64,000 bases of DNA. Source: Formosa sp. Hel1_31_208. Lineage in GTDB: Bacteria > Bacteroidota > Bacteroidia > Flavobacteriales > Flavobacteriaceae. A program made the position numbers and the translations under genes. Where the stretch lies: assembly GCF_900104785.1 (NCBI RefSeq), contig NZ_LT629733.1, forward strand, positions 528,501-592,500. The letters are read 5' to 3'. Below are positions 1 through 64,000 of this stretch, piece after piece; the first letter of the stretch is position 1, and every line of letters begins with the position of its first letter. The notes below the pieces were generated by a model. The model ran no database searches, was not told the DNA's origin, and saw only the letters and a program-made list of their open reading frames with translations.

Positions 1-1899
1 TCTCCTGAAGGCACAGGTTGTACTTCGGCTACGTTTAACTTGCCTTTTTCTACCGATGGCACTACCGATAGTGGTGTGCAGGGCGGGTGCAGGTTATCTG
101 GACTTGATCAATTTTTTACATGGACAGCCACCGAAACTGGTTTGTATTTCTCATCACAAAGCCCTGGTAATCCTGGTTTAGTAGTTTGGGATGCAACTGG
201 AACAATAGAAATTGCATGTACCGATACATTTGCAACCACAACTATTAGCGGCTGGAATGTTGGTGATAATCTTATCTTACAAATCTATGATTTCGAGGGC
301 ACAGCACTTTCAGACGTAGCTTTTTGTTTAGAAGCCATAGACTATATAGTACCTCCGCCAGTTCCTGTTACATTTACATCTTCAACTTCTGGAACATCTG
401 GTCAATATAAAATAGGTGCTTTCGATATGAATGGTGACTTTTTAGACGACTTGGTTTCTATTTCATCAGACAATGTCAATATTAGAGAACAGCTTCCTGC
501 AGGTGGCTTTACAACAAAAAATATTCCTACATCAAATGCTGACTATGTTCCAACCTGGAGCTTAGCTGCAGCAGATTACGACCGAAATGGGTATACAGAC
601 TTATTATATGGAAATGGGTCTGGTGTCACTTTTATGAGAGCCAATAACACGGGTACAGGATTTACTGAAATTTCTGGTCCAGAATATGTGTTTTCTCAAA
701 GGTCGAATTTTATAGACATCAATAATGATGGAAACCTCGATGCCTTTGTATGTCATGATGTAGCACCAAATGTTTACTACCTTAATGATGGTAGTGGAAA
801 TTTAACCTTTAATCAAGGTGGATTAGGCGATTATCCTTCAGGCGGAAATTACGGTTCTATTTGGATTGACTATGATAACGATAGAGATATGGACATGTTT
901 ATTGCGAAGTGTGGAGGAGAAACTGCACGAAGAATAAATCAAATGTTTACTAACGATGGAAATGAAAATTATACTGAAAACGCTGCTGCAATTGGTTTAG
1001 CCGATGATATGCAAACCTGGTCGGCCGCTTGGGGTGATTTCGATGGTGATGGTGATATGGATGTATTTGTTGGTGCAAGTTCGGGACCTCATAAATTGAT
1101 GATTAACAATAACGGGGTTTTTGCTGATGTCACTGGGGCTTCCGGAATAAGTGCTCTTACTAGTAATTCTACGGAAACAGTTACTTTCGATTTTGATAAT
1201 GATGGGAATCTAGATTTAGTGTCGGGAGGTAATATTTTATTTGGAAAAGGAGATATGACTTTTGATGTGTATCCTGGTGTTTTTCCGGGCTCTGGTGCTT
1301 ATGGTGATTTAAATAATGACGGCTATATTGATGCTTTTAATTCTGGAAGCATTTTTATCAATAATGCTGAAAGTAATAATAATTGGATTAAAGTTCACAC
1401 GATTGGAACCATTAGCAATATCAATGGAATTGGAGCTCGAGTAGAGGTTCATACTAATGCTGGCATCAAAATTAGAGATGTAAAAAGTGGTGATGGTTTT
1501 AGATACATGAATTCTTTAAATACTCATATTGGTATAGGTACCGAAACCACAATTAACTCTGTTGTTATTTACTGGCCATCTGGTACTATAGATACGATAT
1601 CAAATCCTGATATTAATGATACACTCGAAGTTGTTGAAGGGGCAACTCTTAGCTTAGAAAATTCTTTAACAGATAAGCTAATCATTTATCCAAATCCCGT
1701 GAAAGACATTTTAAATGTTGAGTTTCTAGAATTAAATGCTTCAACAATATATACAATCTTCGATATTACAGGTAAACGGGTGTTGAATTCTAAACTACAA
1801 TCCACGACTATTGATGTCTCAAATCTTAGTCCAGGAAATTATATATTACGCATCGTTTCGGGCACTTCGATACAAAGTCAGAAGTTTATCAAAAACTAA
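1..1899 (+). CDS. Secreted FG-GAP/VCBS repeat protein with ASPIC/UnbV and T9SS sorting domain (5' truncated by window)
   Basis: The frame is open from base 1, so the N-terminus and signal peptide lie outside the window; the TTG at 40 is only an internal codon. The body carries repeated FG-GAP/EF-loop-like Ca-binding motifs of the D-x-[DN]-x-[DN]-G type (for example DYDRNGYTD, DINNDGNLD, DFDGDGDMD), as in seven-bladed integrin-like propellers. An ASPIC/UnbV domain (CRTAC1-like) covers roughly nt 1378-1650. The last ~75 residues (from nt 1678, YPNPVKDIL, ending in a KFIKN tail) match a T9SS type A sorting domain, so the protein should be exported through the outer membrane and surface-attached or released. 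The next gene is a close paralogue. Ligand and exact role are unknown. A rho-independent terminator follows. Confidence 0.9.
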   Translation, partial: SPEGTGCTSATFNLPFSTDGTTDSGVQGGCRLSGLDQFFTWTATETGLYFSSQSPGNPGLVVWDATGTIEIACTDTFATTTISGWNVGDNLILQIYDFEGTALSDVAFCLEAIDYIVPPPVPVTFTSSTSGTSGQYKIGAFDMNGDFLDDLVSISSDNVNIREQLPAGGFTTKNIPTSNADYVPTWSLAAADYDRNGYTDLLYGNGSGVTFMRANNTGTGFTEISGPEYVFSQRSNFIDINNDGNLDAFVCHDVAPNVYYLNDGSGNLTFNQGGLGDYPSGGNYGSIWIDYDNDRDMDMFIAKCGGETARRINQMFTNDGNENYTENAAAIGLADDMQTWSAAWGDFDGDGDMDVFVGASSGPHKLMINNNGVFADVTGASGISALTSNSTETVTFDFDNDGNLDLVSGGNILFGKGDMTFDVYPGVFPGSGAYGDLNNDGYIDAFNSGSIFINNAESNNNWIKVHTIGTISNINGIGARVEVHTNAGIKIRDVKSGDGFRYMNSLNTHIGIGTETTINSVVIYWPSGTIDTISNPDINDTLEVVEGATLSLENSLTDKLIIYPNPVKDILNVEFLELNASTIYTIFDITGKRVLNSKLQSTTIDVSNLSPGNYILRIVSGTSIQSQKFIKN

Positions 1900-1901
1900 A
1901 T

Positions 1902-1939
1902 AAAAAAGCCTCTAAAGTAATAAATTAGAGGCTTTTTTA
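1902..1939 (+). terminator. Rho-independent terminator after first FG-GAP gene
   Basis: Inverted repeat AAAAAAGCCTCT / AGAGGCTTTTTT with a 13-nt loop, ending in a T run, begins 3 nt after the stop codon. Confidence 0.9.
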
Positions 1940-1978
1940 TTACTTTTATGCACTTTCTTGAATTTTTAAGCTAAATCT

Positions 1979-4402
1979 ATGAAAAAAATTACTTTATTGC
2001 TTTTTGTATTAAGCGCTTTCTGTGGTTTTTCACAAACACTAAATCAACCTGCTAACTGGCCTAATAATAATTGGTCTATTACAGGTAACTATATAGCAAC
2101 ATCAGATGCCTTTGAAGCGAATCCAACTGTGGATAACAGCTTTGCTTTTGACGACGATGATGCCGGAAACAATCATGCAGATACCATCGCGGCAGAATCT
2201 CCAACTATAAACCTAACAGCAGCTTCTGCCTCTGGAGAAAACTGGATTAGTGTGGGATCTAGCTATGTTTTTCATTCACTTGGAGGATTATTGCAATTGC
2301 AATATTGGGATGCTGATGCAAATAATTGGATTGTTTGGGGGTCAACCCTTTCGGGGACAACAACTAATGTTAACGATAATTTTTGCTCGGGAAATCCTGT
2401 AGGATTTACATCTGACATTTTAGATATTTCATCCTTTAGTGCAAACCAATTAACAAATTTTAGATATAGAATTTCATATGATGATTCACCCGTAGGTGGA
2501 TTTTGGGATTGGGGATTTTGTTTTCAGTCTCCAACAATAAGCTCACAAACAGCTCCAGCCTGTCCTAATATTACAAGCCTCTCTGCTTCTAATGTAAATA
2601 TGGATTCCGTTGAGCTATATTGGCAAGCTGGAAGTAGCGAAACAAGTTGGGAAGTTGTTTTACAAAGTCCTGGCCTAGGTATCCCTAGTGGTTCTGGAAC
2701 AGCAACCTCATCTAATAACCCATATTCAATCTCTAGTTTAACTCCGGGAACATCTTACGAAGTATATGTTAGAGGTTATTGTGGTGGAACAGACTACAGT
2801 AATTGGGTTGGTCCACTTACGTTTACAACCTTATCACCAGCAAGAGTAAACTTCATCACTGAACCTATGCCGATTAGCGGTTATGATTTAACGGTTGTTG
2901 ATATGAATGGTGATCACTTAGATGATATTGTTTCTGTAACCAATACCAACGTTAATATTCATTATCAATTAATGGGAGGTGGATTCAACGAAGTCAATAT
3001 TACAACACCCAATGCCAATTATATGCCTACATGGAGTATGGCTGCGGCAGATTATGACAGAAATGGTTATACGGATTTGCTTTATGGAAATGGCTCAGGT
3101 GTCACTTTTATGAGAGCAAATAATACAGGTACCGGATTTACTGAAAGCTCTGGTTCACAATACGTATTTTCTCAGAGATCCAATTTTGCAGACATTAATA
3201 ATGATGGGCACTTAGACGCCTTTGTATGTCATGATGTTGCCCCTAACGTCTATTATATCAATGATGGTTCGGGTAACTTAACCTTCTATCAGTCAAATGT
3301 GACTGCAGGAGCTCCTGTAAACCTAGGTGATTATCCTTCTGGAGGGAATTATGGGTCTATTTGGATTGATTATGACAATGATAGAGACTTAGACATGTTT
3401 ATCGCGAAATGTGGTGGTGAAACTGATAGAAGAAGAAATAATATGTTAACTAATAATGGAGATGGAACATATACTGAAAATGCTGCCGCTTTAGGATTAG
3501 ATGATCCTATGCAAACATGGTCATCATCATGGGGAGATTATGATAATGATGGTGATATGGATTTATTCGTTGGTGCAAGTTCAGGAGGTCATAAATTACT
3601 AAGAAATGATGGAAGCGGAACATTCGTCGATGTCACTGCTGGAGCTAATGTGAGTTCAGCACCTACTGGTCATGAAAACGTCAGCCATGACTTTGATAAT
3701 GATGGCTTTTTAGACATCGCCTGTAATGGGACAATTATGTATGGTAAAGGTGATATGACTTTTGAGGATTTAGATTCCAGTCAAATAGACTACAAAAATG
3801 GATCTTTTGGTGATCTAAATAACGATGGTTTCATTGACACCTATTACAATGGAATCTTATATAGAAATGCGACAACGCCAAACAACTGGATCAAAATAAA
3901 TACCGTTGGTGTAGTAAGCAATATTGATGGTATTGGAGCAAGAGTAGAATTGTATACAAACGCTGGTGTCCAGGTTAGAGATGTTAGAAGCGGTGAAGGT
4001 TTTGAGTATATGAGTACTATGAATACACACTTTGGAATTGGGACAGAAACCACAATTAATAGTATCGTAATCTACTGGCCTTCCGGAATTATTGATACAG
4101 TCAACAATCCAACAATAAACACGCCTATTGAAGTTGTTGAAGGCGCTACACTTAGCTTGGAAAACTCATTTGTGAATGATTTGGTCATCTATCCAAACCC
4201 AACGAAAGTTTTATTAAACATCTCATCAACTGATAATTTAACTGATGCAATTTACACGATATTTGATATCAATGGAAAACGCATTATGAATGCTAAATTA
4301 ACTCAGAACACAATTGATGTTAGTGAATTAACAACTGGAAATTACATTTTACGTATTGTTTCTGGAAACAGTATTAAAAGTCAAAAATTTATCAAGCAAT
4401 AA
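1979..4402 (+). CDS. Secreted FN3 + FG-GAP + ASPIC/UnbV protein with T9SS sorting domain
   Basis: 807 aa. A Sec signal peptide (MKKITLLLFVLSAFCGFSQ) fixes the ATG start. Residues ~20-190 form an N-terminal region resembling cleaved-adhesin-like beta modules. A fibronectin type III domain follows at ~193-285 (YEVYVRGYCGG...WVGPLTF). FG-GAP/VCBS repeats with Ca-loop motifs (DYDRNGYTD, DINNDGHLD, DYDNDGDMD, DLNNDGFID) span ~300-625, ASPIC/UnbV ~635-725, and a T9SS type A C-terminal domain starts at YPNPTKVLL. From the FG-GAP region onward it is highly similar to the upstream gene, with identical stretches such as RNGYTDLLYGNGSGVTF, which points to tandem duplication. It is likely a surface or secreted binding protein; the ligand is unknown. 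It has its own terminator, so it probably forms a separate transcription unit. Confidence 0.92.
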   Translation: MKKITLLLFVLSAFCGFSQTLNQPANWPNNNWSITGNYIATSDAFEANPTVDNSFAFDDDDAGNNHADTIAAESPTINLTAASASGENWISVGSSYVFHSLGGLLQLQYWDADANNWIVWGSTLSGTTTNVNDNFCSGNPVGFTSDILDISSFSANQLTNFRYRISYDDSPVGGFWDWGFCFQSPTISSQTAPACPNITSLSASNVNMDSVELYWQAGSSETSWEVVLQSPGLGIPSGSGTATSSNNPYSISSLTPGTSYEVYVRGYCGGTDYSNWVGPLTFTTLSPARVNFITEPMPISGYDLTVVDMNGDHLDDIVSVTNTNVNIHYQLMGGGFNEVNITTPNANYMPTWSMAAADYDRNGYTDLLYGNGSGVTFMRANNTGTGFTESSGSQYVFSQRSNFADINNDGHLDAFVCHDVAPNVYYINDGSGNLTFYQSNVTAGAPVNLGDYPSGGNYGSIWIDYDNDRDLDMFIAKCGGETDRRRNNMLTNNGDGTYTENAAALGLDDPMQTWSSSWGDYDNDGDMDLFVGASSGGHKLLRNDGSGTFVDVTAGANVSSAPTGHENVSHDFDNDGFLDIACNGTIMYGKGDMTFEDLDSSQIDYKNGSFGDLNNDGFIDTYYNGILYRNATTPNNWIKINTVGVVSNIDGIGARVELYTNAGVQVRDVRSGEGFEYMSTMNTHFGIGTETTINSIVIYWPSGIIDTVNNPTINTPIEVVEGATLSLENSFVNDLVIYPNPTKVLLNISSTDNLTDAIYTIFDINGKRIMNAKLTQNTIDVSELTTGNYILRIVSGNSIKSQKFIKQ

Positions 4403-4421
4403 ACAATCTTAATGATATATT

Positions 4422-4459
4422 AAAAAAGCTTCTACTTCTAAATGTAGAGGCTTTTTTTG
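4422..4459 (+). terminator. Rho-independent terminator after second FG-GAP gene
   Basis: AAAAAAGCTTCTAC / GTAGAGGCTTTTTT stem with an 8-nt loop and T run. Its layout is nearly the same as the terminator of the upstream paralogue. Confidence 0.88.
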
Positions 4460-4497
4460 TTTATTTTTGAATCACAACTTATTAAGAGATGCGCATT

Positions 4498-6666
4498 ATG
4501 AAAAAAACTTCATTATTACTAATTGCTATAATTGTATTTAGTGCTTGCAAAGAAGAGGTTAAAGAAAAAAACATTGACATTGTGGTTAATTATCCCGAAA
4601 CTAAAAAAGTTGATACTGTAACCAATTATTTTGGTACAGATGTTAAAGACCCCTACAGATGGTTAGAAGACGATAGAAGTGATGATACAGAAGCCTGGGT
4701 GAAATCTCAAAATGAAGCTACGTATGGGTATTTAGATAACATCCCATATCGTGAAGAATTAAAAGAGCGTTTGTCTAAATTATGGAATTATGAAAAAGTA
4801 GGAGCACCATTCAAAGAAGGAGATTACACGTATTTCTATAAAAATAATGGACTGCAAAATCAATATGTAATCTATCGTTATAAAACTGGTGAAAACCCAA
4901 GTACAGCTCAAGTGTTTCTTGATCCTAACACGTTTAAAGAAGATGGAACAATCTCACTAGGAGGCGCTAGTTTCTCTAAAAACGGTAAAATTTTAGCCTA
5001 TGCCATTTCTGAAGGCGGAAGTGATTGGAGGAAAATTTTAGTTATGGATACCGAAAACTTAAAAATTGTAGAAGATACCATAGTTGACATTAAATTTAGT
5101 GGAATGTCTTGGTATAAAAATGAAGGTTTTTATTACTCAAGCTATGACAAACCTGAAGGAAGTGAACTATCGGCAAAAACCGATCAACACAAGGTTTATT
5201 ATCACAAACTTGGAACATCTCAAAAAGATGATCAATTAATTTTCGGAGGAATACCTTCAGAAAAACATAGGTATATTGGAGCGAGTGTAACAGAAGATGA
5301 TAACTATTTATTAATCTCTGCAAGCGTATCGACCTCTGGAAACAAATTGTTCATGAAAGACTTAACGAAACCAAATAGCCCATTAGTAACCATTTTAGAT
5401 GACACCGAGAGCGATACATACGTTATTGAAAACGATGGTAGTAAACTGTTTTTAGTGACCAATCTTAATGCCCCTAACAAGAAAATTGTGACCGTTGATG
5501 CCTCAAATCCAACACCTGATAAATGGGTTGATTTTATTCCTGAAACTAAGAATGTATTAAGTCCGTCAGCGGGTGGAGGTTATTTCTTTACTGAATATAT
5601 GGTCGATGCTGTTTCTAAAGTAATGCAATATGACTATAACGGAAATCTTGTAAGAGAAGTAGAACTTCCAGGTATTGGTAGTGTAGGAGGTTTTGGTGCT
5701 AAAAAAGAAGACACAGACCTATATTACTCATTTACAAACTACGTCACTCCAGGAAGTATTTACAAATATGATATCAAAAATGGGACTTCAGAATTATTTA
5801 ATAAACCAACCATTGATTTCAATCCAGAGGATTACGAAAGTAAACAAGTGTTTTATAATTCTAAAGACGGGACAAAGATCCCAATGATCATCACACATAA
5901 AAAAGGCTTAAAACTTAACGGAAAGAATCCAACTATTCTTTATGGTTATGGTGGGTTCAATATTAGTTTAACGCCTTCATTTAGTATCGCCAATGCGGTA
6001 TGGATGGAGCAGGGCGGTATTTACGCAGTACCTAACCTTCGCGGTGGCGGTGAATATGGTAAGGCATGGCATGATGCTGGCACACAAATGAAAAAACAAA
6101 ATGTGTTTGATGACTTTATTGCTGCTGGTGAATACCTTATCGAAAATAATTACACATCCAGTGATTTCTTAGCTATTAGAGGCGGTTCTAATGGAGGATT
6201 ATTGGTTGGTGCAGCAATGACTCAGCGTCCAGATTTAATGAAAGTGGCACTGCCTGCTGTTGGCGTATTAGACATGCTGCGTTATCACACATTTACAGCT
6301 GGTGCTGGTTGGGCTTACGACTACGGTACATCAGAAGATAATAAAGAAATGTTTGAATATCTTAAAGGGTATTCTCCAGTTCACAATGTCAAAGAAGGTA
6401 TTGAATACCCTGCGACTTTGGTAACCACTGGTGATCATGACGATCGCGTAGTACCTGCTCATAGTTTTAAATTTGCAGCCGAATTACAGGACAAACAAAC
6501 GGGTAATAATCCAACATTAATTCGCATAGAGACTGATGCTGGTCATGGCGCCGGAACACCCGTTAGTAAAACCATAGAGCAATATGCAGATATTTTTGGG
6601 TTTACACTTTACAACATGGGTTTTGACGTATTACCAAGCAAAACCAAAGAAAAAATAAAAGGATAA
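4498..6666 (+). CDS. Prolyl oligopeptidase family serine peptidase (lipoprotein)
   Basis: Family S9A peptidase that cleaves proline-containing peptides. ATG codons occur at 4489 and 4498; 4498 is preferred because it gives a canonical lipoprotein leader ([17 protein letters not shown], lipobox VFSAC), although 4489 remains possible. The N-terminal seven-bladed propeller domain begins near DPYRWLEDD and runs to ~residue 430. The alpha/beta-hydrolase domain carries the nucleophile in GGSNGG (Ser564), the acid in the DHDDRVVP segment (~646-653) and the catalytic His683 in AGHGAG. Length (~722 aa) is normal for the family. It should sit in the periplasm or on the envelope and take part in peptide breakdown. 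It is a monocistronic gene closed by a terminator. Confidence 0.93.
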
Positions 6667-6683
6667 TTACTGTCTATGTATAT

Positions 6684-6717
6684 TAAAAAGTCGCTCAAAC
6701 TAGAGCGACTTTTTTTA
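6684..6717 (+). terminator. Rho-independent terminator after prolyl oligopeptidase
   Basis: AAAAAGTCGCTC / GAGCGACTTTTT stem, 6-nt loop, T7 run. It lies inside the longest reading of the next ORF, which argues that the downstream gene starts later, at 6736. Confidence 0.9.
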
Positions 6718-6720
6718 GAG

Positions 6721-6729
6721 TATTTTTGC
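6721..6729 (+). promoter_or_regulatory. Bacteroidetes -7 promoter element of ABC ATPase gene
   Basis: TATTTTTGC matches the Bacteroidetes sigma -7 consensus TAnnTTTGC. It sits directly after a terminator and only 6 nt before the ATG at 6736, implying a leaderless or nearly leaderless mRNA. Confidence 0.6.
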
Positions 6730-6735
6730 AACGCT

Positions 6736-7647
6736 ATGCTCAATGTAAAAAACCTTAATTTCTCATATAATAAAACAGCTGTTTTAAATGACGTTTCCTT
6801 TCGCGTTCAACGAGGAGAAAACATAGCGATAATTGGCGAAAGCGGATCTGGAAAGAGTACCTTGCTCAAGGTGTTATATGGGGAATATGATCTAAATTCA
6901 GGGAGCATTCTATGGAACAACACAGAAATTCTAGGTCCGAAATATAATCTAGTTGTTGGTTATGACTTTATGAAGTATGTCGCTCAAGAATTTGATCTAA
7001 TGCCCTACATTTCAGTAGAAGAAAACGTAGGTAAATTTTTGTCTAATTTCTTTCCTGAAGAAAAACAACAACGCACAGCCGAGTTACTGGAAGTCGTCGA
7101 GCTTAAAGCATTTGCAAAAACCAAGGTGAAGAACTTGTCTGGCGGACAAAAACAACGTGTCGCACTTGCCAGAGCCTTAGCGAAACAACCCGAAATCATC
7201 TTACTCGACGAGCCCTTCAGCCATATAGATAATTTTAAAAAACAGTCGCTCCGAAGAAGTGTCTTTAAATATCTAAAAACTAAAAATATCACCTGTATTG
7301 TGGCTACTCATGATAAGGATGATGTGCTAGGATTTGCTGATCATATGATAGTATTGAATAATCAGAAAATTGAAGCATATGATACTCCACAACACTTATT
7401 TAGTCATCCAAAAACACCGTTAATCGCTTCTTTTTTTGGCCAATTCAATGTGATTGATGGTATTATCGTTTATGCACATCAACTCAAATTGGTAGAACAC
7501 TCTCAATTAAAAGTAAAGGTGGTCAAAAGCTATTTTAATGGCGCCACGTATTTAATTGAAGCAACTTTAAACGATGAAACTATCTTCTTTGAAAGTGATG
7601 CTGAACTTGCCAATAGTACCGCTGTTTTTTTAAAGCTTAACACATAA
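6736..7647 (+). CDS. ABC transporter ATP-binding protein
   Basis: 303 aa from the ATG at 6736; an in-frame upstream start at 6676 is rejected because it would run through the preceding terminator and the promoter. The nucleotide-binding domain has Walker A GESGSGKST, signature LSGGQKQR, Walker B IILLDEP and H-loop ATHD, in the right order over residues ~1-215. The C-terminal ~80 residues resemble the accessory beta domain of importer ATPases (MalK/PotA-like), so it is possibly an importer subunit. No permease or binding protein is adjacent, so the substrate is unknown. Its 3' end overlaps the convergent phosphopantetheinyl transferase gene by 11 bp. Confidence 0.88.
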   Translation: MLNVKNLNFSYNKTAVLNDVSFRVQRGENIAIIGESGSGKSTLLKVLYGEYDLNSGSILWNNTEILGPKYNLVVGYDFMKYVAQEFDLMPYISVEENVGKFLSNFFPEEKQQRTAELLEVVELKAFAKTKVKNLSGGQKQRVALARALAKQPEIILLDEPFSHIDNFKKQSLRRSVFKYLKTKNITCIVATHDKDDVLGFADHMIVLNNQKIEAYDTPQHLFSHPKTPLIASFFGQFNVIDGIIVYAHQLKLVEHSQLKVKVVKSYFNGATYLIEATLNDETIFFESDAELANSTAVFLKLNT

Positions 7648-8212
7648 CGTACCCAGAATATCGTCCGCAATGTGTCAGTGAAAATTGAAGAGGTAATTTT
7701 TGAAAATTGTTAAACACTTGTGGCACTCCAAATTTGGTTTTTCGGATATTTAATGCCTGATAATCCAGTTGTTCGCTCTGAGAGATTGTTCTTAACAATT
7801 TCTGTTTCAACTGGGAACTTTGTGAGGTATAGGAAGAGATTTCAGATTTAAAAATCGAACTGTATAAGGTTTTACATGATTCTGGCTGTGCAATCGTATA
7901 AACATAATCTTCAGTAATCGTTGAACGCGCATCATAGTGATTACTGTCAATTCTTACATCGCCTTTTTCTTCGGAAATGAGATTACACACCAAGCGTTTC
8001 GGATTAAAAAAAACCTCACCAAACTGCTGAACATGAACTTTATAAGCTGCTTCTTTCATACTCCATAGCAACCATACCATTTGGTGCTGATTTTCCGAAG
8101 TAAGAATTAATGCTTGTTCTTTTTGTGTAAACACTTTATCAAAAAAACGAGGTCGACGCCAATCGCATGTGTTCGACATGTGCTGTAAATCGACAATATC
8201 ATTACCTATCAT
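7637..8212 (-). CDS. 4'-phosphopantetheinyl transferase (Sfp-type)
   Basis: 191 aa. It transfers phosphopantetheine from CoA to an acyl carrier protein. Visible Sfp-superfamily motifs are GNDIVDL near the N-terminus (Mg-binding Asp) and WSMKEAAYK (W-x-x-KEA-x-x-K, Mg and CoA binding). It is shorter than Sfp (~224 aa) but within the range of stand-alone bacterial members. Its start overlaps the ACP stop by 4 nt (ATGA), so it is translationally coupled to what is almost certainly its substrate. It is the last gene of the polyketide/fatty acid operon. Being dedicated rather than AcpS-like suggests that the pathway has its own carrier protein. Confidence 0.9.
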   Translation of the reverse strand: MIGNDIVDLQHMSNTCDWRRPRFFDKVFTQKEQALILTSENQHQMVWLLWSMKEAAYKVHVQQFGEVFFNPKRLVCNLISEEKGDVRIDSNHYDARSTITEDYVYTIAQPESCKTLYSSIFKSEISSYTSQSSQLKQKLLRTISQSEQLDYQALNIRKTKFGVPQVFNNFQKLPLQFSLTHCGRYSGYVMC

Positions 8213-8463
8213 TTTTCAGCTAATTTCTCATTCACGATTTCCATTGCCGCCTTAACCGAAGTCATTTTTTCCATATCATCATTTTCAATTCTAACATCAA
8301 ACTCATCTTCTACATCTAAAATCACATCAACAAGATTTGCTGAATTAATTTTTAAATCATTGATGAAGTCGGTGTCTTCAGATAGGTTTTGAAACGCCTC
8401 CTCATCTTGAATATAAGGTTGAACAATCGTTTTAAGTTTGGCAATAAGTTCGTCTTTGGTCAT
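8209..8463 (-). CDS. Acyl carrier protein of the type III PKS operon
   Basis: 84 aa acidic helical protein. The phosphopantetheine Ser is Ser41 in KINSANLVDV, a divergent form of the usual DSLD motif, followed by the acidic helix II (LDVEDEFDV) typical of ACPs. The gene lies between the ketosynthase (3-nt gap) and the phosphopantetheinyl transferase (4-nt overlap). The divergent Ser motif and this context indicate a pathway-specific carrier rather than the housekeeping AcpP. It should hold the growing acyl chain for the KS, DH and ER of this operon and may hand it to the type III PKS; that last step is inference. Confidence 0.9.
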   Translation of the reverse strand: MTKDELIAKLKTIVQPYIQDEEAFQNLSEDTDFINDLKINSANLVDVILDVEDEFDVRIENDDMEKMTSVKAAMEIVNEKLAEK

Positions 8464-8466
8464 AGT

Positions 8467-9738
8467 TTATTTATATCTCTTAAAGATAATACATGCATTG
8501 ACATCGCCAAAACCAAAACTGGCTTTTGCGGCAATGTTTATTTCAGAATTTAAAAACTGTCTCACGATTTTATCTTCGGAAATTAAGGTTGATATCTCCG
8601 AATGAATATCTTCACAATTGATATTTGGAACTATAAATTGATCCTTTAACTGAAGTACAGTTGCCACACTTTCAATACTTCCAGCTGCCGCTAAGCAATG
8701 ACCAACCATAGATTTTAACGAATTAATATATGGGAAGTCTGCACCTTTTCTATTAAGTGCTGTGGTCCAATTTTCAATTTCTAAACTGTCTTTTGAAGTG
8801 GCTGTTAGATGTCCGTTAATAGTATCAATGTCTGATGCCAAAATATTAGCATTTACAATCGCATCTTTAATACAACGTTGAACAGCTTCGGGGTTTGGAG
8901 CCGTCATGGTTCCACCATCTCGTTGGCCACCTGAGTTGATGTTTCCGCCCAAAACCTCAGCATAAATTGTCGCATTTCGTTCTAATGCACTTTCCAAAGA
9001 TTCCAAAACTAAAGCACCTGCACCAGCGCCTGGAACAAAACCAGAGGCACTTGCGCTCATTGGTCTCGATCCCTGTTTTGGTGAATCATTATGTTTATAA
9101 GTCATCACTCGCATGGCATCAAATCCGCCCCAGATATAAGGTCCATCGTCACTACAACTTCCAACGAGCATGCGTTTTGCCTGACCATTTTTGATGCGTT
9201 CGTAACCCATTAAAATGGCTTCGGTACCTGTGGTGCATGCTGAGGAATTAGTTGTCACTTGATTACCCAGTCCTAAAATTCCGCCTAGAAATGCGCTAAT
9301 GCCGCTCGCCATAGTTTGAACGACTACAGTACTTCCTAAGCGTTTGACTTGTTTATCATCCAGCTTATAAATAGCTTCTCTAAATTTCTCTACACCAGAT
9401 GTTCCTGTTCCAAATACGGTTCCGCTATCAAAATCTAATGACGTCTCTGGACCAATTGAAAATCCCGCATCTTTCCATGCATCTATTCCCGCCATACAAC
9501 CATACAGAATTCCCGAACTATCGAAGCCTCTTAATTGCAAAGGGGTCAGATACTCCAGTTTTTTTTCTTCAGAAATTTGAGGGATTCCTCCTATGCAACA
9601 CGAAAAATTTAAATCGGCTAATTTTTGGTGAAATGTGATTCCCGAATTTCCAGCTTTAATCGCTTTTGAAAAAGCTTCAACTCCAACACCATTTGGAGCA
9701 ACAACACCTAAACCTGTTATAACAACTCTATTTTTCAT
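8467..9738 (-). CDS. Beta-ketoacyl-ACP synthase (FabF/KAS II-like)
   Basis: 423 aa thiolase-fold condensing enzyme. The complete Cys-His-His triad is present: Cys168 in SSACTTG, His310 in NGHLTATSKDS and His347 in SMVGHCLAAAG, with Lys342 also conserved. The C-terminal GFGDVNACIIF matches the FabF glycine-rich end. The Thr-rich NGHLTATS replaces the FabF NAHGTST. It elongates acyl-ACP by Claisen condensation with malonyl-ACP. An active-site Cys is present, so this is not a chain-length factor. Start and stop are coupled to the dehydratase (ATGA) and ACP (3-nt gap). Presence in this operon points to a specialised chain rather than bulk fatty acid synthesis. Confidence 0.92.
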   Translation of the reverse strand: MKNRVVITGLGVVAPNGVGVEAFSKAIKAGNSGITFHQKLADLNFSCCIGGIPQISEEKKLEYLTPLQLRGFDSSGILYGCMAGIDAWKDAGFSIGPETSLDFDSGTVFGTGTSGVEKFREAIYKLDDKQVKRLGSTVVVQTMASGISAFLGGILGLGNQVTTNSSACTTGTEAILMGYERIKNGQAKRMLVGSCSDDGPYIWGGFDAMRVMTYKHNDSPKQGSRPMSASASGFVPGAGAGALVLESLESALERNATIYAEVLGGNINSGGQRDGGTMTAPNPEAVQRCIKDAIVNANILASDIDTINGHLTATSKDSLEIENWTTALNRKGADFPYINSLKSMVGHCLAAAGSIESVATVLQLKDQFIVPNINCEDIHSEISTLISEDKIVRQFLNSEINIAAKASFGFGDVNACIIFKRYK

Positions 9739-10172
9739 GCTTTTATCATTCCTGAAATATGTCCACGACAGACCAATTCTTCTTTATCGTTAAATAATTT
9801 GACCTTACATTTTAACTTATTAAATCTGAAGACCTCTTTTTCTGAAACAACCGTGACTTTCTCACCTGGATAAACTGGTAAAAAGAAATCTACATGGCTA
9901 GAAGTTAAAGCAATTTGTAGTGCATTGTCATTTGTAATTTGATCTTTCAGCATATAAATCCCTAAACACACCAATCCAATTTGTGCCATACATTCTGTGA
10001 GTATTACACCAGGAGTAACTGCATTGTCTTTGAAATGGCCATGATAAAAATACTCATCTGGTTTAAATGTATAGTTCCCTGTTACGTTTTCAGCAGAAAT
10101 CTTAGTTAAATCATCAACAAACAGAAATGGCGGCTGATATGGCAATAGGGTTTTTATTTGGTTTGATGTCAT
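9735..10172 (-). CDS. 3-hydroxyacyl-ACP dehydratase (FabZ-like hotdog fold)
   Basis: 145 aa hotdog-fold protein with the FabZ core: YQPPFLFVDD near the N-terminus, catalytic His in YHGHFKDN and the acidic residue in PGVILTECMAQIG. It dehydrates 3-hydroxyacyl-ACP to the trans-2-enoyl form. It overlaps the ketosynthase by 4 nt and is 3 nt from the reductase gene, so it is part of the same operon. Together with the KS, ACP and reductase it gives a nearly complete elongation module; only a ketoreductase and malonyl transferase are missing, and could be shared with housekeeping FabG and FabD. Confidence 0.88.
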   Translation of the reverse strand: MTSNQIKTLLPYQPPFLFVDDLTKISAENVTGNYTFKPDEYFYHGHFKDNAVTPGVILTECMAQIGLVCLGIYMLKDQITNDNALQIALTSSHVDFFLPVYPGEKVTVVSEKEVFRFNKLKCKVKLFNDKEELVCRGHISGMIKA

Positions 10173-10175
10173 TTG

Positions 10176-10973
10176 TTAACTTATATGTTCGCCTCCGTCT
10201 ACAGGAATTACACAACCATTGATCCAACCCGCTTCATCTTTACTTAACAAGTAAACCACGTTGGCCACATCTTCAGGTAGTGTTAATCGTTTATTCGGAT
10301 TTCGTTTTAACGTATGTTCTATCATTTTATCGCTACCTGGAATCATACGCAAAGAAGCTGTATCTGTTACTCCGGCTTGGATACAATTGGCTTTTATTCC
10401 ATAAGGAGCAAACTCTAGAGCAATATTTCTAGTGATGGCTTCTAAGGTTGCTTTAGCGGCTGATACAGCTGCATAATTCTTCCATGCTTTAGTGTTTCCT
10501 TCGCTTGTAAAGCTTATAATCCTGGCATCTTCAGTAAATAATTTAGCTTGAAAAATTGCTTTAGCCCAATCATATAAGCTAATCGCCATCGCATGTATTG
10601 TCAAACTAAAATCATCGGTTTTCAATGTTGGGTTTTCATCATCTAACATGGGCTTTAGATTGCCTTTAGCGACACTATGCACTAAGGTTCTAATTCCAGC
10701 TCCTTCATTCAAGGTGATTTTCAATTCTGAAATAATCTGTTCACGTTTTTCAGCTTTAAACGCATCTACATTATAGGCTTTAAACTGCACACCTGTCGTC
10801 TTAATAATTTTAAATTCTTCGTTAATTTGCGCTTCTTGCGATCTAGAATTTCGGTGTATAATACAGATATTCATGCCGTGTAGTGCCAATTTTTTAGCAG
10901 TGGCTAAACCTAATCCACTAGAACCTCCCAATACGAGTGCCCAATAGCCCTTATTTTGAAATTCATTTACCAT
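10176..10973 (-). CDS. SDR-family enoyl-ACP reductase-like protein (FabL/FabI type)
   Basis: 265 aa Rossmann protein with the cofactor loop GGSSGLG at ~16-22. The catalytic spacing is Tyr167-x6-Lys174 (NYAAVSAAK), the arrangement of enoyl-ACP reductases FabI and FabL, not the Tyr-x3-Lys of ketoreductases such as FabG. The segment after it (ATLEAITRNIALEFAPYGI) reads much like FabL. I therefore favour NAD(P)H-dependent enoyl-ACP reduction over ketoreduction, though automated annotation may say only SDR. It overlaps the type III PKS by 7 nt. In context it would saturate the chain after the FabZ-like step, giving an alkyl starter. Confidence 0.82.
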   Translation of the reverse strand: MVNEFQNKGYWALVLGGSSGLGLATAKKLALHGMNICIIHRNSRSQEAQINEEFKIIKTTGVQFKAYNVDAFKAEKREQIISELKITLNEGAGIRTLVHSVAKGNLKPMLDDENPTLKTDDFSLTIHAMAISLYDWAKAIFQAKLFTEDARIISFTSEGNTKAWKNYAAVSAAKATLEAITRNIALEFAPYGIKANCIQAGVTDTASLRMIPGSDKMIEHTLKRNPNKRLTLPEDVANVVYLLSKDEAGWINGCVIPVDGGEHIS

Positions 10974-12019
10974 TCTAATAATATACGTTGTGCTGAAAAT
11001 CCAGGTCCAAAACTTAGCATTAGTCCTTTTTCTCCTTTTTTTAATTGCTTATCCATAAACCGCTCTAACACATATAACACTGTTGCGCTACTCATATTGC
11101 CATATAATTTAAGAACTTCTTTTGTGTCATCAATATTCTTGCCAAGAGATCCAAATAAGTCTTCAACGGTTTGAACGATTTTCTTACCTCCAGGATGAAA
11201 AATTAAATGATCAATAGCTTCAATTGTCATCCCATTTCGTTCTAAAAATGGGTGGACTATTTTAGGGAAATGTGCCGATATGGTTTCTGGAACGGCCTTA
11301 TCTAAAATCATTTGTAAACCTGTATTCACCAATTTAAAGCCCATCATGGTTTCAGCATCATAGAAATGATACATGGCCTCATCTAAAATTTTAGGGCCTA
11401 CTTCGTCTTCATAAGAGGATAAAATCACACTTGCTGCACCATCTCCAAAAATAGCAGCACTTACAATATTCACCATAGAATAATCATCAAGTTGAAAGGT
11501 TGCTGTTGGTGATTCAACCGCAATTACTGCCGCACGTTTATTAGGATTCGCTTTTAAAAAGTTCTTCGCATAAATAATTCCTGAAACTCCAGCCGCACAA
11601 CCCATTTCTGTGACAGGTAAACGCACAATATCTTGTTTCATTTTTAAACTATTGATGAGATACGCATCCATTGACGGAATCATAATTCCGGTACAACTGA
11701 CAGTTATGATATAATCAATGTCGCTGGCCGCAAGGTTGACTTTATTTAAAGCTTTCACCAAGGATTGTTCTGCTAATTTCACGACTTCTCGAGAATAGAT
11801 ATCGTTTTTCTCCTGGAATGATGTTTTGGTAAAAACCTCTTCAGCATCCATAATAGAATAACGTCTATCAACGCCTGCATTTTCAAAAAGTTTAATCACT
11901 TTTCGTTGAAATCTTTGGTCCTGATCAGCTAACCACAGATTTAGATAAGGCATAATATCTTTTGTTTCTCTAGTATGTTTCGGGAGTTGCTTTGCTACAC
12001 TTGTTATTTTTACACTCAT
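10967..12019 (-). CDS. Type III polyketide synthase (chalcone/stilbene synthase family)
   Basis: 350 aa from the ATG at 12019, which overlaps the methyltransferase stop as ATGA; an in-frame ATG at 12067 would overlap that gene by 52 nt and is less likely. The CHS triad is complete: Cys141 in TEMGCAAG, His275 in FHPGGKKIV and Asn308 in YGNMSSATV. FGDGAASV and the C-terminal SFGPGF loop are family features. Such enzymes extend an acyl starter with malonyl-CoA and cyclise it to pyrones or resorcinols. Next to its own ACP, KS, DH and ER it most likely uses a long alkyl starter, as in bacterial alkylpyrone/alkylresorcinol synthases. The product is not predictable from sequence alone. Confidence 0.93.
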   Translation of the reverse strand: MSVKITSVAKQLPKHTRETKDIMPYLNLWLADQDQRFQRKVIKLFENAGVDRRYSIMDAEEVFTKTSFQEKNDIYSREVVKLAEQSLVKALNKVNLAASDIDYIITVSCTGIMIPSMDAYLINSLKMKQDIVRLPVTEMGCAAGVSGIIYAKNFLKANPNKRAAVIAVESPTATFQLDDYSMVNIVSAAIFGDGAASVILSSYEDEVGPKILDEAMYHFYDAETMMGFKLVNTGLQMILDKAVPETISAHFPKIVHPFLERNGMTIEAIDHLIFHPGGKKIVQTVEDLFGSLGKNIDDTKEVLKLYGNMSSATVLYVLERFMDKQLKKGEKGLMLSFGPGFSAQRILLEW

Positions 12020-12735
12020 ATATTTTTTTGATTCAATATCCATTGGAAACGGAATGCCCATTTCCATCTAATCTGATAATTGGTCTTTAATTCTTTTGAA
12101 ATCGCCATTAATTCTTGTCTTTTAAATCCTCTCAATACTGATGTCAAACCATCCTCAACAATCGTTCTGTTTCTAATAGTTAGTGACAACAACTTAAATA
12201 AATAGTAGGCGAGTTTGTGGCGATGTAAATCATTTACAACGATGCCATATCGTGCTTTTTTTAATACTGGCTTCAAAAAAGACACCAATTCAACTTCTTT
12301 AAAATGATGTAAAAACAAAGTCGTTAAGACGACATCATAATCTAGTTTTTTAAACTCTTGAGAAAAAATATCAATAGTTCTAAATGTAATGTCTTCATAA
12401 TCAGCTGATGATGCGATGGCGTAATCTATAGTATGTTGATTTGCATCAATACCTACTAATTGAAATTGGAATCCATTTCGTTTCCCGTAGAGTGACACCT
12501 CTCTTAGAATGTCACCTCCACCGCAGCCCAAATCTACTATGGTTATAGGTTGAGATTTATCGTGATGTAATAAGACTTTTTGAAGCCCTTTAATGGTCAC
12601 TTTATTTCCACCTAACCACTGGTTAATTTTAGCTAGTTTATCTAAAGCATCATGTAGAATTGGACCACTATAATTCAAATCGTCCATAATCTCCTCTTTT
12701 TCGCTCCTATATTTTGTGCTAACTAATAAACTCAT
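12016..12735 (-). CDS. Class I SAM-dependent methyltransferase of the type III PKS operon
   Basis: 239 aa. Motif I VDLGCGGGDIL binds S-adenosylmethionine; an acidic residue follows in VGIDANQ and the motif II/III region (DYDVVLTTLFLHHF) resembles UbiE/Coq5-type enzymes. It is coupled by 4-nt overlaps both to the FAD oxidoreductase upstream and the PKS downstream. Position suggests O- or C-methylation of the polyketide product, comparable in logic (not in methyltransferase family) to the Bacillus bpsAB and Streptomyces srsABC gene sets. Substrate is inferred. Confidence 0.87.
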   Translation of the reverse strand: MSLLVSTKYRSEKEEIMDDLNYSGPILHDALDKLAKINQWLGGNKVTIKGLQKVLLHHDKSQPITIVDLGCGGGDILREVSLYGKRNGFQFQLVGIDANQHTIDYAIASSADYEDITFRTIDIFSQEFKKLDYDVVLTTLFLHHFKEVELVSFLKPVLKKARYGIVVNDLHRHKLAYYLFKLLSLTIRNRTIVEDGLTSVLRGFKRQELMAISKELKTNYQIRWKWAFRFQWILNQKNI

Positions 12736-13871
12736 TCTACCTGCATTACTTTACCATGTGTGCGCTTTATAATATAGGGTAACACCCATGGGGTCCATTT
12801 TAATACTTGCATTAAAGCTTCTGAAAGCTTAGGTTGATTAAATATATTCGCTACTAAGCGACCTGTAGATAATCGGGATTTAAACGTCGTATTCCATTCT
12901 CTAAGATACTCTTTTTCTAGTGCTTCACGACTCATAATTTCACCATTAAACCACTTTAAAATTAATAAGGACGCCATTTGCGCGCTTTTTAGCGCCATAC
13001 CCATTCCGTTACCACATAAGGGATGAATCAATGCGGCAGTATCTCCACACATGAGTATATGGTTTTCAACAGGTTTTTTATCTTCAAATGAAATTTGACT
13101 TATAGTAAGCGGCTCCTCGAAAAGCGGTGTTGTCGTGTCAAAAATGGATTTGAGGTATTGATTTTTAAATATAACATTCTGTTGAAAGTCATCAATATCT
13201 TTATACTTTTTAAATGATTTGAATGCTGTGATATAACATAAATTAATTCTATCGTCTTCTACTTTTGATACGCCGCAATAGCCTCCTTCAAAATTATGAA
13301 GAGCCACCAAATCATCTGGAAATTCTCCTTTAACATGAGTTTTCACAGCTAAATATGGCGATTTATTCTTTATAAACTGTCTATTCAGTTTAACATCCAA
13401 ATTTGAACGTTTACCAAAAGCGCCAATAACAATTTTAGATGTATAGCGCCTGCGATCTTTTGTAATTACGGTAAATAAATCGTTATCAAATTGAATGTCT
13501 TCTACCAAATCCTGAATTAAAACCGCACCGCAATCTGTCGCTTTCTTAACTAATGCATGATCAATACAAAACCGACTAATCCCAAAGCCACCAAGGGGTA
13601 AGGTTGCAGACACTAACTTATTATTCGTTGTAGATAGTTGAAATTTATCAATTTTTTTAGCGCCGAGATCAAACACATCGATTTCAAGAAAATTTAAATA
13701 TGGTAAGACTTCATTAGAGATGTATTCTCCACAAACCTTGTGCCTTGGATAGCTGTGTTTTTCGATGACTAAAACACTCAAGTTTTCCATTGATAAATGA
13801 ATAGCACTAGATAAACCAGCTAATCCACCACCAACAATAATCACATCAGGTTGTAATGTTTGCTGACTCAA
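12732..13871 (-). CDS. FAD-dependent oxidoreductase (geranylgeranyl reductase / aromatic hydroxylase-like)
   Basis: 379 aa. N-terminal dinucleotide-binding motif DVIIVGGGLAGLSSAIHLS, a KVCGEYIS segment as in geranylgeranyl-reductase-like flavoproteins, and the FAD ribityl motif CGDTAALIHPLCGNGMGMA at ~275-293. The start appears to be TTG at 13871, 4 nt after the YceI gene. A tailoring role on the polyketide is likely: ring hydroxylation or oxidation toward a quinone, or double-bond reduction. The family does both and I cannot choose. It belongs to the same operon by overlap. Confidence 0.86.
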   Translation of the reverse strand: MSQQTLQPDVIIVGGGLAGLSSAIHLSMENLSVLVIEKHSYPRHKVCGEYISNEVLPYLNFLEIDVFDLGAKKIDKFQLSTTNNKLVSATLPLGGFGISRFCIDHALVKKATDCGAVLIQDLVEDIQFDNDLFTVITKDRRRYTSKIVIGAFGKRSNLDVKLNRQFIKNKSPYLAVKTHVKGEFPDDLVALHNFEGGYCGVSKVEDDRINLCYITAFKSFKKYKDIDDFQQNVIFKNQYLKSIFDTTTPLFEEPLTISQISFEDKKPVENHILMCGDTAALIHPLCGNGMGMALKSAQMASLLILKWFNGEIMSREALEKEYLREWNTTFKSRLSTGRLVANIFNQPKLSEALMQVLKWTPWVLPYIIKRTHGKVMQVE

Positions 13872-13875
13872 GGCT

Positions 13876-14412
13876 CTAATTTTTAAATAGATAATTAACC
13901 CTAATCTTTACTGTATTTGACAAGATGAGACTCCCGCCTCCAACATCAAAATCTCGTCTATTTATTTCGAAATTGCTGCGTAATTTAAAACTATTAATAT
14001 CGCCAATAATCTCAATAGGAATCTTCATTGCTTTAGTAATCCCTTTGATGGTAAGGTTAACTAAAGCGTCATAGGTGGTTTCAGAAACTTTTTGAAATGA
14101 CGTTACTTTTAAAGTTATTTCAGGGTAGTTTTCCACATCAAAAAAATCATCTTTTAATAAATGCGCGTCGCGTTTCTTATTATCTGTATCAATCGAGCCT
14201 GTATCAACGGTCCCGTATAGTAACCAATTCGAACTATCGTCGCTGGTGAAATTAGTTGTAATTGAAGCTTTTTTGAAATAGCCATCCACATTAATACCGA
14301 GGTTTCTTATTTTGAAATCTACAGTAATTTCGGTGGTTTTAGTCTGTGCCAAGGAGGTCAACGAGACTGCTAAACTCACAATTAGCATTATAATCGAGTG
14401 TGTCTTTTTCAT
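13876..14412 (-). CDS. YceI-family periplasmic lipid-binding protein, first gene of PKS operon
   Basis: 178 aa with a Sec signal peptide (cleavage after SLTSLAQ). The remainder is a YceI-like beta barrel (lipocalin-like fold; residues such as SIDTDNKKRDAHLLKDDFF resemble the family's conserved core). Characterised YceI proteins bind long isoprenoids or amphipathic lipids. The gene is 4 nt upstream of the FAD oxidoreductase in the same direction, so the product may carry or sense the lipid made by the operon; this is inference. A -7-like box (TATCTTTA) lies 4 nt before the ATG and no other promoter-sized gap exists downstream, making this the likely operon leader. Confidence 0.85.
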   Translation of the reverse strand: MKKTHSIIMLIVSLAVSLTSLAQTKTTEITVDFKIRNLGINVDGYFKKASITTNFTSDDSSNWLLYGTVDTGSIDTDNKKRDAHLLKDDFFDVENYPEITLKVTSFQKVSETTYDALVNLTIKGITKAMKIPIEIIGDINSFKLRSNFEINRRDFDVGGGSLILSNTVKIRVNYLFKN

Positions 14413-14416
14413 GTAT

Positions 14417-14424
14417 TAAAGATA
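14417..14424 (-). promoter_or_regulatory. Candidate promoter (-7 box) of the PKS operon
   Basis: On the minus strand TATCTTTA (one mismatch to TAnnTTTG) lies 4 nt before the YceI ATG at 14412, with TTTT 20 nt further upstream in the -33 position. It sits in the 36-bp gap to the Gre-like gene, the last gap that can hold a promoter before the overlapping operon. Confidence 0.4.
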
Positions 14425-14448
14425 CGCTGAAATTGATTAAGATTAAAA

Positions 14449-14904
14449 CTAGATGACCTTGAGTATTTGAAAAGATTGATCTCTAAATTGAATCTTATCA
14501 CCTACCGTCTTACCTAAAAGTAATTGGGCAATTGGTGTTTGGGCTGAAATGGCAAAATAACTGGCACTATCTATTTCTAATTCTCCAGCGCTTATTGCTA
14601 TAAAATAATTGACTTTAGTTGTGATCACTACACTTCCCATTACAATATTTGTTGAAGTTGTATGGATATCAATTTTACGCAACGACTGATTTGTTTTCTG
14701 GATTTCTGCTAATTGTTGGCCTGCTTTTTCCCGTTCTAGCTGAATCATGGCGCGACCTGTTTCATGTTTATCCCCAGCTGAACTCTTCGTTTCCGATTGT
14801 AAGGCAGCCTGTAGTTCAGTAATCATCTTTTGAACAGCGATTAGCCGATCATCTAAAAAAAATTGGCACGCCTCAAATAATAATGGTTTTAGATTATTGC
14901 TCAT
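14449..14904 (-). CDS. GreA/GreB-like transcription elongation factor family protein
   Basis: About 151 aa. The N-terminal helical region includes GDKHETGRAMIQLEREKAGQQL, resembling the acidic tip and second helix of the Gre coiled coil. The C-terminal FKBP-like domain includes VMGSVVITTKVNYFIAIS, AQTPIAQLLLGKTVGDKI and FQILKVI. Starts at 14904 or 14910 (ATG) or 14913 (GTG) are possible; all overlap the mtgA stop. Gre proteins rescue backtracked RNA polymerase, but this is a divergent member. Such proteins are sometimes mislabelled 3-oxoacyl-ACP synthase in flavobacterial genomes. It is cotranscribed with mtgA. Confidence 0.72.
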   Translation of the reverse strand: MSNNLKPLLFEACQFFLDDRLIAVQKMITELQAALQSETKSSAGDKHETGRAMIQLEREKAGQQLAEIQKTNQSLRKIDIHTTSTNIVMGSVVITTKVNYFIAISAGELEIDSASYFAISAQTPIAQLLLGKTVGDKIQFRDQSFQILKVI

Positions 14905-15601
14905 TATCATCACGTTTAGGATATGTTAACGTTCCAAAATAATTCATTTGTTTTACAATCCATCCTTTTCGACCCTCAATATAAGTTGTAGTAGGGTTTG
15001 CTTTATATCTCAAAGGATTTGGCAAAATAGCCGCAATTGCAACGGCTTCATATCTTGACAAGTGACTTGCCGGTTTTTTAAACCAGTATCGTGCAGCCGC
15101 TTCTACACCATAGATTCCTGGACCCATTTCAATACTATTGAGATAGACTTCCATGATTCGTTCTTTGCTCCAAATAAGTTCTATAAGAAATGTAAAATAA
15201 GTCTCTAGACCTTTACGCAGCCAACTGCGGCCTGGCCATAAAAAAACATTTTTAGCAGTTTGTTGGCTAATTGTACTAGCGCCTTTTATAGACTTTCCTT
15301 TTTTATTATTTTCGTAAGCTTTTTCTATAGCTTTAATATCAAAACCGTGATGTTTTAAGAAAGTCTGATCTTCGCTACAAATCACTGCTAACTGCATATC
15401 TGTTGGGATTTGATCAATAGAAACCCAATTGTGTTCCCATTCTTTTTTATTGTCATCTGATTGTTCTATATTTCGAATCACCATTAAAGGCGTTATAGGC
15501 ACCGGAGCCCATTTAAAAACTACTACGAGGAGTATTGACGCTATAAAAACCCAAAATAGTGTTTTGAACAGCAATTTAAGTATGCCTCGAATAATTTTCA
15601 T
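14894..15601 (-). CDS. mtgA: Monofunctional biosynthetic peptidoglycan transglycosylase
   Basis: 235 aa, family GT51 only. One N-terminal transmembrane helix (~8-28) anchors it in the inner membrane. Conserved GT51 motifs: SEDQTFLKHHGFD with the catalytic Glu, GASTISQQTAKNVFLW, and KERIMEVYLNSIEMGPGIYGVEAAARYWF. It polymerises lipid II into glycan strands without a transpeptidase domain. Its ATG overlaps the stop of the FAD oxidoreductase upstream (ATGA). Confidence 0.94.
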   Translation of the reverse strand: MKIIRGILKLLFKTLFWVFIASILLVVVFKWAPVPITPLMVIRNIEQSDDNKKEWEHNWVSIDQIPTDMQLAVICSEDQTFLKHHGFDIKAIEKAYENNKKGKSIKGASTISQQTAKNVFLWPGRSWLRKGLETYFTFLIELIWSKERIMEVYLNSIEMGPGIYGVEAAARYWFKKPASHLSRYEAVAIAAILPNPLRYKANPTTTYIEGRKGWIVKQMNYFGTLTYPKRDDNEQ

Positions 15602-16713
15602 TGTATGACTAAATTGGCTAAATCTTTACCCACTAAACTACCAATAGCAACTCCCATGCCACCCAAACGAACCCCACAATAGACGTGATTACTTAAGTGT
15701 TTTACAATAGGGTTTTTCTGTTGACCTACTCCCATTATACCACTCCATCGCTGATCAATTTCAAAAGATGTATTTGGTAGAATGGTGGTTTTTAGTAGGT
15801 CTTCTAACTTATCTTGGATTAATTGAGTTTGAATCAATTCTGTTGTTTCTTCTCCTTTAAAATCGAGATTTCTTCCACCGCCAAGGAGGATGCGATTATC
15901 AATATTTCGAAAGTAATAATAGCCTTGATCTAGGTGAAACGTCCCTTTGATTTCTAGGTTTTGAATTGGCTTTGTGATAAGTACTTGTGCTCTTGCTGGT
16001 TTTACTTCGGAAATATCTAAGGCCGAAGCAAATCCATTAGTTGCTATTAATAATTTAGAGGTTGAAAATTCAAATTGATTGGTTTTTATCTTAACGGAAT
16101 TTGAATCTTCTGAAAAATGCTCAACGTTAATACTATTTAATATTTTTATTCCTGCATTCAATACCAAATGTGTCAACGACACCATCATTTTTCCGGTGTC
16201 TATTTGGCCTTCAAATTGATTAAAACTCAAAGTATCTTTACAGTTTTTAAACCCAAACCTATTTTCCTTAAAACTGAATACCTCTTGATTAAAAAGTGGT
16301 TTTAACAGGCGATTGACGCGTTGTTTTTCGGCTTGACAATGTTCATATAAATCATTGGCTTCTGAAAACAATTCGTAGCCACCTAGCTGTAAATAATCTA
16401 TATTTTGATCTCCTAAAGTTTCGCGGAGCAACCGTAAGCCATCAATACGTTTTTTTACCAGCTGAAAGACTACTGATTCTGAGTGTGAATTGAGGTCGTC
16501 AATAATTTCACTGAGGCTGCCAAAACATGCAAATCCAGCGTTTTTAGTACTGGCTCCTTGTGGTAGCATCCCACGTTCTAGAACAAGAATGTTTGCTTTA
16601 GGAAAGCGCTTTTTTAACTGTAATGCACAATTTAAACCTACAATTCCACTTCCTACAATGGTATAGTCAACATTAGTAAGCCAAGATTTTATTTCCCAAT
16701 AACTAAAATTCAT
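15598..16713 (-). CDS. FAD-dependent amino acid oxidase-like protein (DAO family)
   Basis: 371 aa. It opens with a Rossmann FAD motif (VDYTIVGSGIVGLNCALQLKK) followed by VLERG, has a DAO-type ASTKNAGFACFGS loop at ~50-70, a central substrate domain and a C-terminal GVRLGGMGVAIGSLVGKDLA motif contacting FAD. It resembles glycine or D-amino acid oxidase and DadA-like proteins; substrate is unknown. It is translationally coupled to mtgA, which might hint at D-amino acid handling near the cell wall, but this is speculation. Confidence 0.82.
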   Translation of the reverse strand: MNFSYWEIKSWLTNVDYTIVGSGIVGLNCALQLKKRFPKANILVLERGMLPQGASTKNAGFACFGSLSEIIDDLNSHSESVVFQLVKKRIDGLRLLRETLGDQNIDYLQLGGYELFSEANDLYEHCQAEKQRVNRLLKPLFNQEVFSFKENRFGFKNCKDTLSFNQFEGQIDTGKMMVSLTHLVLNAGIKILNSINVEHFSEDSNSVKIKTNQFEFSTSKLLIATNGFASALDISEVKPARAQVLITKPIQNLEIKGTFHLDQGYYYFRNIDNRILLGGGRNLDFKGEETTELIQTQLIQDKLEDLLKTTILPNTSFEIDQRWSGIMGVGQQKNPIVKHLSNHVYCGVRLGGMGVAIGSLVGKDLANLVIQ

Positions 16714-16766
16714 GGTACTAATTTACTAGTTTTTCTGTTAAGGATGGAGCGATTTGTTTGAGCTCT

Positions 16767-16784
16767 CCCGATAGTTATCGGGAA
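16767..16784. repeat. Perfect intergenic palindrome TCCCGATA-GT-TATCGGGA
   Basis: An 8-bp inverted repeat with a 2-nt centre, flanked by GAGCTC and by AGCGAGTAGCGAGAGC, in the gap between the DAO-like gene and accC. From memory such CCCGATA/TATCGGG palindromes recur between genes in Flavobacteriaceae; here there is one copy. Confidence 0.6.
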
Positions 16785-16837
16785 GCGAGTAGCGAGAGCC
16801 TGACCCTTTGCCGCTTGAGCAAAAAAGGGGAACAGCA

Positions 16838-16874
16838 TAAAAAAACTCCGAATGATGTGTTTTCGGAGTTTTTA
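16838..16874 (-). terminator. Rho-independent terminator of accC
   Basis: AAAAACTCCGA / TCGGAGTTTTT stem with an 11-nt loop, 4 nt after the accC stop; on the minus strand it ends in a T run. Confidence 0.88.
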
Positions 16875-16877
16875 TAA

Positions 16878-18227
16878 TTAATCTTCTTCTGGTTGTATTT
16901 CGAAATCCTCCATGAACTTAGTGGTGTAGTTCCCAGCTAAATAATCTGGATGCTCCATTAGTTGTCTATGGAATGGAATAGTTGTTTTGATCCCTTCAAT
17001 AACGAATTCATCTAATGCACGTTTCATTTTGTTAATCGCTTCTTCACGTGTTTGTGCAGTGGTAATCAACTTTGCAATCATAGAATCATAATTTGGCGGA
17101 ATCACGTAACCTGCATACACGTGTGTATCTAGTCTCACACCATGGCCTCCTGGTGCATGCAATGTTGTAATCCGTCCTGGTGATGGTCTAAATTCGTTAA
17201 ATGGATCTTCGGCATTGATACGACACTCTATAGAATGTAGTTGTGGTAAATAATTTTTTCCTGAAATTGGCACGCCTGCAGCCACTAAAATCTGTTCGCG
17301 AATTAAATCAAAATCAATAACTTGTTCTGTTATTGGGTGCTCTACTTGGATACGTGTATTCATTTCCATAAAGTAGAAATTACGATGTTTATCTACTAAA
17401 AACTCTACGGTTCCAGCACCTTCGTATTTAATAAACTCGGCAGCTTTGACAGCAGCTTTACCCATTTTATCACGTAACGCTTTCGTCATAAATGGCGAAG
17501 GAACTTCTTCGGTTAATTTTTGATGACGACGCTGTATAGAGCAATCGCGTTCAGATAAATGACAGGCTCTACCTGTAGAATCACCTACAATTTGAATTTC
17601 AATATGACGCGGTTCTTCAATGAGTTTTTCCATGTACATACCATCATTTCCAAAGGCTGCTTTAGATTCTTGTCTGGCAGAATCCCAAGCATCTTTTAAA
17701 TCTTCAGGTTTCCAAACCGCACGCATTCCTTTTCCTCCACCTCCTGCAGTTGCTTTAAGCATAACTGGATATCCTGTTTCTTTTGCTAGTTTTTCACACT
17801 CTTTAAAATCTGCTATAATACCATCACTACCTGGAACACATGGAACGCCAGCCGCTTTCATAGTTGCTTTAGCAGTCGCTTTATCTCCCATTTTAGAAAT
17901 CATCTCTTCTGAAGCTCCAATAAATTTAATATTATGCTCTTCACAGATTTTAGAAAACTTAGCGTTTTCTGATAAAAACCCATAACCGGGATGAATTGCA
18001 TCAGCATTTGTAATTTCTGCTGCAGCTATTACAGATGATATTTTAAGATATGATTCACTACTTGATGGTGGGCCAATACAAACGGCTTCATCTGCAAACT
18101 TAACGTGCAAGCTTTCGGCATCTGCTGTTGAATATATAGCAACCGTTTTGATACCCATCTCTTTACAAGTTCTTATAACACGAAGTGCTATTTCACCTCT
18201 ATTGGCAATCAATATTTTTTTAAACAT
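16878..18227 (-). CDS. accC: Acetyl-CoA carboxylase, biotin carboxylase subunit
   Basis: 449 aa, the normal AccC length. It carries the biotin carboxylase N-domain ([23 protein letters not shown]), the ATP-grasp Gly-rich loop [10 protein letters not shown], the Mg site [14 protein letters not shown] and the C-terminal domain ([16 protein letters not shown]). It carboxylates biotin on AccB using bicarbonate and ATP, the first half-reaction of malonyl-CoA formation. It follows fabH and accB, and its product malonyl-CoA would feed both housekeeping lipids and the type III PKS about 3 kb away. Confidence 0.97.
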
Positions 18228-18262
18228 AACTTCTTTTTTAAAAATTCATTTTCCAAGCATCA

Positions 18263-18302
18263 AATTCCAATGATATAAATTTGAAATTTGTGGATTGGAA
18301 TT
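18263..18302. other. Inverted repeat in the accB-accC spacer
   Basis: AATTCCAAT (18263-18271) and ATTGGAATT (18294-18302) can form a 9-bp stem in the 83-bp gap between accB and accC. It lacks a T run, so it could be an RNA-processing or attenuating hairpin rather than a terminator. Confidence 0.4.
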
Positions 18303-18310
18303 TTCAATTG

Positions 18311-18796
18311 TTATGACGGATCTACCAAGAACAATGGTTGATCAAATTCTACTGGAGATGAATCATCAACCAAAATCTTAACGATTTTTCCTGACACTTC
18401 AGATTCTATTTCATTGAATAACTTCATAGCTTCAATAACACATAATACATCACCTTCTCCTATTGAAGAACCAACCTCAACAAAAACGGGTTTATCTGGA
18501 GATGGTTTACGGTAAAATGTTCCAATTATTGGTGATTTGATTGTAATATATTTTGAGTCTTCAGATGCTTCTGATGTCTCTGCTGCGGGAGCTGCTGCCG
18601 CTGAAGAAGGGGCTGTAGGCATTGCCTGTGCTACTGGAGCATTCATTGGTATTTGTTGAACATAAGTGGTTGATTCCCCTTTGTCTTCTGAACCAGTTTT
18701 AATGGTGATTTTAATATCATCCATTTCTAATTTAACCTCACTTGCTCCTGATTTGGCCACAAATTTGATTAAGTTTTGAATTTCCTTAATATCCAT
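18311..18796 (-). CDS. accB: Acetyl-CoA carboxylase, biotin carboxyl carrier protein
   Basis: 161 aa. N-terminal domain (~1-40), an Ala/Pro-rich flexible linker (~50-78) and the C-terminal biotinyl domain with Lys125 in the hallmark EAMKLFNEI. It carries the carboxybiotin between AccC and the carboxyltransferase. Spaced 83 bp before accC and 37 bp after fabH on the same strand, an arrangement common in Bacteroidetes. Confidence 0.97.
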
Positions 18797-18833
18797 AATT
18801 ATTAGTCGTTTTAATTTGTTAGTTAAAAGTCGG

Positions 18834-19829
18834 TTAGGAATTATAAGCCCAAGTTAAATAAATTGAGCCCCAAGTAAATCCGCCTCCAAAGGCTGCGAAT
18901 ATTATTTTATCACCTTTTTTTAGTTGCGATTCGTAATCGTGTAATAATAGAGGTAAAGTCGCTGAAGTTGTATTTCCATATTTATGGATATTCATCATTA
19001 CCTTTTCTGATGGCAAAGACACTCTATTAGCAGTGGCTTCTATAATTCGCTTATTGGCTTGATGTGCTGCCAACCACGAGATATCATCATTGGTTAAGTT
19101 ATTGCGTTTTAATATACGTTCGGTTACATCTGCCATATTAAAAACGGCATTTTTAAATACTGTTTTTCCTTCTTGAAAAACGTAGTGTTTCCCTTCGTTA
19201 AATGTTTCTGAAGTTATTGGATATGAAGATCCACCATATGTTGCTTGAAGAAACTCTCTTCCTTCACCATTACTTCTTAGTAACTCATCTTGTAACCCCA
19301 GTCCTTCGGTATTAGGCTCGAACAAAACAGCTCCGGCTCCATCACCAAAAATAATGCATGTCGCTCGGTCTTTATAGTTGATAAAAGAAGAGTTTTTATC
19401 GGCTCCAATAAGTAATACGTTTTTGTATTTTCCCGATTCTATATAGCTTGACGCAACAGACATCCCAAAGAGAAAGCTAGAACATGCCGCTTCTAAATCA
19501 AATGAAAACGCGTTAGTAGCCCCTATACTAGTTGCAGTAAAAGCCGCGGTTGAGGCAGCTTTCATATCTGGTGTTGCAGTTGCAACAATTACTAGTTCTA
19601 TATCTTTGGGGTCAATTCCTTTTTTATTAATAAGGTCTTGTGCCGCTTTTATAGCTAAAAAAGACGTCCCTTTACCTACTTCTTTGAGGATTCGACGTTC
19701 TTTAATACCAGTTCTAGTGGTAATCCATTCGTCATTAGTATCGACCATGGTCTCCAAAATTTGGTTGGTCAATTTATATTCAGGTAAATAAGCTCCCACT
19801 CCCGTGATTGCAGCTGTGATTTTACTCAT
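18834..19829 (-). CDS. fabH: Beta-ketoacyl-ACP synthase III
   Basis: 331 aa. The Cys-His-Asn triad is intact: Cys116 in [11 protein letters not shown], His256 in AAHQANKRI and Asn286 in HKYGNTTSA; the C-terminal [11 protein letters not shown] is typical. It condenses an acyl-CoA with malonyl-ACP to start fatty acid synthesis; branched-chain starters are common in this phylum but cannot be read from the sequence. Genetic neighbours rpmF/DUF177 upstream and accBC downstream fit the housekeeping role and separate it from the FabF-like enzyme of the PKS operon. A tandem 20-bp repeat lies just upstream. Confidence 0.96.
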
Positions 19830-19841
19830 ACAATATTTTTA

Positions 19842-19879
19842 AAAAATCGTCAAAAAAAGACAAAAATCGTCAAAAAAAG
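19842..19879. repeat. Two tandem 18-bp direct repeats upstream of fabH
   Basis: AAAAATCGTCAAAAAAAG occurs at 19842-19859 and 19862-19879 (period 20), 13 bp from the fabH start. On the minus strand each copy contains TTTTTTTGACGA, so the repeat could duplicate a -33 TTTG element or a regulator site. Confidence 0.7.
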
Positions 19880-19959
19880 GTAAAATTTTACTGAAACTAC
19901 TAATTTTTGAACGAATATATCGCAAATTAAGTTGTTTTTAAGACTTAGAGAAATTAAAC

Positions 19960-19990
19960 ATAAAAAAAACGCCCAGTGATGAGCGTTTTA
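19960..19990 (-). terminator. Rho-independent terminator of rpmF
   Basis: AAAACGC / GCGTTTT stem followed on the minus strand by eight T residues, 20 nt after rpmF. It separates DUF177-rpmF from fabH. Confidence 0.78.
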
Positions 19991-20009
19991 TTATATGCGT
20001 GCATAATAC

Positions 20010-20213
20010 TTATGCTACATTTTCTTCAGTTACAGAATTGTCGATTAATACTTGACCTCTGTAATACAATTTACCTTCGTGCCAGTGCGCTCTGTGGTAT
20101 AAGTGTGGTTCTCCTGTAGTAGGACACGTAGCGATAGTTGGAACTGCTGCCTTATAATGCGTTCTTCTCTTATCTCTTCTGGTTCTAGATATTTTTCTTT
20201 TAGGATGTGCCAT
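20010..20213 (-). CDS. rpmF: 50S ribosomal protein L32
   Basis: 67 aa basic protein with the L32 signature [20 protein letters not shown] and a central [19 protein letters not shown]. It is a structural part of the large ribosomal subunit near the peptidyl transferase region. Only one Cys remains of the zinc-binding set found in some L32 forms, so it is the zinc-independent type. It lies 8 bp after the DUF177 gene, a pairing conserved across bacteria. Confidence 0.97.
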
Positions 20214-20221
20214 TTTATATG

Positions 20222-20776
20222 TTATTTATCCGTTAATAGTTTTTTTAATGTATTCCAACGAGGATCAATGTCCTCTGATGTTTGTTCTTTTTCTTCTAAG
20301 TCTTTTGGACTTAATTCTTCTAGCTTTCTGAGTATGTCTGAATCTAATGTGCCGTCTTCAACCCCTGGATGAATGCGTTTTGCAGGCATTGACAATATAA
20401 TTAATTCATAAATATATTGTGCCACGTTGATTTCGTATTCACCATGAGGAATGATTAAAATATCTTCAAACTCATCATTATAAGCATCACCAAATTTTAC
20501 CACTAAGTTAAATTCGCCTTTAACTTTTTGGTTATAAGGTTCGTTCGTGATGTCACAATTGACGTTTACCTGTCCATTGATTTTAAAATGTAGCTCTAAC
20601 AAGGTTGTTTTCTTTTCAAGAAGCAAGCTTGCTTTAACATTTACATCATTAAAATCTTCATACTCAAAATATTCAAAGAACTTTTTATCAATTTGATAAT
20701 CAAAATGATGCTTTTCTGCCTTGAGACCAACAAACGGTATCGTATATTCCTTTAAGGGCTTCATCATCGCATTCAT
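20222..20776 (-). CDS. DUF177 / YceD-family protein
   Basis: 184 aa. The central part ([31 protein letters not shown]...VVKFGD) and the acidic C-terminus with [15 protein letters not shown] match the DUF177 family. YceD homologues are linked to 23S rRNA accumulation in plants and E. coli and are almost always located upstream of rpmF, as here. Alternative ATG codons at 20767 and 20764 are possible. Confidence 0.88.
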
Positions 20777-20836
20777 TTTGAGCCTGCAAATATATAAATT
20801 TTAATTAATTAAACTACGGTTATAAACAAAAAATGT

Positions 20837-21883
20837 TTATATCTTTTTGGGGGCCTTTTTTAATGGGTTTTTCGAATATTCATTGTACTCCATTCTATTT
20901 TTAAAAACCTCAATTGCTGTAAAGACAGCCGCTTTAAATGATCCATTATCTGCCTCGCCTTTTCCTGCAATTTCAAAAGCGGTCCCATGATCTGGAGACG
21001 TTCTTACTTTGTTAAGCCCAGCGGTATAATTAACGCCATGGCCAAAGGCAATTGTTTTAAAAGGGATTAATCCTTGATCGTGATACGAGGCAATAATAGC
21101 ATCAAAATTTTTATAATTCCCCGACCCAAAAAAGCTATCTGCAGAGTAAGGTCCGTAAACCATTTTCCCACCGTCTTTAATTCTTTGAATTGTTGGGCGT
21201 AAGACATCATCATCTTCTTCTCCAATTACACCATTATCCCCAGCATGCGGATTTATACCTAAAACAGCAATTCTCGGTTTACCAATTCTAAAATCTTGTT
21301 TCAACGAATTATAAACCGTTTCTATTTTTTCCGTTATTAATGCTGGTGTAATATAGCTAGAAACGTCTTTTACCGGAACATGGTCTGTTAGTAATCCAAC
21401 TTTCAAAGTGTCTGTTACCATAAACATGAGGCTATTTCCTCCTAACTTTTCAGCTAAATAGTTGGTATGGCCAGGAAACTTAAAAGTGTCAGACTGAATA
21501 TTGTGTTTATGAATCGGTGCTGTTACCAAAACATCTATGGCGCCATTTATCAGGGCATCTGTTGCTGCTTCCAACGATTTAATTGAATATTTTCCAATCT
21601 TAATATCTTCTTCTCCAAAATTAATCGTCACATTTTCTTTCCAAACGTTAAGCACATTTATTTTACCGTGAATAATTTGATCCAAATGGTTAATACCATG
21701 AAAATTAATACTACTATCAAAATGTTTTTTGAAAAATGACATAGTTTTAATAGAAGCAAAAATCACCGGAGTACAAAAGTCGAGCATGCGATTATCCTCG
21801 AAAGTTTTGATAATGATTTCAGATCCAATGCCATTCAAGTCTCCAATTGAAATGCCTAATTTTATTTTTTTGTCTTTTTCCAT
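20837..21883 (-). CDS. pdxA: 4-hydroxythreonine-4-phosphate dehydrogenase
   Basis: 348 aa from the ATG at 21883 (MEKDKKIKLGISIGDLNGIG). An in-frame start at 21931 is rejected because it lies upstream of the candidate promoter at 21918-21926. PdxA features are visible: GDLNGIGSEI, metal His and substrate residues in APIHKHNI and FPGHTNYLAE, and YHDQGLIPFK and SPDHGTAFEIAG near the C-terminus. It oxidises 4-phosphohydroxy-threonine in the DXP-independent branch of pyridoxal phosphate synthesis. Divergent from ribE. Confidence 0.95.
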   Translation of the reverse strand: MEKDKKIKLGISIGDLNGIGSEIIIKTFEDNRMLDFCTPVIFASIKTMSFFKKHFDSSINFHGINHLDQIIHGKINVLNVWKENVTINFGEEDIKIGKYSIKSLEAATDALINGAIDVLVTAPIHKHNIQSDTFKFPGHTNYLAEKLGGNSLMFMVTDTLKVGLLTDHVPVKDVSSYITPALITEKIETVYNSLKQDFRIGKPRIAVLGINPHAGDNGVIGEEDDDVLRPTIQRIKDGGKMVYGPYSADSFFGSGNYKNFDAIIASYHDQGLIPFKTIAFGHGVNYTAGLNKVRTSPDHGTAFEIAGKGEADNGSFKAAVFTAIEVFKNRMEYNEYSKNPLKKAPKKI

Positions 21884-21904
21884 TAAGATGTTTTCTATTG
21901 TGCG

Positions 21905-21912
21905 TAATTTTG
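21905..21912 (+). promoter_or_regulatory. -7 box of ribE promoter
   Basis: TAATTTTG matches TAnnTTTG exactly, 31 nt before the ribE ATG. It lies 5 bp from the opposing pdxA -7 box. Confidence 0.6.
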
Positions 21913-21917
21913 TATTT

Positions 21918-21926
21918 GCAAATTTA
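21918..21926 (-). promoter_or_regulatory. -7 box of pdxA promoter
   Basis: On the minus strand TAAATTTGC is an exact TAnnTTTGC match, about 34 nt before the pdxA ATG at 21883. It supports the shorter pdxA start. Confidence 0.62.
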
Positions 21927-21943
21927 ACCAATTATTCGACACT

Positions 21944-22534
21944 ATGTTTACAGGAATTATTGAAGATTTAGGGGTTGTCACTAACCTTAAAAAAGACAAA
22001 GACAATCTACACTTAACGATTCAGAGTCATATAACCTCTGAACTCAAAATTGACCAGAGTGTTGCTCATAATGGCATTTGTTTGACCGTAGTTGATATCT
22101 CTAAAGACCAATATATGGTTACTGCAATTAAAGAAACCATAGACAAAACCAATATAGGCGAATTACAAATTGGTGATGCTGTAAATTTAGAGCGCGCTAT
22201 GAAACTTGGCGATCGCCTTGACGGACATATTGTCCAAGGACATGTGGATCAGGTTGGTACCTGTGAGCTAATTAAAGAAGAAAATGGTAGTTGGTTTTAT
22301 ACCTTCAGTTACGATGATAGCCTAGGAAATGTGACTATTGAAAAAGGATCTGCCACTGTTAATGGCGTTAGTTTAACTGTTGTCAATTCAGAAAAAAGTA
22401 GATTTAGTGTGGCTATTATTCCATATACCTATGAGCACACGAACTTTAAATATCTTAAAAAAGGCTCTAAAATTAATCTCGAATTTGATGTTCTAGGGAA
22501 ATATATTCAAAAACTGTACGAAGTAAGACAATAA
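21944..22534 (+). CDS. ribE: Riboflavin synthase, alpha subunit
   Basis: 196 aa with the two tandem lumazine-binding beta-barrel domains (~1-90 and ~95-190). Motifs are MFTGIIEDLGVV at the N-terminus, NGICLTVVDI in domain 1, GHIVQGHVDQVG between the domains and NGVSLTVVNS in domain 2. It dismutates two 6,7-dimethyl-8-ribityllumazine molecules to riboflavin. Normal family length. No FMN riboswitch is seen in the short leader. It ends 1 nt from the convergent PID-CTERM gene. Confidence 0.96.
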   Translation: MFTGIIEDLGVVTNLKKDKDNLHLTIQSHITSELKIDQSVAHNGICLTVVDISKDQYMVTAIKETIDKTNIGELQIGDAVNLERAMKLGDRLDGHIVQGHVDQVGTCELIKEENGSWFYTFSYDDSLGNVTIEKGSATVNGVSLTVVNSEKSRFSVAIIPYTYEHTNFKYLKKGSKINLEFDVLGKYIQKLYEVRQ

Positions 22535-22535
22535 C

Positions 22536-22736
22536 TTATTCTCGTAAATTCTTTATTGTTTTGCGTACTCCAAAGAAAACGCCCAAAATTACAGCCACTG
22601 TAACGAACCCATCAATAGGCAAGCCCGGAGGTGGTGGTGGCATAGGAGGAGGTGGTGTGGCACCTTGTGCTATGCATACAAAACTTATTAATACAAATAA
22701 GATTGAGGCTAAAAATTTCTTGTTTTGTATTCTCAT
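22536..22736 (-). CDS. Small PID-CTERM-like secreted/anchored protein
   Basis: 66 aa from the ATG at 22736 (MRIQNKKFLASILFVL); an upstream in-frame ATG at 22772 is less likely. Order: signal peptide ending near CIAQG, a Pro-rich segment (PPPPMPPPPPG), the tripeptide PID followed by a hydrophobic helix (GFVTVAVILGVFFGV), then a basic tail RKTIKNLRE. This is the layout of the tripartite PID-CTERM sorting domain seen in very short Bacteroidetes proteins. Almost the whole mature protein is the anchor. Function unknown. It lies just downstream of a LytTR two-component pair. Confidence 0.75.
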   Translation of the reverse strand: MRIQNKKFLASILFVLISFVCIAQGATPPPPMPPPPPGLPIDGFVTVAVILGVFFGVRKTIKNLRE

Positions 22737-22832
22737 TATAGCGTAAAAGTAAAAAAATATAGGTCTCAACAAAATTTAATAGCAAAAAATATCCATAAAA
22801 CGCATAAAATATCGATGAATGACGTGTTTTCA

Positions 22833-22947
22833 AACGATAACGTTAAATTTATATTAAAACCAAATATATAGCTTTTTATGACAATCAAAACAAAATCTAT
22901 ATTTTTTTTGGCTATAAATTATTGTTATTATGCGTCTTACGTTATCG
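22833..22947. promoter_or_regulatory. Inverted ACGTT-containing motifs upstream of the PID-CTERM gene
   Basis: AACGATAACGTT (22833-22844) is itself palindromic at its ends, and CGATAACGT (22835-22843) is repeated inverted as ACGTTATCG (22939-22947). AACGTTAAA and TACGTTATC resemble the LytTR-domain target pattern with a GTT core. This 262-bp gap holds no gene. The site assignment is inference. Confidence 0.3.
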
Positions 22948-22998
22948 CCGCTTCAAAGTTAGACGATATCGTTTTTAAACTTTCTAATCATCTGAATC

Positions 22999-23748
22999 TC
23001 AACGATGCATTCGATCTAAAATCTCAATAACCTCAGTTTTTTTTCTAACCGAAACAGGAACATTTTCACCATTTTTAAGCATCAAATAGCCGCCATCCGT
23101 TTTAATAAATGCGCTTATACATTGTATGTTCACTAAGTGGCTTTGATGGATTCGAAGAAACCCATAAGGTTTGAGCATGTCAGAAAAATATTTCAATGTT
23201 TTAGTTACAAAAATCTTTCTACCATCTTGAAGATAAAACATAGTGTTATTGCTATCTGATTCACATCTTATAATATCATCTAAATTCACGATGATAATTT
23301 TATCAAGCGTATGTAATGAAATTTTATCTGGTTTTTTTTCTGGAGCCCTAAGAGTTTCTTTTAAGATATTAATTCGATCCTTATTAGGCTGCATCTGCTG
23401 TTTTGCCCTTTCAATAGCTTGTTCTAAATCGTCTTGACTGTAGGGTTTTAATACATAATCAATAGCAGCAAACTTAAAGGCTTTGATTGCAAATTCGTCA
23501 CTTGCGGTAACAAAAATGATTTTTGATCTTAAATCTGGGAAAATTTCTAGTACATCAAATCCAGTACCATCTCCTAACATAATATCTAAAAACAATATAT
23601 CTGGTTCCGTTTTCCGAAGGGCCTTTGCTGCCTCTACAACGCTTTGAGCAGTGTCTATTACTTTAATTTCTTGATGATTAGCCTCAATATCACGCTTTAA
23701 TAGCGTTAGAGCGTCTAAATAATCTTCTACAATAATGGCTGTTAACAT
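22999..23748 (-). CDS. LytTR-family response regulator
   Basis: 249 aa. Receiver domain (~1-120) with the acidic pocket VEDY, phospho-acceptor Asp55 in LFLDIMLGDG and the conserved Lys in DYVLKPYS. The LytTR DNA-binding domain follows (~145-245: IIRCESDSNNTMFYLQDGRKIFVTKTL, FLRIHQSHLVNI). It should bind DNA after phosphorylation by the adjacent sensor kinase, whose stop lies 2 nt before its start. Target genes are unknown; the neighbouring PID-CTERM gene is a candidate. Confidence 0.93.
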   Translation of the reverse strand: MLTAIIVEDYLDALTLLKRDIEANHQEIKVIDTAQSVVEAAKALRKTEPDILFLDIMLGDGTGFDVLEIFPDLRSKIIFVTASDEFAIKAFKFAAIDYVLKPYSQDDLEQAIERAKQQMQPNKDRINILKETLRAPEKKPDKISLHTLDKIIIVNLDDIIRCESDSNNTMFYLQDGRKIFVTKTLKYFSDMLKPYGFLRIHQSHLVNIQCISAFIKTDGGYLMLKNGENVPVSVRKKTEVIEILDRMHR

Positions 23749-23750
23749 AA

Positions 23751-26700
23751 TTAATAATCAGTTTCTAACGGAATTTCAAATACAATGGTCGTGCCTGCGA
23801 TAGTTCCGTCCTGTTGTTTTATTTCTTTAATCATCAGAGCGTCCTTTCCTGAAATAGACTCCAGACGTTCTCTAGTTACTTTAAGTGCCATGGATTGATG
23901 ATCCGTTTTCGTCTTTTGTTGTTGAGAATGGTATATTCCAATACCATTGTCTTGAATGGTCACTTTTAAAGTATCCTCGGTTGAGTCAAATTTAACTGTC
24001 AATTCTCCTGGTCGTGGTCCTTTTAAAATCCCATGACGAATGGCATTTTCTACAAATGGTTGAATAAGCATTGGGGGCACTAATAGTTCTTCAGTATCTA
24101 TTTCAGACTTTGCTACAATCTCATAGGTAAAGGGTTTTTCTGCCATTAATTGCTCCACTTGAATATAATGCTCTAAGGTTTTTATTTCCTGATCCAAACT
24201 AATAGAATCCTTTCTGGAATTGACTAAAGTTTCTCTCAGCAAGCTAGCAAAACTATTTACAGTTTCATTCATCTTATCTGGTTTGGTCGGCGCCATCGCT
24301 TTTATCCCATTAAGTACATTAAATATAAAGTGAGGATTCATTTGTAAACGCAGTGCTTTTTGCTCTAAAGAAAGTAAATGGTTTTCAAGTTGTAAACGTT
24401 GTTTATCGTTTTGATTTTTACGTTTAAGACGTTTTACATATTGTAACACTAAAACAACTATAATTAACGTAATAAGCCCAATGATGAAAGCTTGAAATAC
24501 CGGCTTTTGGAATAAGGGACTATCGATATAAAACGAAAAACGCTGCGGATCACTTTCCTTCCACCTATGATTTCTAGATTGTACGTCAAAGTCATGAGCT
24601 CCAAAATTCAGTTCTGAAAAATCTTGAGTACTATTTGATGTCCACGGACTCCACTCATTATCATTTAATCGGTATCGATACCCTATGCCATCCGGATGAT
24701 CGAGATCAACTGTTTTAAATGAAAAACTCACCTGTCTTTGATCTGGTGTTAATTGTAAGACACGATTTGAATTAGACCACAGCCCTAAATCAATAGTATC
24801 TACGCTATTATAAGCGACTTTAACATCTTCCAAAAACAACTTAGGTTGTTTGGATTCCTGAGTACCTTCAAAAGGTTGAAACTCGGTTAAGCCATATAGT
24901 GCCCCAAACCAAAGATGCCCTCTATTATCCTTATCAACAGCATTTAAACAGGTTTCAATTCCTAAAAACCCTTCATTTCTTCCGAAGAAAAAAGCATCAG
25001 TAATTACATTGTCCTTATCTAATTGAAGCTTATCTACGCCTCGTTCTGTCCCTGCCCAAAGATATCCTTGATCATCAAAAATGAGTTGATATATATTATT
25101 TGAAGCGCCTTCCTTGAGGCCTTGTAATTTTTTAAACGTGCTAAAATTGTCTTTATTTGACCACCAAATTCCGTTACCAGCCGTTCCTAAAAAGAGCGTA
25201 TTCTTCTCAAACAAAATAGAATTAAGGGAAATACTTTGATTCAACACTTGTCCTAAATGGCTAATCGTGTTGTTTTTTAAATACCCTAAATGACCATTTT
25301 GTGTTGTATACCATAATTTGTTACTGTTATCAAAGACCATATCTTTAATATTAAGATCTTTAATCCCTTCAGTTTTACCAAAAGTTTTTAAAATGGTCAA
25401 CTTATCTTGCTGTGCGTTATACTTAAATTGTACGATTCCGCTTGAGTAAGTCGCTGCATATATTGTGTCATGATGCACTTTAATTTTTCTAATCCAATCG
25501 AATGGAAATCCGGTATCGGTATTTAAAATCTTTGATATTTTAAGGGTTTTGGGAATCCCATTTTTTAGTGCACTAAACCCATCTTTACGTGATGAGTCAA
25601 TATCAATATGTCCATGAAATAACAGCCCTCTTCCATCAGAACCTGCCCAAATATTCCCTTTTGAATCACTAGCAATCGTTTTTATTTTAATGTCGGAAAA
25701 CGTTTCTGGAATATCTACATTATGAATCCCTAAATTATCGATACGAATTAATCCGTTTTCCGAATTAGAAATCCAAATCGTATTATTATAATGATGAACT
25801 GCATAAATACGATTACCATTAAGTCCTGTTTCAGTATTATAATGCTTAAAATTATTCTGAAAGTATTTGAATAAACCGCCTCCTGAAGTTGCCAACCATA
25901 TATTTGACTGTCTGTCTTGAAGGACTTGTTTAACGTTAGGCACTGAAAGTCCGTTTGATGTATTAAGACTAAATAGCTCCGAATTGTTATCCATATTTAA
26001 AACTGAAACCCCTTGACTATCTGAAGCAATCCAAAGCTGATTATCATCTAGGAGAGCGCTATTATTGATTTGTAAAGGCTCACGAATTAATACTTGATTG
26101 TCAGGATTTTGAGCATCTAACACGATAGTGCCATCGTTAAATGTAGAGGCATAAACTTTGTTTTTAGACCCTACAAGAGTGGTAAAATCACCTCGTTCTA
26201 ACTTTTCAATAGAATTTACAACTCCATTAAAGTCATTAAACCGCCATAATCCATCTTGAGTAGCGATCCAAAAATAATTGTCATAATAGAGAAGGTCCTT
26301 TACTTGAGACATATCAATCTCTGGATGTAGCATCACTTTTTCTAAAGAGGCCTCCGTATTGAGTTTATACACTCCTTTTATAGTCAAAAGATACACTTGC
26401 TTTTCAATTTTAACAATCTTGTTTACTTTCGGACATTCGATATTTTGAAAGTTGTGCTTGAGTTTAATTGACAAACCTTCTTTTGTTCCTATGTATAGCG
26501 TGTCGTTTGCGGCACTCAATGCATAAATATAGTTTGAAGCCAAGCCATTTTTCTCATTAAATACATTAAATACTTCTCCATCAAAACGAGCGAGTCCACC
26601 GCCTTGGGTTCCTAACCACAGATACCCTTTATAATCTTGGGTCATCGCATAAATTTGAGATTGTGGTAATCCGTCTTCTAGAGTAAACGCACGAAGCTGC

Positions 26701-26798
26701 TTGTTCTGTGCTGAGAACGTCAGTGTTATTCCAAAGAATAACAAAAAGAATTGATATGACGGGTTTAATTTCAATTGAGCTGTTATTATATGATGCAA
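23751..26798 (-). CDS. Two-component sensor histidine kinase with beta-propeller sensor domain (LytS-type kinase)
   Basis: 1015 aa. N-terminal signal segment, then a periplasmic two-bladed-repeat sensor made of Reg_prop units (LEDGLPQSQIYAMTQDYKGYLWLGTQGGGLARFDG and many similar, ~30-680), a Y_Y_Y domain (~690-760), one transmembrane helix (~768-790) and a His_kinase domain with His823 in MNPHFIFNVLN. The ATPase part has PPMLIQPFVENAIRHG and DNGIGI. It lacks the fused regulator found in SusR-like hybrid systems and instead pairs with the separate LytTR protein. Start seems to be TTG at 26798. Reg_prop sensors in this phylum often detect glycans; the ligand here is unknown. Confidence 0.92.
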   Translation of the reverse strand: MHHIITAQLKLNPSYQFFLLFFGITLTFSAQNKQLRAFTLEDGLPQSQIYAMTQDYKGYLWLGTQGGGLARFDGEVFNVFNEKNGLASNYIYALSAANDTLYIGTKEGLSIKLKHNFQNIECPKVNKIVKIEKQVYLLTIKGVYKLNTEASLEKVMLHPEIDMSQVKDLLYYDNYFWIATQDGLWRFNDFNGVVNSIEKLERGDFTTLVGSKNKVYASTFNDGTIVLDAQNPDNQVLIREPLQINNSALLDDNQLWIASDSQGVSVLNMDNNSELFSLNTSNGLSVPNVKQVLQDRQSNIWLATSGGGLFKYFQNNFKHYNTETGLNGNRIYAVHHYNNTIWISNSENGLIRIDNLGIHNVDIPETFSDIKIKTIASDSKGNIWAGSDGRGLLFHGHIDIDSSRKDGFSALKNGIPKTLKISKILNTDTGFPFDWIRKIKVHHDTIYAATYSSGIVQFKYNAQQDKLTILKTFGKTEGIKDLNIKDMVFDNSNKLWYTTQNGHLGYLKNNTISHLGQVLNQSISLNSILFEKNTLFLGTAGNGIWWSNKDNFSTFKKLQGLKEGASNNIYQLIFDDQGYLWAGTERGVDKLQLDKDNVITDAFFFGRNEGFLGIETCLNAVDKDNRGHLWFGALYGLTEFQPFEGTQESKQPKLFLEDVKVAYNSVDTIDLGLWSNSNRVLQLTPDQRQVSFSFKTVDLDHPDGIGYRYRLNDNEWSPWTSNSTQDFSELNFGAHDFDVQSRNHRWKESDPQRFSFYIDSPLFQKPVFQAFIIGLITLIIVVLVLQYVKRLKRKNQNDKQRLQLENHLLSLEQKALRLQMNPHFIFNVLNGIKAMAPTKPDKMNETVNSFASLLRETLVNSRKDSISLDQEIKTLEHYIQVEQLMAEKPFTYEIVAKSEIDTEELLVPPMLIQPFVENAIRHGILKGPRPGELTVKFDSTEDTLKVTIQDNGIGIYHSQQQKTKTDHQSMALKVTRERLESISGKDALMIKEIKQQDGTIAGTTIVFEIPLETDY

Positions 26799-26853
26799 CT
26801 TACAATTTTGAACGCAGTTTTTTAAGTTGAAGTATGTCCTTTTTTTATGAATG

Positions 26854-26893
26854 GCAAAAAGCGCTGTACTCCAAAGGTCATACAGCGCTCAAA
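26854..26893 (-). terminator. Rho-independent terminator after the SH3-domain gene
   Basis: AGCGCTGTA / TACAGCGCT perfect 9-bp stem, 12-nt loop, followed on the minus strand by TTTTT. Confidence 0.85.
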
Positions 26894-26931
26894 ACATAAA
26901 TAACAACATCAACTAATTATCATTGTTTTGA

Positions 26932-27663
26932 TTATTCGTTTTCAAATTCACAAGAAAACGCATAGAATTCTTTATCAGTTTTTACTTTTTCGAGGGCTAT
27001 CAGGGTTGTCGTTTGCATTAATTTATTGTCTTTAAAGACGATAAATGATTTACTGTCTCCAACATCACATCCATCACCATTATCTTGGCATAAGTTAATG
27101 ACATCTGTGCCATATTTATTGTCTTTTTTATCCATAAGACTCACCAATTCGTGTCTTAATGTTTCAGACTTTACAAAGATCTTGTCAATCTCTACGCCAT
27201 TTCTCACCGCTCTAATTTGAAAACGCTTGTAACCTTTAAAATCAACTCCTGCTTCACCAAATACAAATTTAATTTCTGGATTTATTTGGCTCGTCATGGT
27301 TTTTTGTGAGATGAGTCCACCCCAAATCCATCCAACTTGAGGTCCCATTTTTATTTTGTAAAATCTACTTGTAATCCCATTAATGGTTTGTGGTGTTTCG
27401 CTCTTTGCCAATAACCTTACATTGGTCCCAATTTTAAGCGTGGTTAATTTTTCGCAGTGTACCGAAGCGCAATCACGAAGCGCTACATCGTCTCCTAAAA
27501 GGTATTGCGATGCTTTTGCGGCAGACTTGGTATACACCTCAAACTCAACTTCGCTGTTTTGGCCGTATATATCTGAAGCGATAAATAGCATGGCTACCAC
27601 TAATAAGGTTTGTGCAATTCTAGACATTGTGTTTTGGTTTTTTGTGTGCTTTAAAGTTTTCAT
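26932..27663 (-). CDS. Secreted bacterial SH3-domain protein, function unknown
   Basis: About 243 aa from the ATG at 27663; an internal ATG at 27627 is an equal alternative that puts the signal peptide (MSRIAQTLLVVAMLFIASDIYGQ) at the N-terminus. The open frame continues upstream into the tRNA gene, but the promoter at 27702-27709 excludes that. An SH3_3-like module spans roughly residues 50-120 (LGDDVALRDCASVHCEKLTTLKIGTNVRLL ... GWIWGGLIS, with a Cys pair), followed by an unrecognised domain with several Cys near NLCQDNGDGCDVGD. Likely periplasmic or secreted. Monocistronic, with its own terminator. Confidence 0.75.
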   Translation of the reverse strand: MKTLKHTKNQNTMSRIAQTLLVVAMLFIASDIYGQNSEVEFEVYTKSAAKASQYLLGDDVALRDCASVHCEKLTTLKIGTNVRLLAKSETPQTINGITSRFYKIKMGPQVGWIWGGLISQKTMTSQINPEIKFVFGEAGVDFKGYKRFQIRAVRNGVEIDKIFVKSETLRHELVSLMDKKDNKYGTDVINLCQDNGDGCDVGDSKSFIVFKDNKLMQTTTLIALEKVKTDKEFYAFSCEFENE

Positions 27664-27701
27664 AGTATTCTGTTTTATGGGTTTATACTTGTTTGATACT
27701 T

Positions 27702-27709
27702 CAAAGATA
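27702..27709 (-). promoter_or_regulatory. -7 box of the SH3-domain gene
   Basis: Minus-strand TATCTTTG is an exact TAnnTTTG match 38 nt before the ATG at 27663; it decides against a longer reading of the gene. Confidence 0.55.
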
Positions 27710-27791
27710 TATTGAGGTGTAATTGAAATTTGTGTGCTTCTAGAATTCGTAGCAGATGGTTTAGAATTCGTTGGTATTTGAGTTAAGGGTA

Positions 27792-27822
27792 ATAAAAAAG
27801 CCTCACATTTCTGCAAGGCTTT
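27792..27822 (-). terminator. Terminator downstream of tRNA(CAU)
   Basis: AAAGCCT / AGGCTTT stem, 12-nt loop, then TTTTTT on the minus strand, 15 nt after the tRNA 3' end. Confidence 0.8.
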
Positions 27823-27836
27823 ACACTTATTAAAAG

Positions 27837-27910
27837 TGGTCCCACTTGGGCTCGAACCAAGGACCACCTGATTATGAGTCAGGTGCTCTAACCAACTGAG
27901 CTATGGGACC
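27837..27910 (-). tRNA. tRNA with CAU anticodon (elongator Met or Ile2)
   Basis: 74 nt cloverleaf on the minus strand. Acceptor GGTCCCA pairs with TGGGACC, discriminator A. D arm AGCTCAGTTGGTTAGAGC, anticodon stem CCTGA/TCAGG with loop CTCATAA (anticodon CAT) and T arm with GGTTCGAGCC. CCA is not encoded. CAU may be elongator methionine or lysidine-modified isoleucine; the initiator is unlikely because the acceptor is fully paired at position 1. I cannot decide between Met and Ile2 from one copy. Confidence 0.93.
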
Positions 27911-27967
27911 AATAAGGCTGCAATATTACTACATATTTTAATACTCTACAAAGAAAATAGCATCAAT

Positions 27968-28372
27968 TTACTGCTCAATGTCTTGACACAACTCAATGAG
28001 AACGCCATTTGTGGCTTTAGGGTGTAAAAAAGCTATCAACTTATTATCGGCTCCTTTTTTCGGTACCTCATGAATCATTCGAAAGCCTTCAGCTGTTAAT
28101 CGCGCTATTTCCTTTTCAATATTGTCTACAGCAAAAGCAATATGGTGAATCCCTTCACCTTTCTTTTCGATGAATTTGGCAATCGGACTATCTTCATTGG
28201 TGGCTTGTAACAACTCAATTTTATTAGGTCCCACTTCAAAAAATGAGGTCATTACCCCCTCACTTTCAACGGTTTCTGTTTTATAATGTGGATTTCCAAA
28301 GAGTGCTTTAAATAAGTCATTTGAAGCTTTTATGTCTTTAACAGCAATACCAATATGTTCAATTTTCTTCAT
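27968..28372 (-). CDS. mce: Methylmalonyl-CoA epimerase
   Basis: 134 aa VOC-fold protein with two beta-alpha-beta modules. Metal-binding residues are visible in KIEHIGIAV, EGIHHIAFAV and GVLIELCQ, all family hallmarks. It interconverts the R and S forms of methylmalonyl-CoA, linking succinyl-CoA and propionyl-CoA metabolism. Normal length. It sits divergent from rbfA with no operon partner, and its start is the ATG at 28372. Confidence 0.93.
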   Translation of the reverse strand: MKKIEHIGIAVKDIKASNDLFKALFGNPHYKTETVESEGVMTSFFEVGPNKIELLQATNEDSPIAKFIEKKGEGIHHIAFAVDNIEKEIARLTAEGFRMIHEVPKKGADNKLIAFLHPKATNGVLIELCQDIEQ

Positions 28373-28461
28373 GAGTTTCAGTTTTCATTTCCGTAGATAC
28401 GAATTTGTTTTAATAAGGTATGAATTTTGCTGTCAAAAATAAAATATTCATCGAATAAGTC

Positions 28462-28470
28462 TACTTTTGC
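28462..28470 (+). promoter_or_regulatory. -7 box upstream of rbfA
   Basis: TACTTTTGC matches TAnnTTTGC, 73 nt before the rbfA ATG. Confidence 0.45.
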
Positions 28471-28543
28471 AGATGATATTATTTTATTCATACAAAGTCA
28501 TTATATTAGAATAGAAATGATAACATGACGATGACTTAAACTT

Positions 28544-28945
28544 ATGACTATGGAAGAAACACAAAGACAGAAAAAAATAGGCGGTATTTTGCAGCAAGAC
28601 CTTGCTGAAGTATTACAAAAAGCAGCGACAGATGGTGGGTTACGAGGTGTCATCATATCCGTTAGTAAAGTAACTGTGACGACTGATTTATCGATCGCGA
28701 AGGTATACCTCAGTATTTTTCCAAACAAAGACGCTGATGAGCTTCTAAAGGGTATTCGTTCTAATACCCCTTTAATTCGTCACGAATTAGCACAGCGTAC
28801 CAGAAATCAATTGAGACGAATGCCAAATCTTGAGTTTTTTGTTGACGATTCTTTAGAATACATTGAAGGCATTGAACGCTCACTTAAAGGTGAAGACAAC
28901 CCAATAAAAGATAAAGACCTTCTCGATAAACGTAAAAGGAAATAG
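28544..28945 (+). CDS. rbfA: Ribosome-binding factor A
   Basis: 133 aa. Family features are the N-terminal TQRQKKIGGILQQDLAEVL, VTTDLSIAKVYLSIFP, the kinked-helix LRHELA-like NTPLIRHELAQRTRNQLRRMPNLEFFVDDSLEY. It binds the 30S subunit during 16S rRNA 5'-end maturation. ATG at 28544 or 28550 are both possible. Its stop directly abuts the GTG of the permease gene, so the two are probably cotranscribed. Confidence 0.95.
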   Translation: MTMEETQRQKKIGGILQQDLAEVLQKAATDGGLRGVIISVSKVTVTTDLSIAKVYLSIFPNKDADELLKGIRSNTPLIRHELAQRTRNQLRRMPNLEFFVDDSLEYIEGIERSLKGEDNPIKDKDLLDKRKRK

Positions 28946-30148
28946 GTGAATTTTGCGCTCTACATAGCGAAGCGTTATCTGTTTTCTAAAAGCAGTAATA
29001 ACTCTATTAACATCATGACACTTATTGCGGCGTCTGGCACTGTCATCGCATCGGCTGCGCTTTTTATCGTATTATCTGGTTTTGCCGGATTAAAACACTA
29101 CAGTTTAGAATTTTCTTCTTTTGTAGACCCTGACCTTAAAATAGTTGCCACTAAAGGCAAATCTTTTATCATTTCCGAAAAAGACTCTATCGCGCTTCAG
29201 TCTATTTCGGGTATTCAAGGTTATTCCAAGACCATTGAAGAACGGGTTATTATTGAGTTTGATGACAAACATCAGATTGCAACATTAAAAGGTGTTGACG
29301 AAAAGTATAAGACAATCACTTCAATTGATTCAATGATATACTACGGAAATTGGCTAGAACCAGGTACCGATCAAATTGTGTCAGGTGGTGGGATTTCAAA
29401 TAAATTATCATTTGGTGTTTTAGACCTCACAAGACATCAAAAAATTTATGTGCCCAAACCAGGAAAAGGTCAAATCACTTCTGTGAAAGGTGCTTTTAAT
29501 CAAGTGAAAACTTATAATGTTGGCATTTTTGATATCAATGAAGAACTGAACAACGAATACATTTTTTCTAATTTCGATACAGCGCGCTATTTATTGAATT
29601 ATGAAGAGAATCAAGTCAGTTCATTAGAACTTAAATTAAAACCCGATGCCGATGAGTCTCAAGTCGTCACTGATATAAAAAACGTGTTTGGGGGCCGTGT
29701 CGTGATTAAAGATAGAACGCAACTCAATGATGCACTTTACAAAATGCTAAACACTGAAAATGTAGCAGTTTATCTCATTTTTACGTTAGTTATTATTATT
29801 GCGTTATTTAACGTGATTGGCGCGTTAATCATGATGATTTTAGATAAAAAAGCCTCTATTAATACCCTCTTTAATCTTGGAACCACAACAACTGATATTA
29901 GACATATATTCTTTTTACAAGGCAGCTTAATGACAGTTTTTGCTGGTATTCTTGGTTTATTGTTGGGCTTTCTAATCGTCTTTTTACAACAACAATTTGA
30001 TTTAGTAATGCTCACGCGCTCATTGCCTTATCCCGTAGAACTGAAAGCGATTAACTTCATTGTTGTAATTCTAACTATTGTGATTTTAGGGATTTTAGCA
30101 TCGAAGTTAGCGTCCCAACGTATTACGAAAAACCTAGTAAAAGGTTAG
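28946..30148 (+). CDS. ABC transporter permease, LolC/LolE (FtsX) family
   Basis: 400 aa starting at a GTG immediately after the rbfA stop. One N-terminal transmembrane helix (~22-45), a large periplasmic MacB-like domain (~50-260, with VDPDLKIVATKGKSF) and three C-terminal helices (~270-300, 320-350, 365-390) form the FtsX/LolC layout. LolCDE moves lipoproteins from the inner membrane to the periplasmic carrier. No LolD ATPase is adjacent here, so the partner is encoded elsewhere. Lipoprotein release is the likely but not proven role. Confidence 0.85.
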   Translation: MNFALYIAKRYLFSKSSNNSINIMTLIAASGTVIASAALFIVLSGFAGLKHYSLEFSSFVDPDLKIVATKGKSFIISEKDSIALQSISGIQGYSKTIEERVIIEFDDKHQIATLKGVDEKYKTITSIDSMIYYGNWLEPGTDQIVSGGGISNKLSFGVLDLTRHQKIYVPKPGKGQITSVKGAFNQVKTYNVGIFDINEELNNEYIFSNFDTARYLLNYEENQVSSLELKLKPDADESQVVTDIKNVFGGRVVIKDRTQLNDALYKMLNTENVAVYLIFTLVIIIALFNVIGALIMMILDKKASINTLFNLGTTTTDIRHIFFLQGSLMTVFAGILGLLLGFLIVFLQQQFDLVMLTRSLPYPVELKAINFIVVILTIVILGILASKLASQRITKNLVKG

Positions 30149-30153
30149 CCTAT

Positions 30154-31146
30154 TTACACAAATTGAAAATCACCGAACTTTTGCAGAACCTCATCAAAGG
30201 CCGCAAACACATCTTTGGACTCATCGCTCGTCACCATTTTCATTCGGTGCTCTTTGAAGTTTGGAATGCCTTTAAAGTAATTGGTATAATGACGTCTTGT
30301 TTCAAAAACACCTAATTTTTCACCCTTCCAATCAATAGACATTTGTAGGTGGCGTCGCGCAGCATCTACACGTTCTGCCATAGATATTGGCGGTAAATGT
30401 TCACCGGTTTGAAAATAGTGTTTGACCTGCTTAAAAAACCATGGATTCCCTATGGTGGCTCGTCCAATCATAGCGCCATCTAATCCGTAGCTATCTCTCA
30501 TTTCAACAGCACGTTCAGGGGTGTTGACATCACCATTTCCAAAGACAGGAATATGCATACGAGGGTTATTTTTTACGGCAGCAATGGGTTTCCAATCGGC
30601 ATCACCTTTATACATTTGGGCTCTCGTTCTTCCATGAATAGAAATTGCTTTACATCCAACATCCTGCAAACGTTCAGCCACTTCAACGATTTTTATAGAA
30701 TCGTGATCCCAACCCAAACGTGTTTTTACAGTCACAGGGAGATTAGTACGCTTTACCATTTCCGCCGTAAGGCTTTCCATCAAACAAATATCTTTCAAGA
30801 TCCCTGCTCCTGCACCTTTACTGACCACTTTTTTTACTGGACAACCAAAATTAATATCAATAATATCGGGATTAGAGCGCTCTACAATATCAATGGTTTG
30901 TAGCATGCTATCCATATTGGCACCAAAAATCTGAATCCCAACAGGGCGTTCTTTTTCATAGATATCGAGCTTCATGACACTTTTAGCGGCATTGCGAATT
31001 AGGCCTTCACTTGAAACAAACTCAGTGTATACCACGTCGGCGCCTTGCTCCTTGCACAACGCACGAAACGGAGGGTCGCTGACGTCTTCCATTGGTGCTA
31101 ATAACAATGGAAAATCTGAAAGTTCTATGTCGCCTATTTTTACCAA
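30154..31146 (-). CDS. dusB: tRNA-dihydrouridine synthase B
   Basis: 330 aa TIM-barrel flavoprotein. The start is TTG at 31146 (no in-frame ATG upstream before the promoter). Motifs are LLAPMEDVSDPPFR, the catalytic Cys in DINFGCPVKKVVSKGAGAGIL, the FMN/tRNA site SIHGRTRAQMYKGDADW and GNGDVNTPE. It reduces uridine to dihydrouridine in tRNA D loops. Convergent with the permease gene. Confidence 0.95.
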   Translation of the reverse strand: MVKIGDIELSDFPLLLAPMEDVSDPPFRALCKEQGADVVYTEFVSSEGLIRNAAKSVMKLDIYEKERPVGIQIFGANMDSMLQTIDIVERSNPDIIDINFGCPVKKVVSKGAGAGILKDICLMESLTAEMVKRTNLPVTVKTRLGWDHDSIKIVEVAERLQDVGCKAISIHGRTRAQMYKGDADWKPIAAVKNNPRMHIPVFGNGDVNTPERAVEMRDSYGLDGAMIGRATIGNPWFFKQVKHYFQTGEHLPPISMAERVDAARRHLQMSIDWKGEKLGVFETRRHYTNYFKGIPNFKEHRMKMVTSDESKDVFAAFDEVLQKFGDFQFV

Positions 31147-31162
31147 ACTTGATGTATTTTGT

Positions 31163-31171
31163 GCAAAATTA
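31163..31171 (-). promoter_or_regulatory. -7 box of dusB promoter
   Basis: Minus-strand TAATTTTGC matches TAnnTTTGC exactly, 16 nt before the TTG start at 31146; it supports that start. Confidence 0.6.
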
Positions 31172-31178
31172 GTGTTTT

Positions 31179-31577
31179 TTAAGCTTTATTCATGATGGTG
31201 TTTTGTTTTAACACCCACAATCCATAAGCCCCTAAAAATAATTCTGCAAAGGTACCATAAACATAACCATAGGTTGGCATGCCATCAATACATATGCTTA
31301 AGACTCTTCCTAAACCTAATCCAAGCATAAAAATGACATTAGATAGTAAGGCTGGTTGAAGATACTTGGCGTTATAAATTCCCATTAACCATAAAACTGA
31401 AAAGCCTAAATTCAATCCCATTATGGCTTTGTAAAAATTGTGCTCATCTGTTGTTTTCGGAATTAATTCAAACAGTGTATCTGGGGAAAAAGCATACATA
31501 ATAGCCACAGGAATCACTACCGCCACAGAAATGATCAAATGGATCTTTGTGATGACCTCCTGTTTGGATCTTAGCAT
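31179..31577 (-). CDS. Small integral membrane protein (DUF4345-like)
   Basis: 132 aa with four predicted transmembrane helices (~12-32, 48-66, 75-95, 103-123). The pattern FYKAIMGLNLGFSVLWLMGIYN and LGLGRVLSICIDGMPTYGYVYGTFAELFLGAYGLWVL resembles DUF4345 proteins, including the conserved Gly-Arg. Function unknown. It lies 5 bp after the M28 peptidase gene and is probably cotranscribed with it. Confidence 0.7.
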   Translation of the reverse strand: MLRSKQEVITKIHLIISVAVVIPVAIMYAFSPDTLFELIPKTTDEHNFYKAIMGLNLGFSVLWLMGIYNAKYLQPALLSNVIFMLGLGLGRVLSICIDGMPTYGYVYGTFAELFLGAYGLWVLKQNTIMNKA

Positions 31578-31582
31578 GTCAT

Positions 31583-32824
31583 TTACTTTTTGAATTCAAT
31601 ATCGGCTTCTACCTCTTTACCATCACGTTCAACGATGACCTTTGTTTTGTCTCCAGAATCAAAACTGGATAAAGCGCGCATATAGCTCATCATATCTGTG
31701 ACTAAGCTATCACCAAGTTTTAGGACAATATCCCCTTTTTGAAGACCGGCTTTTTGTGCTGGCTTATCTTCACTTATGCCGTCAATTCGCATGCCTTTTC
31801 CATCGTATAGATAATCTGGTATAACACCCAAACCTACTTTAAACCTCGGCGTTTCTTCACTTTCATTTTTAGTTTTTCTGAATGGCAATTTCCCATTGTT
31901 ATCCAATTCTGATATAATCTCAAAAATATATTCTGAAATGGATGCCATGCCCTCATAATTCAGCTTTTCTGTATCATCTCCTGGCTTGTGATAATCTTCA
32001 TGCTGACCCGTAAAAAAGTGTAATACTGGAATATCGCTATTGTAGAACGAGGTATGATCACTTGGTCCAACTCCAGATTCATTTTCTATAATTTTAAACC
32101 TTGAGTTAGAAGATTTAACCACCTGTTTTAGAATTGGAGAGGTTCCGACGCCATATACAGCCAAGGTACTGTCTTGTTTCAGTCGGCCTACCATATCCAT
32201 ATTTAGCATGTAATTGGCTTTGGCTAAATCTATTGTGGCGTTTTTAGTCCAATAATTAGATCCTAACAATCCCATTTCTTCTCCAGAAAAGGCCATGAAT
32301 AAATAGTTATTACCTTTATTCTGCGTCTTTAATTTTTTGGCTAAATTTAGTAGTACCGCTACTCCACTGGCATTATCATCAGCACCATTATGAATTTCCT
32401 TAGATTCACCTCTATAAAGTGAACCTTCCGCACCATAACCTAAATGGTCATAGTGCGCACCTATAATAATAGTATTGTCTGCATTGTTGTCTAAGAACGC
32501 AACAACATTTGTTCCAGTAATAGTGCTATCGCCATCTTTAACAATATAATTTACTTCTTGGTGTGGGTCTGTTTTAGGCTTAAAAGTGAAGGTTTGAAAA
32601 TATCCGTTTGTTCCTTTTGCTTGTAACCCTAAATTTTCAAAACGATTAGCAATATAATCTGCTGCCGCTTTCTCGCCATCGGTCCCTGTTTGGCGTCCTT
32701 CAAGCTTATCGTCTGCTAAAAAGGTCACATCGTCTTTAATAGTTATAGGCTTTAAAATCTCCTTAGAATCTGTTTTACATCCAAATAATACGGTCAAAAA
32801 AAGTAGAAATATTAGGTTTTTCAT
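31583..32824 (-). CDS. M28-family aminopeptidase lipoprotein with C-terminal PDZ domain
   Basis: 413 aa. Lipoprotein leader with lipobox (LTVLFGC). The M28 zinc peptidase domain spans ~45-310: metal ligands in GAHYDHLG, GADDNASGVA, FSGEEMGLLGS (catalytic Glu pair), NMDMVG and the last His in HEDYHKPGDD. A PDZ domain (~325-410, KPAQKAGLQKGDIVLKLGD) completes it. It likely trims N-terminal residues from peptides in the periplasm. Divergent from the TolB-like gene with overlapping promoters. Confidence 0.93.
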   Translation of the reverse strand: MKNLIFLLFLTVLFGCKTDSKEILKPITIKDDVTFLADDKLEGRQTGTDGEKAAADYIANRFENLGLQAKGTNGYFQTFTFKPKTDPHQEVNYIVKDGDSTITGTNVVAFLDNNADNTIIIGAHYDHLGYGAEGSLYRGESKEIHNGADDNASGVAVLLNLAKKLKTQNKGNNYLFMAFSGEEMGLLGSNYWTKNATIDLAKANYMLNMDMVGRLKQDSTLAVYGVGTSPILKQVVKSSNSRFKIIENESGVGPSDHTSFYNSDIPVLHFFTGQHEDYHKPGDDTEKLNYEGMASISEYIFEIISELDNNGKLPFRKTKNESEETPRFKVGLGVIPDYLYDGKGMRIDGISEDKPAQKAGLQKGDIVLKLGDSLVTDMMSYMRALSSFDSGDKTKVIVERDGKEVEADIEFKK

Positions 32825-32836
32825 GGTACTATATCT

Positions 32837-32845
32837 TAATTTTGC
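32837..32845 (+). promoter_or_regulatory. -7 box of the TolB-like lipoprotein gene
   Basis: TAATTTTGC is an exact consensus match 21 nt before the ATG at 32867, and it lies 1 bp from the opposing -7 box of the M28 gene. Confidence 0.62.
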
Positions 32846-32846
32846 A

Positions 32847-32854
32847 CAAATTTA
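32847..32854 (-). promoter_or_regulatory. -7 box of the M28 peptidase gene
   Basis: Minus-strand TAAATTTG matches TAnnTTTG, 22 nt before the ATG at 32824. Back-to-back with the forward -7 box. Confidence 0.58.
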
Positions 32855-32866
32855 GTTAATAATACT

Positions 32867-33982
32867 ATGAAATACATATTCCTTATCCTAATAACTGTCT
32901 TATTTTTAAGTTGCAAAACTGACACCAAGACTACGACAAAAGTTGAACAAGACCTAAATAGTGAAACCGTTGAAGCTGTAACCGATTCACTCATCTATCC
33001 AGAAGAAAAGCACTTTAAGTCAATTCGTCAAGTTACTTTTGGTGGCGATAATGCTGAAGCATATTGGAGTTTTGATGATCAGCAATTGGTGTTTCAATCG
33101 AACAACGCAGCTTGGAACGTTGGTTGTGATCAAATGTTTTTGATGAATGCTAACGAAACATTTACTGATAGTATTGCTCCTCCAATGATTAGTACCGGAA
33201 AAGGTCGCACTACATGTGCTTATTTCTTACCAGATAATAAACATATCATTTATGCATCAACACATTTAAAGCAAGATGTGTGTCCAGATACACCTTTGCG
33301 AAAAAACGGAAAATATATCTGGCCAATCTATGACAGCTACGATATTTTTATGGCTGATTTAGAAGGCAATATTATTAAGCAATTAACCAACGAAATTGGA
33401 TATGATGCTGAACCAACCGTATCGCCTAAAGGTGATAAAATTGTATTTACGTCTACAAGAAGTGGTGATTTAGAATTATATACCATGAATATTGATGGAA
33501 GTAATGTAAAACAAATCACCAATGAATTGGGCTATGATGGAGGCGCATTCTTTTCTCCTGACGGTACAAAATTAATCTTCCGTTCATCACGTCCTAAAAC
33601 AGAACAAGAAATCAAAGAATATAAAGATTTGCTTGCAGAAGGCTTGGTAGAACCAACAGAAATGGAACTCTACATCTGTAATGCTGATGGTAGTGATTTG
33701 CGTCAATTAACCGATTTAGGAAATGCTAATTGGAGTCCGTTTTTTCATCCTTCAGGAGAAAAAATATTATTCTCCTCTAACTTTGAAGCAGAACGAGGCT
33801 TTCCTTTTAATTTATACTTAATTGACCTTGACGGAAAGAATCTTGAGCGCGTTACACATGGTGAAACCTTTGATGCATTTCCTGTCTTTTCTAATAATGG
33901 GAAGTATTTAGCGTTTTCATCTAATCGTAATAATGGCGGCGGCAGAGATACCAATTTGTTTATCGCAGAATGGCAAGACTAG
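32867..33982 (+). CDS. TolB-like beta-propeller lipoprotein
   Basis: 371 aa. Lipobox leader (ILITVLFLSC). The rest is a series of PD40/TolB propeller blades (DAEPTVSPKGDKIVFTSTRSGDLELYTMNIDGS, GGAFFSPDGTKLIFRSSR, NWSPFFHPSGEKILFSSN, DAFPVFSNNGKYLAFSSN). It is probably a periplasmic protein-binding propeller; the Pal-TolB partner region is not evident. Function beyond that is unknown. Its 3' end overlaps the convergent receptor gene by 4 bp. Confidence 0.85.
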   Translation: MKYIFLILITVLFLSCKTDTKTTTKVEQDLNSETVEAVTDSLIYPEEKHFKSIRQVTFGGDNAEAYWSFDDQQLVFQSNNAAWNVGCDQMFLMNANETFTDSIAPPMISTGKGRTTCAYFLPDNKHIIYASTHLKQDVCPDTPLRKNGKYIWPIYDSYDIFMADLEGNIIKQLTNEIGYDAEPTVSPKGDKIVFTSTRSGDLELYTMNIDGSNVKQITNELGYDGGAFFSPDGTKLIFRSSRPKTEQEIKEYKDLLAEGLVEPTEMELYICNADGSDLRQLTDLGNANWSPFFHPSGEKILFSSNFEAERGFPFNLYLIDLDGKNLERVTHGETFDAFPVFSNNGKYLAFSSNRNNGGGRDTNLFIAEWQD

Positions 33983-36420
33983 TTTTGTGTCTTGTTTAAT
34001 CGATCGCGTTCTTCTAACTCATTAGTTCGCTCGTTAAATTCTAGCTTGGTGTTTCCAAATTTATAACGGAAACCTAATCTTATATAACGATCATCAATGT
34101 CAATAAACTGTTTGTTGAATTGGTTTTGATATTGTGTGGCTACATCAAAATTATGTGTGTTAAATAGATCACTTATTGATAAGCTAATTGTTCCTTGTTT
34201 ATTAAATACGGTTTTAGAAATCGCTAATTGACTAAACAATCGATCTTCTACAGTTTGAAATCCTTGTAGATTTTTTCCAAGCCAAATTAAATCAAAGTAA
34301 ACACTTAAACTGTTATCCTTAAGCAATGAAAGGCTATTGGTCAGGTTTGTATAATTAGACCATTGGTCTTGAGTCACAATTCCATTCCCAAAATTAGTTT
34401 CTTCTTCTCTGTTATAAAATGAAGTTACAAAAAAGGTGTCCCATCGTTCTGTAACCGAATAGTCTATTACCATGTCAAATCCAAACTCTACGGTTTTATC
34501 AAAATTAACCGACTGATATTCAATAATATTGGTGTTATTATTTTGTCTTGGGATTTCTGAAATAGCGCCATCAAAGTTTTGATAATAGGCCTCAAAAGTT
34601 AATAAGCCATCAAACAACGTTGTCCCAACCCAGTAATGATCAAGGAACGTAGGCACTAATTGTGGGTTTCCGATAATCACATAATTGTCATTTAGGAAAA
34701 ATCGAAACGGATTTAAATCGGAATAACCAGGTCTTGAAATACTGCGCTTGTAATTAGCATACACATTGTATTGGTCTGAAATGTTATATTGAAAACTCAC
34801 TGTTGGAAAGAGCTCTAAATAGTCTTGTGTGTTAGATATAAAAGTAACGGGGGAGGCCCCTTCTAAATTTGTTTGTTCTGCTCTAAGCCCAATAGTAAGA
34901 TCAAACTTCTCGTTGCTGATCTCATAATTCATATAACCTGCAAAAATACGTTCATCATAATCAAAGGTATCCGAATTCAAAACATCAAGGGTTTCATTCC
35001 CTGTATTAAGGTTTACATCAAACTGAGAAAGATTACTTTCTGTAGTAATATTAGAGAATTTCACTCCTGTTTGAAAACTTGAATTGTCAGTTACTGGCAA
35101 GCTGTAATCAAGTTTAGCTGCTATAATTTGAGTTTCCTGATTCGCATTGGTATTAAACGCTGAGCGACTCTGAAAATTATCATTGACATCAAAAAACTCG
35201 CTAAGCGCTCCCTGATTTCTCTCATAATTATAAGTGGTATAATGGGTGTTAAACACAAGCTGTCCTTTGGTAAAGTCGTGGCTATAATCCAGGTCAAAAC
35301 CTAAATTGTATTTATTGTCTCTAGAGAGGTTATCAGCAGTAAATCTCGAAAGAAAATTTCCTTGATTATCTCTAATTATCGTTAGGTTATCAATACGGTA
35401 TTTGAAATATGGCAAATACGTGGCAATTGAGGATACGCTTAACGTATTATTTTCATTAATGTAATAATCAAAAGTCGTATTTAAGTTATGGGTTTCTGAC
35501 CAGGTATTCCGGTTGGTAAAAGACCTCCAGCTTTCGTCTATTACATTGACGTTGTCTAAATAATTTACGGTATCATCGCCGTCTCTATTGACCTTGTCTT
35601 TAGAATAATTATAGTTGAGGTTGAGGCTAATATTTTTATTTTTAAAGAAATGACTTGTGCCTACATTATATCTGGGAAATACCGCCTGTGTGAAATCGCT
35701 ATAAACACTACCATTATAACCTGTAATCAGATTTTTACTCATCACAATATTTAGAACCACACCACTTTCGGCATCGTAGCGAGCAGAAGGGTTTGTAATT
35801 ACCTCAACAGATTTTATGGCATTTGCTGAAGAGCCTTCAAGCAACTGATTTAAATCTTCCGAAGACAAATGAACTTTTCTGTTATTAATATAAACGGTAG
35901 GGTTTGTGTTTTTTACAGTAATCTCATCGCCCATAACCAATACGCCAGGCGTACTTTTTAATACTTGAAGCATATTGCCTTCAACCAATGCTGTATTTTC
36001 TACATTAAAAATAAGTCGATCCGCTTCGCGTTTTATGGTGGGTTTTCTAACGGTAATATTGATTTCATCTAAACTTTCACTATCTTCATTAAGTTGAATT
36101 GTTTTAAGGTCTAGATTACCTAAAAGCACAATCTTTTGCTTGTAAGGTTGGTATCCAATAAAACTTACTTTAATGATATAGGTTTGAGCTTCGAGATTAT
36201 TGAAGCTAAATGATCCGATACCATCAGATGATACTCCTTTTAAAATCTCACTTTCATCTTCGTTTAGCAAGATTATATTGGCTAGTTCTATAGGATTATT
36301 ATTCGTATCAACTACAATTCCACTTAGCGATAGATTTTGAGCATAACTCTGCATTGCGCATACCAAAAAAAGAAAACTATGTAGTAGGGATTTCAAATTA
36401 ATTAGGGTTTTATATCGCAA
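33979..36420 (-). CDS. Outer-membrane TonB-dependent receptor-like protein (CarboxypepD-reg + plug + barrel)
   Basis: 813 aa. A TTG start at 36420 gives a signal peptide ending at SYAQ. Order: carboxypeptidase regulatory-like domain (~25-110, LSGIVVDTNNNPIELANIILL), plug domain (~125-225, including GVLVMGDEITVKNTNPTVYINNRKV), then a beta barrel with many alternating strands rich in Tyr and Asn and ending FRYKFG. It matches the outer-membrane-receptor family with barrel type 3 that is abundant in Bacteroidetes. Substrate is unknown; no SusD partner is adjacent, so a glycan-import locus is unlikely. Confidence 0.88.
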   Translation of the reverse strand: MRYKTLINLKSLLHSFLFLVCAMQSYAQNLSLSGIVVDTNNNPIELANIILLNEDESEILKGVSSDGIGSFSFNNLEAQTYIIKVSFIGYQPYKQKIVLLGNLDLKTIQLNEDSESLDEINITVRKPTIKREADRLIFNVENTALVEGNMLQVLKSTPGVLVMGDEITVKNTNPTVYINNRKVHLSSEDLNQLLEGSSANAIKSVEVITNPSARYDAESGVVLNIVMSKNLITGYNGSVYSDFTQAVFPRYNVGTSHFFKNKNISLNLNYNYSKDKVNRDGDDTVNYLDNVNVIDESWRSFTNRNTWSETHNLNTTFDYYINENNTLSVSSIATYLPYFKYRIDNLTIIRDNQGNFLSRFTADNLSRDNKYNLGFDLDYSHDFTKGQLVFNTHYTTYNYERNQGALSEFFDVNDNFQSRSAFNTNANQETQIIAAKLDYSLPVTDNSSFQTGVKFSNITTESNLSQFDVNLNTGNETLDVLNSDTFDYDERIFAGYMNYEISNEKFDLTIGLRAEQTNLEGASPVTFISNTQDYLELFPTVSFQYNISDQYNVYANYKRSISRPGYSDLNPFRFFLNDNYVIIGNPQLVPTFLDHYWVGTTLFDGLLTFEAYYQNFDGAISEIPRQNNNTNIIEYQSVNFDKTVEFGFDMVIDYSVTERWDTFFVTSFYNREEETNFGNGIVTQDQWSNYTNLTNSLSLLKDNSLSVYFDLIWLGKNLQGFQTVEDRLFSQLAISKTVFNKQGTISLSISDLFNTHNFDVATQYQNQFNKQFIDIDDRYIRLGFRYKFGNTKLEFNERTNELEERDRLNKTQN

Positions 36421-36513
36421 TATAGCATTTGTTTTTAAATACTATTTACGGGTTTTCCTTACTTACGAAGCTTTTTGTAAACATTTATTCCATTTTATGC
36501 ATAATAAATGAAT

Positions 36514-36522
36514 TATATTTGC
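36514..36522 (+). promoter_or_regulatory. -7 box of lepA promoter
   Basis: TATATTTGC matches TAnnTTTGC, 29 nt before the lepA ATG. Confidence 0.55.
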
Positions 36523-36551
36523 AAATCTTTATCGGGATGAATTAGGATTAT

Positions 36552-38348
36552 ATGAAGAACATTAGAAATTTTTGCATAATTGCACATATTGACCACGGAA
36601 AAAGCACACTTGCCGATCGTTTGCTTGATTTCACAGGTACTGTAACCGCTAGAGAAAAGCAAGACCAACTGTTAGACAGTATGGATTTGGAGCGTGAACG
36701 TGGAATTACCATTAAATCGCATGCCATTCAAATGGAATATACATTTGAAGGTCAAGACTATATACTTAATCTTATTGATACACCTGGTCACGTCGATTTC
36801 TCTTATGAGGTGTCTCGGTCTATTGCTGCTTGTGAGGGGGCTTTATTAATTGTTGATGCTGCTCAAAGTATCCAAGCCCAAACCATATCAAACCTGTATC
36901 TCGCTTTAGAAAATGATTTAGAAATTATTCCTGTTCTCAATAAAGTAGACTTACCAAGCGCTAACCCAGAGGAAGTTACAGACGACATTGTTGATCTTTT
37001 AGGATGTGATCCAGAAGAAGTGATTCATGCCAGCGGTAAAACAGGTTTTGGAATTGATAATATATTGAAAGCAATTATTGAACGTGTTCCTGCCCCAAAA
37101 GGGGATGTCAATGCGCCTTTACAAGCCTTAATTTTTGATTCAGTCTACAATACATTTAGAGGTATTGAAACCTATTTTAGGGTGTTTAACGGTGAAATTA
37201 AAAAAGGACAAAAAATTAAATTCGTCGCTACAGATAAAGAATATTTTGCAGATGAAGTTGGCACATTAAAACTTAGTCAAGTTCCTAAAAAAAGTGTTAA
37301 AGCTGGTGATGTTGGCTATTTAATTACCGGAATTAAAACCGCTAAAGAAGTCAAAGTTGGAGATACTATTACTGATTTTGCTAATCCAACAACGAATATT
37401 GTTGAAGGTTTTGAGGATGTAAAGCCTATGGTTTTTGCTGGTATTTATCCCGTAGATACCGAAGATTACGAAGAGCTTCGTAACTCTATGGAAAAACTAC
37501 AATTAAATGATGCTTCTTTAGTATTTCAACCTGAAAGTTCAGCAGCTTTAGGTTTTGGCTTCCGTTGTGGATTCTTAGGCATGCTTCACATGGAAATCAT
37601 TCAAGAACGACTAGAGCGTGAGTTTGATATGACTGTAATTACGACGGTACCTAACGTGTCTTACCATGCCTACACAAATAAAAATCCAGACGAGCCTTTT
37701 ATTGTGAATAATCCATCAGATTTGCCAGAACCCACAACAGTAAATCGTGTTGAAGAACCTTATATTAAAGCCACTATTATTACCAAATCTGATTTTGTTG
37801 GTAATGTGATGTCGCTTTGTATTGAAAAACGTGGTATTGTTTTAAACCAAACTTATTTAACAACAGAGCGCGTTGAATTAACCTTTGAAATGCCTCTTGC
37901 TGAAATTGTCTTTGATTTTTACGATCGTCTAAAAACAGTTTCGAAAGGTTATGCGTCATTTGATTATTCGCCCATTGGGATGAAGGTATCAAAATTGGTG
38001 CGTTTAGATATTTTATTAAACGCCCAACCCGTTGATGCGCTTTCAGCACTAATTCATGCTGATAATGCCCAACACATTGGAAAAAAAATGTGCGAGAAAC
38101 TGAAGGAATTAATTCCAAGACAGCAGTTTGATATTCCTATTCAAGCCGCTATTGGTGCCAAAATTATTTCTCGAGAAACAATTAAAGCCTTGCGTAAAGA
38201 TGTAACTGCCAAATGTTATGGTGGAGATATTTCGCGTAAACGCAAGCTTTTAGAAAAACAGAAAAAAGGTAAAAAACGCATGCGTCAAGTTGGTAATGTA
38301 GAAATACCGCAACAAGCGTTTATGGCTGTTTTAAAATTGAATGATTAA
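36552..38348 (+). CDS. lepA: Elongation factor 4 (LepA), ribosome-associated GTPase
   Basis: 598 aa, the normal length. G motifs: [15 protein letters not shown] (G1), GITIKS (G2), [12 protein letters not shown] (G3), NKVDLP (G4). EF-G-like domains II, III and V follow, then the LepA-specific C-terminal domain with [29 protein letters not shown] and [25 protein letters not shown]. It back-translocates or helps stalled ribosomes and 30S assembly. Monocistronic with a terminator hairpin after it. Confidence 0.97.
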
Positions 38349-38373
38349 TCTTATAAATAGATTCTATTATATC

Positions 38374-38402
38374 AACCGAAGCTAATTGCTTCGGTTAATT
38401 TG
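38374..38402 (+). terminator. Terminator hairpin after lepA
   Basis: AACCGAAGC / GCTTCGGTT perfect 9-bp stem with a 5-nt loop, followed by a mixed T-rich tract. Confidence 0.7.
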
Positions 38403-38464
38403 TGTTTTTAAGTATGAGAAATTAGGGAAACTTCCCTGTCTTCGCTTTATTATTAGTCTCTTTA

Positions 38465-40312
38465 TTAATCTTCATTAGCAACTTCTTCAACATCAAAAGG
38501 CTTGCCTAGGTAGACTAATTTAAAGTCGTTTCCTATCTCATCTACATCTGTATTGTAGGATGATATGATATGAAGCTCACCCTCACCATCTTTTATAAAT
38601 AAAGGAATAATATCCTTATCGTTATCTGTAATTTCAATAAGGCTTTCATAATGCGCTTTATCGTTTAAATCAATTTCCTGAATAGAAGGGTATTCTCTTG
38701 TCACCTCATTGAGCCTTAAATAATCATCTGTATGCGAGAACAAGCCTTCCTTTGGGTTTATCTCGGGGTTATTCATTTCTAAAGAACTTACCAACCTAAA
38801 CGATCCATTCTCTCCAAATTGCTTGCTAAATTTATTTATAGCATACTTATTAATATCGCTGTTTCCGGTCATGGCCATAAGATAACCAACATCGTTCAAT
38901 TCAATATTATCTGCAAGTGTTTCAGAATAGATATTAGTATTAAGTGCTTCTAAACCCAATTCTTTTGCCTTATCTATATTGCCTTGGTTGCTATCAATTA
39001 GCACCACGTGTCTACCGTGTGATTCTAAATAATGCCCCAATAATCGGGACACTTTTGAAGCTCCTACAATTAATATCCCATTAGACTTTGTTAAAAAGAC
39101 CCCAACCATTTTTGCAAATAATCGCGCTGTAGTTGCATTAAGTAAAACCGTCCCTAAAACAATCATAAACACCAAGGGTGTGATATATTCGGCACCTTCA
39201 ACCCCTTGTTTTATGAGTTTACTTCCAAAAAGAGAAGCAATACCGGCAGCGACAATACCGCGCGGACCAACCCAACTTATAAATAGTTTTTCATTGAGAG
39301 TGAGTTTGGAGCCTCCTGTACTGAGAAAGACGGCTAATGGCCTAATTATAAAAACCACTATAGCAAAAATCGCTGCTGTTTTCCATGTGTACAGTAACAT
39401 GAGATCTTCTATATTGATGTTCGCCGCTAAAAGAATGAATAAAATGGAAATTAATAGCACACTCAAAGACTCTTTAAAATAGAGTAGTTCCTTAATATTC
39501 TCTAACTTTCCGTTTCCTAATACCATCCCCATTACCACAACGGCTAATAAACCAGATTCGTGAGCAAAAATTTCAGATTCTACAAATACTAATAGCACAG
39601 TAGAGAGCGATACAACATTTAATAAGTAGTGTGGAATTAGTTTTTTATTAATGGCAAAGGCTAGTGCATGGGCAAATGTAAAACCGAAGGTCGTTCCAAA
39701 AAGAATAATTTTGCCAAACTCTATAAATGCAGTTTTTGTAAATCCACTATCCCCCTCCACACTAATAAACTCAAAGACTAGTACGGCCACTAAAGCGCCT
39801 ATTGGATCAATAAGAATTCCTTCCCATTTTAGGATTGTTGAAATATCTTTTTTAAGTGGAATATTGCGCAAAATAGGGGTAATCACTGTAGGTCCTGTCA
39901 CAATAATTAAACCTGAAAACAAAAACGATAATTCCCAGCTCAAATTAAAAATAAGGTGAGCAATTAGGCCAGCGCCAAAAAAAGTTACAGCAGAACCAAG
40001 GGTAATCAGTTTGGTAATAACTGGACCAACATTCTTGATTTCTGACCGCTTAAGGGTTAAACCGCCTTCAAATAATATGATACTAATGGCAAGGGACACA
40101 AAATAATACAGTCCATCTCCAGGAAATAATCCTTTTTCTCCATTCCAAATAGGTTCAATCCATTTGGTGCCATCTTCCGATAAAAATTCTGCCGCAATTG
40201 GCCCTACTAAAAGCCCAATAAGAATTAAAGGTAAAATCGCTGGAATTTTAAATTTCCAGGCAAACCATTGCGCTAATATTCCTAAGATGATGATTCCTGC
40301 TAATTCTAACAT
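38465..40312 (-). CDS. CPA1-type Na+/H+ antiporter with TrkA-N domain
   Basis: 615 aa. About 12 transmembrane helices in residues 1-395, including IPAILPLILIGLLVGP and SGLIIVTGPTVITPILRNIP and the GPRGIVAAGIASLFG segment. A RCK/TrkA-N nucleotide-binding domain follows at ~405-510 (ILIVGASKVSRLLGHYLESHGRHVVLIDSN), and an acidic C-terminal tail. It exchanges Na+ (or K+) for H+ for pH and salt balance; ion choice cannot be read directly. It is divergent from the UspA-SulP pair. Confidence 0.9.
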   Translation of the reverse strand: MLELAGIIILGILAQWFAWKFKIPAILPLILIGLLVGPIAAEFLSEDGTKWIEPIWNGEKGLFPGDGLYYFVSLAISIILFEGGLTLKRSEIKNVGPVITKLITLGSAVTFFGAGLIAHLIFNLSWELSFLFSGLIIVTGPTVITPILRNIPLKKDISTILKWEGILIDPIGALVAVLVFEFISVEGDSGFTKTAFIEFGKIILFGTTFGFTFAHALAFAINKKLIPHYLLNVVSLSTVLLVFVESEIFAHESGLLAVVVMGMVLGNGKLENIKELLYFKESLSVLLISILFILLAANINIEDLMLLYTWKTAAIFAIVVFIIRPLAVFLSTGGSKLTLNEKLFISWVGPRGIVAAGIASLFGSKLIKQGVEGAEYITPLVFMIVLGTVLLNATTARLFAKMVGVFLTKSNGILIVGASKVSRLLGHYLESHGRHVVLIDSNQGNIDKAKELGLEALNTNIYSETLADNIELNDVGYLMAMTGNSDINKYAINKFSKQFGENGSFRLVSSLEMNNPEINPKEGLFSHTDDYLRLNEVTREYPSIQEIDLNDKAHYESLIEITDNDKDIIPLFIKDGEGELHIISSYNTDVDEIGNDFKLVYLGKPFDVEEVANED

Positions 40313-40453
40313 GTATCTTAATTTTTGAAAGCTAAATATAAAATAAACAAACTTAACAATTTATAAACACCTCAAAAACATGGAGGATTGTATTTGTTTC
40401 AATAAGGATAAAAAAAGTACTAACTTACCGTCGAAATTGAATATTAATAGCAC

Positions 40454-41302
40454 TTGACCAATAAAATTTTTAAAACCATAGGTATTGGGGTTGCATTCTC
40501 TCCAAACCTGAAGGCTAATATTTATGAAGCAGCACGATTATCACTCTTTTTTGAGAGTAAATTAGTGCTAATTCATGTTGGAGAAAAATCTTCGGAAAAA
40601 GAACAACAAATTCTTAATATTCTTCAGCCTTTCATTGCACAAGGTCTCAAAATTGAGATGGTCTTTCAAACAGGAGGCCCTGTTGATGTGATCTCATCGA
40701 TTTCAGAAGCAAAAAAAGTAGATCTTTTAGTTTTGGGCGCATTACAGAAAGAAAACTTTGTACAATACTATTTGGGAACAATTGCTAGGAAAATAACTAG
40801 GAAGGCTAATTGCTCAATTTTACTACTCATAAAACCCTCTGTAGAACGAATAATCTGTAAACACATTGTTGTCAATGGTCTAAATGACCCTAAAACCAAG
40901 CAAACGATTTCTACAGCTTTTTATGTGTCTCATAAGCTACAGTCAAAAAAAATAACCATAGTTGAAGAGATTACAAAACAAGAGGTAGCAGTAAGTGTTA
41001 ATGATGACAAATCACTACGTAAATCAGCAATCATTAAAGAACGTATTAAAATGCGTGAAGATTCTCGTGTGAAGCGTATTGTTAGTGAAATTCCTGTATC
41101 GCAAAAAAGCAGTGTACAAACAAAAACCCAATCTATTTTTGGAAAAAGAGGTTATAGTATTGGGCATTATGCACAATTTGTTCGGGCTGATTTATTGGTG
41201 ATGAATGCGCCTTTAAAAACGAGTTTTTGGGATCGTCTTTTCCCTCATGATATTGAATACATTCTATCTGAATTACCAACTGATGTATTGATTATACGAT
41301 GA
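40454..41302 (+). CDS. Universal stress protein (UspA family)
   Basis: 282 aa, a tandem arrangement of two Usp-like folds. TTG start at 40454 (no suitable ATG nearby). The first domain (~1-130) has IGVAFSPNLKANIYEAARLSLF and LLVLGALQKENFVQYYLGTIARKITRKANCSILLL, matching the Usp fold and the G-x2-G-x9-G-type nucleotide region only partly. The second is more divergent. The stop overlaps the SulP ATG by 4 nt, so the pair is translationally coupled and the Usp protein may regulate the transporter; that is inference. Confidence 0.82.
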   Translation: MTNKIFKTIGIGVAFSPNLKANIYEAARLSLFFESKLVLIHVGEKSSEKEQQILNILQPFIAQGLKIEMVFQTGGPVDVISSISEAKKVDLLVLGALQKENFVQYYLGTIARKITRKANCSILLLIKPSVERIICKHIVVNGLNDPKTKQTISTAFYVSHKLQSKKITIVEEITKQEVAVSVNDDKSLRKSAIIKERIKMREDSRVKRIVSEIPVSQKSSVQTKTQSIFGKRGYSIGHYAQFVRADLLVMNAPLKTSFWDRLFPHDIEYILSELPTDVLIIR

Positions 41303-43500
41303 CACCCCCAAAAAAAAACATATCGTTCTTTTTTAAACAACTCCCTAAAAATATATTTTCAGGATTTGTGGTTAGTCTCATCGCACTGCCTTTGGGTTTA
41401 GGACTAGCCATGGCTAGTGATGCGCCAGCAATAGCAGGTGTAATCACAGCAATTGTTGGTGGTGTTATTGTCTCCATCTTAGGCGGAAGTCATGTAACCA
41501 TTACTGGACCAGGAAACGGTTTAGTTGGTGTGACATTAGTAGCTATAACCACATTAGGTATAGAAAGCGCTTATGCTGCTATTATTTGCTCAGGAATTTT
41601 GCTCATGGTTTTAGGGTTTTTGCGAATGGGAAATCTAGCCGATTTTTTTCCGTCCTCTGCTATACAGGGTATGCTAGCAGCGATTGGTTTAATCATATTA
41701 GGAAAGCAGTTTCATATTATGTTTGGTCATAGAATTTCACGCGAAAACACCATTGACTATCTTATTGAAATCCCCTATACGGTCAATGATGCATTGCATT
41801 ATGAAAATACCGGATTAATTTATGCTGCTGCGGCAGGTGTTTTAAGCTTGCTCATTATGGTGTTCTATTCAAAAATAAGACATAAATACCTACAACTCAT
41901 TCCTGCTCCAATGTGGATCGTACTGCTATCAATTGGGTTTAGTTATTACTTTGAATTGATATTACACCAAGATAATCCTATCGCAAAAGACTATATGATT
42001 CCTGCAATACCTTCATTTTCTGAAATTACCACAAAACTGCCTGAAGTGTCATTTTCAAATGTTGGTAGTTTACCATTTTGGGGAAGTGTGATATCTCTAA
42101 CCTTAATTTCAAGTATAGAGTCACTATTGAGTATAAAAGCTGTTGATAAGTTAGATCCTGAAAAACGTCGCTCAAACGTGAATAGAGATTTAAAAGCTCT
42201 AGGTCTAGGAACTGTTGGAAGCGGGTTTCTTGGTGGGTTAAATGTAGTGACAGTAATTGCAAGAAGCTCTGTAAATGTTAATAATGGCGGAACTAATAGA
42301 TCTTCAAACTTTTTTCACGCCTTCTTTTTAGTGGTGTTTATTGTATTGTTTAGCACACAGTTAACACGAATTCCGTTACCTGCACTAATGGCAATCTTGG
42401 TCTACACAGGCTACAAATTGGCATCACCAGATTTAATTAAAAAGATTTTTTCCGTCGGAAAAGAGCAACTTATTATCTTTTTTATCACGCTTTTAACGAC
42501 ATTAAAATTTGGATTAATTATTGGGATTTCAGCAGGTGTGCTTGTAACGATAATCATCCACTTTATCATCAATAAAAACATCGCATTGTTTTTGAGGCAT
42601 TGGATAAAGCCTAATGTGTTGATGTTTAGAGAAGATGACAATAAATCTAATTACTATGTCAGTGTGAAACACTTTTGCACCTTTGCTAACTTTTATAGAT
42701 TGAAACAAAAATTAGACGCTATTCCAGAGGAAAATGATGTGATTGTCGATTTTTCTTTATGCGAATTTGTTGACCATACCGTTATGGAAAACCTTAACAA
42801 TTATCAAAATACATTTACAAAAAAAGGAGGTCATTTTGATATTATAGGATTAGACATGCATGACGCCGATTCAAAACATCCTTTTGCATTAAGAAAAATA
42901 GTACCAGTTCCTAAACTTTTTGGATACAATCTTACAAAAAGACAAGAAAATCTAGAGACAATCGCTAACGATTACGAACTTGTTTACAATGCTGAAAAAA
43001 ACAAAGAAACATTATTCTTGAATGAATTTCTGTACTTTAAAACTAAACAGATTAATCATATTTATAATGAACTCACCGATGATACTAATCACTTCAATCT
43101 GTTCGATATAGAATTTTCTGAAGGTGAATTTATTGCCAAAGAGGTCATCAGAGCCTCAATGCTTCACATCAAATTAAATGCCTTTATTCCTGTGTTTTCA
43201 TTAGATAGAGAGAGTTTAATAGATAAGGTATATGCAATAGCTGGCTTCTCAGATATTAATTTCGACAAACACCAAGATTTTTCAAAACGTTTTCATTTGG
43301 TAGGAGAAAACATTGATGATATAAAAACCTTTTTTAATGATGAACTCATTCATTTTTTTGAAAGCAATCCATACTATCACATTGAGTCTAACGGAAACAG
43401 CTTATTGATTTTTAGTAGACAACGCCTGGCAAGCACAAAAGAGATAAAGGCGCTATTAGATTTTGGCAAACGATTAAAGTCTGTTATTTCAAATACTTAG
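41299..43500 (+). CDS. SulP-family anion transporter with STAS and extra C-terminal domain
   Basis: 733 aa. The SulP membrane domain (~15-440) begins with FSGFVVSLIALPLGLGLAMASDAPAIAG and has GGSHVTITGPGNGLVG and ISSIESLLSIKAVDKLDP. A STAS-like domain lies at ~450-525 (IVDFSLCEFVDHTVMENLNNY). The remaining ~210 residues form a domain I do not recognise. SulP members carry sulfate, bicarbonate or other anions; in marine bacteria many act on bicarbonate, but the substrate here is undetermined. Coupled to the UspA gene by an ATGA overlap. Confidence 0.9.
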   Translation: MTPPKKNISFFFKQLPKNIFSGFVVSLIALPLGLGLAMASDAPAIAGVITAIVGGVIVSILGGSHVTITGPGNGLVGVTLVAITTLGIESAYAAIICSGILLMVLGFLRMGNLADFFPSSAIQGMLAAIGLIILGKQFHIMFGHRISRENTIDYLIEIPYTVNDALHYENTGLIYAAAAGVLSLLIMVFYSKIRHKYLQLIPAPMWIVLLSIGFSYYFELILHQDNPIAKDYMIPAIPSFSEITTKLPEVSFSNVGSLPFWGSVISLTLISSIESLLSIKAVDKLDPEKRRSNVNRDLKALGLGTVGSGFLGGLNVVTVIARSSVNVNNGGTNRSSNFFHAFFLVVFIVLFSTQLTRIPLPALMAILVYTGYKLASPDLIKKIFSVGKEQLIIFFITLLTTLKFGLIIGISAGVLVTIIIHFIINKNIALFLRHWIKPNVLMFREDDNKSNYYVSVKHFCTFANFYRLKQKLDAIPEENDVIVDFSLCEFVDHTVMENLNNYQNTFTKKGGHFDIIGLDMHDADSKHPFALRKIVPVPKLFGYNLTKRQENLETIANDYELVYNAEKNKETLFLNEFLYFKTKQINHIYNELTDDTNHFNLFDIEFSEGEFIAKEVIRASMLHIKLNAFIPVFSLDRESLIDKVYAIAGFSDINFDKHQDFSKRFHLVGENIDDIKTFFNDELIHFFESNPYYHIESNGNSLLIFSRQRLASTKEIKALLDFGKRLKSVISNT

Positions 43501-43586
43501 ATTATTGTTAAGAAACACGATAGCTCATTTCTTAATAAACTGCTAAAAGCTATCGAGTTGACAATCCTATTTATTATTTTGCAAAC

Positions 43587-44447
43587 ATGAATTTATATCC
43601 TATAAATGCTGGAAATTTTAAACTCGATGGTGGTGCTATGTTTGGAGTAGTTCCGAAGTCTTTATGGACAAGAACCAATCCGGCTGATGCTAATAATATG
43701 ATTGATATTGCGGCACGTTGTTTGTTAATTGAAGATGGTAATCGACTCCTATTAATCGACACTGGCATGGGTAATAAACAAAGTGATAAATTCTACAGTT
43801 ACTATGATCTATGGGGAAATGACTCCATTGACAGCTCGCTCAAAGCCCATGGCTTTCATCGTGATGACATCACGGACGTATTTATGACCCATTTACATTT
43901 TGATCATTGTGGTGGCAGTATTCAATGGAATAAAGATAAAACAGGTTACGAACCAGCATTTAAGAATGCGAATTTTTGGAGTAATAAAGACCATTGGGAA
44001 TGGGCAACACAGCCTAATCGACGTGAAAAAGCGTCATTTTTAAAGGAGAATATTTTTCCCATGGAAGAAAGTGGTCATTTAAAATTTACATCGCTTCCTG
44101 AATCTGATATTCTAAAAAACTCGGTATTAGGTTTTGATATCTTTTTTGCCAATGGTCATACAGATAAACAAATGATCCCAATGATTCCATATAAAAATAA
44201 AACGATTTGTTTTATGGCCGATTTGCTCCCAACAGCAGGTCATTTGCCCTTACCTTTCGTTATGGGTTATGATACGCGACCATTGCTTACTTTAGATGAA
44301 AAAGAACGCTTTCTTAATCTTGCTGCAGATCATAACTATTATTTGTTTTTAGAACACGATGCACACAATGAAATTATAACCGTACAACACACCGAAAAGG
44401 GTGTGCGACTCAAAGAAACTTTTACAACAAACGATATATTTAATTAA
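43587..44447 (+). CDS. Metallo-beta-lactamase-fold hydrolase
   Basis: 286 aa. Zinc motif THLHFDHCGG at ~107-116, additional metal residues in ANGHTDKQ and FMADLLPTAGH, and the final His in LEHDAHNE. No signal peptide, so cytoplasmic. The layout is like AHL-lactonase/quorum-quenching and related lactonase families, but the substrate is unknown. An IR-containing 86-bp gap precedes it; a near-consensus TTATTTTGC lies 6 nt before the ATG. The S8 protease gene starts 4 bp after its stop. Confidence 0.85.
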   Translation: MNLYPINAGNFKLDGGAMFGVVPKSLWTRTNPADANNMIDIAARCLLIEDGNRLLLIDTGMGNKQSDKFYSYYDLWGNDSIDSSLKAHGFHRDDITDVFMTHLHFDHCGGSIQWNKDKTGYEPAFKNANFWSNKDHWEWATQPNRREKASFLKENIFPMEESGHLKFTSLPESDILKNSVLGFDIFFANGHTDKQMIPMIPYKNKTICFMADLLPTAGHLPLPFVMGYDTRPLLTLDEKERFLNLAADHNYYLFLEHDAHNEIITVQHTEKGVRLKETFTTNDIFN

Positions 44448-44451
44448 TGCT

Positions 44452-46071
44452 ATGAAATACCTTTTTAAACCTGTTATATATGCTCTTTTACTCTCGACAA
44501 TTCTTTTAAGTTGCGGCAGCGCTTCGGGTGTACTTTCAACACCAATAGAAAACATAGACACCGCTCCTATAAAAGAGTCTAAACTAACCGAAACTGAAAT
44601 CAACGGATGGTCACACCTAGACTTGTTAAAAGACACTATTCCTGGAATGAGTGTTGACAAGGCCTACAACAAAATTATTAAAGGAAAAAAAGGAAAAACA
44701 GTTATTGTTGCTGTCATAGATAGTGGAATAGATATTGATCATGAAGATCTTGATGGTGTTATATGGACTAATGAAGATGAAATACCAAATAATGGTAAAG
44801 ACGATGATAATAACGGTTATGTTGATGACATCCATGGGTGGAATTTTGTTGGTGACGGCTATAATGAACAATTAGAATTTGTAAGATTACTGGCCTCTGG
44901 CGATAAGAGTAATCCTCGTTATGCAGAAGCTGAAGCTGAATATAATACAGAATACCAAAAATTCACAGGATACAAAACACAGTATGATCAAATTTTACAG
45001 CAAGTAACCACAGCGGATAACATGGTGTCTAAGCATCTTAACAACAAAGCCTATACCTTAAAGGATGTTAAGACCATTCAAACACAGGATGAAGCTTTGG
45101 CCCAGTCTGTAGCTATTATAAAATATGTATACAGTCTAGAGGTGGAAAGCGTCCCTTCATTTTTAGAAGAAATACGGAATGGGCTTGTTGAAATTAACGA
45201 ACGCCTTAATTTCAACCTCAATAAAAACCTAAAAGGACGAAAAACAGGTGATAATCCAGACGACCTAAATGACAAACCGGGATATGGGAATAACAACCCG
45301 AGACCGTCAAAACAAACTGAAGATCACGGCACACATGTGACCGGCATTATTGCTGCAGAACGGAATAATGACATTGGTATGAATGGTGTTGCAAATAACG
45401 TAAAAGTTATGGCCATTCGGTCAACACCTAATGGAGATGAATACGACAAAGATGTCGCTCTAGCTATAAGATATGCTGCCGATAATGGCGCTAAAGTCAT
45501 CAACGCTAGCTTTGGTAAATCTTACTCGCCAAATAGCGAATGGGTATATGATGCTATTAAGTACGCTGCCGATAAAGATGTGCTTTTTGTACATGCCGCT
45601 GGCAATGATAGTAAAAATATAGATATCACTAAAAATTTCCCAAATGACGCCATAGGAACTGGACCTGAAATTGCCGATAATTTCATTACAGTAGGTTCTT
45701 TAACCTATGATTACGGTTCTAATATGGTTTCTAGTTTTTCTAATTATGGCCAAGTAAATGTGGATGTTTTTGCTCCTGGCAGCGATGTGTATTCTACCAT
45801 GCCAGAAAATAAATACGATTTAAATAGCGGAACCTCGATGGCTGCTCCAAATGTTGCTGGAGTTGCTGCCTTAATCCGCTCGCAATACCCAAATTTAACG
45901 GCTGCTCAGACAAAGAAAATCTTGATGGATTCAGGGCTTCCTATTAAAGCTAAAGTAACTATAGGAAAAAATAAGGAGGTAAAAACGCTTTCTGAAATAT
46001 CTAAATCTGGAAGAATAGTAAATGCATATAATGCCCTAATTTTGGCGTCTCAAATCACCAATTCAAAATAA
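44452..46071 (+). CDS. Subtilisin-like S8 serine protease lipoprotein with large insertion
   Basis: 539 aa from the ATG at 44452; an upstream in-frame start overlapping the lactamase gene is rejected. Lipobox leader (LLSTILLSC). Catalytic triad: Asp90 (VAVIDSGIDIDHEDL), His292 (DHGTHVTG) and Ser462 (GTSMAAPNVAG). The Asp-to-His distance is ~200 residues, far longer than in subtilisin, with a helical inserted segment (~140-285). EDEIPNNGKDDDNNGYVDDIHGWNF is a typical Ca-loop style segment. It is an envelope peptidase, perhaps cotranscribed with the M1 peptidase that follows. Confidence 0.92.
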   Translation: MKYLFKPVIYALLLSTILLSCGSASGVLSTPIENIDTAPIKESKLTETEINGWSHLDLLKDTIPGMSVDKAYNKIIKGKKGKTVIVAVIDSGIDIDHEDLDGVIWTNEDEIPNNGKDDDNNGYVDDIHGWNFVGDGYNEQLEFVRLLASGDKSNPRYAEAEAEYNTEYQKFTGYKTQYDQILQQVTTADNMVSKHLNNKAYTLKDVKTIQTQDEALAQSVAIIKYVYSLEVESVPSFLEEIRNGLVEINERLNFNLNKNLKGRKTGDNPDDLNDKPGYGNNNPRPSKQTEDHGTHVTGIIAAERNNDIGMNGVANNVKVMAIRSTPNGDEYDKDVALAIRYAADNGAKVINASFGKSYSPNSEWVYDAIKYAADKDVLFVHAAGNDSKNIDITKNFPNDAIGTGPEIADNFITVGSLTYDYGSNMVSSFSNYGQVNVDVFAPGSDVYSTMPENKYDLNSGTSMAAPNVAGVAALIRSQYPNLTAAQTKKILMDSGLPIKAKVTIGKNKEVKTLSEISKSGRIVNAYNALILASQITNSK

Positions 46072-46092
46072 TTGCAACGAAAAAAAATACTT

Positions 46093-47970
46093 ATGAAAAT
46101 TAAAATTAGCCCAATAATTCTATTATTGTGTGTGGTGTTTTTATCATTACCTACCTACGCACAAAACCAAGACATCACCTACAAAACGGATTACTATTGG
46201 CAACAACAAGCCAATTACACAATGGAGATAGATATGGATGTAAACACCTATCAATACGAAGGAACACAACATATCAAATACACTAATAATTCTCCAGACG
46301 TTTTAGATAAGGTCTTTTATCACTTATTCTTTAATGCTTTCGAGCCCGGAAGCGAAATGGATGCAAGACTGCAAAATGTTGCCGATCCTGACCGAAGAAT
46401 GGTTACAAATCTTGGCACCAAAGAAAAGCCCATTTATGAAAGTCGCATTGCTAAACTAAAAACTAATGAAATCGGGTATATAAAAGTTAAATCATTAAAA
46501 CAAAACGGACGAATACTAGATTTTAGCTATGCTGGTACCGTTTTAGAAGTTAAGCTTGATACGCCTATTCAGCCTGGCGCTACCGTTGATTTTGATATGG
46601 AGTTTGACGGACAGGTACCTTTGCAAATACGTCGATCAGGACGAAACAATAAAGAAGGCGTTGCATTATCAATGGCACAGTGGTATCCCAAACTAGCTGA
46701 ATACGACGACGAGGGTTGGCACGCCAATGCATACATCGCAAGAGAATTTCATGGCGTTTGGGGAAATTATGATGTCAAAATTACTATTGACAAAAACTAT
46801 ACGATTGGAGGAACTGGTTATTTGCAGAATGCAGATGACATTGGTCATGGTTATACCGCTGAATCTGTAAACCCAAAAGGGTCAAAATTAACTTGGCATT
46901 TTATTGCACCTAATGTTCATGATTTCACTTGGGCTGCAGATCCAGAGTATATTCACGATACTTTTCAAGTTCCTGATGGACCAATGCTACATTTCTTTTA
47001 TAAAAACACCATGCCTCAAGAAAAACTTGAGAATTGGAAAAACCTGCAACCTATTGCTGCTCGTTTAATGACCTATTACAGTGAAAATGTAGGACAGTAT
47101 CCTTACCAACAATACTCAATAATCCAAGGTGGTGATGGTGGTATGGAGTACGGCATGTGTACCCTCATTTTGGGTGAAGGAAGTTTTAACGGGTTAGTAG
47201 GAGTAACAGCACATGAAATGGCTCACAGTTGGTTTCAATTTTTATTAGCGAGCAATGAATTTAAACATGAGTGGATGGATGAAGGATTTACAAGTTATAT
47301 TGAAGACAAAGCATTACATTATCTTACAAGATCTACAAGAGTGAATCCATATAGCGGAGCCTATCTTGCTTATATCAATTTAGCCAATTCAGGAAACGAA
47401 CAAGCACTAACAACCCATGCTGATCGATATAAAATTAATCGTGCCTATTCAAGAGCGGCTTATAGTAAAGGAGAGGTCTTTTTGGCGCAATTAGGATATA
47501 TTATTGGCGAAGAACACCTAGAAAATACTATTAAAAAATACTTTAATGACTTTTCATTTAAACATCCTAAACCAATGGATGTCATTCGCACTGCGGAAAA
47601 AGTATCCGGATTAGAATTAGATTGGTATTTAATGGATTTTGCACAAACCACTAACACTATTGATTATTCTGTTAAAAGTTTAGATGGAAAAATGGTGACG
47701 CTAGAACGCATTGGTATCATGCCGATGCCTATTGACTTAACAGTAACTTACAACGATGGTTCTACGGAAGATTTTTACATCCCATTACGTCAAATGCGTG
47801 GCGAAAAATCAACTTCTGCAACACTAAAAGACGATTGGGCGTGGGCATACCCTACATATACCTTTGGGACATCAAAAACAGTAAAATCTGTAGAAATCGA
47901 CCCAAACGGATTTATGGCCGATATAAAACGTGATAATAACGTATTATTTGCTGGCGGTGGAACAAATTAA
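46093..47970 (+). CDS. M1-family metallopeptidase (secreted)
   Basis: 625 aa from the ATG at 46093; signal peptide ends at PTYAQ. Zinc motif His374-Glu-Met-Ala-His378 with the third ligand Glu397 (HExxH-x18-E). The GxMEN-like motif reads GGMEYGM, typical of M1 relatives in this phylum that may not be canonical aminopeptidases. A Tyr in a SRAAYSKGEV context could be the catalytic-stabilising residue. It lies 21 bp after the S8 gene on the same strand. Confidence 0.92.
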   Translation: MKIKISPIILLLCVVFLSLPTYAQNQDITYKTDYYWQQQANYTMEIDMDVNTYQYEGTQHIKYTNNSPDVLDKVFYHLFFNAFEPGSEMDARLQNVADPDRRMVTNLGTKEKPIYESRIAKLKTNEIGYIKVKSLKQNGRILDFSYAGTVLEVKLDTPIQPGATVDFDMEFDGQVPLQIRRSGRNNKEGVALSMAQWYPKLAEYDDEGWHANAYIAREFHGVWGNYDVKITIDKNYTIGGTGYLQNADDIGHGYTAESVNPKGSKLTWHFIAPNVHDFTWAADPEYIHDTFQVPDGPMLHFFYKNTMPQEKLENWKNLQPIAARLMTYYSENVGQYPYQQYSIIQGGDGGMEYGMCTLILGEGSFNGLVGVTAHEMAHSWFQFLLASNEFKHEWMDEGFTSYIEDKALHYLTRSTRVNPYSGAYLAYINLANSGNEQALTTHADRYKINRAYSRAAYSKGEVFLAQLGYIIGEEHLENTIKKYFNDFSFKHPKPMDVIRTAEKVSGLELDWYLMDFAQTTNTIDYSVKSLDGKMVTLERIGIMPMPIDLTVTYNDGSTEDFYIPLRQMRGEKSTSATLKDDWAWAYPTYTFGTSKTVKSVEIDPNGFMADIKRDNNVLFAGGGTN

Positions 47971-47990
47971 TAGATTCAATGGTAATATCA

Positions 47991-48025
47991 TAAAAGCCTC
48001 TTTTTAATTGATGAGGCTTTTTTTA
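47991..48025. terminator. Bidirectional terminator between M1 peptidase and AstE-like genes
   Basis: AAAAGCCTC / GAGGCTTTT stem with a 12-nt loop and T runs in both directions, shared by the two convergent genes; the AstE-like stop overlaps its edge. Confidence 0.85.
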
Positions 48026-49213
48026 ATACCAACCCTCTTTTTTATAAGATTTCACCTTAGAGGCTCGCTCCCTGTTATACAATAATAAATGTGTTGTATC
48101 CACTTTTTTGTTTCTATACCCTAATAAATGAAAAATAGATTTTGCAAAGAATTTAGTCACTCTTAAATTAACTTTTAGAGCCTCTTTATTCTTGTTTTCC
48201 CATGATATACCAGGAAATAATACCAACAAACCATCAAACCTTAAATGTCTAAGGGCTGCCGATAATTTTAAAAAGAACGGTTTAATTGGTCTTATAATAA
48301 AAAAGCCTTCTTCGCCTTTGGTTTGATACAGTGGCATGAACAATCTCGCATTATAAGTAGATTTTATAACTTCATTATTACTAAATGCGATAGATGTGCC
48401 TTTCTGAACACGTTCAAAACTTTGAAAACCATTCATCATCTTAAAAACCTCATTTCTTCTTATGCGATGCAAATACACCACTTCAAAAATATCAGATAGG
48501 TGCTTTGCATTAGTCTGAAGTTCAGAATAATATTGATCAAACGCTGGAAGTTTTTCTTTCTCAATAAGTTTAGCATATACTAAGACTAAATATATAAACG
48601 ATATGCAGTTTTCAACCGCTTCCTGTTCGTCGTGTTGTCCAGACTCAAACCCCAAAGACACATACCCTAATTCGTTGATGTAGCTCAACAATGGGCCATT
48701 CAAAAATTCTTCAATACCTAACACAATTGGAACAGGGAATAATTTTGAAAACTTCCTATTAATCAAGGCGTCGTTTATGGTAATAAAAGGTAATGTTTTA
48801 CTTGATGTTGTATGAAAATCAATAAAATAAAATGGCCCAGAATTTGTTTTGATAATCGTTTCAAGTAACCCATATAGTTCCTTTTGCTCTTGTTCTTCTG
48901 AGTTAAATTCGTTTTTATATTGCAGATCTTGTAATTGTTCTTTTGTCCAGATACGATTAAGGTCTTTATCTAAAAATCTTTGGTTTATTTTTAAGGCTTC
49001 AAGGTTTCCTGAAATAGCATAAATATTTCCATTGGTGTTCTCAGAATTAAAGTTTTTAAGAACAGCCTCTAGAGCAAAAACTCCAGCTGTTTCATTACCG
49101 TGGATCCCAGCAAAAAAAACGATGGTTGGACCATTCTTTTTTCCCTCTATCTGGGCTATTATTCTATCAACTGAAATCGTCTTATTCATTGCTGGACTAT
49201 AGACTTTCGTCAT
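48023..49213 (-). CDS. AstE/AspA-like zinc hydrolase (succinylglutamate desuccinylase/aspartoacylase family)
   Basis: 396 aa, M14-like fold. Zinc ligands in FFAGIHGNETAG (H and E) and the third in YFIDFHTTSS, plus the acidic catalytic residue in GFESGQHDEQE. The N-terminal ~300 residues form the hydrolase; the C-terminal ~100 are less clear. Family members remove acyl or glutamyl groups from amino acids. It follows the GCS2-CBS gene by 5 bp, suggesting they act on one small molecule. Confidence 0.85.
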   Translation of the reverse strand: MTKVYSPAMNKTISVDRIIAQIEGKKNGPTIVFFAGIHGNETAGVFALEAVLKNFNSENTNGNIYAISGNLEALKINQRFLDKDLNRIWTKEQLQDLQYKNEFNSEEQEQKELYGLLETIIKTNSGPFYFIDFHTTSSKTLPFITINDALINRKFSKLFPVPIVLGIEEFLNGPLLSYINELGYVSLGFESGQHDEQEAVENCISFIYLVLVYAKLIEKEKLPAFDQYYSELQTNAKHLSDIFEVVYLHRIRRNEVFKMMNGFQSFERVQKGTSIAFSNNEVIKSTYNARLFMPLYQTKGEEGFFIIRPIKPFFLKLSAALRHLRFDGLLVLFPGISWENKNKEALKVNLRVTKFFAKSIFHLLGYRNKKVDTTHLLLYNRERASKVKSYKKEGWY

Positions 49214-49218
49214 CTGTT

Positions 49219-51069
49219 CTAAAAATCATTAGATGTTAATATGCCAACTAATTTACTTCCTTTTACAACAGGGAGGCAATTAATCCTGTTTTTTATCATA
49301 ATCATTTGAGCCTCACGAATACTTTTATCTTTGGTAATAGTAATAAGGTCTTCTTTCATGAAGTTTTGAACACATTGCGTGCTGTCTTCAATGTCTTTTA
49401 TATTGTTTTCTATGTCTTTCCAACTTAATAATCCTACCAAATCTTTCTTTCCATTAATCACAGGCATATGGTGAATGTTTTTCCATTTCATAATATGTAT
49501 CACAAGTTCTAAGCTGTCTTTTTTATCAACAGAAAACAGATCTGTACTCATGACATGAAGTACTTTTTTGTCAATATTAAAAGTAGTATGATCATTTTGA
49601 TCCAAAACTCTCCAAGAGGATACAGGATAATCATGTTCTTGTTTTAAATACATATTGGCCGTTAATACCTGTAATGCTTCATTTGGTTTTTTAGATTTCA
49701 ATAGGTTTCTGTAACTTTTTACAAGCCATTGTGACCCGTTGTGAATTTTTGCTCTATTCTCAATTACTGTTAAATAATTCTCTGCGTCTTTCGGTGAAAT
49801 TCCCATTTTATAGAGTCCTCTATAGGCCATAGGTATTAGTTCATCCAATATCAAATTCTGACTAGAGACGGTTTTCCCTTTCCAGTTAAACTGTGCAGCC
49901 ATACCGTACCTAGCTGCTGCAAAAAAGTTAGACTTTACATCTTTAAAGTCCATATTTTCATGGATATTATCTTCGCCTTTAGGTCTTCCAACCATAAGAC
50001 CAACCCAAAACATCATATTAGCAATTTCATCTTTCATCGTTGGTCCAGATGGGATGTATCTGTTTTCAATTCTTAGATGAGGTTTTCCACCACCAACACC
50101 ATAACAAATACGGTTCCATCTATAAACGGTTCCATTGTGAAGGCTCAAAGCATTAAGTTTTGGAATCTCTCCGTTATGAAGCATATCTAGGCTGTCTTGA
50201 TCAAATTCGGCAGTCACTAAACTTCTGAATCTCGAAATATTATCTTTAAAAATATCGGTTATACTTCCTGTTTCCCAACTATTTCCAAAACTCACTCTTG
50301 ATTGTTTTTCATTCAATAAGAATGAATTGGCTCTGGTATCTACGCTTTGTGTAAATAAAGCGATTCGTGTTTCACTCCAGAGTTCTTTTCCGAAAAGAAA
50401 AGGTGAGTTTGTACAAGCACTTAAAACAGGACCAGAAATAGCCTGAGCCCAATTATAACTCTTTATAAAATCGTCTGGATTAATTTGTAAATGCGACTGA
50501 AAGCTAGTATTACAGCCTTCTAACATTACCGTATCATGCAATAGATTTAGCTCATCAACACCTTTAATATGTATATCGAAATCTTGTTTTCTAGATTCTT
50601 TAATAGCTTCGTTAAGCACATAATAACGCTTGATTGGCGTCATATTATCTATGGTAATGTGCTTAAGAGATAGTGTTGGCAAAATCCCAGTAAGCGCAAT
50701 TTTTGTATTATGCTTTTCAGCAACAATTTTTGCCTTATTCAATAAGGTTTTAAGTTGTTTGTGAAGTTGAGAAAAGCAATCGTCTTTAAGTTCAAAAGGA
50801 TCTAGATTAATCTCAAGATTATAATTTCCAATTTCAGTGGTAAAGTGGTGATCATCGATATCTTTTAAAATATCTAGTGCATTACCACTGGGCAAAAACT
50901 CATGATTTACGAGACAAAACTCTTGTTCGGCACCAATACGTATAGGTGCTTTTTCGATCATATCATTATCAATCATATAATCTAAAGCCTCAATATCTTT
51001 AGTTAAATGATGAATATAATTAGCTTTATCTTTCTTTTTTGAAAGCTTAGTAACATGTAGATTTCCCAT
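49219..51069 (-). CDS. Glutamate-cysteine ligase-like (GCS2) protein with two C-terminal CBS domains
   Basis: 616 aa. The N-terminal GCS2/YbdK-like carboxylate-amine ligase domain spans ~40-440 (RIGAEQEFCLVN, NYNLEINLDPFEL, RVSFGNSWETGSI, LRIENRYIPSGP). Two CBS domains are at ~500-612 (MSTDLFSVDKKDSL, NIHHMPVINGKKDLVGLL, FMKEDLITITKDKSI, RINCLPVVKGSKLVGIL). The CBS pair likely senses adenine nucleotides and regulates ligation. Substrates are unknown, and it is not necessarily glutathione-related. Adjacent to an AstE-like hydrolase; the combination suggests a ligase/hydrolase pair. Confidence 0.85.
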   Translation of the reverse strand: MGNLHVTKLSKKKDKANYIHHLTKDIEALDYMIDNDMIEKAPIRIGAEQEFCLVNHEFLPSGNALDILKDIDDHHFTTEIGNYNLEINLDPFELKDDCFSQLHKQLKTLLNKAKIVAEKHNTKIALTGILPTLSLKHITIDNMTPIKRYYVLNEAIKESRKQDFDIHIKGVDELNLLHDTVMLEGCNTSFQSHLQINPDDFIKSYNWAQAISGPVLSACTNSPFLFGKELWSETRIALFTQSVDTRANSFLLNEKQSRVSFGNSWETGSITDIFKDNISRFRSLVTAEFDQDSLDMLHNGEIPKLNALSLHNGTVYRWNRICYGVGGGKPHLRIENRYIPSGPTMKDEIANMMFWVGLMVGRPKGEDNIHENMDFKDVKSNFFAAARYGMAAQFNWKGKTVSSQNLILDELIPMAYRGLYKMGISPKDAENYLTVIENRAKIHNGSQWLVKSYRNLLKSKKPNEALQVLTANMYLKQEHDYPVSSWRVLDQNDHTTFNIDKKVLHVMSTDLFSVDKKDSLELVIHIMKWKNIHHMPVINGKKDLVGLLSWKDIENNIKDIEDSTQCVQNFMKEDLITITKDKSIREAQMIMIKNRINCLPVVKGSKLVGILTSNDF

Positions 51070-51344
51070 GACAGTACAGTTTTAAAAGTTATTAAAGTTA
51101 CTTCAAACTTTGCGGTTAAAATATGACTTAAGTCATGCTTATTCAGTCCTGTAAAGAATACATGAGATCTTTAATGGCATATTTATAAATTTAATTATCA
51201 AAAGACGTGCTAAGAAAGGTGTTTCTTATAAAGTGAATTTTTATCAGAGGCTGCTAAATATTTATAGGGACAATCGTTGTTTTTTACCTAATTTTATAAC
51301 CAGCAGCAAGAAAAGCTTCTGTGAATACAAAAACCTAGAATTTG

Positions 51345-51725
51345 ATGTCATTTTCTTATCCTAAAAAAGAAAAACTTAAGAGTCAAAAGCTCATAGAAAA
51401 GCTATTTTCCGAAGGAAAATCTATTGGCGCATACCCTTTAAGAATCGTTTATCTGAAAAGCAATTTTGAGGACGATACCCGGTTCAAAACGGGGGTTTCT
51501 GTAAGCAAGCGAAACTTTAAAAATGCAGTAGATCGAAATCATATCAAACGCTTACTCAGAGAAGCCTATCGCCTTAATAAGGCCGTTTATTTTAACAACA
51601 TTTTATCTAGTTATGCGTTAATGATTTTGTACATTGGAAAAGATGGAACAGATTTTGAATCCATTAATACCAAAATGAAAGACCTATTAGATGCTTTTTC
51701 AAAAAAAGTGTCAGAGACTAAATGA
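51345..51725 (+). CDS. rnpA: Ribonuclease P protein component
   Basis: 126 aa from the ATG at 51345; the TTG one codon earlier is ignored. Family motifs: EKLKSQKLIEKLFSEGKS at the N-terminus and the RNR segment KTGVSVSKRNFKNAVDRNHIKRLLREAYRLN. It binds the RNase P RNA and helps tRNA 5'-end maturation. Its usual neighbours rpmH and yidC are absent; it is instead coupled by ATGA overlap to an S41 protease. Confidence 0.94.
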   Translation: MSFSYPKKEKLKSQKLIEKLFSEGKSIGAYPLRIVYLKSNFEDDTRFKTGVSVSKRNFKNAVDRNHIKRLLREAYRLNKAVYFNNILSSYALMILYIGKDGTDFESINTKMKDLLDAFSKKVSETK

Positions 51726-53368
51726 TGAATACCATGCGTAAACTTTTGCAAAAACGACTTATAATTCCGCTACTAGCACTATTGCTTTTTTTTAGTGGAA
51801 CCGCTTTTAAAAGTGATTTTTTTGAAATTGCTAAACAAATCGAAATCTTTACCACTCTTTTTAAAGAGCTCAACATGAACTATGTTGATGAGACCAATCC
51901 TGGAGATCTGATGGATACAGCTATTAAAAGTATGCTCAACGACTTAGATCCTTATACCAATTATTATAATGAACAAGATGTAGAGGCATCAAGAATTAAT
52001 AATGCTGGTGACTATACAGGTATAGGCGCAAATGTACTTACGCTTAAAGATAAGTTGGTTATCATTGAGCCTTACAAAGATTATGCAGCCGATAAGGCCG
52101 GATTGAAAGCTGGTGACGAAATAATTAAAGTTGATAATGTTGTTGTGGCCGATTTTAAAGATGACGCTGGAAATCTATTACAAGGTGCGGCTGGAACAGG
52201 TGTTACTGTAACCTATATCAGGCAAGGAAAAACCCAAACCGCTACCATTCAGCGCGAAGCTGTTGATATTCATGCGGTACCTCATTATTCTATGGTCAAC
52301 GATAATATTGGATATGTAGTTCTTAGAAAGTTTAATGAAAAAGCATCTTCAGAAACTATTAGCGCAATCAGAGCATTAAAAAATCAGGGCGCTGAAAAAT
52401 TGATTTTAGATCTTAGGGGAAACCCTGGAGGATTGCTAAGAGAGGCTGTGAATGTTACTAATATTTTTGTTCCTAAAAATCAATTGGTAGTGACCACTAA
52501 ATCGAAAGTCAAAAAATATAACAAAACCTATTACACGCAAAAGAACCCAATTGATACAGAAATTCCTGTAGTCGTTTTAATAGATGGTAGTAGTGCTTCT
52601 GCTAGTGAAATTGTTTCCGGTGCATTACAAGATCTCGATCGTGCCGTGGTTATTGGTGCGCGTAGCTTTGGTAAAGGATTAGTGCAGCGCCCGAAAAAAT
52701 TAACCTATGGAACTCAAATGAAAATTACGATTTCAAGATACTATACACCTTCTGGTCGCTGCATTCAATCATTAGATTATTGGAATCGCGATGAAAACGG
52801 TAAAGCAACACGCGTAAAACAAGAAAATTATAATGCTTTTAAAACCAAAAAAGGTAGAACTGTATACGATGGTGGGGGCGTACAACCCGATTTAGAGTTG
52901 GATGCAACAAAACTTAGTCCGATCACAAAAGCTATTATTAATGAAAACCTCATCTTTAAATACGCAACGCAATATTATTATTCCAATCAGTTAACTGATT
53001 TGAAAACTTTTAGCTTAAATGACTCTGACTATAATGACTTTAAAAACTTCTTAAATGTTAATAATTTTAGTTTTGAAACTGAAACTGAAAAAGCATTTGC
53101 TAATGCCTTGAGCGTTGCGAAAGAAGAAAAATTAAATGGAGTAATCAATACAGATTATGCCGGTTTAATCTCATCTTTAAACCAATACAAAAGCAAGGCG
53201 ATTGATGATAATAAGACGCAGTTACTATCTTTATTGTCTGACGAAATTGTGAAGCGTTATTTCTATCGTGAGGGATTATATACATATTATATTGCTAATA
53301 ATTTTGAGATCCAAAAAGGTGTTGAAATATTGAAAAACCCCTCTAATTATTTAGGCTATTTGAACTAA
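51722..53368 (+). CDS. S41-family C-terminal processing peptidase
   Basis: 548 aa. N-terminal hydrophobic segment (~10-30) for export, a PDZ domain at ~95-175 (DYTGIGANVLTLKDKLVIIEPYKDYAADKAGLKAGDEII) and the S41 core with Ser293 (in SASASEIVSG) and Lys318 (in SFGKGLVQ), the Ser/Lys dyad spacing of Tsp/CtpA. It trims C-termini of envelope proteins. The substrate is unknown. It is translationally coupled to rnpA, which is noted as common in this phylum from memory only. Confidence 0.93.
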   Translation: MMNTMRKLLQKRLIIPLLALLLFFSGTAFKSDFFEIAKQIEIFTTLFKELNMNYVDETNPGDLMDTAIKSMLNDLDPYTNYYNEQDVEASRINNAGDYTGIGANVLTLKDKLVIIEPYKDYAADKAGLKAGDEIIKVDNVVVADFKDDAGNLLQGAAGTGVTVTYIRQGKTQTATIQREAVDIHAVPHYSMVNDNIGYVVLRKFNEKASSETISAIRALKNQGAEKLILDLRGNPGGLLREAVNVTNIFVPKNQLVVTTKSKVKKYNKTYYTQKNPIDTEIPVVVLIDGSSASASEIVSGALQDLDRAVVIGARSFGKGLVQRPKKLTYGTQMKITISRYYTPSGRCIQSLDYWNRDENGKATRVKQENYNAFKTKKGRTVYDGGGVQPDLELDATKLSPITKAIINENLIFKYATQYYYSNQLTDLKTFSLNDSDYNDFKNFLNVNNFSFETETEKAFANALSVAKEEKLNGVINTDYAGLISSLNQYKSKAIDDNKTQLLSLLSDEIVKRYFYREGLYTYYIANNFEIQKGVEILKNPSNYLGYLN

Positions 53369-53434
53369 TAGACAATCAAAATTTGAAGAAAACAATAAAA
53401 AAATCTATATTTAATACGTGCTTTCGGTCTAAAA

Positions 53435-54271
53435 ATGAAAAAGGTATTATTGATCTTACTACTATTTTCACAACTTTTGTTTGCTCAAAAGGAGATGAAA
53501 CATGTCGTCTATTTTGAGACCGATAAATTTGAAATTCCGCCCACAGAACATTATCGATTGCTCCTTTTTTTATCTGAGATAGAAACTTTGGATATTGAAA
53601 AAGTATCTATTTACGGATTTACTGATGATAGAGGAAGTAACTCATACAACTTAGTGCTGTCTCAAAACAGGGCGAATTCTATAAAAACAATTTTTTCTAA
53701 TAATGAGTTTGATGAATCTATCATCACTAATGTTGATGGAAAAGGTGAAATTCTTTTAAAGCTAATTAAAGAAGAGGATATTCATAAAATTAGAGGTCTC
53801 AACAGAAAAGTTGAAATTATAGTGCAGCCATATAATCCTCCTAGAGTTCAAGAGGTGGTTGAAAAGAAACCTAAGGTTGAAGATATTATAAAGGGTGAAC
53901 TAAAAGAAGGTGATAAATTCACACTAGATAACATTCTTTTTAAAACAGGATATAGTAAATTATTACCCGAATCAAAACCAGTGCTTGAAAATATCGCTCA
54001 AGCACTATTAGAACGAAAAGATATTTATTTTACCATACAAGGACATGTTTGTTGTACACAAAATAGCAGAGATGCCATTGACCGTAAAACGAAAAAAAGA
54101 AACCTCTCCGTCGCTAGAGCCAAGTTTATTTATGATTATTTAGCTAAAAAAGGCGTGAGTACCAGACGTATGAAATATGTGGGTATGCGTAGAAAGTTTC
54201 CATTAGGCAGCGAACCAAAATTTGATCGACGTGTAGAAATTTTGGTTACTTATGTGGGTGATACTAACTAA
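53435..54271 (+). CDS. OmpA-family outer membrane protein with two OmpA-like domains
   Basis: 278 aa. Signal peptide ends at LLFAQ. Two OmpA C-terminal-like peptidoglycan-binding modules: ~20-135 (VYFETDKFEIPP..., IYGFTDDRGSNSYNLVLSQNRANSI) and ~150-278 (ILFKTGYSKLLPES..., IQGHVCCTQNSRDAIDRKTKKRNLSVARAKFIYDYLAKKGV). The second has the RRVEILV ending. There is no N-terminal eight-strand barrel, so it is a periplasmic or outer-membrane-tethering protein. It overlaps the convergent GNAT gene by 4 bp. Confidence 0.85.
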   Translation: MKKVLLILLLFSQLLFAQKEMKHVVYFETDKFEIPPTEHYRLLLFLSEIETLDIEKVSIYGFTDDRGSNSYNLVLSQNRANSIKTIFSNNEFDESIITNVDGKGEILLKLIKEEDIHKIRGLNRKVEIIVQPYNPPRVQEVVEKKPKVEDIIKGELKEGDKFTLDNILFKTGYSKLLPESKPVLENIAQALLERKDIYFTIQGHVCCTQNSRDAIDRKTKKRNLSVARAKFIYDYLAKKGVSTRRMKYVGMRRKFPLGSEPKFDRRVEILVTYVGDTN

Positions 54272-54711
54272 GCCTTAATCATAGCAATATGCGGAATACC
54301 ATCTTCAAGGTACTCCTCTCCTACTTCATAAAACTCAAGATTATTATAAAAACGTTTTAAATAGGTTTGTGCCGAAATTTTAACCTCGGTTTCATTGTAC
54401 TTTTCTTTTATAGCATCTATAGAGGCATTCATGATGTCGTAGCCGTATTTATGCTCGCGTTCTTTAGCGGCAACCACTACTCTACCAATACTTGCTAATT
54501 CAAAGTAATCGCCAGGCTTAAACACTCTCGTATAAGCAACTACTTTATTGTTTTTAAAACCTATAACATGCAGTGCTTTTTGATCTTTGTCATCGATATC
54601 TTGATACACACAATCTTGCTCAACAACAAAGACCTCGCTTCTTAATTGAAGTATATCATATAAGTCTTGTGTACTGAGCTCTTGAAACGTTTTTACTTTA
54701 ATTTCTAACAT
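54268..54711 (-). CDS. GNAT-family N-acetyltransferase (ElaA-like)
   Basis: 147 aa. ElaA signatures are DLYDILQLRSEVFVVEQDCVYQDIDDKDQKALHVIG and IGRVVVAAKEREHKYGYDIMNASI (acetyl-CoA P-loop region). Substrate is unknown. Located downstream of the cation efflux gene with a 6-nt gap, so likely in one operon with it and rpiB. Confidence 0.9.
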   Translation of the reverse strand: MLEIKVKTFQELSTQDLYDILQLRSEVFVVEQDCVYQDIDDKDQKALHVIGFKNNKVVAYTRVFKPGDYFELASIGRVVVAAKEREHKYGYDIMNASIDAIKEKYNETEVKISAQTYLKRFYNNLEFYEVGEEYLEDGIPHIAMIKA

Positions 54712-54717
54712 GCCTTT

Positions 54718-55635
54718 TTAATCCTGAACAATTACCTGTTTATCATCACATTTTCCGAATTCTGGTTGGATATTCACATGATTGATTCCGAAATTTTTAA
54801 ATACCAAATCTTCTACCTGATGTAAAATAACATCAAATTGTGATAAGGTAATATCAGTATTGAAATCAATATGTGCTTCTAAATGAATTTCTTCTTCATT
54901 TAACTGCCAAATATGAACGTGATGTACGTTCTTAATAGCCTCTAATTGTTGAATATCTTTTACAATGTCTTTTACTTGGATGGTCTCAGGGGTAAATAGC
55001 ATCAACACTTTGACAGCATCTTTTAATAAGTCGTAACCCATATAAATTAAATACAAAGCAATAATTAATGTTAACAAGCTGTCCACCCAAAACACCTCGT
55101 AATACTTCATTAATAGACCACCAATTAATACCGCCACACTAGCCATCATATCAGTTAAAAGATGAAGGTAAGCACTTTTCATGTTCATGTTAGCTTCAGC
55201 ATCTTTTTTTAATATGAGTACGCTTAAGCCATTTCCTAAAATTGCAACTGCCGATAATAAAATAACTAAATTAGATGCAATTTCTTGCGGATTCTGAAAC
55301 CGCTCAATCGCCTCAATAATCAATAATATTGCGACAATAATAAGGGTAGACGCATTAATAAAAGCGGCTAAAATTTCAGCTCGCTTATAACCAAATGTTT
55401 TTTGAAGAGAAGCTTGTCGTTTAGATAATTTATTAGCCCCATAGCTAATAACAAGCGAAACTACATCACTAAAATTATGTAAGGCGTCACTTAATAGTGC
55501 TAAACTTCCAGAGCGTAATCCTCCAATAACTTGTGCTACTGTAATTATAATGTTTAGAAAGATAGAAATAATAAGATTTCGTCCTCTTAGATCATTGTGT
55601 TGAGATGAATGATTATGTGAATGCGTGTGACCCAT
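54718..55635 (-). CDS. Cation diffusion facilitator (Zn/Co/Cd efflux, CzcD-like)
   Basis: 305 aa. His-rich N-terminus (MGHTHSHNHSSQHND), six transmembrane helices over ~20-205 with metal motif SDALHNFSDVVSL and LLTDMMASVAVLIGG (HxxxD type), and a C-terminal cytoplasmic domain with His residues (HHVHIWQLNEEEIHLEAHI). It exports divalent metal ions in exchange for protons. Begins directly after the rpiB stop. Confidence 0.93.
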   Translation of the reverse strand: MGHTHSHNHSSQHNDLRGRNLIISIFLNIIITVAQVIGGLRSGSLALLSDALHNFSDVVSLVISYGANKLSKRQASLQKTFGYKRAEILAAFINASTLIIVAILLIIEAIERFQNPQEIASNLVILLSAVAILGNGLSVLILKKDAEANMNMKSAYLHLLTDMMASVAVLIGGLLMKYYEVFWVDSLLTLIIALYLIYMGYDLLKDAVKVLMLFTPETIQVKDIVKDIQQLEAIKNVHHVHIWQLNEEEIHLEAHIDFNTDITLSQFDVILHQVEDLVFKNFGINHVNIQPEFGKCDDKQVIVQD

Positions 55636-56070
55636 TTAACATGAGATCGGAATTTTATCCACGCGATTTTGATGACGTCCGCCTTCAAACTCGGTAGCTA
55701 AAAATGTATCTACAATTTGAATTGCTTGTTGTAAGGCTGTATATCGAGCAGGAATACAACAAATGTTTGCATTATTATGTTGACGAGTTAATTCGGTAAT
55801 CTCTTTAGTCCAACAAATACCAGCGCGTACGTTTTGATGTTTATTTGCGGTCATAGCAACACCATTAGCGCTTCCACAGATTAAAATACCAAAATCAACT
55901 TTGTTATTCGCAACATCTTCTGCTACTGGATGTACAAAATCAGGATAGTCTACACTATCATTTGAATCTGTACCATAGTTATTAACAGTAAAACCTTTAG
56001 CCTCTAAATGAGCTAAAATAGCTTGTTTATACTCGGTTCCTGCGTGATCGTTACCTATCGAAATCGTCAT
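55636..56070 (-). CDS. rpiB: Ribose-5-phosphate isomerase B
   Basis: 144 aa. RpiB motifs: ISIGNDHAGTEYKQAI near the N-terminus, ILICGSANGVAMTANKHQNVRAGICW (catalytic Cys and Thr region) and the His in LTRQHNNANICCIPAR. It interconverts ribose-5-phosphate and ribulose-5-phosphate. First gene of a likely rpiB-CDF-GNAT operon leading away from the non-coding region at 56071-56834. Confidence 0.95.
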   Translation of the reverse strand: MTISIGNDHAGTEYKQAILAHLEAKGFTVNNYGTDSNDSVDYPDFVHPVAEDVANNKVDFGILICGSANGVAMTANKHQNVRAGICWTKEITELTRQHNNANICCIPARYTALQQAIQIVDTFLATEFEGGRHQNRVDKIPISC

Positions 56071-56834
56071 AATTTTATAGTATGGTTTAAAACCTTAAAG
56101 TTAATAATTGCTTATAAATAAACCGAAAGATAAAACACTTAGTTATTCATAATAATTAAGTTTGATAATAACCTGTAATTATCGATCAATAAGGATTGTT
56201 AACTACCTCTATAATTTGTATTCATTACTTGTTCATATCTTCTTCTAAGTACTTAAAAGTTTTCTTAGGATTATCCAGTAAATTTTACAATCAAAAACTT
56301 AGAGTAGATAACCTAAAAAGTTAATCGTTTTTTGTAGTCAAGTTATCAGCATCCAAATACTAAGATACCAACACTAAATTTTAAAATACTTATTAAGTTT
56401 TAGTTGTCAACATCGATTATAAACAACTGTTAATAGCTTTAGAAATGTTCTTTAAAATGAGATATTTAGATGTAAATCTAATGTTAACTAGTTATTCATC
56501 GAATTGTATAAGTCACTTATCAAAACAAAAGCTAAAAAAGTTATAGCTACTATTAACAGACTATAATAATCACCATTTATTTTTTTAAATTTTAAAAGAA
56601 AACTGATGATATGTATATATGTGTTGATAACATCGTTTTTTAATAATTTAATAGTCTCTAAACATCATTAAATAATTAAACCGTAGATTTGCAGAAACTT
56701 AATAAGCTCTTCTTCACTTAAATTAAGTTTTAAATTAAAGTTGTCATTTCGCACAACGATGCGGAATCCATAATTCTTTTTAGATTCGAAATCACGTTCT
56801 GAATGACAAATACATATAATGATTACAATTAATA
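56071..56834. other. AT-rich non-coding gap between divergent rpiB and rnr: candidate replication origin
   Basis: 764 bp without a gene, extremely AT-rich (56581-56640 has only 11 G/C). It contains several TTATCnACA-like boxes: TTATTCATA 56143, TTATCCAGT 56271, TTATCTACT (minus) 56303-56311, TTATCAGCA 56343, TTGTCAACA 56404, TTATTCATC 56492, TTATCAAAA 56517 and TTATCAACA (minus) 56622-56630. Clustered near-matches to the DnaA box plus AT-rich DNA and divergent flanking genes suggest an oriC. dnaA is not in this window, so this is only a candidate. rnpA is 5 kb away. Confidence 0.38.
56742..56808. repeat. Degenerate palindromic-end element upstream of rnr
   Basis: A 67-bp stretch bounded by TGTCATT and AATGACA inverted ends, with inner GAATC / GATTC. 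It resembles the GTCATTCC...GGAATGAC type of interspersed repeat known in Bacteroidetes genomes, but one copy is seen here. It lies 27 bp before the rnr start. Confidence 0.45.
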
Positions 56835-59024
56835 ATGACAAAACGAAAAAAAAGGAAACCTTCAAATAATAAGATTTCCAACCTTACAAATACAATTCTA
56901 AGTATTTTAAAAAAAGATAGAAACCAAACTTTTAACTATAAACAAATTGCTGCTAAACTTGGTGTTAATGATGCTAGTAGTAGAAATCAAATTATAAAAA
57001 AACTTCAGCAACTCAAAGCAAAACAAGAGATTGAAGAAGTAGATCGTGGTAAATTTAAAGCCATCGTTACTACGCAATATTATACAGGTCGTGTTGATAT
57101 GGCCTCAAGAGGTTCAGGATACATCATTAGTGACGATTTTGAAGATGATGTTTACATATCATCTAATAATATGAATAAAGCACTTCACGGTGATGAGGTA
57201 GAGTTTTACGCTTATAAACGCAGAAATCGTGGTAAATTAGAAGGTGAAGTGACCAATATTATCAAACGTGCAAAAAGCGAATATGTTGGTGTAATTCAAA
57301 TTCACGATAAAAAGAATTTTGCTTTTGTAGTGGTTGATGGTACTAAAATGTACAAAGATATTTTTGTACCTATCAATAAGATAAACAAAGCAGAAGACGG
57401 TGATAAAGTATTAGTATCTCTTGAAGATTGGCCAGAAAATGCCGATTCACCTCATGGTCGTGTTCTCAAAGTACTTGGGAAACCAGGAGAACACAATACC
57501 GAAATTCACTCTATACTAGCTGAATATGGCCTACCGCTAGAATTTCCTCATGAGGTAGAAGAATTTGCAAATAAAATAGATACCTCAATTACTAAAAAGG
57601 AAATTGATAAACGTCGGGACATGCGTAACGATTTAACCTTTACTATAGATCCAAAAGATGCTAAAGATTTTGATGATGCTTTATCATTTAAAGTTTTAGA
57701 TGATGGTTTATACGAAATTGGAATTCATATTGCAGATGTCTCACATTATTTACAAGAAGGCACTATTTTAGATGATGAAGCATATGAGCGTGCAACATCG
57801 GTGTATTTAGTCGATCGTGTGGTACCAATGCTTCCTGAAATTTTATCAAATGGCGCCTGTTCATTACGACCACATGAAGAGAAATATACCTTTTCTGCAG
57901 TGTTTAAAATGAATGATAAAGCCGAAATTAAAGACCAATGGTTTGGCAGAACAGTGACGTATTCTGATGCGCGATTTGCTTACGAAGAGGCACAAGCTAT
58001 TATTGAATCCAAGTCCAATAGTATTCCTCAAGAGGTTTCATTAACAGGAAAACCATATCAAACAGATAAAGCAATAGCCGATGCAGTGTTAAAAATGGAC
58101 GAGCTTGCAAAAATTATGCGTCGTAAACGTATGAGCACTGGGGCTATTTCATTTGATAAAGTGGAAGTAAAATTCGATTTAGATGAAGCGGCAAATCCAG
58201 TAGGTGTGTTCTTTAAAACTAGTAAAGATGCTAATAAACTCATAGAAGAGTTTATGTTATTAGCTAATAGAAAGGTGTCAGAATTTATTGGGAAACAAAA
58301 GAAAACATTCATCTATCGTGTTCACGATGAACCAAACGATAGTAAATTAGCAGCATTACAAAATGTAGTGGGACGCTTTGGTTATAAACTTGATTTTAAA
58401 GATCGTAAAAGTGTGGCATCTTCATTAAATAATTTATTAAAAGATGTGCATGGTAAAAAGGAACAAAACCTTGTAGATACCTTAACCATTCGCACCATGA
58501 GTAAAGCTGAATATACCACTCATAATATTGGGCATTATGGCTTAGCTTTCGATTACTACAGCCACTTCACCTCACCTATTCGAAGGTATCCTGATGTGAT
58601 AGCACACCGTTTATTACAACATTATTTGGATGGTGGAGCATCGGTAAGTGAAGATATTTACGAAGACAAATGTAACCACTCTAGTAATATGGAGTATTTA
58701 GCAACAAAAGCCGAAAGAGATTCTATTAAATATATGCAAATTCGTTTTATGGAAGATCATAAAAACGAAAACTTTGTAGGTGTGATTTCTGGCGTGACCG
58801 ACTGGGGAATTTATATTGAAATTATCTCCAATAAATGTGAAGGCATGGTCAGCGTTCGTGATATGAAAGATGATCATTATGCTTTTGATGAAGATCATTA
58901 CGCTTTGATAGGAAAGAATTCTAAAATAATGTATCAGCTCGGTGATGAAGTTGTTGTCAAAGTAAAAAATACCGATTTAGTTAAAAAACACCTAGATTTT
59001 ACCTTGATTGGTAAACATGAATAA
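56835..59024 (+). CDS. rnr: Ribonuclease R
   Basis: 729 aa. N-terminal helix-turn-helix-like RNase R region (~1-65), cold-shock domains (~70-230), the RNB catalytic domain (~245-570) with DPKDAKDFDDALSF (metal-binding Asps) and HYGLAFDYYSHFTSPIRRYPD, and a C-terminal S1 domain (~630-725, NFVGVISGVTDWGIYIEIISNKCEG). It degrades structured RNA 3' to 5'. Divergent from rpiB across the candidate origin. Confidence 0.96.
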   Translation: MTKRKKRKPSNNKISNLTNTILSILKKDRNQTFNYKQIAAKLGVNDASSRNQIIKKLQQLKAKQEIEEVDRGKFKAIVTTQYYTGRVDMASRGSGYIISDDFEDDVYISSNNMNKALHGDEVEFYAYKRRNRGKLEGEVTNIIKRAKSEYVGVIQIHDKKNFAFVVVDGTKMYKDIFVPINKINKAEDGDKVLVSLEDWPENADSPHGRVLKVLGKPGEHNTEIHSILAEYGLPLEFPHEVEEFANKIDTSITKKEIDKRRDMRNDLTFTIDPKDAKDFDDALSFKVLDDGLYEIGIHIADVSHYLQEGTILDDEAYERATSVYLVDRVVPMLPEILSNGACSLRPHEEKYTFSAVFKMNDKAEIKDQWFGRTVTYSDARFAYEEAQAIIESKSNSIPQEVSLTGKPYQTDKAIADAVLKMDELAKIMRRKRMSTGAISFDKVEVKFDLDEAANPVGVFFKTSKDANKLIEEFMLLANRKVSEFIGKQKKTFIYRVHDEPNDSKLAALQNVVGRFGYKLDFKDRKSVASSLNNLLKDVHGKKEQNLVDTLTIRTMSKAEYTTHNIGHYGLAFDYYSHFTSPIRRYPDVIAHRLLQHYLDGGASVSEDIYEDKCNHSSNMEYLATKAERDSIKYMQIRFMEDHKNENFVGVISGVTDWGIYIEIISNKCEGMVSVRDMKDDHYAFDEDHYALIGKNSKIMYQLGDEVVVKVKNTDLVKKHLDFTLIGKHE

Positions 59025-59032
59025 TAAAAGTT

Positions 59033-59130
59033 AGGGCGTTTCTCTGCATCGTTTTAACGATGTAGAGTCAGGCTGTACGTTATATCCTTTGGCAAACCAA
59101 AAGGATGTCACTTCCATCCTTAACGCAGAC
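59033..59130. repeat. Structured interspersed repeat (three-hairpin element) after rnr
   Basis: About 98 bp in the rnr-UPF0145 gap. Outer arms GCGTT (59036) and AACGC (59122) can pair. Inside are a 12-bp hairpin (CTCTGCATCGTT / AACGATGTAGAG, 2-nt loop), CCTTTGG / CCAAAAGG, and an alternative AAGGATG / CATCCTT. GGCTGTACGTTATATC lies between the first two. I recall this GGGCGT ... GGGCTGTACGCTATATC ... AAAAGGATG ... CCCTAACGC layout from many Flavobacteriaceae intergenic regions. Class and function are not established here. Confidence 0.6.
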
Positions 59131-59194
59131 AGCACCATAATTTAGGACCTGTAACATTTCAGAAAAAAACATACTAACCAAAAAACTCATCACT

Positions 59195-59491
59195 ATGGTT
59201 CTCACTACAACAAACTCCATTGAAGGATTTAAAATTATAGAATATAAAGGCATCGTTACAGGTGTAGCTATTAATGAACAAAAATTATCAATGGGATTTA
59301 GTATGGCAAAGTATTACAAAGCACTTCAGGGTAGTATCGATGCCACAAAAGAAACAGCATTTCAAATACTTACAGAAAACGCAAAAAAAATTGGCGCTAA
59401 TGCCGTTGTTGGTATTAAAGTGGAAATTGAATTATTAGCGAGTAATTATGCTATGATTTCTATTACAGGAACAGCAGTTTCTGTCGCTTAA
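59195..59491 (+). CDS. UPF0145 / YbjQ-family protein
   Basis: 98 aa. The sequence GIVTGVAINEQ, ATKETAFQILTENAKKIGANAVVGIKVEIE and ISITGTAVSV match the small, likely pentameric YbjQ/UPF0145 fold, often annotated as heavy-metal-binding; no clear metal site is seen. Function unknown. Independent start after the structured repeat, followed by a separate gene at 59584. Confidence 0.88.
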   Translation: MVLTTTNSIEGFKIIEYKGIVTGVAINEQKLSMGFSMAKYYKALQGSIDATKETAFQILTENAKKIGANAVVGIKVEIELLASNYAMISITGTAVSVA

Positions 59492-59583
59492 ATTCAGAAA
59501 TCATATTCAAAACTGTAACAATTATATTGCTATAACATCTTTATAACACAAATACACGTAACTCTAATATAAAGATATTTAAT

Positions 59584-60258
59584 ATGAAACCATTTTTTAC
59601 ACTTGCATTCGTCATTATCGCATCAATAGCAACAGCACAAAACCCTCTAGGAAAAGCCGTAGGTGATTTCAATGAGGTAAAGGTCTATGATCTTATTGAA
59701 GTGAATTTAATAAAAGCTAATGAAGCAAAAGTAGAAATTACAGGAGATGACATTGAAGATGTTGAGGTAATTAATAAAGACGGAAAACTTAAAATCCGTA
59801 TGAAATTCAATAAGACATTTAATGGTGACCGCACATTTGTGGCGGTATATTATAATACCTTAGACATTATTGATGGTAATGAAGGTGCTTTTATTAGTGC
59901 TAATGAACTTATTGAGCAAAATTCAATTGAATTAAAAGCTCAAGAAGGAGCTCGATTAAAAATTGGATTAGATGTAAATCAAGTGACCATAAAGGCAGTA
60001 TCTGGAGGTGTTGTAGAAACTAAAGGAAAAGCAATTTCACAAGATATTACACTTAATACCGGCGGTGTTTATGAAGGTAAATCATTCGAAACACAAAACA
60101 CTACTGTTAATATCAAAGCCGCTGGAGAAGCCGATATTAATGCGTCTAAAACAGTTAATGCTAAGGTCATAGCCGGTGGGGATATTTTTATTTACGGAAA
60201 TCCAGAAAAAGTAAATGAAAAAAGAACGCTTGGTGGACGAATTAAGCGAATGGATTAA
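59584..60258 (+). CDS. Head GIN domain protein (DUF2807), secreted
   Basis: 224 aa with a signal peptide ending ATAQ. The rest is an auto-transporter-adhesin-like beta-helical head GIN domain (DFNEVKVYDLIEVNLIKA... IDGNEGAFISANE... NTGGVYEGKSFETQNTTVNIKAAGEADINASKTVNAKVIAGGDIFIYGNP). Many Bacteroidetes encode several; function unknown, probably periplasmic or surface. Confidence 0.85.
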   Translation: MKPFFTLAFVIIASIATAQNPLGKAVGDFNEVKVYDLIEVNLIKANEAKVEITGDDIEDVEVINKDGKLKIRMKFNKTFNGDRTFVAVYYNTLDIIDGNEGAFISANELIEQNSIELKAQEGARLKIGLDVNQVTIKAVSGGVVETKGKAISQDITLNTGGVYEGKSFETQNTTVNIKAAGEADINASKTVNAKVIAGGDIFIYGNPEKVNEKRTLGGRIKRMD

Positions 60259-60297
60259 TCCATTAATTAAACTACTTGAGTACCAGTCTTTTTTTAT

Positions 60298-60305
60298 TAG
60301 ATTTG
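60298..60305 (+). promoter_or_regulatory. -7 box upstream of the LysE-family gene
   Basis: TAGATTTG matches TAnnTTTG, 19 nt before the ATG at 60325. Confidence 0.5.
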
Positions 60306-60324
60306 TAGGAAAGCAATTTCCTCT

Positions 60325-61011
60325 ATGTTTGATGATATTTTAGCAGCTATTCCGTTCGGCATCATATTGGCATTCACTATTGGTCCGGTGTTTTTTGTAT
60401 TACTGGAAACTAGTGCAACCAAAGGATTTAGAAGCGCCTTGATATTTGATCTTGGTGTGATTATTGCTGATGTCGTCTTTATTTTTGTGGCATTTTATAG
60501 TGCTAATAATTTGATAAACAAAATCAAAGACGATCCTAATTTCTTAATTTTTGGAGGCGTGTTATTAGCAGCTTATGGGTTTATTTCCTTCGTTAAAACC
60601 TCACGATCATTCCGGTCTATTGTTAAGGAATATCATCGTGTAGAAATTCCTAAAAATGACTATGGTAAACTTTTTATAAAAGGGTTTTTGCTCAATTTTA
60701 TTAATATAGGCGTATTATTAGGATGGCTAGGATTTATTATGATTGGAAGTTCAATCACTGAATCTAAAAATGGTGTTTTAGTCTTTATTATTACCATGTT
60801 AACAGTCTACTTTTTAACCGATCTTTTAAAAATTGCTTTAGCTAAACGCCTAAAAAACAAGTTGACACCGCGTCTTATTTTTAAAACTAAAAAAGTAATA
60901 GCAATAGTTATTTTAGGTTTTGGGATACTATTACTTACTCAAGGGTTATTTCCAGAACTTTATGAAAAAAGTAAAGAGCAAATAGAAAAAGTGAATCCAA
61001 TTGGTCATTAA
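60325..61011 (+). CDS. LysE-family amino acid exporter
   Basis: 228 aa with six transmembrane helices (~5-27, 38-60, 70-88, 112-135, 145-165, 190-210). The N-terminal GIILAFTIGPVFFVLLETSATKGFRSALIFDLGV resembles the LysE/RhtB family. It probably exports amino acids or related metabolites; the substrate is unknown. Confidence 0.88.
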   Translation: MFDDILAAIPFGIILAFTIGPVFFVLLETSATKGFRSALIFDLGVIIADVVFIFVAFYSANNLINKIKDDPNFLIFGGVLLAAYGFISFVKTSRSFRSIVKEYHRVEIPKNDYGKLFIKGFLLNFINIGVLLGWLGFIMIGSSITESKNGVLVFIITMLTVYFLTDLLKIALAKRLKNKLTPRLIFKTKKVIAIVILGFGILLLTQGLFPELYEKSKEQIEKVNPIGH

Positions 61012-61033
61012 TTAATGACGATAGCGCCTATAG

Positions 61034-61102
61034 AAACCCTCAACACAAGTTGAATGTTTTCTGAGGCATCTAGCGGATTCGAACCACTGTACAAGGTTTT
61101 GC
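61034..61102 (-). pseudogene. Duplicated tRNA-Cys 3' half with terminator (pseudo-tRNA)
   Basis: A 69-bp block repeating 61145-61213 with 2 mismatches (67/69 identity), offset 111 bp. On the minus strand it begins at the GCA anticodon and includes the rest of the anticodon loop, T arm, acceptor 3' half and the terminator, but lacks the 5' half: in its place is unrelated sequence. Not a functional tRNA. Confidence 0.85.
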
Positions 61103-61142
61103 TTAGCTTTAATACTAATTTTTTATAAAAATTAAGCAATTA

Positions 61143-61172
61143 AAAAACCCTCAACACAAGTTGAAGGTTTTC
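61143..61172 (-). terminator. Terminator of tRNA-Cys
   Basis: AACCTTCAAC / GTTGAGGGTT stem (one G:U) with a 4-nt loop and T6 on the minus strand, starting 2 nt after the tRNA 3' end. Confidence 0.82.
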
Positions 61173-61174
61173 TG

Positions 61175-61245
61175 AGGCATCTAGCGGATTCGAACCGCTG
61201 TACAAGGTTTTGCAGACCTCTGCCTAGCCACTCGGCCAAGATGCC
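61175..61245 (-). tRNA. tRNA-Cys (GCA)
   Basis: 71 nt on the minus strand. Acceptor GGCATCT / AGATGCC, discriminator T as typical of tRNA-Cys. Anticodon stem AGGTC... with the loop containing GCA, T arm GCGGTTCGAATCCGC. CCA is not encoded. The copy just downstream is a partial duplicate. Confidence 0.95.
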
Positions 61246-61314
61246 TTATTCATTTGTTCGTTACAAACAAGGATGGCAAATGTATAAAAAATTACCATTT
61301 TACACCATAAACCC

Positions 61315-61677
61315 CTAGTTTTTTCGTCTTTCGGTCATTTTTATCGTTACGCTTTCTACATCACCTCCCATTGGCGGATTCAATTTACTCACACTCACAG
61401 TTGCTTTTTTAACCAAATGGTCCTCTTTAAATATGCGCTTAAGTATGCGTTGAGCAACTGTTTCTAGTAGTTTTGAAGCCTGTTGCATTTCTTCTTTGAC
61501 AATGTTATTTAAAAGCACGTAGTCTACTGTATCACTTAATTCATCCGTTTTAGCAGAAGCTAGTAAATTAGCCTTTACCTTTAAGTCTACACGATAGTCG
61601 CTGCCTATTTTTGTTTCTTCTTTTAAACAACCATGATATGCAAAAACTCTGATATTTTCAACTTTTATAATCCCCAT
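61315..61677 (-). CDS. folB: Dihydroneopterin aldolase
   Basis: 120 aa. FolB features: IKVENIRVFAYHGCLKEETKIGSDYRVDL at the N-terminus (the catalytic/substrate region, YHGC), LSDTVDYVLLNNIV and the C-terminal VSVSKLNPPMGGDVESVTI. It converts dihydroneopterin to 6-hydroxymethyl-dihydropterin in folate synthesis. Likely cotranscribed with the zinc-ribbon gene 3 bp upstream. Confidence 0.95.
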   Translation of the reverse strand: MGIIKVENIRVFAYHGCLKEETKIGSDYRVDLKVKANLLASAKTDELSDTVDYVLLNNIVKEEMQQASKLLETVAQRILKRIFKEDHLVKKATVSVSKLNPPMGGDVESVTIKMTERRKN

Positions 61678-61680
61678 CTC

Positions 61681-61890
61681 TTAATTAGTGAAAAAATCAA
61701 AAACATTACTAATCGCACTTGTTTTAGTTTTAAAGAACTCAGTGTAAGTACAGCGTTCACAAGTTACAGAAGTGAATTTTTGGTTTTGTACATCGAATAT
61801 TTTAGACAAAGTACCACCTGTGGCTCTCATTTGTCCTGTTTTATAAGTTCTGTTACTACATTTTGGGCATTTGTAATTTGCGTGTTCCAT
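61681..61890 (-). CDS. Small zinc-ribbon protein (DUF2082-like)
   Basis: 69 aa with two CxxC knuckles (YKCPKCSNR and VTCERCTYTEFF) flanking a conserved RATGGTLSKIFDVQNQKF segment, as in COG3478/DUF2082 nucleic-acid-binding zinc ribbons. Function unknown. Precedes folB in one operon. Confidence 0.8.
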   Translation of the reverse strand: MEHANYKCPKCSNRTYKTGQMRATGGTLSKIFDVQNQKFTSVTCERCTYTEFFKTKTSAISNVFDFFTN

Positions 61891-61958
61891 GGGTTATAAT
61901 TTTCCATAAAATTACACAAACTAGAACAGATTTATAACCTACAATACGTATAATTACT

Positions 61959-61979
61959 TAATTTTGTGCAATAATTTTG
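61959..61979 (+). promoter_or_regulatory. Two tandem -7 boxes upstream of glnS
   Basis: TAATTTTG occurs at 61959-61966 and 61972-61979; both match TAnnTTTG, 18 and 5 nt before the ATG at 61985. They exclude the longer in-frame start at 61964. Confidence 0.5.
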
Positions 61980-61984
61980 TGGAC

Positions 61985-63991
61985 ATGTCAGAAGAATCAA
62001 AATCACTCAATTTTATTGAGCACATTATAGAAGAAGATTTAAACAACGGTTTATCCAAAGATAAACTACGTTTTCGGTTTCCACCAGAGCCAAATGGGTA
62101 CTTACACATTGGGCATACCAAAGCGATAGGTATTAGTTTTGGTTTAGGCGAAAAATATAATGCGCCAGTAAACCTGCGTTTTGACGACACCAACCCAGCA
62201 AAAGAAGAACAGGAATATGTGGACGCAATAAAGCGTGATATTGCTTGGTTAGGATACAAATGGGCTAATGAGTTATATTCTTCAGATTATTTTCACACAT
62301 TATATGATTGGGCTGTTCAATTAATAAAAGACGGAAAAGCATATGTTGATTCACAGTCTAGTGAAGCCATGGCGTCGCAAAAAGGAACACCAACACAACC
62401 CGGTGTTGATGGTCCATATCGCAATAGAAGTGTAGAAGAAAATCTCGATCTGTTTGAACGCATGAAAAATGGCGAGTTTGAAGAAGGAGAACATGTTCTT
62501 CGTGCTAAAATAGACATGCGACATCCAAATATGTTGATGCGTGATCCCATCATGTATCGTGTTTTAAAAAAACACCATCATAGAACAGGAGATGAGTGGT
62601 GTATTTATCCAATGTATGATTGGACACATGGTGAAAGTGATTATATTGAACAAATTTCACACTCCTTGTGCTCACTTGAATTTAAGCCTCATAGAGAGCT
62701 TTACGACTGGTTTAAGGAACACGTGCATGGTTATGCTTCACAAACGCTACCAATGCTTCCAAAACAGCGAGAATTTGCCCGCTTAAACTTAAGTTATACC
62801 ATAATGAGTAAGCGAAAATTACTCAGGCTAGTAGAAGATGGCATAGTTTCAGGTTGGGATGATCCTCGAATGCCAACCATTTCCGGATTACGTAGGCGTG
62901 GTTATACACCTAATTCCATTCGTAAGTTTATTGAAAAAGTAGGTGTAGCGAAACGAGAGAATGTAATTGATGTGTCACTTTTAGAGTTTTGTATTAGAGA
63001 AGATCTCAATCAGACAGCGCCAAGGGTGATGGCTGTTTTAGACCCTGTAAAACTCGTAATTACAAATTATCCAGAAGGCAAAGAAGAGTGGTTAGAGGCC
63101 GAAAATAATCCTGAAGATGAAACTGCAGGATCACGAAAAGTGCCTTTTTCTAGAGAACTATATATTGAACGTGCTGATTTTAAAGAAGAAGCAAGTCATA
63201 AATTTTTTAGATTAAAATTAGGAAGCGAAGTGCGACTTAAAAACGCATATATTATCAAAGGCGAAAGCGTGGTTAAAGATGCTCATGGTCACATCACTGA
63301 AATTCTTTGTACCTATTCTACAGATACAGAGAAGAGAGTCAAAGGAACTTTACATTGGGTATCTATCAAACATGCTATAAAAGCTGAGGTTAGAGAGTAT
63401 GATAGGTTATTTATGGATGAAGCACCAGATAGCCATCAGGATAAAGACTTTATGTCTTTTATTAACCCAAATTCATTAAAGGTTATTGAAGCTTTTGTTG
63501 AACCTAGCTTGTTAGACGCTAAAATAGGTGATCGTTTTCAATTTCAACGTATTGGATACTTTAATGTTGATAACGACACGACACCTGAACACTTGGTGTT
63601 TAATAAAACGGTTGGTTTGAGAGATTCTTGGGAAAAACAAAAACCTAAACCTCAGCAAAAACAAAACAATAAGCCTCAACAACAACAACAGCAACGCCCG
63701 GCAATAGAAGTGATTAAGCAGCTTGGTAAAAAGTATACGAATTTATCAGAAGCAAAGCAAGAAAAGTCTAAGGCTGAGATTTTAAAACTTGCTGAAGCTG
63801 TGAGTTATGATGAGCTACAACCCTTGTTTAACACAGCTGCAAAAAAAGTTGGAACGCGTATCGCAACCATGATTACTCTGAGCGTATTGCTGAAAAACGG
63901 ACAAAAACGTAACGAAGAAATAGAGGCTTTTATTACTAAAGCGTTAGAAGATAATAATCCCATATTAGTAGCCGAAGCAAAAGCGATTTAA
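61985..63991 (+). CDS. glnS: Glutaminyl-tRNA synthetase with C-terminal extension
   Basis: 668 aa from the ATG at 61985. Class I signatures: PPEPNGYLHIGHTKAI (HIGH) and TIMSKRKL (KMSKS-like), then the GlnRS anticodon-binding beta-barrel domains to ~551. A Lys/Pro/Gln-rich linker (~552-575, with six Gln in a row) leads to a ~95-residue helical domain resembling GatB/YqeY-like tails (IKQLGKKYTNLSEAKQEK, GTRIATMITLSVLLKNGQ). E. coli GlnRS ends at 554, so the tail is extra. It charges tRNA-Gln directly. The full gene fits in the window, 9 bp before its end. Confidence 0.95.
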   Translation: MSEESKSLNFIEHIIEEDLNNGLSKDKLRFRFPPEPNGYLHIGHTKAIGISFGLGEKYNAPVNLRFDDTNPAKEEQEYVDAIKRDIAWLGYKWANELYSSDYFHTLYDWAVQLIKDGKAYVDSQSSEAMASQKGTPTQPGVDGPYRNRSVEENLDLFERMKNGEFEEGEHVLRAKIDMRHPNMLMRDPIMYRVLKKHHHRTGDEWCIYPMYDWTHGESDYIEQISHSLCSLEFKPHRELYDWFKEHVHGYASQTLPMLPKQREFARLNLSYTIMSKRKLLRLVEDGIVSGWDDPRMPTISGLRRRGYTPNSIRKFIEKVGVAKRENVIDVSLLEFCIREDLNQTAPRVMAVLDPVKLVITNYPEGKEEWLEAENNPEDETAGSRKVPFSRELYIERADFKEEASHKFFRLKLGSEVRLKNAYIIKGESVVKDAHGHITEILCTYSTDTEKRVKGTLHWVSIKHAIKAEVREYDRLFMDEAPDSHQDKDFMSFINPNSLKVIEAFVEPSLLDAKIGDRFQFQRIGYFNVDNDTTPEHLVFNKTVGLRDSWEKQKPKPQQKQNNKPQQQQQQRPAIEVIKQLGKKYTNLSEAKQEKSKAEILKLAEAVSYDELQPLFNTAAKKVGTRIATMITLSVLLKNGQKRNEEIEAFITKALEDNNPILVAEAKAI

Positions 63992-64000
63992 AGTTTATTG

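Follow-up and report, generated by a model that had tools for sequence, protein, structure and literature searches.

Organization of the locus

The window analysed here comprises 64,000 nt of Formosa sp. Hel1_31_208 (NZ_LT629733.1), and all coordinates are positions within it. An ORF check of the window revealed nine codirectional genes on the minus strand, running from 14412 to 7637; all nine reading frames of the operon proposed in the initial annotation were recovered in place. In 5' to 3' order they encode a YceI-family protein (13876..14412; 178 aa), a FAD-dependent oxidoreductase of the geranylgeranyl-reductase/monooxygenase type (12732..13871; 379 aa, TTG start), a SAM methyltransferase (MT) of the PRK06202 kind (12016..12735; 239 aa), a type III polyketide synthase (PKS; 10967..12019), an SDR of the FabL-like enoyl-ACP reductase type (10176..10973; 265 aa), a FabZ-like dehydratase (DH; 9735..10172; 145 aa), a FabF-like ketosynthase (KS; 8467..9738; 423 aa), a divergent acyl carrier protein (ACP; 8209..8463; 84 aa) and a 4'-phosphopantetheinyl transferase (PPTase; 7637..8212; 191 aa). 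The junctions are tight (in gene order +4, -4, -4, -7, +3, -4, +3 and -4 nt), with gaps of 4 nt at YceI-FAD and 3 nt at SDR-DH and KS-ACP, and overlaps of 7 nt at PKS-SDR and 4 nt at FAD-MT, MT-PKS, DH-KS and ACP-PPTase. Pfam domains above the gathering score were YceI (PF04264, 103.5 bits), DAO/FAD_binding_3, Methyltransf_31, the N and C domains of Chal_sti_synt, adh_short_C2, FabA-like (PF07977), the N and C domains of ketoacyl-synt, PP-binding (PF00550, 24.7 bits) and ACPS (PF01648, 55.7 bits).

The longest ORF of the PKS reaches to 12067 (366 aa). However, a start at 12019, giving 350 aa, is likely: a Met is found there in 86 of 90 aligned rows, and 73 of the 90 have no residues before it. 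The 4-nt MT-PKS overlap follows from this start.

The last 11 nt of the PPTase gene are shared with a convergent ABC-transporter ATPase gene. At the YceI end, 36 nt separate the GreA and YceI genes. Upstream, outside the operon and codirectional with it on the minus strand, lie accC (16878-18227), an accB-like biotin carrier gene (18311-18796) and a fabH-like KSIII gene (18834-19829). In the loci of relatives, accC was found in 37 of 80, in all 37 upstream and on the same strand. For the promoter pattern used for the search, TTTG/TAnnTTTG, the window contains 7 occurrences where 6.1 were expected, so that no promoter could be assigned; likewise, 49 promoter-like and 11 terminator-like sequences stood against 44.7 and 7.7 in shuffles, and none is claimed.

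The type III PKS

The triad C157/H291/N324 (366-aa numbering) is present in all 90 aligned rows, the window included, and the protein combines this Cys-His-Asn triad with the chalcone synthase fold, as type III PKSs do. Neither the alignment nor the tree includes loci L135 and L136. In a 28-row tree, computed without ArsB, SrsA, PkqA and HidC, the PKS forms its own clade (100/99), which stands weakly beside THNS (86/77), while CylI, Pks11 and others are long-branched. The tree thus places the PKS in a subfamily of its own, with THNS as a weakly supported neighbour. With the Bacteroidota type III PKSs used for comparison it shares only 27-36% identity. Among Foldseek matches to solved structures, Pks11 ranked first and CylI second, both above THNS. 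Pks11 was the best match among solved proteins in sequence as well as in structure, at about 29% identity. Pks11 makes methyl-branched alkylpyrones, and CylI a resorcinol product.

For comparison of active sites, THNS positions were numbered with a tag offset of 8, set from the catalytic Cys, which we take to be position 138. Cys125 of the window PKS aligns with the THNS cysteine that we assume to be Cys106; the PKSs of L128, L134 and L137 also carry a Cys there. F244 aligns with the residue presumed to be THNS Tyr224, where Pks11 has Trp. Equivalence of Y233 with Y224 was ruled out, as Y233 aligns with THNS Y213. The best NCBIfam model of the PKS is DpgA (175.8 bits, below the cut-off of 425). 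Ten other type III PKSs likewise matched DpgA best (142-272 bits), and this hint was therefore dropped. According to the available text of PMC9927152, Trp281 of ArsB versus Gly of ArsC partly decides between resorcinol and pyrone outcome.

The chain-building module

The SDR matched FabL best, both as NCBIfam model (NF005975; 147.7 bits, under the cut-off of 328) and as solved structure (3oic). The Y-x6-K motif (Y167, K174), aligned to FabL 3oic, is present in 72 of 72 rows. These results bear out its description as an enoyl-reductase-like SDR. The DH (H46, E60) reached 60-68 bits with FabZ models, under cut-off, and a separate over-cut-off FabZ is encoded elsewhere in the genome (two FabZ copies). 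Similarly, the KS (C168/H310/H347) gave 268 bits with fabF, under the cut-off of 493.75, and shares 33% identity with the second KS matched in the genome (two copies). The phosphopantetheine serine of the ACP, Ser41, was found in 71 of 71 rows, and besides the PPTase the genome has one further PF01648 match. The catalytic residues of the operon enzymes are conserved. As the initial annotation had noted, the operon lacks both KR and malonyl transferase; elsewhere the genome encodes one over-cut-off FabG as well as one FabD.

Oxidoreductase, methyltransferase and YceI protein

The best model of the FAD protein is TIGR02032 (106 bits, under the cut-off of 158.8), followed by QhpG monooxygenase (73.5 bits) and UbiH-type hydroxylases (66 bits). 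Its nearest family is that of the geranylgeranyl reductases, so that an oxidation step can only be suggested. The methyltransferase matched NF004851 with 144.8 bits (cut-off 243). Applied to the methyltransferase from a different FAD-MT-type III PKS cluster, this model reaches 270 bits; the two methyltransferases beside type III PKSs share a model family, in keeping with the lipid pathway proposed below. The YceI protein has an N-terminal signal-like stretch, judged by eye, and solved YceI/polyisoprenoid-binding relatives were found.

Conservation and co-inheritance of the operon

Loci were compared in 80 fetched relatives, the best 80 of 230 matches, several of which end at contig ends; presence was scored by tblastn. 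The operon genes found keep strand and order in 80 of 80, which argues against a chance arrangement. MT and PKS were present in 80 of 80, FAD in 79, and the complete set of FAD, MT, PKS, DH, KS, ACP and PPTase in 70. In these best 80 of 230 matches, the SDR was found in 65 loci and YceI in 39, and hence neither is a core member. The YceI gene of the initial annotation is thus present, but with 39 of 80 relatives the leader or carrier role given to its product is weakened. PKS identity across these best 80 of 230 relatives is 78-91%, suggesting a physiological role.

Among 299 Flavobacteriaceae genomes, 101 carry PKS and KS, 2 the PKS only, none the KS only and 196 neither (G537, where the PKS match lies in two pieces, was counted as present). 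These counts are uncorrected for kinship, and the Fisher p of 1e-78 overstates independence. Of 98 pairs on the same contig, 95 have PKS and KS less than 4 kb apart. Two genomes have a split operon: FAD-MT-PKS-SDR and DH-KS-ACP are 355 kb apart on one contig in G571 and on two contigs in G531, with both halves retained in each. PKS and KS are therefore inherited as one unit, in line with the single functional unit postulated earlier, and the operon is common to about a third of the genomes of the family sampled. The SDR is present in 94 of 103 operon-bearing genomes and missing from 9; the operon thus does not require an enoyl reductase of its own. In both split genomes it accompanies the PKS half, not DH-KS-ACP, and a role as enoyl reductase of the acyl chain fits less well with this.

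Proposed pathway and alternative readings

The best reading of the operon, to which we give slightly better than an even chance, is that it makes a polyketide lipid, with a dedicated type II FAS supplying a type III PKS that makes lipids. The dedicated ACP would be activated by the PPTase, and the acyl chain elongated on it by the dedicated KS and DH together with shared FabG and FabD. Enoyl reduction may be carried out by the FabL-like SDR where present, and otherwise by a housekeeping enoyl reductase. The type III PKS would take the acyl chain as starter and add malonyl units to give an alkylresorcinol-like ring. By analogy to srs, pkq and hid, this ring could then be methylated by the MT and oxidised or hydroxylated by the FAD enzyme, with YceI, where present, as a putative lipid-binding accessory. 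The product is probably a methylated, oxidised phenolic lipid. In favour of this reading, the operon KS, PPTase and FabZ-like DH are paralogues beside housekeeping copies. Of the FAS-fed lipid PKS in the initial annotation, the single unit is confirmed; supply of the starter by the FAS is a suggestion, the PKS standing weakly by THNS in the tree while structure favours Pks11 and CylI. No product of the operon was found in the literature among the matches listed.

THNS is a malonyl-primed enzyme that makes tetrahydroxynaphthalene without an alkyl chain. Its position as tree neighbour, the Cys shared at what we take to be THNS position 106, the lack of a KR in the operon and the SDR missing from some operon-bearing genomes all count against the FAS-fed pathway. 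So does the low identity of the PKS to other Bacteroidota type III PKSs. The tree position, the Cys and the incomplete chain-building set suit a reverse order, which we regard as unlikely: a malonyl-primed, THNS-like PKS would make an aromatic head, as thioester or free phenol, and KS-DH-(ER)-ACP would build a chain on it or attach one, so that an aryl lipid or an aryl polyene-like compound results. A DH-KS-ACP set without KR and at times without ER resembles polyene systems, and the SDR staying with the PKS half of split genomes agrees with such an order. F244 provides an aromatic residue at the presumed Tyr224 site, but so does Trp in Pks11, and the Cys recurs in L128, L134 and L137. Against the reverse order, the DpgA model matches all type III PKSs tried alike, the structural ranking places Pks11 and CylI over THNS, and the operon contains no ligase or acyltransferase to load or join the head. 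Moreover, CylI and Gcs accept acyl-ACP, the latter from within the THNS clade (PMC8086630, text available in part).

Two further readings concern the product. A polyketide quinone, that is, an alkyl benzoquinone or hydroquinone that protects the membrane as an antioxidant or carries electrons in respiration as a second such compound, is a special case of and compatible with the FAS-fed pathway; we consider it rather unlikely. PKS, MT and FAD enzyme form the kind of set found in pkq and srs, which are alkylquinone pathways (available part of PMC9927152). The QhpG and UbiH-type matches of the FAD protein and the high PKS identity among the best 80 relatives, with the physiological role it suggests, point in the same direction. 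However, the geranylgeranyl reductase family scores best on the FAD protein, which barely aligns with the UbiH/PRK08244-type FAD protein of the L137 cluster, and only 103 of 299 genomes carry the operon. A pigment pathway of the flexirubin/dialkylresorcinol type, or a substitute for it, is very improbable. Such pathways also include KS, DH, ACP and PPTase sets, but the host genome gave no DarB match at E 1e-100. Over the 299 genomes, DarB (over cut-off in 52) and PKS occurred together in 29, with 74 PKS only, 23 DarB only and 173 neither; since the two are not mutually exclusive, a flexirubin substitute was rejected.

Co-inheritance defines the unit as FAD-MT-PKS together with DH-KS-ACP-PPTase, to which SDR and YceI may or may not be added. 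A cluster class that had been anonymous thereby becomes a pathway open to testing. The naturally occurring forms with SDR, without SDR and split lend themselves to testing which part supplies which. We speculate, with low expectation, that Flavobacteriaceae contain a class of membrane lipids so far without a name, quinones or hydroquinones made by a type III PKS with its own type II chain-building module. If so, forms with and without enoyl reductase would differ in chain saturation. The Gram-negative bacteria concerned use menaquinone, and a second, polyketide-derived lipid quinone would be added in Gram-negative bacteria; if the product is a quinone, it would matter for how these widespread marine bacteria respire and cope with oxidative stress. 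In a study of 2,680 Flavobacteriaceae genomes (PMC10734526), type III PKS clusters are reported to make up 10.74% of all biosynthetic clusters predicted, and its available part gives no product names for them.

Comparison with known systems

The FAD-MT-PKS core resembles srsABC (Streptomyces griseus), pkqABC (Mycobacterium smegmatis) and hidABC, where a type III PKS gene lies beside genes for a methyltransferase and an oxidoreductase or hydroxylase; the three genes are likewise adjacent here. Whereas those systems are described as three-gene operons, the present one adds DH, KS, ACP, PPTase and usually an enoyl-reductase-like SDR, and its FAD enzyme scores best, below cut-off, with the geranylgeranyl reductase family. 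Related operons are hid, for cyanobacterial hierridins, and those of Planctomycetota, one of which has a gene for a lipid/isoprenoid-binding protein (PMC10896814, in the part available), where the window operon has YceI.

ArsABCD (Azotobacter vinelandii) likewise places dedicated fatty acid machinery beside type III PKSs for phenolic lipids. However, its machinery is a type I FAS/PKS with two type III PKSs, and neither the genes nor the Pfam domains of the window operon include a type I FAS; instead, discrete type II proteins stand with one PKS, an MT and a FAD enzyme. In the cylindrocyclophane type I/III hybrid, an ACP-built chain is handed to CylI, the second-best structural neighbour; the window operon has no counterpart of that system's type I PKS modules, its halogenase or the alkylating enzyme CylK. 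Pks11 (Mycobacterium tuberculosis), although the best solved match, is distant in sequence, and THNS/RppA (Streptomyces), the weak tree sister, shares one active-site Cys with the window PKS. BpsAB (Bacillus) has an ICMT-type partner, presumably BpsB, and ICMT-family partners, which we take to be BpsB-like, adjoin six other Bacteroidota type III PKSs scanned, including those of L130 and L132. In contrast, the window operon contains no ICMT, its methyltransferase being of the Methyltransf_31/PRK06202 type. The PKS/MT/oxidoreductase core is thus already known from srs, hid and pkq, and the dedicated DH-KS-ACP-PPTase module is what is new here.

Results

The operon is real and conserved. It occupies the minus strand of the window from 14412 to 7637 and consists of nine open reading frames, as the initial annotation had proposed, and every gene name is backed by Pfam. 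The leading YceI gene is separated by 4 nt from the gene for the FAD oxidoreductase, which has a TTG start and overlaps the methyltransferase gene by 4 nt. The methyltransferase gene overlaps the type III PKS gene by 4 nt, and this in turn overlaps the FabL-like SDR gene by 7 nt. A 3 nt gap precedes the gene of the FabZ-like DH, which overlaps that of the FabF-like KS by 4 nt; after another 3 nt gap follows the ACP gene, overlapping the PPTase gene by 4 nt. The latter closes the operon and overlaps, end to end, a convergent ABC-transporter gene by 11 nt. The start of the PKS is very probably 12019 (giving 350 aa) and not 12067, because the aligned proteins carry Met at the former position in 86 of 90 rows.

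Operon proteins scored under the curated NCBIfam cut-offs of the FabF, FabZ, FabL and ACP models, and the three Fab-like proteins and the ACP are therefore divergent paralogues. The genome contains one PF00195 match, one other FabF-like KS match (33% identity), two PPTase matches and two FabZ-like domains, of which the non-operon one exceeds the cut-off. Thus, with housekeeping homologues elsewhere in the genome, the operon carries second copies. Sharing of KR and malonyl transfer, as suggested earlier, is possible, since one of ten FabG-model matches exceeds the cut-off (the remaining nine include the window SDR) and the genome has one FabD.

On the same strand, the operon is preceded by GreA-like, monofunctional transglycosylase and DAO-family oxidoreductase genes. 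Beyond these lies a codirectional run of accC, accB-like biotin carrier, fabH-like, ribosomal L32, yceD and pdxA genes (16878-21931, minus strand). In all 37 loci (of 80 relatives) where accC was detected, it lies upstream on the same strand. The gene of the short GreA/GreB C-terminal-like protein (14449-14913, minus strand; PF01272, 25.1 bits, under the cut-off of 26.9) ends 36 nt from the operon. Such a protein was found up- or downstream of the operon in 67 of the 80 relatives.

A contig scan yielded 230 confirmed relatives, and the 80 best were retained. Their titles give Flavobacteriaceae or genera that we take to belong to this family, except for a MAG called Algicola, represented by two contigs. 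Among these best 80 of 230, PKS and MT were present in 80, FAD in 79, DH in 77, KS in 75, ACP in 72, PPTase in 71, SDR in 65 and YceI in 39; several loci end at contig ends, so these counts are lower bounds. FAD, MT, PKS, DH, KS, ACP and PPTase occurred together in 70 of 80 loci, and strand and order of the detected genes were kept in all 80. Identity was 78-91% for the PKS and 30-64% for the PPTase. Some loci have extra short ORFs between operon genes, e.g. GIY-YIG-like ones and one of 186 aa that matches no Pfam family. YceI follows the PPTase in three loci (L042, L069, L077). In L125, a deeper relative, the FAD gene is immediately preceded by lipocalin-like and OmpA/glycine-zipper genes (3287-4475, plus strand), at the YceI position. 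ORFs of similar sizes were seen in the further deeper relatives L119, L123, L126 and L127; the domain scan covered L125.

Catalytic residues were invariant in all aligned rows, window included: PKS C157, H291 and N324 (90 rows), KS C168, H310 and H347 (82), DH H46 and E60 (84), SDR Y167 and K174 (72), ACP S41 (71) and PPTase D5, E54 and K58 (75). Rows were excluded from these counts when their length was below 0.8x or above 1.4x that of the window protein, or when their identity was 30% or less.

Co-inheritance was followed in 299 evenly drawn Flavobacteriaceae genomes. Orthologues of the PKS (E of 1e-100 or lower, at least 55% identity) were found in 103, and the best match in the next genome was 5.5e-49. 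The KS (E 1e-80) was present in 101 genomes, all within these 103; two genomes had the PKS without a KS match (G525, G673), none the KS alone and 196 neither. PKS and KS lay less than 4 kb apart in 95 of 98 same-contig pairs, and three further pairs were on different contigs. In one genome (G537:C1:841123-842162) the PKS match falls into two fragments, each in an open frame of its own, which may reflect a broken gene or an assembly fault. A phylum-wide sample of 395 genomes contained a close PKS in 33, namely 30 of 41 Flavobacteriaceae and 3 of 354 others. The latter (G249, G080, G138) each carry FAD, MT, PKS, DH, KS, ACP and PPTase; G249 has an SDR between PKS and DH, and G080 and G138 are without it.

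The SDR (E 1e-50) was found in 96 of the 299 genomes: 94 belong to the 103 PKS-bearing ones, and the remaining two are congeneric and lack the PKS. In the latter (G424 and G637, genus g201) the SDR is 64-65% identical to that of the window, and neither genome has a close type III PKS or KS match; this SDR is possibly a relic or differently used. Among 19 genomes searched, 12 with an SDR-less operon gave no SDR match at E 1e-30, and the other seven gave exactly one each, adjoining the PKS. There are therefore two pathway forms, with and without the SDR. DarB, of the flexirubin/dialkylresorcinol pathway, was detected in 7 of the 9 operon-bearing genomes of the family sample that lack the SDR (G021, G107, G226, G431, G454, G494, G559, G565, G593) versus 22 of the 94 that have it (p 0.002, ignoring relatedness).

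Discussion

Gene set, residues and co-inheritance are observed; starter, direction, ring type, tailoring and function are inferred. The FAS module would feed the type III PKS, and MT and FAD enzyme would then act on its product to give a methylated, possibly oxidised phenolic lipid; we lean slightly towards this pathway. A pathway ending in an alkyl benzoquinone or hydroquinone would be a special case of it. In genome G571, FAD-MT-PKS-SDR and DH-KS-ACP share a single contig, at 2.94 Mb and 2.58 Mb respectively, and in G531 the same halves are on different contigs; within these operon stretches the PPTase gave no match at E 1e-4. That both halves persist although separated points to joint action rather than mere hitchhiking. 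Against the favoured pathway stand the tree neighbourhood of THNS, a malonyl-primed type III PKS, the optional SDR, and the finding that this SDR accompanies the PKS half in each of the two genomes with a split operon.

The tailoring enzymes were compared with L137, another Bacteroidota FAD-MT-type III PKS cluster. The window methyltransferase groups with PRK06202, although its 144.8 bits stay under the cut-off of 243, and that of L137 reaches 270 bits on this model; the two are 26% identical over 217 columns. The window FAD protein resembles geranylgeranyl reductases, scores lower on monooxygenase models and is barely alignable with the UbiH/PRK08244-type protein of L137; it may hydroxylate, oxidise or reduce.

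Among the literature matches listed, in a search with most subscription journals outside its coverage, no title or abstract opening described the operon or its product. Flavobacteriaceae commonly carry type III PKS clusters (PMC7440613, PMC10734526), and the available excerpts of these two papers give no product for them. CylI, hierridins and acyl-ACP use are treated in PMC8086630. Azotobacter has FAS/PKS genes together with a type III PKS (PMC3098273), and a PKS-MT-oxidoreductase operon leads to polyketide quinones (PMC9927152). Planctomycetota possess MT-oxidoreductase-PKS operons whose PKSs produce alkylresorcinols, and one such operon includes a gene for a lipid/isoprenoid-binding protein (PMC10896814).
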